A DNA stretch of 24,764 nt, taken from positions 1 to 24,764 of IMG/VR virus record IMGVR_UViG_3300034066_001097; one strand, given 5' to 3'. A program made the translations under genes and the position numbers. This stretch comes from a virus. Of the stretch, positions 1-24,764 are shown piece by piece; the first letter of the stretch is position 1; every line of letters starts with the position of its first letter. The notes beneath the pieces are model-generated. The model saw only the letters and a program-made list of their open reading frames with translations. It was not told the origin of the DNA and did not search any database.

Positions 1-1
1 G

Positions 2-1582
2 TGTACCGGCGCAGGCAAGAGCACGGCACTGGAGGCGCTGGTGTGCTGGGCAGTCGCGCAACAGCCGGGGCCGATGCTAAGCATCACCCAGACCGATCAG
101 ACCTCCGCCGAGTGGATGGCTACCCGTTTGATGCCGGTGCTCAACGCGTGCGACCCATTGCGCGAATTGATGCCAAATAACCGGCATTTCATTAAGAGGG
201 ACGGCATCTATTTTGCGCACATGCCGCTCATGCTTGGCGGCGCCAACAGCAGCAACGCTCAGGAAAAGAGCGTGCAATCGTTGTTTTTAGACGAGTGCTG
301 GCAGTACAGCGACCTGATCACCCAGTTCAAAAAACGGTTACACGACCGATGGAACGGCTACGCGCTGCTGACCTCCCAGAGCTTTGAGGAACCGCACCAA
401 CTCAGCGAGGAATGGCGCTCTGGAGAGGAGTTTATCTGGTGTCACCGGTGCCCGGGGTGCAATGCCTGGGTGAAACCCGAGTGGGTAGACATCAAGTACG
501 ACGAGTGCAAAAACGCTAACGGCGAGTGGAACTGGGGCGAACTGGTGAAGAGCGTTCGCCATGAGTGCCCGCACTGTCAGCACGTCACACCTGACACGAT
601 GGCCGCACGGCGGGCGCTGACCCAGCGCAGCGAGTGGCGCAGTGAGGGAAACGACCACGTCGACGGCTACCGCTCCCGGCGGGTGAGCGCGCAGTCGGTT
701 TACTGGATCCGTTGGAGTGACCTCGTTATTCAGTGGTGCCAAGCCTCGGACGCGCGGCATCTTGGAGTGCTCCAGCCGACAAAGGACTTCAGAATGCAGC
801 GGCTCGCGCTGCCGTGGAAACTCGAGGAGGAACTTCCCGCGCTTGAGTTGGAAGCTGCAGAGTATTTCCAGAACGAGTGGCAGGACGGGCGCGCGATGCC
901 GGAGGAGTTTGCCAGAGTGATGACCGTGGATTGCCAGCAGGACCACTACTGGGGGATCGTCCGGGTGTGGCTCAAAAACGGGCACTCGCGACTACTCTGG
1001 GCGGGCAAAATCCTGACGGTGGACCAGCTCCGCGAGATTCAGGTCCGGCTGAAGGTGCCCGACAAGCGGTGCCTATTGGATGCCGGGAACTCGTTTCACG
1101 GGCGGGTTTACGACACATGCGCAAAATACGGGTGGACCGCGCTCATCGGGCGCGCGGAGGATTTCTTCACGGTGCGCGGATCCGACGGAAAACCTATCCG
1201 CCGTTATTACAGCGCCCCGGATCGCGTGGTGGCGCCGACGACGCGGGACGCTGCGGGAAAGCGGGTGTTTGTGACGTTCTTTTACTGGGCGTCCGATCCC
1301 GTGAAAGACATTCTCGCAAATTTGAGAAACACGGGATCGCCGGTGTGGGAGTTTCCGCAGGACGCACCGCCGGAGTACGTGCGGCACCTCAACAGCGAGC
1401 GCAAACGGGCAACGGTGGACAAGCGCACAAAGAAAACCCGCCTCCGTTGGACGGCGACAGGGCGCCCGAACCATATGTGGGACGCGGAAGCGATGAATGT
1501 CCTGGCGGCGCAGATCCTGGGCGCGTTACCTGACATGGTGTCCACCGCGCCGGAGGTTGACGAGCCGCCCGCGACAGGGTAA
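2..1582 (+). CDS. terL: Phage terminase large subunit, GpA family (5' truncated by window)
   Basis: This is the packaging motor ATPase and nuclease that cuts concatemeric DNA and pumps it into the prohead through the portal. The reading frame is open from base 2, and its first codons give C-T-G-A-G-K-S-T, a Walker A loop (nt 5-25). The true start therefore lies outside the window, and the GTG at 41 is an internal valine. A Walker B-like LFLDE follows at about nt 280-295. Two Cys pairs (CHRCPGC and CPHC, nt 440-580) look like the GpA zinc insertion. The C-terminal half carries nuclease-type acidic residues in VMTVDCQ (nt ~920) and a final HMWDAE (nt ~1475). This combination is typical of lambda gpA-type terminases. 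A strong hairpin follows 54 nt after the stop. The family is clear; the exact DNA-end type (cos or headful) cannot be seen here. Confidence 0.93.
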   Translation, partial: CTGAGKSTALEALVCWAVAQQPGPMLSITQTDQTSAEWMATRLMPVLNACDPLRELMPNNRHFIKRDGIYFAHMPLMLGGANSSNAQEKSVQSLFLDECWQYSDLITQFKKRLHDRWNGYALLTSQSFEEPHQLSEEWRSGEEFIWCHRCPGCNAWVKPEWVDIKYDECKNANGEWNWGELVKSVRHECPHCQHVTPDTMAARRALTQRSEWRSEGNDHVDGYRSRRVSAQSVYWIRWSDLVIQWCQASDARHLGVLQPTKDFRMQRLALPWKLEEELPALELEAAEYFQNEWQDGRAMPEEFARVMTVDCQQDHYWGIVRVWLKNGHSRLLWAGKILTVDQLREIQVRLKVPDKRCLLDAGNSFHGRVYDTCAKYGWTALIGRAEDFFTVRGSDGKPIRRYYSAPDRVVAPTTRDAAGKRVFVTFFYWASDPVKDILANLRNTGSPVWEFPQDAPPEYVRHLNSERKRATVDKRTKKTRLRWTATGRPNHMWDAEAMNVLAAQILGALPDMVSTAPEVDEPPATG

Positions 1583-1635
1583 CGTGCAGGCTCAACCCTA
1601 ACCCGACGGTGTGCGACTGGCGGGAACGGAAGGCG

Positions 1636-1669
1636 ACCCCGGCTGCCGTGTGGCATGTCCGGGGTTTTT
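1636..1669 (+). terminator. Rho-independent terminator-like hairpin after terL
   Basis: A 7-bp stem ACCCCGG (1636-1642) pairs with CCGGGGT (1659-1665). A smaller inner helix GCC/GGC (1645-1647 with 1652-1654) lies inside it. A run of five T residues (1665-1669) follows, then CTTG. It sits between terL and the gpW-like gene, and its 3' edge is the start of a leader motif repeated at 4326 and 12781. Confidence 0.7.
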
Positions 1670-1692
1670 CTTGTCCTGACCCCGTTGTTTAG
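1670..1692 (+). promoter_or_regulatory. CTTGTCC leader element, copy 1
   Basis: The sequence CTTGTCC lies 5 nt after the hairpin arm ending at 1664 and exactly 23 nt (first C to A of ATG) before the ATGG start at 1693. The same layout recurs at 4326 and 12781. Copies 1 and 3 share the 10-mer CTTGTCCTGA. Whether it acts in transcription, RNA processing or translation initiation cannot be decided from the sequence. Confidence 0.45.
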
Positions 1693-1959
1693 ATGGCTCC
1701 CGATCAACGGTTACTCCTGCAGGTGTTTTTGACGCGCGACGTGGCCGAACTGCGGGCGATCATTGCAAGCAAGTTCGACCTGGTGACCGCGGGCAAGTCC
1801 ACGCTTGTTTCCAGTTCTATCGACGGCGCCGCTTTCCAGTTTAATGTGGGCGGCACGTTAAGTCCGCTGGACGTCATCATGCTGGCGCAGCAGGCGCTTA
1901 ATTACAAAGCGGCGGGCATCAACGGACCAGTGCGCAGGACGCAGGCGTATTTCATATGA
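1693..1959 (+). CDS. gpW-like head-to-tail joining protein
   Basis: This is a small 88-aa protein between the large terminase and the portal, exactly where lambda encodes gpW, which closes the filled head and provides the tail docking surface. It shows the gpW pattern by eye: an N-terminal helix, a TAGK turn, a short beta hairpin (residues ~40-52), a second helix, and a basic C-terminal tail with a GPVRR segment before an aromatic end. It is about 20 residues longer than lambda gpW. No SD precedes the ATG; the CTTGTCC leader does. It overlaps the portal gene by ATGA. The assignment rests on position and fold-like pattern rather than strong identity. Confidence 0.7.
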   Translation: MAPDQRLLLQVFLTRDVAELRAIIASKFDLVTAGKSTLVSSSIDGAAFQFNVGGTLSPLDVIMLAQQALNYKAAGINGPVRRTQAYFI

Positions 1960-3455
1960 GCCTACTCGACAGGATCAAAACTTTCATGGGGGTAGGCACG
2001 CCAAAGGTGGGCGCCAATTACGCAGCCTACCGCAGGCAACGCCTAGTAGAAGGCGGGGTGTGGGGCGAACCCTACTGGCGCAACCACACCCAAAGCATCA
2101 GCCGCGAACTGACCGTCGGCGAGTGGCGCACGGTCAACAGTGCGGCGCGCAAACTCTATTGGAACACGGGCGTTGTGAACGCCGCGATCGACCAGAAATC
2201 CATGCTGACTGTCGGGATGGCAATGCGCCCCATCTTCACCGGCGCGGATCGCGAGTGGGGCAAGCAGGCCGAGGCGGTGCTGCTCGACTGGATGCAAATT
2301 GCATACCTCGACGGCAAAAGCTGGTGGGAAGGGCTCCGGCTTGAGTCCGTGGCGATCGACCGGGAGGGCGACCTGCTCACGATCCTGACCACGACCGCCA
2401 ACGGCTACCCGCAACTCCAGCAAGTGCCCTGGCATCAAATCGGAAGCCGTGGAGACGATGGTGTTTTGACCGAGGGCCGGTATCGGGGGCTGAAAATTTA
2501 CAACGGTGTCATCCTTAGCAAAACCAACCGCGCCGTGGCTTACCGCGTGCTCGGCGAAGCGCAGGACGGCAGCGAAGATCGGGACGTGCCGGTGCAGTCG
2601 GCGATGCTGACGATGGATCCGCGCGAGGTGGACCAGGTGCGCGGCATCAGCGCGTTCGCTCCCGCGATCCGGGATCTCATTTCTTTCAAAGACCTCGGCG
2701 ACGACATCCAAGCAGCGTCCCGCATGGCTGCGAAAATTGGCCTACTCGTTACCAACCAGCAGGGCATGGCCGACGCATCAGACGCGTACAACGCGCTGAC
2801 CGACGTGACGCCGCCCGGGTGCGGCTCGCAACTGCGGCTCACGCCGATGGCAGGCGGGCGCATTGAGTACCTCACGGCCAACGCTGGAGAGTCCATTCAG
2901 CAACTGGACGCCAAAATCCCAACGGAAGCTCAGGACCGGCTACAGGAACGGCTTATCCGCAACGCGCTGCTGGCCGCTCAATGGCCGCCGGAGTTCGGGT
3001 GGGACATGAGCCGACTGGGGGGCGCAAGTGCCCGGATCATTCTTGAGCAAGTCAACCGCGTGACATCCGAGCGACACGCCTACCTGTCGGCATTTTGCAA
3101 GCGCCGGTGCGCCTTTGCCGTGGCTCGCTTCGTGGAGTTGGGCATCCTCCCGCCCTACACTGGACCCGACGCTAACCGCGGTGGCGCCTACCAGTTCCGT
3201 TTTACCGAACCCGCGAGACTCACCGCGGATTCCGGCTACGCCAACCGCGACGCCATTGACGCCTACCGCGCTGGGATGCGGAGCATGACCGACATCCTCG
3301 CCAGCGGATCCAAAACGCTCGAGGAGCACCTTGACGAAGTGGAACGCGAGGAACTCGAGATCAAAAAACGCGTGGACCGCTCAGGGCTGACTCGCGACGT
3401 TTTCGGGCTTCTGACCCCCAACGGCAACCCAGCCACAACCGCACCCACCGAATGA
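1956..3455 (+). CDS. Phage portal protein, lambda gpB family
   Basis: This 499-aa protein forms the dodecameric portal at one head vertex, through which DNA enters and to which the neck attaches. Length and position (after the gpW-like gene, before the head protease) match lambda-type portals. The N-terminal segment around residues 60-90 (NSAARKLYWN, then NAAIDQK) is the conserved entry region of the family, and a Gln/Arg-rich wing region follows. The C-terminal tail (residues ~450-499) is charged and then Pro/Thr-rich. It starts inside the gpW-like stop (ATGA) and its end overlaps the protease gene in the same way, so the three are translationally coupled. No truncation is seen. Confidence 0.92.
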   Translation: MSLLDRIKTFMGVGTPKVGANYAAYRRQRLVEGGVWGEPYWRNHTQSISRELTVGEWRTVNSAARKLYWNTGVVNAAIDQKSMLTVGMAMRPIFTGADREWGKQAEAVLLDWMQIAYLDGKSWWEGLRLESVAIDREGDLLTILTTTANGYPQLQQVPWHQIGSRGDDGVLTEGRYRGLKIYNGVILSKTNRAVAYRVLGEAQDGSEDRDVPVQSAMLTMDPREVDQVRGISAFAPAIRDLISFKDLGDDIQAASRMAAKIGLLVTNQQGMADASDAYNALTDVTPPGCGSQLRLTPMAGGRIEYLTANAGESIQQLDAKIPTEAQDRLQERLIRNALLAAQWPPEFGWDMSRLGGASARIILEQVNRVTSERHAYLSAFCKRRCAFAVARFVELGILPPYTGPDANRGGAYQFRFTEPARLTADSGYANRDAIDAYRAGMRSMTDILASGSKTLEEHLDEVEREELEIKKRVDRSGLTRDVFGLLTPNGNPATTAPTE

Positions 3456-4267
3456 AGTTCCAACGCGTTATCGAACAAGTTTTTTACCGCCCTTGGCTCA
3501 TCACGCCCGGCGGCTACGCAGCGGTTCGCAAACTGGTGGAGGGCCGCGTGCTGCGCGCCAACGGCGAAGGGTACGAAATGCTGGACGGCATGACCTCGAA
3601 GCGCGAGGAGATGGAGATCGACGGGCAGGGCATCGCGCACATTTCCATTGAGGGAACGCTGGCAAAAGGGATCTCGCCGATCGAAGCGTGCTGCGGGGCG
3701 CATGACTACGAGTGGATCACGGAGGATCTCGAGGACGCCATCGAGGCCAACGTGCGCGGGATCATGCTCGAGATTAACTCGCCGGGGGGCAACTGCACCG
3801 GCTGCTCAGAAGTCGTCGACATGATTCAAGGGCTCACCGTGCCGATCGTGGCCTACAGCGACGACACCGCTTGCTCTGCTGCGTACAACATTGCCGTCAG
3901 CTGCGACAAGGTCATTGGCTCTGTGGGCTCAACTTGGGGCAGCATCGGCACGATTATCCCCTGGCTGGATCAGTCGGCAGCCTACGAGGCCGAAGGGCTG
4001 CGGTGGGATCCCATTACGTCGGGACCGCTCAAAGGCGCAGGCATGGGACCGTCACTGACACCGGCGCAGCGCGCGAGCCTGCAGCAGCTGGTGGACGACA
4101 GCTTCGCGCAGTTCCGCGACAACGTCCTTCGCAACCGGCGCGTTGCTGACGAATACATGACCGGCGCCGCTTATCTCGCGCCGCGAGCGAGGATGGGCAA
4201 CCTCATCGACGCAGTGGGGACAGAAGAGCTTGCATATTCTGAACTTTTGCGTATGGTGGGCGCGTAG
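3452..4267 (+). CDS. S49-family head maturation protease (gpC-like)
   Basis: This 271-aa SppA/ClpP-fold serine protease is expected to process head proteins during prohead maturation. The oxyanion strand EINSPGG lies near residues 107-113. The candidate nucleophile is Ser142 in ACSAAY, and the candidate catalytic lysine is Lys194 in SGPLKGAG. The 52-residue Ser-Lys spacing is the one known for bacterial SppA. It follows the portal with an ATGA overlap. Unlike lambda gpC there is no long in-frame scaffold extension: the gene ends at 4267, a strong hairpin follows, and the next gene supplies a scaffold-like protein separately. Confidence 0.9.
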   Translation: MKFQRVIEQVFYRPWLITPGGYAAVRKLVEGRVLRANGEGYEMLDGMTSKREEMEIDGQGIAHISIEGTLAKGISPIEACCGAHDYEWITEDLEDAIEANVRGIMLEINSPGGNCTGCSEVVDMIQGLTVPIVAYSDDTACSAAYNIAVSCDKVIGSVGSTWGSIGTIIPWLDQSAAYEAEGLRWDPITSGPLKGAGMGPSLTPAQRASLQQLVDDSFAQFRDNVLRNRRVADEYMTGAAYLAPRARMGNLIDAVGTEELAYSELLRMVGA

Positions 4268-4291
4268 TTGTTCATTTGGTTTGTTGTTTCC

Positions 4292-4325
4292 ACCCCGCCG
4301 GGCTGTCTCTCCCGGCGGGGTTTTT
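4292..4325 (+). terminator. Strong rho-independent terminator hairpin
   Basis: This is a perfect inverted repeat: CCCCGCCGGG (4293-4302) pairs with CCCGGCGGGG (4311-4320), extended by A4292:T4321, with an 8-nt loop and a TTTTT tract. It lies 25 nt after the protease stop. A TTG-initiated frame could read through it (from 4268), but the translated hairpin gives nonsense-like sequence, so it is treated as non-coding. Confidence 0.85.
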
Positions 4326-4348
4326 CTTGTCCGAACGCTCAGGGGTAT
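4326..4348 (+). promoter_or_regulatory. CTTGTCC leader element, copy 2
   Basis: CTTGTCC begins 5 nt after the terminator arm ends at 4320, and lies 23 nt before the ATGG at 4349, the same geometry as copies at 1670 and 12781. The last bases before the start, GGGTATATGG, match copy 3 (GGGTACATGG) in 9 of 10 positions. The G-run is only 3 nt from the ATG, too close for a normal SD. Confidence 0.45.
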
Positions 4349-4759
4349 ATGGAGTCTACTCCGGCAACCCTTACCGACGCGCTGGCAGCGTTGTCCGCCG
4401 CACAGGCTGACCTCTCGGCGCTTAACGCACTTACCGCCGAGCACTCGGCGCTGGTGGCTCAATTTGACGCACTCAAGGCCCGCAGCGCGGAATTGTCCGC
4501 CGCCCTTGAGCTTGCCAACGCAAACAACCGCGACCTCGCCGCCGCTGTCGACGCCGTAAAGGCTGCCGAGGCTGACGCATCTGCGAAGGCAAACGCAATC
4601 GTCGCCAGTCTAGGCGTGCAGCCCGTGGCAATTCAGCCGGAAGCGGCGACCGCGCCTAAGTCGAAAGACGAATTGTGGGCGCACTACCAGACTTTGGGCT
4701 TCGTCGAGCGCAATGCGTTCTACGCGGCGAACAAAGACAGAATGAAGCTCAACTCCTAA
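4349..4759 (+). CDS. Scaffold-like coiled-coil protein upstream of the capsid gene
   Basis: The ATG at 4349 is chosen because an upstream TTG at 4268 would translate the terminator. The 136-aa product is Ala/Leu/Asp-rich with heptad-like spacing over residues ~5-90, predicting a long coiled coil. A Pro/Ala linker follows, then a compact charged tail (PKSKDELWAHY ... RNAFYAANK). It lies directly upstream of the major capsid gene, where lambda has its scaffold Nu3 and decoration protein D. Scaffolding is the best guess from position and coiled-coil character; a decoration role is less likely because the protein is mostly helical. The gene has its own leader element. Confidence 0.65.
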   Translation: MESTPATLTDALAALSAAQADLSALNALTAEHSALVAQFDALKARSAELSAALELANANNRDLAAAVDAVKAAEADASAKANAIVASLGVQPVAIQPEAATAPKSKDELWAHYQTLGFVERNAFYAANKDRMKLNS

Positions 4760-4778
4760 CCTCTACTGACTCAATCAT

Positions 4779-5660
4779 ATGGCACTCAACGGTGTTTTTC
4801 TTGCTCAGATCGCGCAGCAATCGCTGCCGTTCCTCACCAACGCTTTCGCTCCCCTGCGTGGCGTTACCACTGACTTTTCTACGGACGTTGCGTCCGCTGG
4901 GCAGTCTGTGACGACTCGGTTTGCTACGGTTCCTTCCGTGGTGGACATCGCCAGCGTCGGTTACACTCCCGCCGACGGCGACACAACCGCTCGCACCATC
5001 ACGCTGGATCAGCACCAGGGCGTGACGCTTGGGTTCACCGACATCGACGTTCTCCAGTCGTCCATCAACTTTGAACGCCTTTTCCTCGCGCCTATGGTGC
5101 AGGCTCTGGGCGCCAAGGTGTTCGGCGATCTCTGGAATTTGGTGACCGCTGCGAACTTTGCGCAGACTCCGCTTTCCTCGAGCGCAGCCAATTTTGACCG
5201 ATCTGACGTCATCGACCTGGCGCAGCAGCTGACCAGCTCCGCTAAAGCTCCGAAGTTTGGCCGCGCAATGATCCTCAACCCTGCCTATTACGGCGCGGTT
5301 TTGAAGACCTTCATCAGCGCTGAAATCCCGACCATCACGGAGTTCAAGGCCAACAACACGGTGCCCCGCGTGTCCGGTTTTGAAGTTTACGAGTCCGACC
5401 TCTGCGACGTTAATGGCGAAGCGCTGGCCGGGTTTGCGATGCACTCCAGCGCGCTCATCATGGCCGCCCGCCGTGTTAACCCGGAAGCGGCGTTGCAAGA
5501 TTCGATTGAGATCGCCGAAGTGGTGGTGCCCGAGCTTGGGCTGCCGGTGACCTTCCGCCGTTACTACGACCGCGCGCTGGGCAAAACCTGCATCAACGTG
5601 TCGATCATCTACGGCGTTGCCAAGGGCACCAACATGGGCGTCCGCATCGTCACTCCCTAA
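4779..5660 (+). CDS. Major capsid protein (HK97-fold, inferred)
   Basis: This 293-aa protein sits at the major capsid position of the head module, after portal, protease and scaffold and before the neck genes, and is flanked by a strong terminator, as expected for a highly expressed gene. Features seen by eye that fit small HK97-fold coat proteins: an N-terminal helix, a beta-rich section (residues ~25-90) with a TTRTITLDQHQ-type strand, and a long central spine-like helix (residues ~95-125). No N-terminal Pro/Lys cleavage delta domain is obvious, so the neighbouring protease more likely acts on scaffold or portal. The start has no SD. Confidence 0.82.
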   Translation: MALNGVFLAQIAQQSLPFLTNAFAPLRGVTTDFSTDVASAGQSVTTRFATVPSVVDIASVGYTPADGDTTARTITLDQHQGVTLGFTDIDVLQSSINFERLFLAPMVQALGAKVFGDLWNLVTAANFAQTPLSSSAANFDRSDVIDLAQQLTSSAKAPKFGRAMILNPAYYGAVLKTFISAEIPTITEFKANNTVPRVSGFEVYESDLCDVNGEALAGFAMHSSALIMAARRVNPEAALQDSIEIAEVVVPELGLPVTFRRYYDRALGKTCINVSIIYGVAKGTNMGVRIVTP

Positions 5661-5677
5661 CGACTGACCCTCCAAAG

Positions 5678-5714
5678 AGCCGGGGCTCCCTACACCGGGG
5701 GGCTCCGGCTTTTC
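5678..5714 (+). terminator. Terminator after the major capsid gene
   Basis: A 13-bp hairpin pairs 5678-5690 (AGCCGGGGCTCCC) with 5698-5710 (GGGGGCTCCGGCT), with two G-U pairs and a 7-nt loop, followed by TTTTC. It lies 17 nt after the capsid stop. Partial termination here would favour capsid mRNA over the neck and tail genes. It lacks the CTTGTCC motif found after the other two terminators. Confidence 0.8.
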
Positions 5715-5729
5715 ACCGAATATCCCAAA

Positions 5730-5951
5730 ATGAAAATCTCTCTCGTCCTTGAGGACGTTGGCGCAGGCCCGCAAATTATTTTTTCCACCGGTTCGCCCGA
5801 CGAGGCGCGCCGTTTTTACAAGGCGCACAACGGAGCAGGTCGGATCTACCTAATTTGCAACCCGACCCCCGAAGGAGTGAAGCTCAACAAGCTGCCGGTG
5901 GAGTTGCCAAAGCCTGTGTCTCGTCGCAAGGCTGAACCGGCGCTGATCTAA
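5730..5951 (+). CDS. Small neck-region protein of unknown function
   Basis: This 73-aa protein begins 20 nt after the capsid terminator and ends in a TAATG overlap with the FII-like gene. It has a short beta-rich N-terminus (MKISLVLEDV), a helix containing PDEARRFYKAH, another strand, and a Pro/Lys/Arg tail. The position matches lambda gpFI, but no sequence similarity is evident. It could be a minor head or neck component. I do not recognise the family. Confidence 0.75.
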   Translation: MKISLVLEDVGAGPQIIFSTGSPDEARRFYKAHNGAGRIYLICNPTPEGVKLNKLPVELPKPVSRRKAEPALI

Positions 5952-6253
5952 TGAGCGAATTCCTCGCCATCACTGCCACCGCAATGGCCGACGCAATCGG
6001 CTATATGCAGGCGGACACGGTTGTTTATCAAGGCGCAACCGTGTTTGCAGTGGCCAGCGAGAAGGAATCGCAGACGCTGGCCATCGGTGGCTTTGAGTCG
6101 CACTTTACAGGCGCGGTCCGACTTGAAAAAGCCGGGTTCCCCACGCCGGTGAAGGGCACGAAGCTGACGCTCAACGGCAGGGAGCTGCGCATCGGTGATA
6201 TTGCCGAGGATCCTATTTCGTGGACGTTGTACCTGGAGGATCCGAGCCGATGA
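5951..6253 (+). CDS. FII-like head-tail attachment protein
   Basis: This 100-aa protein has a helical N-terminus followed by a beta barrel-like region. Its end (residues ~75-97) alternates Gly-Thr-Lys-Leu-Thr-Leu, a charged turn, Leu-Arg-Ile-Gly-Asp-Ile, then Trp-Thr-Leu-Tyr-Leu, resembling the closing strands of lambda gpFII. Position between capsid and tail terminator agrees with a connector that joins the completed head to the tail. It is translationally coupled to both neighbours (TAATG upstream, ATGA downstream). The assignment is by position and strand pattern. Confidence 0.65.
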   Translation: MSEFLAITATAMADAIGYMQADTVVYQGATVFAVASEKESQTLAIGGFESHFTGAVRLEKAGFPTPVKGTKLTLNGRELRIGDIAEDPISWTLYLEDPSR

Positions 6254-6630
6254 TCGACCTTCTCACATGCGAAGTAATCCGCGACGAGATTGCGCCCGAC
6301 TTCACCGGCACCTACATAGGGCTCCCGCATGACGGGGAGTCTATCACGATGCCGTGCATTTTGCTGGACCTTCGCGGGGATGCGCTGGTGGGTGGACCGC
6401 TGCAACGTGGTGCGTTGACCGTGGCAGTAATGAGCCAGGCTGACGACTCCACAGTCGCGGAGCACATTGTGCTCGTTCAGGACGTGACAGACGCGATCAA
6501 GGGCGTCACCGGCAGCGGTTCCGCGGTGCAGGTTTACGGCGTGGTCGCGACCTCATCGGAGGCGCAAAACACGGAACGGCATTGGATCACGAATTTGCAG
6601 TTCACCTTGGGCTACGGCCCGCAACCTTAA
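6250..6630 (+). CDS. Probable tail terminator / tail completion protein
   Basis: The ATG at 6250 overlaps the previous stop (ATGA) and is preferred over an upstream in-frame alternative at 6220. It is one of the few starts with an SD-like GGAGG upstream (6236-6240, 10 nt away). The 126-aa product is close in length to lambda gpU (131 aa). It has an N-terminal helix, a central strand TVAVMSQ, a helix containing AEHIVLVQDVTDAI, and a C-terminal strand region. It lies between the FII-like gene and the tail-tube-like pair, where gpZ and gpU sit in lambda. The role is inferred from order. Confidence 0.6.
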   Translation: MIDLLTCEVIRDEIAPDFTGTYIGLPHDGESITMPCILLDLRGDALVGGPLQRGALTVAVMSQADDSTVAEHIVLVQDVTDAIKGVTGSGSAVQVYGVVATSSEAQNTERHWITNLQFTLGYGPQP

Positions 6631-6635
6631 ATCCC

Positions 6636-6938
6636 ATGGCCACATTTGGAGTCACCTCAACATTCGGACTGACCGCGCCGACCGGCAGCTTTCTGCAAAG
6701 CTCCGAGCGCACGCAGGAAGTCGAAACCGCAACCATCAAAGGCGCAACGGGGCGCGTGGTGCTCGCGCAGGCGAAGCCGCGCAGCAAAACCACGGTGACC
6801 ATTCGCACCAAAGGGATTGCCACGCTGTCCACCGTTTCCGTTGGTGGCTTTTCGGCGCTGACCGTTACGTCCACCAAATACAGCGAAACCAACGACGATT
6901 TTCCGACATCGGAAATCACCGGAACCCTCTTCGAATAA
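6636..6938 (+). CDS. Tail-tube-like protein A (paralogue of the next gene)
   Basis: This 100-aa, beta-rich protein begins MATFGVT. The next gene begins MATFGIT, and the C-terminal halves can be laid over each other (TKYSETNDDF against TKITETQTNEDW). An upstream in-frame start at 6582 would extend the frame into the tail terminator gene and is rejected. Its place just before the chaperone and tape measure genes is that of the major tail protein. It could be the tail tube subunit or a tube-associated partner. The ATG follows a CC-rich leader without SD. Confidence 0.6.
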   Translation: MATFGVTSTFGLTAPTGSFLQSSERTQEVETATIKGATGRVVLAQAKPRSKTTVTIRTKGIATLSTVSVGGFSALTVTSTKYSETNDDFPTSEITGTLFE

Positions 6939-6944
6939 ACCGCC

Positions 6945-7253
6945 ATGGCAACTTTCGGCATCACCAAAATCACCGGCACGCTTATTGAGTCCGTGGATAC
7001 CACGCTCACCGGCGAAACAAAGGAATTGATCAACGCTGACGGCACGCATTCCGAGGCTACAATCGTGGACAGTCAGTTTTCGTTTTCGGTTAAAGGCAAG
7101 GGCGACTTGCCTGCAATTACTCTCGGTGGCGCAGCTGGCGAGCCTGACGGCGTCACCGGCAAAGTGATCATCACGAAAATCACCGAGACGCAGACCAACG
7201 AAGACTGGCAGGGCTTCTCTTACGACGGCGTCGCCTACACCGCCGCCAGTTAA
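6945..7253 (+). CDS. Tail-tube-like protein B (paralogue of the preceding gene)
   Basis: This 102-aa, beta-rich protein begins 7 nt after the stop of its paralogue, again with a GCC-ATGG start. It is Thr/Gly-rich with alternating strands (SFSVKGKGDLP, then VTGKVIITKITET), like small tail tube proteins, and has no cysteine. A tandem pair suggests duplication followed by specialisation, for example tube and tail-tip/tube-initiator subunits, or a two-component tube. Which of the two is the tube cannot be decided from sequence alone. Confidence 0.62.
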   Translation: MATFGITKITGTLIESVDTTLTGETKELINADGTHSEATIVDSQFSFSVKGKGDLPAITLGGAAGEPDGVTGKVIITKITETQTNEDWQGFSYDGVAYTAAS

Positions 7254-7274
7254 AGCGCAACGGCGCATCCGATT

Positions 7275-7727
7275 ATGTCACATCTAAAACCCGGAACGCG
7301 AATCGACTTTATTCGCGACAACCTGCCGCCGCTTAAGTCACCCAACACCGACTTGATCGGTGCGTGGCTTGCGGTGGGCGGGCAACTGCTAGACGAGGAG
7401 AACTTTCACGACACGGTCGAAGAAACATCCGACGGCGTGAAGCGACAAGTCGTTTGGAGCATCAAGGGCGACGTGCGCGCTCGCATCGGCGATGAGGACG
7501 TCTCGTTTGACGAGTTCCGGCGCCGCTGGTTGTCTGACGAGTGGCGCGCAGCAAACCCGTTGCACTGGATCACGATTCAACGGGCGCAACGAGACTACAC
7601 GGTGCAACTCAAGACCTGGCTGCAGACTCAAAAACCGTGCGCGCTAATCCGCAAAGGCAACCGGCAGGTGGTGATCCACCCTGACCTACCGGAGGAAAAG
7701 AAAGCCAAACTGCTCGCCGCGCTATGA
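7275..7727 (+). CDS. Unknown tail-module protein
   Basis: This 150-aa protein sits between the tube-like pair and the G-like chaperone. It is charged, Trp-rich and mostly helical towards the end (residues ~75-150, DEFRRRWLSDEWR, then PEEKKAKLLAAL), with no membrane segment or cysteine cluster. It overlaps the chaperone gene by ATGA, which suggests a linked role in tail assembly. I do not recognise the family. Confidence 0.75.
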   Translation: MSHLKPGTRIDFIRDNLPPLKSPNTDLIGAWLAVGGQLLDEENFHDTVEETSDGVKRQVVWSIKGDVRARIGDEDVSFDEFRRRWLSDEWRAANPLHWITIQRAQRDYTVQLKTWLQTQKPCALIRKGNRQVVIHPDLPEEKKAKLLAAL

Positions 7728-8101
7728 GTTTCCTTTCTGGACCGATTGAAATTGAGGGCATCAAGCTGCGTCCGTTTTCGCTACGGTCGCGGCTCAACTG
7801 CATGGCTTTGGGGCTCACGTTGTTCACGGACACCGAAGGCGCGGAACTGACGCCGCTACAGGTTGAGGAGCAGATTTTGGCGCTGGCGTGGGAGCGGTCG
7901 CAGCCGGTGCAGACCGTGCGCAAGGCCATCGACGCGGGCACGGCGTGGGACGCAATCCATGATTTTGCCGATTCGTTGCCGCTGGCCGCGTTGCCGCAGT
8001 TGGTGGCAGAGATCAACCGCGTCGCTTCCGAAATCAAGGCGCAGGCGGTGGAGGTGGTGCCACGTCCCGGCACCGAGGACAAGGACGCGCCGGGAAACTA
8101 G
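7724..8101 (+). CDS. Tail assembly chaperone, G-type product
   Basis: This 125-aa protein lies immediately upstream of a -1 reading frame and close to the tape measure gene, the conserved arrangement of lambda gpG. The product is mostly helical, with an N-terminal strand pair (IEIEGIKLRPFSL). G-type chaperones bind the tape measure protein during tail assembly and are absent from the finished tail. The gene ends CCG GGA AAC TAG, so the last two sense codons are the core of a canonical slippery heptamer. The product without frameshift should be the more abundant one, by analogy with lambda. Confidence 0.82.
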   Translation: MSFLSGPIEIEGIKLRPFSLRSRLNCMALGLTLFTDTEGAELTPLQVEEQILALAWERSQPVQTVRKAIDAGTAWDAIHDFADSLPLAALPQLVAEINRVASEIKAQAVEVVPRPGTEDKDAPGN

Positions 8102-8142
8102 TGGGGCCAACATGGGAAGCCGGACTCATTCTCACGTTGGCC
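8092..8142 (+). promoter_or_regulatory. Programmed -1 ribosomal frameshift signal
   Basis: The slippery heptamer G-GGA-AAC (8092-8098) is in the correct X-XXY-YYZ register of the G-type frame and directly precedes its TAG stop. After a 6-nt spacer (8099-8104) a hairpin begins: GGCCAAC (8105-8111) pairs perfectly with GTTGGCC (8136-8142). Inside it, after a 2x2 internal loop, 8114-8118 pairs with 8129-8133 (one G-U). Heptamer, spacer length and hairpin together match known -1 frameshift signals. Lambda uses the closely related GGGAAAG at the same gene. Confidence 0.9.
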
Positions 8143-8322
8143 GACAAGACCGGGTGGACGGAGGACGCCATTCTGGACCTGCCGATGACTCGAGCGCTGG
8201 CGTATTATCACGCGGCGCTCTGGGCGGCCGGTGCGTGGACAGTGCGCCAAGGGCCGGCACCAACGGAGCAGCTTTCTCGCCTCATGGCGTTGTGCTCGAA
8301 TGATCTCGCTCAAACTGAATGA
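8098..8322 (+). CDS. T-type frameshift extension (GT-like chaperone C-terminus)
   Basis: A -1 shift at 8092-8098 reads C8098 twice and continues CTA GTG GGG... to 8322. This joins 74 residues to the 125-residue G-type protein for a 199-aa product. The extension is helical with several Trp residues and an Ala/Tyr-rich helix (ALAYYHAALWAAGAW). In lambda the T domain of gpGT recruits tail tube protein to the tape measure-chaperone complex. There is no ATG or SD at the head of this frame. A GTG overlaps the TAG stop (TAGTG), so re-initiation is the alternative, but the intact frameshift signal makes fusion more likely. Confidence 0.85.
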   Translation, partial: LVGPTWEAGLILTLADKTGWTEDAILDLPMTRALAYYHAALWAAGAWTVRQGPAPTEQLSRLMALCSNDLAQTE

Positions 8323-9103
8323 AGCACAAGCCGAATGGGGAGCGGCAACACTGGCGCGCATCGTCGAAGGCGTTGCGACCGGCGGGCTCGCGCTGCCCGA
8401 ACTCATGGCCGTGTCGTTTGCCGAGTATTTGATGACAGTGCAGGGCATCACACCGCCAGCAAAAGGCGCTAGGGTGATCGGCGCGGTGGACTTGAGCCGA
8501 GGCAAAGCAGCAATAAACGTGGACCTCGGGCGCGCGTTTGTAGTGGCGTCCAAAGGCATCGCTGGCAGCGTGGGGCTTGGCAGAGCCGAGCGGTTTGTGA
8601 GCCGCAAAGCCGCGCGGCAGTTGGCGCGCGTCACGACAAACGCACGGGCGCGACTACTTGGGCGCGCTGCGGTGGCGAAGGCAAAAAAGGAGATCCTGAG
8701 CGCAGCCGACAACGATCCGTTGTCCTGGTACGAGCGCCAACGCCGCAATGGGCGTTTCACTGGCCGCGTGAAAATGGAAATCGACACGACTGGGCTGGAA
8801 AACATCCGGCGATCCCTACACGCGCGCGTTGGCTACCTTGCCAGCGGCTGGAACGCAGCAGCGGCGCGGTTTAAGGTGCCGACCCCCAGCTGGGTGTCTA
8901 ACAAGGGTGGGCGCGGCAGCGTGGCCGTCACGCGGTCGTCGTCAAAACTGGACATCCGCGCCGCCAACCAGGTCACCTACGCAAACGACATTGCTGGGAT
9001 GCAGCGTCGAATCAACGCTGCGGGCGAGATCGTGGCGAAGCGCATGGAGCGCAAAGCGGCAGCCAAGGCCGAAAAGGCGATGCAGCAACAAATTGACACA
9101 TGA
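8300..9103 (+). CDS. Unknown protein between chaperone and tape measure
   Basis: The ATG at 8300 is chosen; in-frame codons upstream to 8231 would run deep into the chaperone extension. The 267-aa product still overlaps that extension by 23 nt and overlaps the tape measure gene by ATGA. It is Ala/Arg/Lys-rich and basic, with helices at both ends (the last ~30 residues are a strongly charged Ala/Lys/Glu helix) and a Gly-rich middle. No motif is recognised. It may be a minor tail or tape-measure-associated protein; the name rests on position only. Confidence 0.75.
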   Translation: MISLKLNEAQAEWGAATLARIVEGVATGGLALPELMAVSFAEYLMTVQGITPPAKGARVIGAVDLSRGKAAINVDLGRAFVVASKGIAGSVGLGRAERFVSRKAARQLARVTTNARARLLGRAAVAKAKKEILSAADNDPLSWYERQRRNGRFTGRVKMEIDTTGLENIRRSLHARVGYLASGWNAAAARFKVPTPSWVSNKGGRGSVAVTRSSSKLDIRAANQVTYANDIAGMQRRINAAGEIVAKRMERKAAAKAEKAMQQQIDT

Positions 9104-10773
9104 GCGCAACCGCACAACTAGCACTTGACGTTCGAGGATTTCTGGCCGGAGTGGACCTTGCCAAGCAGGGGCTCACATCGCTTCGCGGAGAGGCTGGCAA
9201 GGTTGACGAGGGCAACGGCATGGCGCGGCTACAGGTGGCCGCCGTGGCGTTGGCTGCGTCCGTGGCCGCGTTGGGTGCAGCAATTTACAAGGGCACCGTG
9301 GGCGCGGTTGAAATGGGCGCGCGGCTTGTGGACGTCAGTTACAAATCTGGACTGGCCGTTCAGCAGATTATGACCCTCGAGCGCAGCCTCGAGGAAGTGG
9401 GTGGAAAAGCTGAAGACGCCGCACCGGCGACCGACCGCTTTAATCAGTCGCTGCAACAGGCCGCCAACAACGCGGGACCGTTGGCGGGGATCATCCGCGA
9501 CGCAGGACTGTCCATGCAACAGCTTGCGGGGATGAGCGTGGCGCAGCGCATGGTTGCCGTGGGCGACGCGATCAGGGCCATTGCCAACCCGGCGCAACAA
9601 GCCGAGGCCGCGGTGGCTGCGTTTGGCGCGTCCGGCATCAAAATGCTTGCGGCACTGGATCCTAAAAACCTTGCTGGCGCAGCGGGCGCAATGGGTGCCC
9701 AAGCGCAGATCATGCAGGCAAACGCAGGCGTTTTTGCGCGGATCATGCAACTGATGGGCGCGCAAGGTTCGTCGCTTAACAGTTTGGCCGTCGCCGTCAA
9801 AGGCAAATTGCAAGGGCTCTTCACGGGCATCGCTGCGGGTGTCGCTCCAACCGTGCTAAAAATCATGGAAGCCAGCGCCGCAGGTGGCGCAAGCCTGGCG
9901 GCATCCATCCGGGCTTTCTCGCCAGCGCTGGAGCCGCTCGCGGGGCTGGTGGAGGCTTTGGTAAACATGGACCTTGCCGGAGTCGGTGCGCAGCTGGGCG
10001 CGGGGGCGGCTGCAATCGCTGAGGCGATAATGAACGGCGACGCGATCGAGTACATCCGCGCCGGGCTTGTTGTCGCTGGCACAGAATTCAAAGCGCTACT
10101 TTCTCGCGCCGCTGACGGGCTTTCTGAGGCGTTTGCAAGGTTCAAAGAATACATCAATCTGCCGGGCATCATTGAGCAGATGAAAGCCGGGCTCACGTCC
10201 GCCGGAACTGCGCTGATGGGCGTCATCCAGAAAGGACTGGCGTCGCTTTTGCAATCGCTGCGGAACTCATCGGACTTTCTCCAGAACGCTATCAAGCCGG
10301 AGACAGTGCTGGCGTTGGCAAACGCAGGCGCAAAGGCGAGCAAGGACGCGGCGAGCGCGCTGAGCGCTGCAATATCCAACGTGGGGGCGCAAATTACAGC
10401 GCCAAGTGGGCCAACCCAAAATGAGCAGGTGCAGTCTGACGAGGCGCGCCGCAAGATGGCCGAAATTGAGGCAAAGACCGCTGCAACCGTGGCCGCAACT
10501 GGAGCTGCGATGCGGGGGCGTTTTGCAACTCCTACGCCAGGGCAACAAGCGCTCACGCTGCCAGCGCAGACACAAGCCGCAGTGCAGCCGGTGGGCGGCA
10601 TCGTTTCAAGCATGGCAAAAATCGGCGGCGACATTTTGGGGCCACAAACAAGCGCGCTCGACATCCAACGCCAACAACTGCAGGCACAACAGCGCACCGC
10701 TGACAACACAGCAAAACTGGTGGCACAAATGAGCAAGCCGACCGGCGTCGCAACCTCTATCGTTTATCAATGA
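9100..10773 (+). CDS. Tail tape measure protein
   Basis: This 557-aa Ala/Gly/Gln-rich helical protein follows the chaperone region and is the longest tail-shaft gene. It contains a hydrophobic segment near residues 47-68 (VAAVALAASVAALGAAIY) and further hydrophobic helices near residues 260-320, as usual for tape measures, whose membrane-active segments help DNA pass the envelope. The C-terminal 130 residues are Gln/Ala-rich and charged. If the usual ~0.15 nm per residue applies, the tail would be about 80-85 nm, short for a siphovirus. It starts with an ATGA overlap and ends with one to the next gene. Confidence 0.88.
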   Translation: MSATAQLALDVRGFLAGVDLAKQGLTSLRGEAGKVDEGNGMARLQVAAVALAASVAALGAAIYKGTVGAVEMGARLVDVSYKSGLAVQQIMTLERSLEEVGGKAEDAAPATDRFNQSLQQAANNAGPLAGIIRDAGLSMQQLAGMSVAQRMVAVGDAIRAIANPAQQAEAAVAAFGASGIKMLAALDPKNLAGAAGAMGAQAQIMQANAGVFARIMQLMGAQGSSLNSLAVAVKGKLQGLFTGIAAGVAPTVLKIMEASAAGGASLAASIRAFSPALEPLAGLVEALVNMDLAGVGAQLGAGAAAIAEAIMNGDAIEYIRAGLVVAGTEFKALLSRAADGLSEAFARFKEYINLPGIIEQMKAGLTSAGTALMGVIQKGLASLLQSLRNSSDFLQNAIKPETVLALANAGAKASKDAASALSAAISNVGAQITAPSGPTQNEQVQSDEARRKMAEIEAKTAATVAATGAAMRGRFATPTPGQQALTLPAQTQAAVQPVGGIVSSMAKIGGDILGPQTSALDIQRQQLQAQQRTADNTAKLVAQMSKPTGVATSIVYQ

Positions 10774-11429
10774 GCACTCTAGTCCGTACCGAAACAGGGA
10801 GAGACAATCGCGGAAACAAGTTTCTCACCAACACCTACGAGAGCTTTACCCAGCCGACTCCAGACAACACCGCTTCCAATTGGACGCTATCGCAGGCGGA
10901 CGGGGTGTGGACATTGACGGAGACTTACACGGAAACTGTCCCAGATCCCGGCGGCGGTGGAGGCACTACGTTTCCGGACATTTGGAGCTTAGACATCTCC
11001 ACCGTGACCGATCCCATCGAGACATTCATTCTATTTCGCACCGGGATCAGCGCGCAGGAAATGGGGTATTGGACGCAATGGCGAGCGGGAAAAGAACCTG
11101 GAGCCGACACGTATCCGAGCGGTTTTCCGGCGAATTCTACGAACCCGTACGTGCAACAGCTTTACCTACGGTTCAACCGTGGCGAAACCGACTACCTGAC
11201 GCCGCGTATTGTGGTGAAACACCAGAAGGTTTACAGCGTGCCGCCTACGTTGACGGGCGTGGGGTACGCCACCGACACAATATCGGGCTGTCCGTTCAAC
11301 TTTGCATCCACGGTCAATTTTCTTTTTACTGGCGCAACATCCGTGACCGAGGGCAGTAATTTTCGTGTCACAATGGAATGGCTCACATCCCGACCAGGCA
11401 AGTGGGACTCTTACATCTACGGTCCGTAA
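10770..11429 (+). CDS. Tail-tip region protein, unknown, with Gly linker
   Basis: This 219-aa protein is the first gene after the tape measure, where distal-tail (Dit) proteins usually lie. It has a Thr/Asn-rich N-terminal domain (residues 1-58), a pure GGGGG linker (61-65), then an aromatic, beta-rich domain (FPDIWSLDIST ... GKWDSYIYGP). No Dit, Tal or gpJ signature is recognised. It overlaps the tape measure by ATGA and is followed one base later by the next gene. A structural role in the tail tip is inferred from order only. Confidence 0.75.
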   Translation: MSTLVRTETGRDNRGNKFLTNTYESFTQPTPDNTASNWTLSQADGVWTLTETYTETVPDPGGGGGTTFPDIWSLDISTVTDPIETFILFRTGISAQEMGYWTQWRAGKEPGADTYPSGFPANSTNPYVQQLYLRFNRGETDYLTPRIVVKHQKVYSVPPTLTGVGYATDTISGCPFNFASTVNFLFTGATSVTEGSNFRVTMEWLTSRPGKWDSYIYGP

Positions 11430-11430
11430 A

Positions 11431-11982
11431 ATGAACCTTCCAGACGTCCAACGTGGAATGGCGATCCTCGCCGACCACATCCAGCGCATCAACGCGGCAA
11501 TCCGACAAGCGCGGATCCGTCCTGGCGTCGGTTATCAAATAAGAGAGACATCGGGCGGCGTGTCGCTCCTAATTCGTCCGGGCACATCCGGCGGCGGCGG
11601 CGGCGGCACCGCTTGCCAATATTTCGAGGTCACCGACGCCAGCGTGGGCATCGACTTGAAGGTCCAGGTCGCTCAGAACCTAATTGCAGGCCGGTGGCCC
11701 GACGGCATGGGGCTCGACTTCCCGGCGTTCATTCTGGAGATCAGCGGGAACTCCTACATCTACGCAAAAATCACGTACAACACGACGACGCTGGAAATCC
11801 TGCCGGAGTCCACGGCCATCACAATTTTGCAGAGCGGCAACATTGAACCCAACACCGCAGATTCCGTTCACATCCTGCTTGCGACCGTGGTCACCGACGG
11901 CGACCCGCTGGCCATCACCGAAATCAGCAACGTGTGCACGCAGCCGGTGCCGAGTCCCTGCAACCTGGCGTGGACTGAATGA
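11431..11982 (+). CDS. Tail-tip region protein, unknown, helix-Gly linker-beta domain
   Basis: The start at 11431 is one base after the previous stop; an in-frame upstream extension to 11365 is rejected because it overlaps the neighbour. The 183-aa protein has an N-terminal helix (residues ~3-30, DVQRGMAILADHIQRINAAIRQ), a GGGGGG linker (54-59), and a C-terminal beta-sandwich-like domain with FILEISG and YIYAKITYN strands. This architecture recalls small tail fibre or adaptor proteins with a coiled-coil trimeriser. It ends with an ATGA overlap to the next gene. Confidence 0.75.
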   Translation: MNLPDVQRGMAILADHIQRINAAIRQARIRPGVGYQIRETSGGVSLLIRPGTSGGGGGGTACQYFEVTDASVGIDLKVQVAQNLIAGRWPDGMGLDFPAFILEISGNSYIYAKITYNTTTLEILPESTAITILQSGNIEPNTADSVHILLATVVTDGDPLAITEISNVCTQPVPSPCNLAWTE

Positions 11983-12572
11983 ACTGTTACGAGTGGCGAA
12001 AACATATCACCGGCAGCGTTTCGGTGGCTTTTAACTATCTGGAGACTGGACCCGGCTACACGCTTGCGGGATCCGGCACCATAACGCACGCGGCGCTTTA
12101 CACGGCGTGGACGCATCGCGAGCTGCAATGTATCGGCACGCCGCTGGGCGACGAACCCAACTGGATCCTCCGCGGCGACAACCTTTGCGAAGGGCGGGCA
12201 CAAATATTCGGCATTCTGACGCCGGAAAACACCATTTCCGTGACCTACACGCCAACCGTGGGGACTCCGAGCACTGAGCAATGGAGCATTTTTTGGCAGG
12301 TGCAGCCGGACGGGTACGACACCAGGACAAACCTTCTGCCGGTGTCGCCGTATCCGGACTGGGAAAACGACCCATACAGCCTGTCCTACAGAGCCGCAAT
12401 TGACGCGTCACCACCCGGCACTATGCTGGTGGGGATCGCTCCAACACCTCCAGACTCGGGGTTCCCTGCAGCAAACGCGGTGCCGATACGGTGGCTCAAA
12501 AACGGCGAAAACGGCACCAGCGACAACGGCTTTCTCACGGCATCCGTGAGCTGCATCTTTTCACTCGCATGA
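11979..12572 (+). CDS. Tail-tip region protein, unknown
   Basis: This 197-aa protein is beta-rich with many Pro, Gly and Tyr residues, and has scattered cysteines (residues 3, near 48, 68 and near the end). No known domain is recognised. It lies in the continuous tail-tip string with ATGA overlaps on both sides. The middle (residues ~85-135: ISVTYTPTVGTPS, then a Trp-rich turn and PYPDWENDP) could be an immunoglobulin-like or carbohydrate-binding fold, but this is only an impression. Confidence 0.72.
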   Translation: MNCYEWRKHITGSVSVAFNYLETGPGYTLAGSGTITHAALYTAWTHRELQCIGTPLGDEPNWILRGDNLCEGRAQIFGILTPENTISVTYTPTVGTPSTEQWSIFWQVQPDGYDTRTNLLPVSPYPDWENDPYSLSYRAAIDASPPGTMLVGIAPTPPDSGFPAANAVPIRWLKNGENGTSDNGFLTASVSCIFSLA

Positions 12573-12790
12573 TGATCCCTCGGTGGCTCGTTGACAAAAG
12601 GCTCTCAGTGTGCGCACAGTGTGAACAGGCGGCAACCTGCGTGGCGCGGTTCCAAATCCTTAAGGAAGCGCCACAGTGCCCGCTGGGACGGCTCGCAACG
12701 CGGGATGAGGAGGTGGCAGCCAGAGCGTGGCCCGAGGGCGCAGAACGGGCGTCCGGGTGCTGCGACTCGGCGCAGAATTACTTGTCCTGA
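12569..12790 (+). CDS. Small Cys-rich (zinc-ribbon-like) protein
   Basis: The start at 12569 (ATGATG) overlaps the previous stop by ATGA; an in-frame upstream extension to 12491 is rejected. The 73-aa product carries C15-x2-C18-x5-C24-x12-C37 followed by P-L-G, a plausible metal-binding knuckle, and an acidic Ala/Glu-rich tail ending in a CC pair. Such mini zinc proteins occur beside tail genes in some phages, but the function is unknown. Its 3' end encodes the third copy of the hairpin plus CTTGTCC element, so its last codons double as leader for the next gene. Confidence 0.7.
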   Translation: MMIPRWLVDKRLSVCAQCEQAATCVARFQILKEAPQCPLGRLATRDEEVAARAWPEGAERASGCCDSAQNYLS

Positions 12791-12803
12791 GGGCTTAGGG
12801 TAC
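12760..12803 (+). promoter_or_regulatory. Hairpin plus CTTGTCC leader element, copy 3
   Basis: A CTGCG/CGCAG hairpin (12760-12764 with 12771-12775, 6-nt loop) is followed by 5 nt (AATTA), then CTTGTCC at 12781-12787, then 16 nt, then ATGG at 12804. The spacing is identical to copies at 1636-1692 and 4292-4348, but here there is no T tract and the element lies inside the 3' end of a gene. It is therefore not simply a by-product of a terminator. Confidence 0.4.
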
Positions 12804-13124
12804 ATGGTCGCCGTCCAAACCAGCTCAACAATCCAGCGCGGGACCGACTGGGACTTTTCGTTCCAACTGCAGGAGGACGGACTTTGCAGCGCCTACACCG
12901 ACCTAACGAACTGGTTTGTGGGCGTGACGTTAAAAACGAGCGCAGGCGCATCGCTGACGACGCCGACCATCGTACGACCCGACGCGGAGACGGTGTCGCT
13001 GCGCCTGACTCAAACGGAGACAGCGGCTTTTTCGGCACAGTTTGGCGCACAGCTGACCGTCAACGTCCAGCGCCCTGACGGCTGGGACATCCGACTTATC
13101 GAGGCCCGCGTAACCATTTCCTAA
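12804..13124 (+). CDS. Small beta-rich tail protein upstream of fibres
   Basis: The ATG at 12804 follows leader element copy 3; the open frame extends upstream to 12591 but that part is a shadow of the Cys-rich gene. The 106-aa product starts with a polar N-terminus (QTSSTIQRGTDWDFSFQL) and has alternating strands over its whole length (NWFVGVTLKTS, AETVSLRLTQTET, WDIRLIEARVTIS). This resembles the small beta-sandwich adaptor domains found at the base of phage fibres. Position directly before the fibre genes supports an adaptor role. Confidence 0.68.
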   Translation: MVAVQTSSTIQRGTDWDFSFQLQEDGLCSAYTDLTNWFVGVTLKTSAGASLTTPTIVRPDAETVSLRLTQTETAAFSAQFGAQLTVNVQRPDGWDIRLIEARVTIS

Positions 13125-13126
13125 CC

Positions 13127-13408
13127 ATGAGCTGCAACACCGCCTGTGGCCCTTTGGTGGTCACACTACTCACCGGAGCACCAGGCGCAACCGGCGCAAC
13201 TGGACCGCAAGGCCCGCAGGGGCCGCCCGGATCGCTGACCAGCGTCACCGGCGATCTGTCACTCGCGACCGGCGAGTCCGGCACCGTGGCAACCGTCACC
13301 GGCATCCGCGGCAAACCCATCTCGTCGACGTTGCCGACGGCAAACCAAATTTACCAGTTCAACGGCACCACTTGGGTGGCCGTCGATTTCACCGCAGGAA
13401 CCTACTAA
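13127..13408 (+). CDS. Collagen-like mini tail fibre protein
   Basis: This 93-aa protein has six uninterrupted Gly-X-Y triplets at residues 17-34 (GAPGATGATGPQGPQGPPG). It then shows a tail-fibre repeat of the kind TGDLSLATGESG and a short domain with GKPISSTLPTANQ and FNGTTWV, a pattern seen again at the start of the glycine-rich fibre at 16195 (GQPVAATAPTSGQ, WDGSQW). Collagen-like triplets in phage fibres form trimeric stalks. It ends TAGTY, a motif that also ends the next gene (SAGTY). It is probably a short trimeric stalk or connector. Confidence 0.78.
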   Translation: MSCNTACGPLVVTLLTGAPGATGATGPQGPQGPPGSLTSVTGDLSLATGESGTVATVTGIRGKPISSTLPTANQIYQFNGTTWVAVDFTAGTY

Positions 13409-13417
13409 CGCACCACC

Positions 13418-14362
13418 ATGGCATTCCCGATCATCCCAATTCGCAACGCGGTCACCACGTCGCCCGACGCGCCTCTCGCCGGGGCGTTGCAACTGGCGGA
13501 ACTGGCCGTCAACACGCAGAGCGGCAAGCTCTACATGAAAGGCAACAGCGGCGTGGTCGAAATCGGTGGCACTGCAAACGCGCTGACCACTAACGACCTG
13601 AGCCGCTTGGCGGTGGCTGACAAAATCCCGCAGTTGACCAGCGCCGGGCTGATCTCGAGTTACCAGATTTCGGGGCTGACCACTAGCCAAGTGGCGTTCC
13701 TGACGACGACCGCGGTCGCCGGACTGGTGCCGCAGCTGGGCGTGGACGGCAAAATTCCGAGCGCGCTGCTGCCAGCGAGCACCGCCGGAGCGCTCGTTTA
13801 CAAAGGCGCCTGGAACGTCAACACCTCGCCGGTGATCGCATCCGGTGGCGTCGTCGGCGCAGGCACGGCTGAAAAAGGCGACTACTACATCGCAGCCAAC
13901 AGTGCTGCCCTTAGCCCAGCCATTGACGGACAGACCTACGTGCAGGCGGGCGACATGATCGCCTTCAACGGAACGACCTGGGACTTTATCGACGGGGCGA
14001 AATCTGAGGTGCGCAGCGTCAACTCGGTGTCGCCAACGGCAGCGGGCAACGTGGTGCTGACTCCGGCGGACATCGGCGCCGTTAGCACTGCTCAGCTGAC
14101 ACAACTGGCAACACCGTCCGGGGTGCCGCAACTGACCGCATCGGGCGTGCTGAGCACCAACCAGCTGCAGGTGGCGACCACGGCGCAGCTGGGCGTGCTG
14201 AGCGTGGATCCGGTCGCCAGTAATTCGCTGTTCGTCAGCAGCGGAGGCGCTGCAAAAATCATTCCCGGCACGTCCACGGTGGTGGGCGGCGTCAAATCCT
14301 CGGCATCCATCGAAATTGCAGGCGACGGCACCGCAACCGTAGCATCCGCCGGAACCTATTAA
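13418..14362 (+). CDS. Tail fibre protein 1
   Basis: This 314-aa Ala/Thr/Ser-rich fibre protein has an N-terminal anchor (MAFPIIPIRN ... GALQLAELAVNTQSGKLYMKG). The anchor is shared in outline with the next gene (MAFPIIPKRR ... VGELAVNTLTGELFLGG), so the two should attach to the same tail site. The body contains fibre-type repeats (DKIPQLTSAGLIS, GKIPSALLPAS, VNSVSPTAAGNVVLTPADIGA) typical of trimeric beta-helical fibres. It ends SAGTY without a receptor-binding head domain. It may be the stalk partner of a larger fibre. Confidence 0.82.
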   Translation: MAFPIIPIRNAVTTSPDAPLAGALQLAELAVNTQSGKLYMKGNSGVVEIGGTANALTTNDLSRLAVADKIPQLTSAGLISSYQISGLTTSQVAFLTTTAVAGLVPQLGVDGKIPSALLPASTAGALVYKGAWNVNTSPVIASGGVVGAGTAEKGDYYIAANSAALSPAIDGQTYVQAGDMIAFNGTTWDFIDGAKSEVRSVNSVSPTAAGNVVLTPADIGAVSTAQLTQLATPSGVPQLTASGVLSTNQLQVATTAQLGVLSVDPVASNSLFVSSGGAAKIIPGTSTVVGGVKSSASIEIAGDGTATVASAGTY

Positions 14363-14365
14363 GTT

Positions 14366-16192
14366 ATGGCATTCCCGATTATCCCGAAGCGCCGATCTGG
14401 CGCGACCGGCAACCCGGCGTCGCTCCAAGTCGGCGAACTGGCCGTCAACACATTGACAGGAGAACTGTTTCTGGGCGGCGACAGCGCTGTGATGCTGCTC
14501 AACCCGCCGACCTCGGCAGGGACGACGGCAACCGAGCACACCGGCGACGGCACCACGGTGGCGTTCACGTTCACCGGCTACAACGGCACAGCCGACGGCG
14601 GCTACCTCGTCAGCGTAGGCGGCATTGATCAGCCTCCGTCAAAATACAGCGTCTCGAGCACCGCAGGCGGCACCATCACGTTTGTGGAGGCTCCCATCGC
14701 GGGCGAACTCATCAGCATTCGCGCCATCGTCGCGGGCGGCGGGGGCGGCGGGGGCGGCATCACCGAACTCACCGGGGACGTGACCGCATCGGGCACTGGA
14801 TCCGTGGCGGCAACTCTCGCCAGCGTCACAACCGCCCAGGCTAACGTGGGCAGCGCGACTGCAATTCCCGTCCTGTCCGTCGATGAAAAAGGCCGCGTCA
14901 CAGAGTTGACCACGGTGCAGTTTGGCGGGCTGACTACGGCGCAGATTGCTGGGCTCTCGACGACTGCACCAGCTGCACTCTCAACCACTGCCATTGCGGG
15001 GCTCAGCAGCTTTGCCGCTCGAGCAGACCACGCGCACCTGTTGCCGTCTGCCGCTGACGTGGGCGCACTGGGCGCAACTGCCGCAGCCGGTGGAGATCTT
15101 GCGGGCAATTACCCAAACCCAACGCTGGCAGCGATCACGACGGCGCAAAGCAACATCGGTTCATCCTCGGTGGTGCCGGTGCTTAGCGTGGACACGAAAG
15201 GCCGCGTTACGAGCCTCACCACAGCCCAAATTTCTGCCGGTGGATTTACTGTTGCCGCGCTGCAAACCACCAGTCTGACGCTGGATGCGACCTACGCGCA
15301 AAAGATCATTCCATTTCAAGCGGTGGCACCAACGATTGTGACTTTGCCTGCGGATGTAAATGCCGCGATCTCTTTGGGATCAAAAGTCGAAGTTTGCAAC
15401 CTGACAACGCAGGAAGTGACGTTCCTTGCAGGCAGCGGCGCAACGATGTTAAGCACCGGCCTTAATGCTATTGCGTCGCAAAACCAATCTGCAACCGCCA
15501 CTAAGCTGGCAACAAACACGTGGATTTTGAGCGGGGATTTGAGTACCAGCACGACGGTTGATCCGTTTTTTTCTTCAGTGTCTGCACTGCTCCACATGAA
15601 CGGAGCCAACGGAGGAACGTCATTTCCTGACAACTCTCTAAACGCTTACGCGGTCACCGCAGTTAACGGAGCGACAACCTCTACGGCTCAGGTTAAATTT
15701 GGGACTGCGTCGTATCTTGGTGGCGCAACTGCCAGATACCTCAACATTCACACCGACAACACTCCGTTTGCGTTTGGCACAGGAGATTTTACGGTTGAAT
15801 TTTGGGTTAGAATTACAGCAACCGGCGGAGCGCAGAATTTGATTACTCTGCCGGGCACAAGCAACAGCATCGCCTACAATACCGGCACCGGAGTTGTTTA
15901 CATAACCGGTGGAATCACAAGGATAACATCCACATCCACGGGAACTAATGTGTGGACACATGTAGCGGTGGCAAGGGGATCAGGGACGACGAGGATGTTT
16001 ATAAACGGGGTAGTGCAGGGCACAACGTTTGCTGATTCAACAGATTACACCGCAGCCGGTACACTTTGCCAGTTGGGCGGTAGTACGGGCAGTGCCTTTA
16101 TTGGCAACATTGATGATTTCCGAGTGACCAAAGGCGTTTGCCGGTACACCACCAGTTTTAGCGCACCAATCGCGCAATTCCCCGACATGTAA
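14366..16192 (+). CDS. Tail fibre protein 2 with C-terminal LamG-like lectin domain
   Basis: In this 608-aa receptor-binding protein, residues 1-45 are the anchor shared with the preceding fibre. A GGGGGGGG linker occupies 124-131. Two copies of a fibre repeat lie at about 154-183 and 258-285 (TTAQxNxGS ... PVLSVDxKGRVTxLTT), with a GDLAGNYPNPTL motif at 243-254. Residues ~402-600 form a LamG/concanavalin-type lectin fold: LHMNGANG, FTVEFWVR, WTHVAVARG, MFINGV, IGNIDDFRV. Such domains bind carbohydrate, here probably host surface glycans. The lectin-coding part is visibly poorer in G+C (48-52% in two hand-counted 120-base stretches, against 67% in one upstream), suggesting separate acquisition. 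Confidence 0.88.
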   Translation: MAFPIIPKRRSGATGNPASLQVGELAVNTLTGELFLGGDSAVMLLNPPTSAGTTATEHTGDGTTVAFTFTGYNGTADGGYLVSVGGIDQPPSKYSVSSTAGGTITFVEAPIAGELISIRAIVAGGGGGGGGITELTGDVTASGTGSVAATLASVTTAQANVGSATAIPVLSVDEKGRVTELTTVQFGGLTTAQIAGLSTTAPAALSTTAIAGLSSFAARADHAHLLPSAADVGALGATAAAGGDLAGNYPNPTLAAITTAQSNIGSSSVVPVLSVDTKGRVTSLTTAQISAGGFTVAALQTTSLTLDATYAQKIIPFQAVAPTIVTLPADVNAAISLGSKVEVCNLTTQEVTFLAGSGATMLSTGLNAIASQNQSATATKLATNTWILSGDLSTSTTVDPFFSSVSALLHMNGANGGTSFPDNSLNAYAVTAVNGATTSTAQVKFGTASYLGGATARYLNIHTDNTPFAFGTGDFTVEFWVRITATGGAQNLITLPGTSNSIAYNTGTGVVYITGGITRITSTSTGTNVWTHVAVARGSGTTRMFINGVVQGTTFADSTDYTAAGTLCQLGGSTGSAFIGNIDDFRVTKGVCRYTTSFSAPIAQFPDM

Positions 16193-16194
16193 TC

Positions 16195-17871
16195 ATGCCA
16201 TCTCTCAACTCTCCAATTTTGACCGGCGACGTCTCCGGCGGGCTGCACTCGACGAGTGTAGACAAACTTAAAGGCCAGCCGGTGGCAGCAACGGCACCGA
16301 CTAGCGGGCAGGTGCTCACGTGGGACGGCTCGCAGTGGGCTCCTGCCGCCTCTACGGGCGGTGGTGGCGGCGGCGCAAACGGGCTGACGTACTATCTCAA
16401 CCAGGGCACGAACGCTGACGCGCCGACCACCAATCTGCCAGGCACACCGAAACAGCTTGGGCGCAGTGCAGACGCGAGCCAGACAACGGCAGCGAGCGGC
16501 ACGCTGACGCCGGAAACATGGACGCAGTTTGCCGGATTTGTCACCGAGTCCACGCCGCAGGATCCGGGATCGACCGACATCCCGGCGGGGCTGTTTGATT
16601 TTAACGTGTGGCTTGTGGGGGTTGCTGACAACAACCACAGCAACAGCGTGCGTGCCAAGGTGTTTAAGTACGATGGCAGTGCTGCGCCTACGCTACTTGC
16701 GACCTCCGCAGCGGTGACGATTGGCACGACTGCCGCTCTAGTTGGCTTTACGGTGCTGGTGCCAGAGACGACGATGCTGGTGACGGATCGGATCTTTGTG
16801 ACGCTCGAGGCCTATGCGACTGGAAACAACCACAGCGTGACTGGGCAGTTTGGTGGCAGCACTCCGAGCCATGTCCACACGTCCCTCGGGCTTGTGGCAG
16901 GCACGGGACTCTGGAAAAACGTAGCGGGCGTGCTGCAAAGTCCGGCAAGCCTACTTGTGGACGCTGACGTTGACGCGGCTGCGGCAATTGCGCAGAGCAA
17001 GATTGACGGGCTCACGACCGCGCTGGCGGCGAAGGCAACTAGCGCACAAGTTGACGTTTACAGCACGGCGGGAACGTTTACATGGACCAAACCGGCAAAC
17101 GCAAAATTGGTGAATATTGTCGTGATTTCTGGCGGCGGCGGCGGGGGCTCTGGGCGCAAAGCGGGCGTTGGATCTCAGGCATCTGGCGGTGGTGGTGGGG
17201 GCGGCGGATCATATTCGTTGCGTGACATTGCAGCTTCAATTTTGGGATCGACTGAAACTGTTGTTGTCGGAAGCGGGGGGACTGGTGGAGCTTCCGTAAC
17301 AGCCAACAGCACAAACGGAAACATTGGTGTTACTGGAGGAAATTCTTCCTTTGGAGCTTGGATACAAGTGACGGGTGGTGGAGGTGCTGGGACTGCAACA
17401 ACCGCAAATGGACCTGCTGGGGCAGGTTCAAGTGCCCGCGCCATGTTTCAAGGGGGTAACGGATCAGCGGGCGGCGCAGGGGCAGGAACACTTACTGGTG
17501 GATCAAATGTAAATATTTCAGGCGCAGGAGGAGGCGCAGGAGGAGGGCTCCCTGCTGCTGCAACGGTTGGATTTACAGGGAGCGCGGGAGGAACTTGTCT
17601 TGGATCTTGGTTTAGCGGTGGAACTGCAAATGGAGGAGCAATTGGGGGCAACGGCGCATCTGCTCCAAACGTCGCAGCAGGTTTTGCTGCTAGTGGCAGC
17701 GCAGGCGGAGGCGGTGGGTCAAGCGTCACTGGCAACGCAGGCAACGGTGGCAACGGCGGGCTTTATGGCGGCGCAGGGGGCGGCGGAGGCGCGGCTCTCG
17801 ATAACGTCGGCAACTCTGGTGCAGGCGGAAACGGGGCCAACGGCATCGTCATTGTCACCACCTATTTCTAA
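16195..17871 (+). CDS. Glycine-rich tail fibre protein
   Basis: In this 558-aa fibre, residues 1-52 carry a fibre-base motif (LTGDVSGG ... GQPVAATAPTSGQVLTWDGSQW). A GGGGGG linker lies at 55-60. Residues ~65-232 form a beta-sandwich-like domain (AGLFDFNVWLVG, MLVTDRIFVTLEAY, SHVHTSLG). Residues ~288-558 are a glycine-rich domain that begins with VYSTAGTFTWTKPANAKLVNIVVISGG-type strands and ends NGANGIVIVTTYF, the usual frame of phage glycine-rich adhesin domains. Such domains can form polyglycine-II sandwiches in receptor-binding tips. It follows fibre 2 by two bases and overlaps the holin by TAATG. Confidence 0.86.
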   Translation: MPSLNSPILTGDVSGGLHSTSVDKLKGQPVAATAPTSGQVLTWDGSQWAPAASTGGGGGGANGLTYYLNQGTNADAPTTNLPGTPKQLGRSADASQTTAASGTLTPETWTQFAGFVTESTPQDPGSTDIPAGLFDFNVWLVGVADNNHSNSVRAKVFKYDGSAAPTLLATSAAVTIGTTAALVGFTVLVPETTMLVTDRIFVTLEAYATGNNHSVTGQFGGSTPSHVHTSLGLVAGTGLWKNVAGVLQSPASLLVDADVDAAAAIAQSKIDGLTTALAAKATSAQVDVYSTAGTFTWTKPANAKLVNIVVISGGGGGGSGRKAGVGSQASGGGGGGGGSYSLRDIAASILGSTETVVVGSGGTGGASVTANSTNGNIGVTGGNSSFGAWIQVTGGGGAGTATTANGPAGAGSSARAMFQGGNGSAGGAGAGTLTGGSNVNISGAGGGAGGGLPAAATVGFTGSAGGTCLGSWFSGGTANGGAIGGNGASAPNVAAGFAASGSAGGGGGSSVTGNAGNGGNGGLYGGAGGGGGAALDNVGNSGAGGNGANGIVIVTTYF

Positions 17872-18353
17872 TGTCCTTTCTTTCAAAACTCCTCCCAACC
17901 ATAGGCAATCTCCTCGGTGGCCCTCTTGGTGGGGCTGCCGTGGAGGCTGTTGGCAAAGCGCTGGGGATCAGCGAGGCGACTACGGACAAAGTGCAGCGTG
18001 CGCTGACATCTGGCAACCTGACGGCGGAGCAGATTGCCGCTTTGCAGGCTGCCGACCTGCAACTCAAAACGCGCATGGCCGAGCTGGGGATTGACGCGGA
18101 GAAACTGGCGGCCGAGGACCGGGCAAGTGCGCGGGCGATGCAAACGGCAACGGACTCTTGGGTGCCGTCGGTGCTCGCGTGTGTTGTCACTGCTGGTTTT
18201 TTTGGGATCCTTGTGGGGCTTTTGACGGGCTGGCTAAAGCTGTGGGAATCGACCACCTTGAGCCTTTTGATTGGGACGCTCAGCGGGGCCTTCACGTCGG
18301 TGCTGGCGTTTTTCTACGGGGCTTCTCACAAACCGGAGCAGCCGAAGAAATGA
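17871..18353 (+). CDS. Holin, 3TM (gene-transfer-release) type
   Basis: This 160-aa protein has a soluble N-terminus (a short hydrophobic Gly-rich helix, then an Ala/Glu/Lys helical region to residue ~95, including EDRASARAMQ). Two clear membrane segments follow at residues ~97-121 (WVPSVLACVVTAGFFGILVGLL) and ~128-149 (LSLLIGTLSGAFTSVLAFFYG). A helix with DRxSAR before a WxPxxLA membrane segment is characteristic of the 3TM holin family. It would form lesions in the inner membrane that release the endolysin. It starts within the stop of the glycine-rich fibre and overlaps the next membrane gene by ATGA. Confidence 0.82.
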   Translation: MSFLSKLLPTIGNLLGGPLGGAAVEAVGKALGISEATTDKVQRALTSGNLTAEQIAALQAADLQLKTRMAELGIDAEKLAAEDRASARAMQTATDSWVPSVLACVVTAGFFGILVGLLTGWLKLWESTTLSLLIGTLSGAFTSVLAFFYGASHKPEQPKK

Positions 18354-18661
18354 TCGAGGAACTGAAACAAGCTGGCGTTGACCTGGGACTCGCCATGGCC
18401 GGGTTTGCGGGCTCCGTGCTGATGAGCAGCAAGGAAGCCGGCCGCAACCTACCGCGCACGCTGGCAAGCCTGCTGGGAGGCGCCGCGAGCGCAAACTACG
18501 TGACGCCGCTTATCCTCAAGCTGGCCCGGCTGGACGGGGAGCCGCAGTACGCTTACGCCGCGGCGTTTCTGCTTGGATTTTGTGGCCTGAGGGCAGTGGA
18601 AACGATCAGCAACAAACTTATCACCGATGACGCTGCCAACCGCAATAAACGCAACCGCTAA
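18350..18661 (+). CDS. Small membrane protein of the lysis cassette
   Basis: The ATG at 18350 overlaps the holin stop. The 103-aa product has hydrophobic segments at residues ~11-26, ~38-58 (LASLLGGAASANYVTPLILKL) and ~67-83, and a basic C-terminus (NRNKRNR). It may be a second holin, an antiholin or another lysis regulator. Its 3' end overlaps the next membrane protein by 35 nt in a different frame. The exact family is not recognised. Confidence 0.75.
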   Translation: MIEELKQAGVDLGLAMAGFAGSVLMSSKEAGRNLPRTLASLLGGAASANYVTPLILKLARLDGEPQYAYAAAFLLGFCGLRAVETISNKLITDDAANRNKRNR

Positions 18662-19007
18662 CGGCATCCTGGCCGTCTCCGCGCTGCATTTGGTGTTCCG
18701 AGTCTTTGGGCATCCCGAGTCGGCAATCTGGCGCAAGCCGTGGGCCGCAATGCTCTGCAAAGGCGCTACCACCGTGACAGTTTGCGGCGCGCTGTGGAAC
18801 CTGCTAACACTTTCGAGTCCCGCGGCATCCGAGGTGCTGCTCAATATCGGCATCGCCGCAAATTTCGTGTGGATCTCCTTTTTTTATGACCGTCCTACCC
18901 GTACCAACAATTCCCGCATTTCAAGCAAAGTACCTGGGGGCAACGCCGCCCGCGGGGCTGCAAATCCTCGCCCCCGTAAAAAGAGTTCTTCCGCCCGCAG
19001 GAACTGA
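18627..19007 (+). CDS. Membrane protein of the lysis cassette
   Basis: This 126-aa product has hydrophobic segments at residues ~10-27, ~43-61 and ~68-86. After residue 88 it becomes a hydrophilic Arg/Ser/Asn/Pro-rich tail. That tail coincides with the nested frame starting at 18886, so its odd composition may be forced by the overlap. It overlaps the previous gene by 35 nt. Possible roles are an additional holin or pinholin-like protein; the absence of a single N-terminal membrane anchor argues against an i-spanin. Confidence 0.65.
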   Translation: MTLPTAINATANGILAVSALHLVFRVFGHPESAIWRKPWAAMLCKGATTVTVCGALWNLLTLSSPAASEVLLNIGIAANFVWISFFYDRPTRTNNSRISSKVPGGNAARGAANPRPRKKSSSARRN

Positions 19008-19119
19008 GGGAAATGGGCTTCCGCCTTCGAAGATTTCGCCGTACAGTGGGATTTATGACGCCGACGGAAAACTCCCAAGAGTGCCCGGACCGGGCACAAC
19101 TTTTCTCGCTCATGCTTAA
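18886..19119 (+). CDS. Nested proline-rich protein in the lysis region
   Basis: This 77-aa frame begins inside the end of the preceding membrane-protein gene (122-nt overlap) and ends 8 nt into the next. It is rich in Pro and Gly (12 and 11 residues), with no signal peptide, membrane segment or Cys. Nested small genes in this place often encode Rz1-type o-spanins, but the required lipobox cysteine is missing, so spanin is not supported. Ordinary-looking composition and the need for a gene between 19007 and 19112 favour it being real. Confidence 0.5.
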   Translation: MTVLPVPTIPAFQAKYLGATPPAGLQILAPVKRVLPPAGTEGNGLPPSKISPYSGIYDADGKLPRVPGPGTTFLAHA

Positions 19120-19285
19120 CTCTCGGCACTTCTTAGACTTGGCGACCGTGAACCTCGCAAACGTGGGCGCACTCGCCATCTCTTTGAGCGAAGCTGAGCA
19201 GTGGATCCGGATCGCAAGCTGTTTGCTGGCGGCGATCTTCACTTCCATCAAAATTGTGGAGTCCATCCGCGCACTCAAAAAATGA
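19112..19285 (+). CDS. Small holin-like membrane peptide
   Basis: The ATG at 19112 overlaps the previous stop by 8 nt; an in-frame ATG at 19055 would add 19 polar residues and lies deep in the nested frame, so it is less favoured. The 57-aa product has an amphipathic N-terminal segment (LDLATVNLANVGALAISL), then a clear membrane helix at residues ~33-49 (IASCLLAAIFTSIKIV) and a basic end RALKK. Size, pattern and position right before the endolysin fit a small class of phage holins. It overlaps the lysozyme gene by ATGA. Confidence 0.62.
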   Translation: MLNSRHFLDLATVNLANVGALAISLSEAEQWIRIASCLLAAIFTSIKIVESIRALKK

Positions 19286-19884
19286 ACCTCTCACCGCGCG
19301 GCATCGCCAAAATCATCGACTGGGAGACGGGCGGGGAGCGCTACTACGACCGGCACCCGGAATGGCCCGGCGAGGCCAGTGGGATCACCATCGGCGTTGG
19401 CTGGGACCTCGGGCATTCGCACGCGGGCGAGACAACCAGGGCATGGTCGCCGCACCTCGACAAAGCCACGCTCGAGATTCTCGTCGCGCTGACCGGACAC
19501 CGCGGGGAGGCTGCGCAGGTGCGGCTGCCGCACGTTCGGCACCTGGTGATCCCGTGGGATGCTGCGTTGGCCGTTTTTCAGGACGTGACTATCCCGACCT
19601 GGTACCTGCGGACTCTCCGAATTTACCCGCAAGTTGACGAACTGCCTGGCGACTGCGCGGCGGCGCTGGTGTCGCTGGTGTTCAACCGTGGCCCAAACCT
19701 GACGGGCGACCGGCGGCGTGAGATGGCCGAGATCCAGCGGTTGCTCCGCGTGGGCGAGCTGGGCGGCGTGCCTGACCAACTGCGCGCGATGAAGCGGCTC
19801 TGGCCCGACACGAAGGGGCTGCGGCGGCGCAGGGATGAAGAGGCCGAGCTTTTCGAGGCTGGGCTCGTTCCGGCGGGCGAATAG
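19282..19884 (+). CDS. Endolysin, lysozyme-like (T4-lysozyme/pesticin fold)
   Basis: The ATG at 19282 overlaps the preceding stop (ATGA). The 200-aa product shows lysozyme landmarks: a catalytic-type Glu15 in DWETGGE, the substrate-cleft motif SGITIGVGWDLG (33-44) comparable to TIGIG of T4 lysozyme, and LVSLVFNRG (~131-139), the conserved helix of the GH24-like fold. It would cleave peptidoglycan glycan strands. There is no signal peptide or SAR anchor, so it depends on the upstream holin for release. A basic Arg-rich segment (RRRREM..., LRRRRDE) lies in the C-terminal part. It is the last late gene before the intergenic gap. Confidence 0.82.
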   Translation: MNLSPRGIAKIIDWETGGERYYDRHPEWPGEASGITIGVGWDLGHSHAGETTRAWSPHLDKATLEILVALTGHRGEAAQVRLPHVRHLVIPWDAALAVFQDVTIPTWYLRTLRIYPQVDELPGDCAAALVSLVFNRGPNLTGDRRREMAEIQRLLRVGELGGVPDQLRAMKRLWPDTKGLRRRRDEEAELFEAGLVPAGE

Positions 19885-19917
19885 TTTTCCGACCAGCGCA
19901 CCGGGTGCCGAATGCTG

Positions 19918-19952
19918 CGCAGGGAGATCCTGCGAGGGGTTGCGATTTCCCC
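19918..19952 (+). other. Two adjacent hairpins in the late/early intergenic gap
   Basis: A perfect CGCAGG/CCTGCG hairpin (19918-19923 with 19929-19934, 5-nt loop) is followed by GGGG/CCCC (19936-19939 with 19949-19952, 9-nt loop). No T tract follows, so intrinsic termination is uncertain. The gap (19885-20006) separates the lysis genes from the early region. Confidence 0.35.
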
Positions 19953-19972
19953 ATGAAACAAAGGCACCGCGC

Positions 19973-20000
19973 TTGACTAGCAAAGCACGCTGCGTAGGGT
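19973..20000 (+). promoter_or_regulatory. Promoter-like sequence before the early region
   Basis: TTGACT (19973-19978) matches the -35 hexamer in 5 of 6 positions. TAGGGT (19995-20000) is a weak -10 at 16 nt spacing. The -10 lies only 6 nt before the ATG at 20007, so a transcript would be nearly leaderless. The -35 overlaps a 12-bp repeat found again at 20397. It is the only good -35 in an intergenic gap of this window. Confidence 0.4.
19976..19987 (+). repeat. 12-bp direct repeat ACTAGCAAAGCA, copy 1
   Basis: The identical 12-mer occurs at 20397-20408. Both copies lie 31-36 nt upstream of a small early gene start, so they may be a shared operator or upstream promoter element. Confidence 0.5.
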
Positions 20001-20006
20001 GCGGGC

Positions 20007-20228
20007 ATGGACACACAACCATCCCCTGACTGGGACCCCGTCGTCGGTCTCCGCGAACTCGCCGCCATCTCTTGCCTACAGGTGCTGATGCAGCGCGACA
20101 ACCACCCGCTCCGCGAGCCGCAGGGGCCTGAGGAACTGGCTCAGGAGGCCATGATCTACTCAGACGCCTTGGTGCGGAAGCTCATCAACTGGCAGAAAAT
20201 GAGGCTCGAGGGCATCCTAAACCGCTGA
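20007..20228 (+). CDS. Small early protein, unknown
   Basis: This 73-aa acidic protein is the first gene after the late/early gap. It is predicted helical (residues 13-30 and 42-70) with a Pro-rich turn between (HPLREPQGPEE). No known domain is recognised. The promoter-like TTGACT...TAGGGT immediately precedes it, and the ATG follows GCGGGC with no clear SD. Confidence 0.68.
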   Translation: MDTQPSPDWDPVVGLRELAAISCLQVLMQRDNHPLREPQGPEELAQEAMIYSDALVRKLINWQKMRLEGILNR

Positions 20229-20233
20229 CCGCC

Positions 20234-20401
20234 ATGGAACTTACATTAGCGCAAAAACGCGCGGCAGCTGGTGCCATCGGCGGCAAGGCGCGCAGCGAAA
20301 AAAAGACCGAGGCAGTGCGCCGCAACGCATCGCTGCCACGTCCTAAAGCGCGCATTGCCAACGCTTTGAAACGGGCAAAAAATAATTTAACAAAAAACTA
20401 G
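20234..20401 (+). CDS. Small basic Ala/Lys/Arg-rich protein
   Basis: This 55-aa frame runs from ATG at 20234 to TAG at 20399-20401. It contains about 16 Lys/Arg residues against 3 Glu, and a Gly-rich turn (AAAGAIGGKARSEKK) followed by a basic helix. The composition suggests nucleic-acid binding, but no family is recognised. It begins 5 nt after the preceding stop with no SD. Its stop codon lies inside the second copy of the 12-bp repeat, so the next regulatory region starts within this gene. Confidence 0.6.
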   Translation: MELTLAQKRAAAGAIGGKARSEKKTEAVRRNASLPRPKARIANALKRAKNNLTKN

Positions 20402-20408
20402 CAAAGCA
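20397..20408 (+). repeat. 12-bp direct repeat ACTAGCAAAGCA, copy 2
   Basis: This copy is identical to 19976-19987. Here it is part of an imperfect inverted repeat, CTAgCAAAG-caa-CTTTGttTAG (20398-20419), an operator-like arrangement. TAAGAT (20421-20426) is a possible -10 just before the ATG at 20433. Confidence 0.45.
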
Positions 20409-20432
20409 ACTTTGTTTAGCTAAGATGAGCCC

Positions 20433-20570
20433 ATGACAACGAACACCGCACTGAACGACGAACCCGAAACTTACGAAGAAATGGAAGACCGGCTGGCACT
20501 TGAAGCCGAGTATGCCGCAGAAGAACTGGCAGAAGATGTCCGCAAAGGGCGCGCATCTTTTGACTTCTAG
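20433..20570 (+). CDS. Small acidic protein
   Basis: This 45-aa frame has about 15 Asp/Glu against 4 Lys/Arg, and is predicted to be one long helix (EEMEDRLALEAEYAAEELAEDV). It follows the basic 55-aa protein, separated by the repeat/promoter-like element. It might be a DNA-mimic, an inhibitor or simply a small regulatory peptide; nothing in the sequence decides. A tight hairpin (ACGCCC/GGGCGT, 20577-20592) lies just after its stop. Confidence 0.55.
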   Translation: MTTNTALNDEPETYEEMEDRLALEAEYAAEELAEDVRKGRASFDF

Positions 20571-20576
20571 GCCGAA

Positions 20577-20626
20577 ACGCCCGAGGGGGCGTCCGACCCG
20601 TAATGCGGGCGCTGACGAGGCCGTCA
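20577..20626 (+). terminator. Possible weak terminators downstream of the acidic protein
   Basis: The first hairpin, ACGCCC-gagg-GGGCGT (20577-20592), starts 7 nt after the stop but has no T tract. The second, TGACG-aggc-CGTCA (20613-20626), is followed by GATTTTAC. Together they could attenuate transcription into the following genes. The rest of the 99-nt gap is an A/C-rich leader. Confidence 0.35.
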
Positions 20627-20669
20627 GATTTTACTAACGCAACCGAGACAACCAACCGACCACTACACC

Positions 20670-20882
20670 ATGACCACTGCACCCGCCCGCGCATTTACCT
20701 GCGACCTTTACGGCCACGACGGATTTCTCCGCCACGCTGGCATCCGCGTCAAATGGCAACCTGACCACCTGCGCGTTGGGCCGTGCGCACTGGCGCTCGA
20801 CACTGTTGCCGCCGACGGCGCACGCCGCATCCGCATCCCTGCTGGCGTGCTCGTCCGGCAGCCGCGCAAATCCAGCCGCTAG
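20670..20882 (+). CDS. Small early protein, unknown
   Basis: This 70-aa product is basic, beta-rich, with two Cys (residues 11 and 39), and ends in a basic tail (RQPRKSSR). The ATG follows an A/C-rich leader (CAACCGAGACAACCAACC...) instead of an SD, a leader style that recurs before 20954 and 21735. No known domain is recognised. Confidence 0.6.
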   Translation: MTTAPARAFTCDLYGHDGFLRHAGIRVKWQPDHLRVGPCALALDTVAADGARRIRIPAGVLVRQPRKSSR

Positions 20883-20953
20883 CATGTTCCCGCTGAGCGT
20901 CCGCACGGCGGGCGTTCCGGGGAGCATGTACGCTCCGACAACAACCAACCAAA

Positions 20954-21157
20954 ATGAGCACATCACACTATAGTCGCCCGTATCGGGCAACACCGCCTCC
21001 GCCGAACACTCGCCGGTGGACTTCCGCAAAACTCGGCACCATCGGCGCGCTGCTGCTGGTGGACATGGCCGCGCTCCTTGGGAGCCAGGACATCGTGGAA
21101 TCGTTGTTCCTTGCCGCGCTCGTCGTAGTCAACTGCTGGGCACTCACACGGCAATGA
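20954..21157 (+). CDS. Small membrane protein, unknown
   Basis: This 67-aa product has a Pro/Arg-rich cytosol-like N-terminus (residues 1-25) and two hydrophobic stretches, ~27-42 (LGTIGALLLVDMAALLG) and ~49-64 (VESLFLAALVVVNCWAL). It begins after an A/C-rich leader and overlaps the zinc-site gene by ATGA. A membrane protein in the early region might modulate the host or exclude other phages, but that is speculation. Confidence 0.68.
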   Translation: MSTSHYSRPYRATPPPPNTRRWTSAKLGTIGALLLVDMAALLGSQDIVESLFLAALVVVNCWALTRQ

Positions 21158-21738
21158 GCTACACCATGAATGGCAAGCCGCTGTGGTGCCGCCCGGCACG
21201 CACGCGGGGAGGGAGCGAAGCGGTGCGGGACACCGACACCGACGAAGTCGCGGCGGAACAGCTGGGGATTCTGGCAGAGGCAGCGCAGCTGGTGGCCGAC
21301 GGGATCCGCGCCGGACTGGTTTATCGTCCCGCCGCGGTGGATGACCCCACAGGCAAACTTCGGATGGATCGGCCGAACAACGTTTGGAGCCGCTGCGACA
21401 CTTGCCACCAACAATTCCAGCGCGGCAAAAAGAGCGAGTTGACGACGTGTTTTTCCTGCCGCCTACCAGCGGCAACGTGCAAGGGTTGCGGTAAACAATT
21501 TCAGCCTCAACGCAGGAGCCAACTCCTGTGCGGCAAAGCCTGCGTTGGACTGGCGCTAACTGCAGCGGCAACCGAGCGCAACAAGGACCGCGCAACGGTC
21601 CCCTGCGTCATTTGCGGCGCACAGCATCTAATCCGTTTTGCAGGCGGAAAAATGGCAGTCACCTGCGGGCGGCAATGCGCGCAACAGCATGTGGCACAGA
21701 TCAACCGAGACAAAAAACAACAGAGACAAACCAAATGA
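21154..21738 (+). CDS. Triple zinc-site protein
   Basis: The ATG at 21154 overlaps the previous stop; the upstream in-frame codons to 21016 are a shadow of the membrane gene. The 194-aa product has a helical N-terminal third and then three Cys4 sites: C81-x2-C84/C99-x2-C102, C109-x2-C112/C126-x3-C130 and C151-x2-C154/C171-x3-C175. It ends in a very basic tail (RDKKQQRQTK). The sites look like zinc ribbon or treble-clef knuckles, suggesting DNA or RNA binding. Location directly upstream of the nuclease and clamp points to replication, recombination or transcription control. No named family is recognised. Confidence 0.78.
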   Translation: MSYTMNGKPLWCRPARTRGGSEAVRDTDTDEVAAEQLGILAEAAQLVADGIRAGLVYRPAAVDDPTGKLRMDRPNNVWSRCDTCHQQFQRGKKSELTTCFSCRLPAATCKGCGKQFQPQRRSQLLCGKACVGLALTAAATERNKDRATVPCVICGAQHLIRFAGGKMAVTCGRQCAQQHVAQINRDKKQQRQTK

Positions 21739-22727
21739 ACATTCGACATTCAGCACTTCCAAAGCTCGCGCTTTGCGGCCAATACGAGGGCGCGCCGGGC
21801 ACATCACCTGCGGCCGAGCGGGGAACTAAACTAGACGCGGCGTTCCGGCACGCCTGGACGACCGGCGAGTTTCCAGACTGGGATCTTCCAGAAGAGGACG
21901 CCGAGGCAGTGCGCTGGGCGATTAACCAGTGCATCAGCCTGGGCGGCGGCGCTGACGGGCTCACGACCGAGGAGGACAAATGCCGGATCCTGACCGGTGG
22001 CTTTGAGCACCGGGGCACCGCTGACGGCGTGGCGGTTCGCGGGCGCTGGCTTGTGGACCTCAAATCCGGCCAAATCTACGATTACCGAGCACAGATGGCA
22101 GCCTACGCTCTGGGACTGATGCAGCAGCACTTTGAGCAGGACTGGACAACGCACCTACTGTTTTGCGACCAGCGGCAAACTGTGGTGCACCGGTGGACCT
22201 ACGCGTCGGCCAGCGAGCTGGTGCGCAGCGTGCTCGCAAACGTGGGCACCGCGCCGGTCGAAAACGATTACTGCGGGTGGTGCAGCAAATCGCTGACCTG
22301 TCCCGCCCGTGTCGCGACCAAAGACAAGGCACTGGTGACCGTTGCCGGGCTTGCGCCAACCGTACAGGACGAGGGATTCCTTGCGCTGCTTAACGACCCA
22401 GACCGACTCGGGCAGTTTTTGGCAGCTTGCCAGACGCTCGACGATTTCAGAGACGCGGCAAAAGAGAAAGCACGCGGGCTTCTCGAGGCTGGCGTGAAAG
22501 TACCAGGATGGAGGCTCCAGAAGCCTCGTGTGACTGAGTTCGTTGACCCTGAGTACATCGCTCAGGCAGTCGAGTCAGGCAAGATCGGTGCAGCCAACGC
22601 CATCATGGCTGGTGGTGCTCTGAGTGCCAAAAAGGCTGAACAACTTTTCAGCGAAGCCGGCGCAGTCATGCCTGAAGGCATCGTGGCGCGCAAAATCGGG
22701 GCTCAACCTTTGGTACAAAGCAAATGA
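21735..22727 (+). CDS. PD-(D/E)XK nuclease with predicted Fe-S cluster (DUF2800/RecB-Cas4-like)
   Basis: The ATG at 21735 (ATGA overlap) is used; the frame extends upstream to 21528 only as a shadow. The 330-aa product shows the RecB-type nuclease core: E28 in AERGTKLD, D97 in GTADG, D108-x-K110 in LVDLKSG, and Q120-x3-Y124 in YRAQMAAYALGL. Four cysteines, C14 plus C180-x2-C183-x5-C189, match the 4Fe-4S arrangement of Cas4/AddB-type enzymes and of the phage DUF2800 group. A helical C-terminal region follows (residues ~195-330). It is probably a single-strand-directed or end-processing nuclease for phage recombination. It overlaps the clamp gene by ATGA. Confidence 0.8.
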   Translation: MNIRHSALPKLALCGQYEGAPGTSPAAERGTKLDAAFRHAWTTGEFPDWDLPEEDAEAVRWAINQCISLGGGADGLTTEEDKCRILTGGFEHRGTADGVAVRGRWLVDLKSGQIYDYRAQMAAYALGLMQQHFEQDWTTHLLFCDQRQTVVHRWTYASASELVRSVLANVGTAPVENDYCGWCSKSLTCPARVATKDKALVTVAGLAPTVQDEGFLALLNDPDRLGQFLAACQTLDDFRDAAKEKARGLLEAGVKVPGWRLQKPRVTEFVDPEYIAQAVESGKIGAANAIMAGGALSAKKAEQLFSEAGAVMPEGIVARKIGAQPLVQSK

Positions 22728-23815
22728 AAATACACATCCAACAACACGACTTAAATGCAGCGCTCGAACGCGCTCGCCGCATCTGCGGCGGGCAGCTGCC
22801 GGTGACAAGCAACGTCCTTTTTGTGGCAGAGCGCGACACGCTGACGCTGCTTTCCAACAACCTGCAAGAATCGCTTACCGAATCCGTCCCGGCGACGATT
22901 GAGATGCCGGGCCGCCTAGGGCTTCCGGCGCGCAAACTTGCCACCATTGTCGCCACGCTCCCGGCGGGGCTGGTGACCATTGAAGGCGACGCGAGGCACA
23001 GCGCCGCGATCACCGCGGGCGCCTCCCGCATTAAACTGGTGGGCCTCGACGCCTCAGAGTTTCCCATCGTGCACCAGGCTGCGGCAAACATGACCGTCAC
23101 CAGTGTGGACCTCGACGCGCTGCAAGCGGTGCTCCGACGGTGCGCGCCTGCAATGTCAGACGACAAGACGCGGTGGGGGATCTGCTCAACGCTGCTGGAA
23201 TCCGTCGGGCCTGAGATGATCCGGCTGACCGCATCCGATGGGCGCAGAGTGGTTCGCGAGACGCTTAACGCCAGCAACAGCGGCAACATTCGCACGCCCA
23301 TTAACCGGCAAGCGGTGGAATGGTTGTCCAACTTCAAGCGCAAGGCGACCACGGTGGATATTGAAATTGACGAAATTAACCTGACCGTCGCGACCGTAGA
23401 GCAGCCAGCGCTGGCGTTCACGACTCGGCGCATGGAAGGGGTCTATCCGCAGGTTGACAAGGTGATCCCAGCGACGTTTGACAGCAGCGCAGTCGTTCCA
23501 CGCGCTGAGTTTCTGGCCGCGCTTAACCGCGTAGCGATGCTGGGCGCTGACAGCGTGCGACTGACGTTTGAGGCGGGCGAGGTGACGTTGTCGGCAAAGG
23601 CTGCAGACGTGGGCGAGGCTAGTGAAAAGCTGGGCTGCCAGTACGACGGCGACAAGTACGAGGTCGCGTTCAACCCGGACTATTTGCGGCTGCCGTTTGA
23701 CAGTTTGAAATGCGCGGAACTGTTTGTGGACCTCGGCCAAGGCGGCACCGAGGCAACGGTGGTGCGCGACGGGGGCGCGTACCATTATGCTCTGATGCCG
23801 ATGCGACTGAGCTAA
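22724..23815 (+). CDS. dnaN: DNA polymerase III beta subunit-like sliding clamp
   Basis: This 363-aa protein has the length of bacterial beta clamps (~366 aa) and their three-domain layout. The landmarks are clear: an N-terminal segment with a long helix, LPARKLATIVATLP in domain 1, the LDASEFP motif ending domain 1, the TRRMEGVYPQVDKVIP region starting domain 3, and the C-terminal YALMPMRLS, which matches the conserved MPMRL end with one extra Ser. The clamp encircles DNA and tethers the polymerase. No clamp loader or polymerase is in the window, so it may use host or phage partners elsewhere. It is coupled by ATGA to the nuclease upstream and by TAATG to the RuvC-like gene. Confidence 0.93.
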   Translation: MKIHIQQHDLNAALERARRICGGQLPVTSNVLFVAERDTLTLLSNNLQESLTESVPATIEMPGRLGLPARKLATIVATLPAGLVTIEGDARHSAAITAGASRIKLVGLDASEFPIVHQAAANMTVTSVDLDALQAVLRRCAPAMSDDKTRWGICSTLLESVGPEMIRLTASDGRRVVRETLNASNSGNIRTPINRQAVEWLSNFKRKATTVDIEIDEINLTVATVEQPALAFTTRRMEGVYPQVDKVIPATFDSSAVVPRAEFLAALNRVAMLGADSVRLTFEAGEVTLSAKAADVGEASEKLGCQYDGDKYEVAFNPDYLRLPFDSLKCAELFVDLGQGGTEATVVRDGGAYHYALMPMRLS

Positions 23816-24267
23816 TGAGCACGCAAAACTACATCGCAATCGACCCAGGCGTGGGCGGCGGCATCGCCTACACCGACACTGACGGCAGTGTCCACGCATT
23901 GCCGATGCCAACAACATTGCATGACCTTGAGCATCAGTTGCGCATTTTATGCAGAGACATTGTCACCGTGTTCCTCGAAGAATTGCCAAAATTTGCTGGG
24001 AAGATGAGCGGCTCAAGCATGGCAACGATGTTTCGCAACTACGGGCGCATCGAAGGGATGCTTGCTGCTTACTGTGCCCGAATTGAGTATCTGCCGCCCA
24101 AGAAGTGGCAGCAGGCGCTCGGGCTCGGCGACAAGAAGACGCACGGGAACCGATGGAAGGCTCACCTTAAAGGCAGGGCACAAGCGCTTTATCCACAACT
24201 CACAGTGACGCTCAAGACCGCCGACGCACTGCTGATATTGGAGGCGGGAAAGAAAATGACGCGATGA
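23815..24267 (+). CDS. RuvC-like Holliday junction resolvase / endonuclease
   Basis: The ATG at 23815 overlaps the clamp stop (TAATG). The 150-aa RNase H-fold protein has D10 in IAIDPGVGGGIAY, Glu in VFLEELP (residues 55-56) and D137 in KTADALLIL, the ordered acidic residues of RuvC-type active sites. The length is near RuvC (about 170 aa). A basic stretch (KKTHGNRWKAHLKGR) lies before the last motif. It would cut branched DNA during replication or before packaging. It overlaps the next gene by ATGA. Confidence 0.85.
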   Translation: MSTQNYIAIDPGVGGGIAYTDTDGSVHALPMPTTLHDLEHQLRILCRDIVTVFLEELPKFAGKMSGSSMATMFRNYGRIEGMLAAYCARIEYLPPKKWQQALGLGDKKTHGNRWKAHLKGRAQALYPQLTVTLKTADALLILEAGKKMTR

Positions 24268-24533
24268 AAATCATCTCTGAAATCTTTGACGAGATCCGCC
24301 CGCAAGCCGAGGCTGCTTTCTGGTTTGCCTTTGAGATGGAAGGTTACGGGCGGCAATTCCTGAACGCGCCACCTGCAGGCGAAAACGGCAAAGCCTGGGC
24401 GCTGGCAAAAATAAAAGCCTGGCGCGTTGCCGATGACAAAACCGAACAGCTTTTTCAACAGCACGGGGTGCGCAACCACCCCGAAATACTTTGCGATCAC
24501 AACGATCGCAACGGGGTGGAGTGCCCGTTCTGA
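24264..24533 (+). CDS. Small early protein, unknown
   Basis: This 89-aa product is Ala/Glu/Lys-rich and helical with several Trp and Phe residues (AEAAFWFAFEMEGYG, AWALAKIKAWR). It ends with a HDN/ECPF stretch holding two Cys. It is coupled to the RuvC-like gene by ATGA. No family is recognised. Confidence 0.62.
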   Translation: MKIISEIFDEIRPQAEAAFWFAFEMEGYGRQFLNAPPAGENGKAWALAKIKAWRVADDKTEQLFQQHGVRNHPEILCDHNDRNGVECPF

Positions 24534-24568
24534 CACTCCAAAACCACAACGCAAAACGCAAAAACGCC

Positions 24569-24764
24569 ATGGCAATCCTACGCGAAACCAAAAACAACGC
24601 ATCACGCATCCTATCCGACGAACTGGCACCGAAAGGCACGTTCATCGCCGTCTGTATTGACGTCGAAGACGCTTTTGGTGTGCAGCGTCCTAAATTTGAC
24701 GACCCTACCCAAATGGAGACGGTGGACCTTACCTGGTTCTACTTTGGGTATTTTGCCAAAGGTG
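24569..24764 (+). CDS. Unknown early protein (3' truncated by window)
   Basis: The ATG at 24569 follows a 35-nt A/C-rich leader (AAAACCACAACGCAAAACGC...) with no SD. The visible 65 codons encode a basic N-terminal helix (AILRETKNNASRILSDEL), a strand containing FIAVCIDVED, then RPKFDDPTQ and a beta-rich WFYFGYFAKG. The frame is open to the window edge. The pattern resembles conserved replication-module proteins of unknown function; I would not name it without the rest. Confidence 0.65.
   Translation, partial: MAILRETKNNASRILSDELAPKGTFIAVCIDVEDAFGVQRPKFDDPTQMETVDLTWFYFGYFAKG

Follow-up and report, generated by a model that had tools for sequence, protein, structure and literature searches.

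Gene content and leaders of the window

The window, i.e. the whole 24,764 nt stretch analysed (IMGVR_UViG_3300034066_001097), is a 24.8 kb piece of phage DNA that encodes a terminase, a portal protein, a head protease and a major capsid protein. The portal protein has distant kin in Verrucomicrobia phage P8625 and in an Akkermansia phage, and the capsid protein is ~50 % identical to that of P8625. The phage family has a distant relative that infects marine Verrucomicrobia. A Verrucomicrobia-like host is suggested by P8625, the single phage from which this assignment is drawn.

Three genes on the forward strand are relevant here. Gene 1 (1693..1959) encodes an 88 aa protein of no known family and opens a unit that continues with the portal and protease genes. 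Gene 2 (4349..4759; 136 aa, no confident known family) lies immediately 5′ of the major capsid gene (4779–5660), and gene 3 (12804..13124; 106 aa), which belongs to phrog_1084, a family of unknown function, opens a tail-fibre unit. The heptamer CTTGTCC, termed the X box below, is located on the forward strand 16 nt 5′ of each of these genes, at 1670..1676 (copy 1), 4326..4332 (copy 2) and 12781..12787 (copy 3); it therefore begins exactly 23 nt 5′ of an ATGG start in all three cases, as the original prediction had it. Copy 3 lies within the 3′ end of a preceding small gene, whose TGA stop codon (12788–12790) directly follows the box, and is not accompanied by a terminator. The arrangement CTTGTCC-N16-ATGG occurs three times on the forward strand of the window, not at all on the reverse strand and not at all in a control read backwards. 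CTTGTCC alone is not enriched (five occurrences in the window vs 3.5 expected). It is the placement of the word, rather than its frequency, that is the non-chance feature.

Boxes 1 and 2 stand directly behind intrinsic terminators on the forward strand, with 23 nt left to the start codon. The terminator behind the terminase gene (1637..1669) has a CCCCGG/CCGGGG stem with an inner hairpin and a T tract at 1665–1669. That behind the head protease gene (4292..4325) has the stem ACCCCGCCGGG/CCCGGCGGGGT and a T tract extending to 4325. Both lie outside the box, and their hairpins end, as originally claimed, in T tracts 5 nt 5′ of it. Among relatives, taken from 80 IMG/VR loci recovered by a capsid search, the T tract is present at 40/40 unique copy 1 sites and 39/39 unique copy 2 sites. 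At these sites the bulged copy 1 stem has a median of 6 uninterrupted pairs vs 4 in shuffles, and the copy 2 stem a median of 11 vs 5. The 3′ arms of both stems have varied, and at copy 2 pairs have changed on both sides; the copy 1 stem was not recovered when MAFFT alignments of the short leaders were folded with RNAalifold. A G+C-rich stem followed directly by a T tract and kept in relatives is thus found at copies 1 and 2, and these hairpins are ordinary intrinsic terminators of the preceding unit. At copy 3 neither feature was found: the median stem is 5 pairs vs 5 in shuffles (25 sites), and the T tract is absent. The copy 3 hairpin is a chance structure inside coding sequence. Because there is no conserved stem at copy 3, the hairpin was rejected as part of the element, and the composite leader that had been described as one unit dissolves into the terminator of the unit before and the box of the unit after.

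Conservation and concerted change of the box in related phages

In 14 relatives and the window, the arrangement of a class-specific box, N14–17 and ATGG is confined to the same three late-gene starts. Each genome has three such sites, or two in the case of two shorter records, and none on the other strand. As is characteristic of phage late promoters read by a factor, the conserved word therefore marks late-unit starts only, and on the coding strand. A possible fourth box is seen at 16316 in relative G010 and at 18044 in relative G014, within the 3′ ends of homologous genes, and is absent from the other relatives.

The spacing from box to ATG ranges from 14 to 19 nt over the relatives and is mostly 16 or 17 nt. 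The constant spacing originally reported is thus nearly upheld. In most of the closer relatives, CTTGTCC keeps its place at the starts of genes 1 and 2, and of gene 3 on contigs long enough to include it, and the bases between box and ATG are variable. The original prediction would have failed if related phages had lacked enrichment of the motif; instead, every homologous start examined carries the box of its class.

Five classes of box were distinguished. Class A has CTTGTCC, in which GTCC is invariant and the neighbouring bases vary. Class B has CTTGCTC at genes 1 and 2 and CTTGCCC at gene 3, and class C has CTTGTC[A/G] at all three sites. Class D has a TTGTG-type word, and class E has CTTATAA, GTTATAC and CTTATAA, respectively. 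Classes C and D are each represented by one phage in which the protein X described below is known; X is absent from the available sequence of further contigs, namely two with CTTGTCG/CTTGTCT words and three with words of the TTGTGAA type. In the phages without CTTGTCC, the same kind of word is present at all two or three sites that could be read. That unrelated sites change in step suggests a diffusible, phage-made factor.

The box might have no function and reflect only terminator tails and common descent, since copies 1 and 2 directly follow TTTTT and CTTGTCC alone is no commoner in the window than expected. This can be virtually dismissed, as copy 3 has no terminator and GTCC is invariant in class A amid varying bases. 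In addition, it is refuted by the three-site placement in the 14 relatives and the window, and by the concerted switching of the box, at unrelated places, with a protein helix in 27 contigs.

Protein X as the candidate reader of the box

Comparison of near-complete genomes revealed a phage protein of ~112 aa, here called X, encoded upstream of the terminase genes. X belongs to no family in Pfam, PHROGs or NCBIfam, and the only record of it is as an uncharacterised protein, from a 96 % identical match in BFVD. A search of reference genomes for prophages with the portal or X yielded no relatives. The X gene lies outside the window record; the X type of the window is presumed to be GVSRQAI, as on contig L006/L224, which encodes an identical capsid protein.

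The predicted recognition helix of X, which is C-terminal, matches the box class. The helix is GVS[RH]QA in class A (18 contigs), GVSHAA in class B with CTTGCTC (5 contigs), GITQQA in class C (1 contig), GVTQQT in class D (1 contig) and GCSQPA in class E with CTTATAA (2 contigs). There are no exceptions in the 27 contigs in which the helix and one or more boxes could both be read. For contigs L210 and L214, the helix was read before the boxes, and these proved to be CTTGCTC at genes 1 and 2, matching the class B prediction. Word and factor thus change together between phages, as expected of a late-promoter factor. The number of switches is small: when the helix is left out of the tree, class B and class E/D branch from among class A rows, with many open forks, and a fair count is about three to four apparently independent box/helix switches. 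A code relating helix positions to box bases is not solvable from this few classes.

The boxes could instead be read by a different phage or host protein, with X merely sharing their history. This would suit the few independent switches; recombination is also common in these genomes. It is nevertheless very unlikely. A class E X and a class A X agree at 30/30 positions over residues 1–30 but at only 18/54 over residues 59–112, so that the N terminus is kept and the DNA-binding end is changed. Distant class A X proteins present the reverse picture, with a more diverged N terminus and a better kept helix. Contig L228, 8.3 kb long, carries both X and matching boxes. Furthermore, among the universal non-virion families, X alone has diverged in both G001 (class E) and G004 (class B). 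Two other candidates for the factor were rejected. A zinc-ribbon protein (window 21133–21738) differs little between G001 (class E) and G003 (class A), yet is very diverged within class A; the small terminase reaches 87 % identity between phages of classes B and A and has two types within class A.

The AlphaFold2 model of X (pLDDT 84) is all-helical, with no strand, and has HTH helices at residues 85–92 and 96–111. Its structural matches, all weak and none standing out from the others (Foldseek E above 1; Z at most 4.4), comprise sigma region 4 (SigC, SigD, Taq sigmaA), KorA, ArdK and TrpR. For sigma regions 2 and 4 there was no Pfam or NCBIfam match to X, and its C-terminal end is weakly region-4-like, tied with unrelated HTH domains. 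The model supports a DNA-binding HTH in X, but not membership of the sigma family. Matches of the X profile to RecA in the PDB came from concatenated RecA chains and were taken as chance.

Recognition of the boxes by X appears well supported by this covariation, and the box is very probably the landing site from which X switches on the particle-building genes. That X binds the boxes for some process other than transcription (packaging, replication or partition, for example) would be in keeping with three fixed sites per genome and with the position of X next to the terminase genes. We regard it as highly improbable, because every site is 14–19 nt from a late-gene start on the coding strand, two are directly behind terminators, and the small terminase, a protein distinct from X, does not follow the box classes.

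A putative late promoter at the start codon

The reading that we prefer is that CTTGTCC is the recognition site of the small phage HTH protein X and marks three phage-specific late promoters; on sequence comparisons, this is probable. X, encoded upstream of the terminase genes, would bind each box and direct host RNA polymerase to it, acting as a promoter-specificity factor or an activator. The host enzyme is proposed because no phage polymerase gene was seen: a search for a T7-type polymerase with PF00940 gave no match in 17 records, although the control also gave none, and no such ORF was noticed in the gene lists. A new transcript would begin at the ATG or a few bases 5′ of it. The mRNAs of the three late units (gene 1–portal–protease, gene 2–capsid–tail, and gene 3 onwards) would accordingly be leaderless or nearly so. 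Both the promoter function of the X box and this start point are inferred.

A putative downstream half, TRNA, lies 13 nt behind the box on the forward strand: TAGA at 1690..1693, which overlaps the start codon, TATA at 4346..4349 and TACA at 12801..12804, the last being TATAAT or TGTAAT in many relatives. In a pooled logo anchored on the box, its T and A have information contents of 1.25 and 1.52, respectively, and T-R-N-A is registered better at 13 nt behind the box than with the ATG. A consensus scan found no classical sigma70-like site at the three box sites. Sigma70-type −35 and −10 elements are 16–18 nt apart, whereas box and TRNA are separated by 13 nt and TRNA overlaps the ATG. If TRNA were a −10 element, RNA would start ~7 nt behind it, inside the gene; but variation in gene 1 codons 2–4 is confined to third positions, which shows that gene 1 is translated from its ATG. 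The classical −35/−10 reading therefore fails, and the RNA start is most likely at, or a few bases 5′ of, the ATG. Of the three functions originally suggested, a promoter for a phage or alternative sigma factor thus fits best, with TRNA 13 nt behind the box, albeit not as a classical −35/−10 pair.

Related phages with other leaders provide a further comparison. In P8625 and the L166 group, TTGACA is found 28–31 nt 5′ of several late ATGs, which is the canonical −35 distance for RNA starting at the AUG and supports very short leaders in related phages; in P8625 itself this distance is almost constant, at 29–31 nt. In the L157 and L155 groups, TTGACA is 13–15 nt 5′ of several ATGs. No X gene is detectable in P8625, and a distant X-like ORF is present in the L157 group (E 5e-6).

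The other two suggested functions fared worse. An RNA-processing site found no support. A box acting in RNA, either as an aid to ribosome start without a Shine–Dalgarno (SD) sequence or as the site of an RNA-binding regulator, would account for the near-constant distance to the ATG and the lack of an SD, and the original prediction had proposed a non-SD translation element. It fits badly, however, and we consider it extremely doubtful. Most other gene families of these phages start with neither SD nor box, behind G-poor leaders (G at 5–15 % in all but one of the positions −8 to −1; ATG mostly followed by A); box genes are G-rich at −6 to −4 and nearly always have ATGG. Moreover, the box switches with a helix of DNA-binding type in X, and its downstream half is in register with the box, not with the ATG. 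Some Verrucomicrobia have been reported to be SD-scarce (PMC10783764), in line with the non-SD starts of these phages.

X could also be a repressor and the boxes its operators, the late units being shut until late infection and their promoters lying elsewhere. A site 20 nt 5′ of a start codon is typical of operators, and the distance of the box from the start codon fits. This alternative explains recognition of the box by X equally, and the weak structural neighbours of X include the repressors KorA and TrpR. It is unlikely, though: between terminator and start codon no other conserved promoter and no classical sigma70-like site was seen, with only ~23 nt available, and the sequence upstream is conserved only as the terminator stem.

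A more specific form of the promoter reading is possible but doubtful. X may be a stand-alone sigma-region-4-like factor, with the box, 12–13 nt and T-R-N-ATGG fusing promoter and start codon; mRNAs would then begin at the AUG or no more than a few bases from it, and a phage would switch code by changing the DNA-binding end of X together with all three boxes.

If the promoter reading is correct, it identifies how late genes are controlled in a group of phages for which metagenomes are almost the sole source, and gives a function to an unnamed protein family, that of X. It would also provide five natural classes of matched protein helices and DNA words for reading a DNA-recognition code, and a compact promoter of which the start codon is nearly a part, in hosts that are probably poor in Shine–Dalgarno initiation.

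Late regulators of the RinA and ArpU type, from phages of Firmicutes, are small and encoded next to the terminase genes. X is likewise small, and its gene adjoins the terminase genes; it differs in host group and in having several boxes per genome. No match of X to RinA/ArpU was found at E up to 1 in Pfam, PHROGs or NCBIfam, libraries which may lack models for these proteins. P8625 shares homologous capsid and portal genes with the X-box phages, but its late genes have ordinary TTGACA-N17-TATTGG spacing, unlike the X box; in the literature library searched, no paper was found on P8625 late promoters or on the X-box element. X resembles T4 MotA and the phiEco32-type sigma factors in its proposed role and matches none of their families.

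T4 middle promoters depend on sigma appropriation by MotA and AsiA. MotA is a small phage protein that works with the host polymerase at these promoters, in which a MotA box of the TTGCTT type precedes a −10-like element by 12 ± 1 bp (PMC2988021). The spacing from X box to TRNA falls within this range, TRNA being only a putative −10 element. MotA has a double-wing DNA-binding fold, whereas X is predicted to be an all-helical HTH protein, and the −10-like half of the X-box system overlaps the start codon, so that its RNA start must lie elsewhere. The late sigma factors phiEco32 gp36 and 7-11 gp47 act at a small set of late promoters that are specific to the phage and lie at corresponding places in the genomes, and promoter word and factor diverge together between the phages (PMC8948821). 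At ~112 aa, X is too small for a complete sigma factor of this kind and could have at most a region-4-like end. The X system is nevertheless similar to these in combining a phage factor, few late promoters and joint divergence of word and factor. One phage of this type has a single-element promoter with the start 6–8 bp downstream, to which the proposed RNA start near the ATG is comparable (PMC8948821).

Terminator and boxes ahead of late genes

At the first CTTGTCC box (1670..1676), the terminator of the terminase gene has a structure that, judged from its sequence, is elaborated beyond that of a plain terminator. In both the window (hairpin at 1637-1664) and its relatives, the inner hairpin is variable, with a GTGT or GAGT loop, and is followed by a conserved unpaired TGT and then by CCGGG. 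Two related phage genomes, G010 (16316) and G014 (18044), contain a possible fourth CTTGTCC box. This candidate lies within the 3'-terminal part of a methyltransferase-like gene, with a possible start codon about 15 nt downstream.

In related phages, several ATGs are preceded by TTGACA at a near-constant distance, which differs by group: 29-30 nt in the Verrucomicrobia phage P8625 (record L171; sites at 4637, 5412, 10736, 15558 and 22406), 28-29 nt in the L166 group, 13 nt in the L155 group and 14-15 nt in the L157 group. The longer distances would fit sigma70-type promoters yielding leaderless mRNAs.

Other genes in the window

A zinc-ribbon-like protein with several CxxC motifs is encoded at 21133-21738 and has homologues in the relatives. 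It is universal among these phages and diverges fast, with a conserved N-terminus, MNG[KA]P. A DNA polymerase sliding clamp is encoded at 22724-23815, and the gene at 23803-24267 specifies a Holliday junction resolvase.

The region upstream of X

In two relatives, G001 (about 33100-33198) and G003 (about 34095-34192), a stretch resembling the 3' half of a tRNA gene ends directly before the start of X, the gene for a phage protein of approximately 112 aa with a predicted HTH. In addition, the hairpin GTGACAGCCGGGAGAGACCGGC and its variants, in which a GAGA-type loop separates paired G+C arms, occur in the relatives in one to four copies immediately 5' of X. Repeated hairpins of this type are present just upstream of X in G001 (32731-33100), G007 (3940-4250) and G013 (6975-7120); most relatives carry a single copy, directly before X. 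This hairpin might serve the early genes as an operator or as an RNA element, perhaps a boxB/nut-like one.
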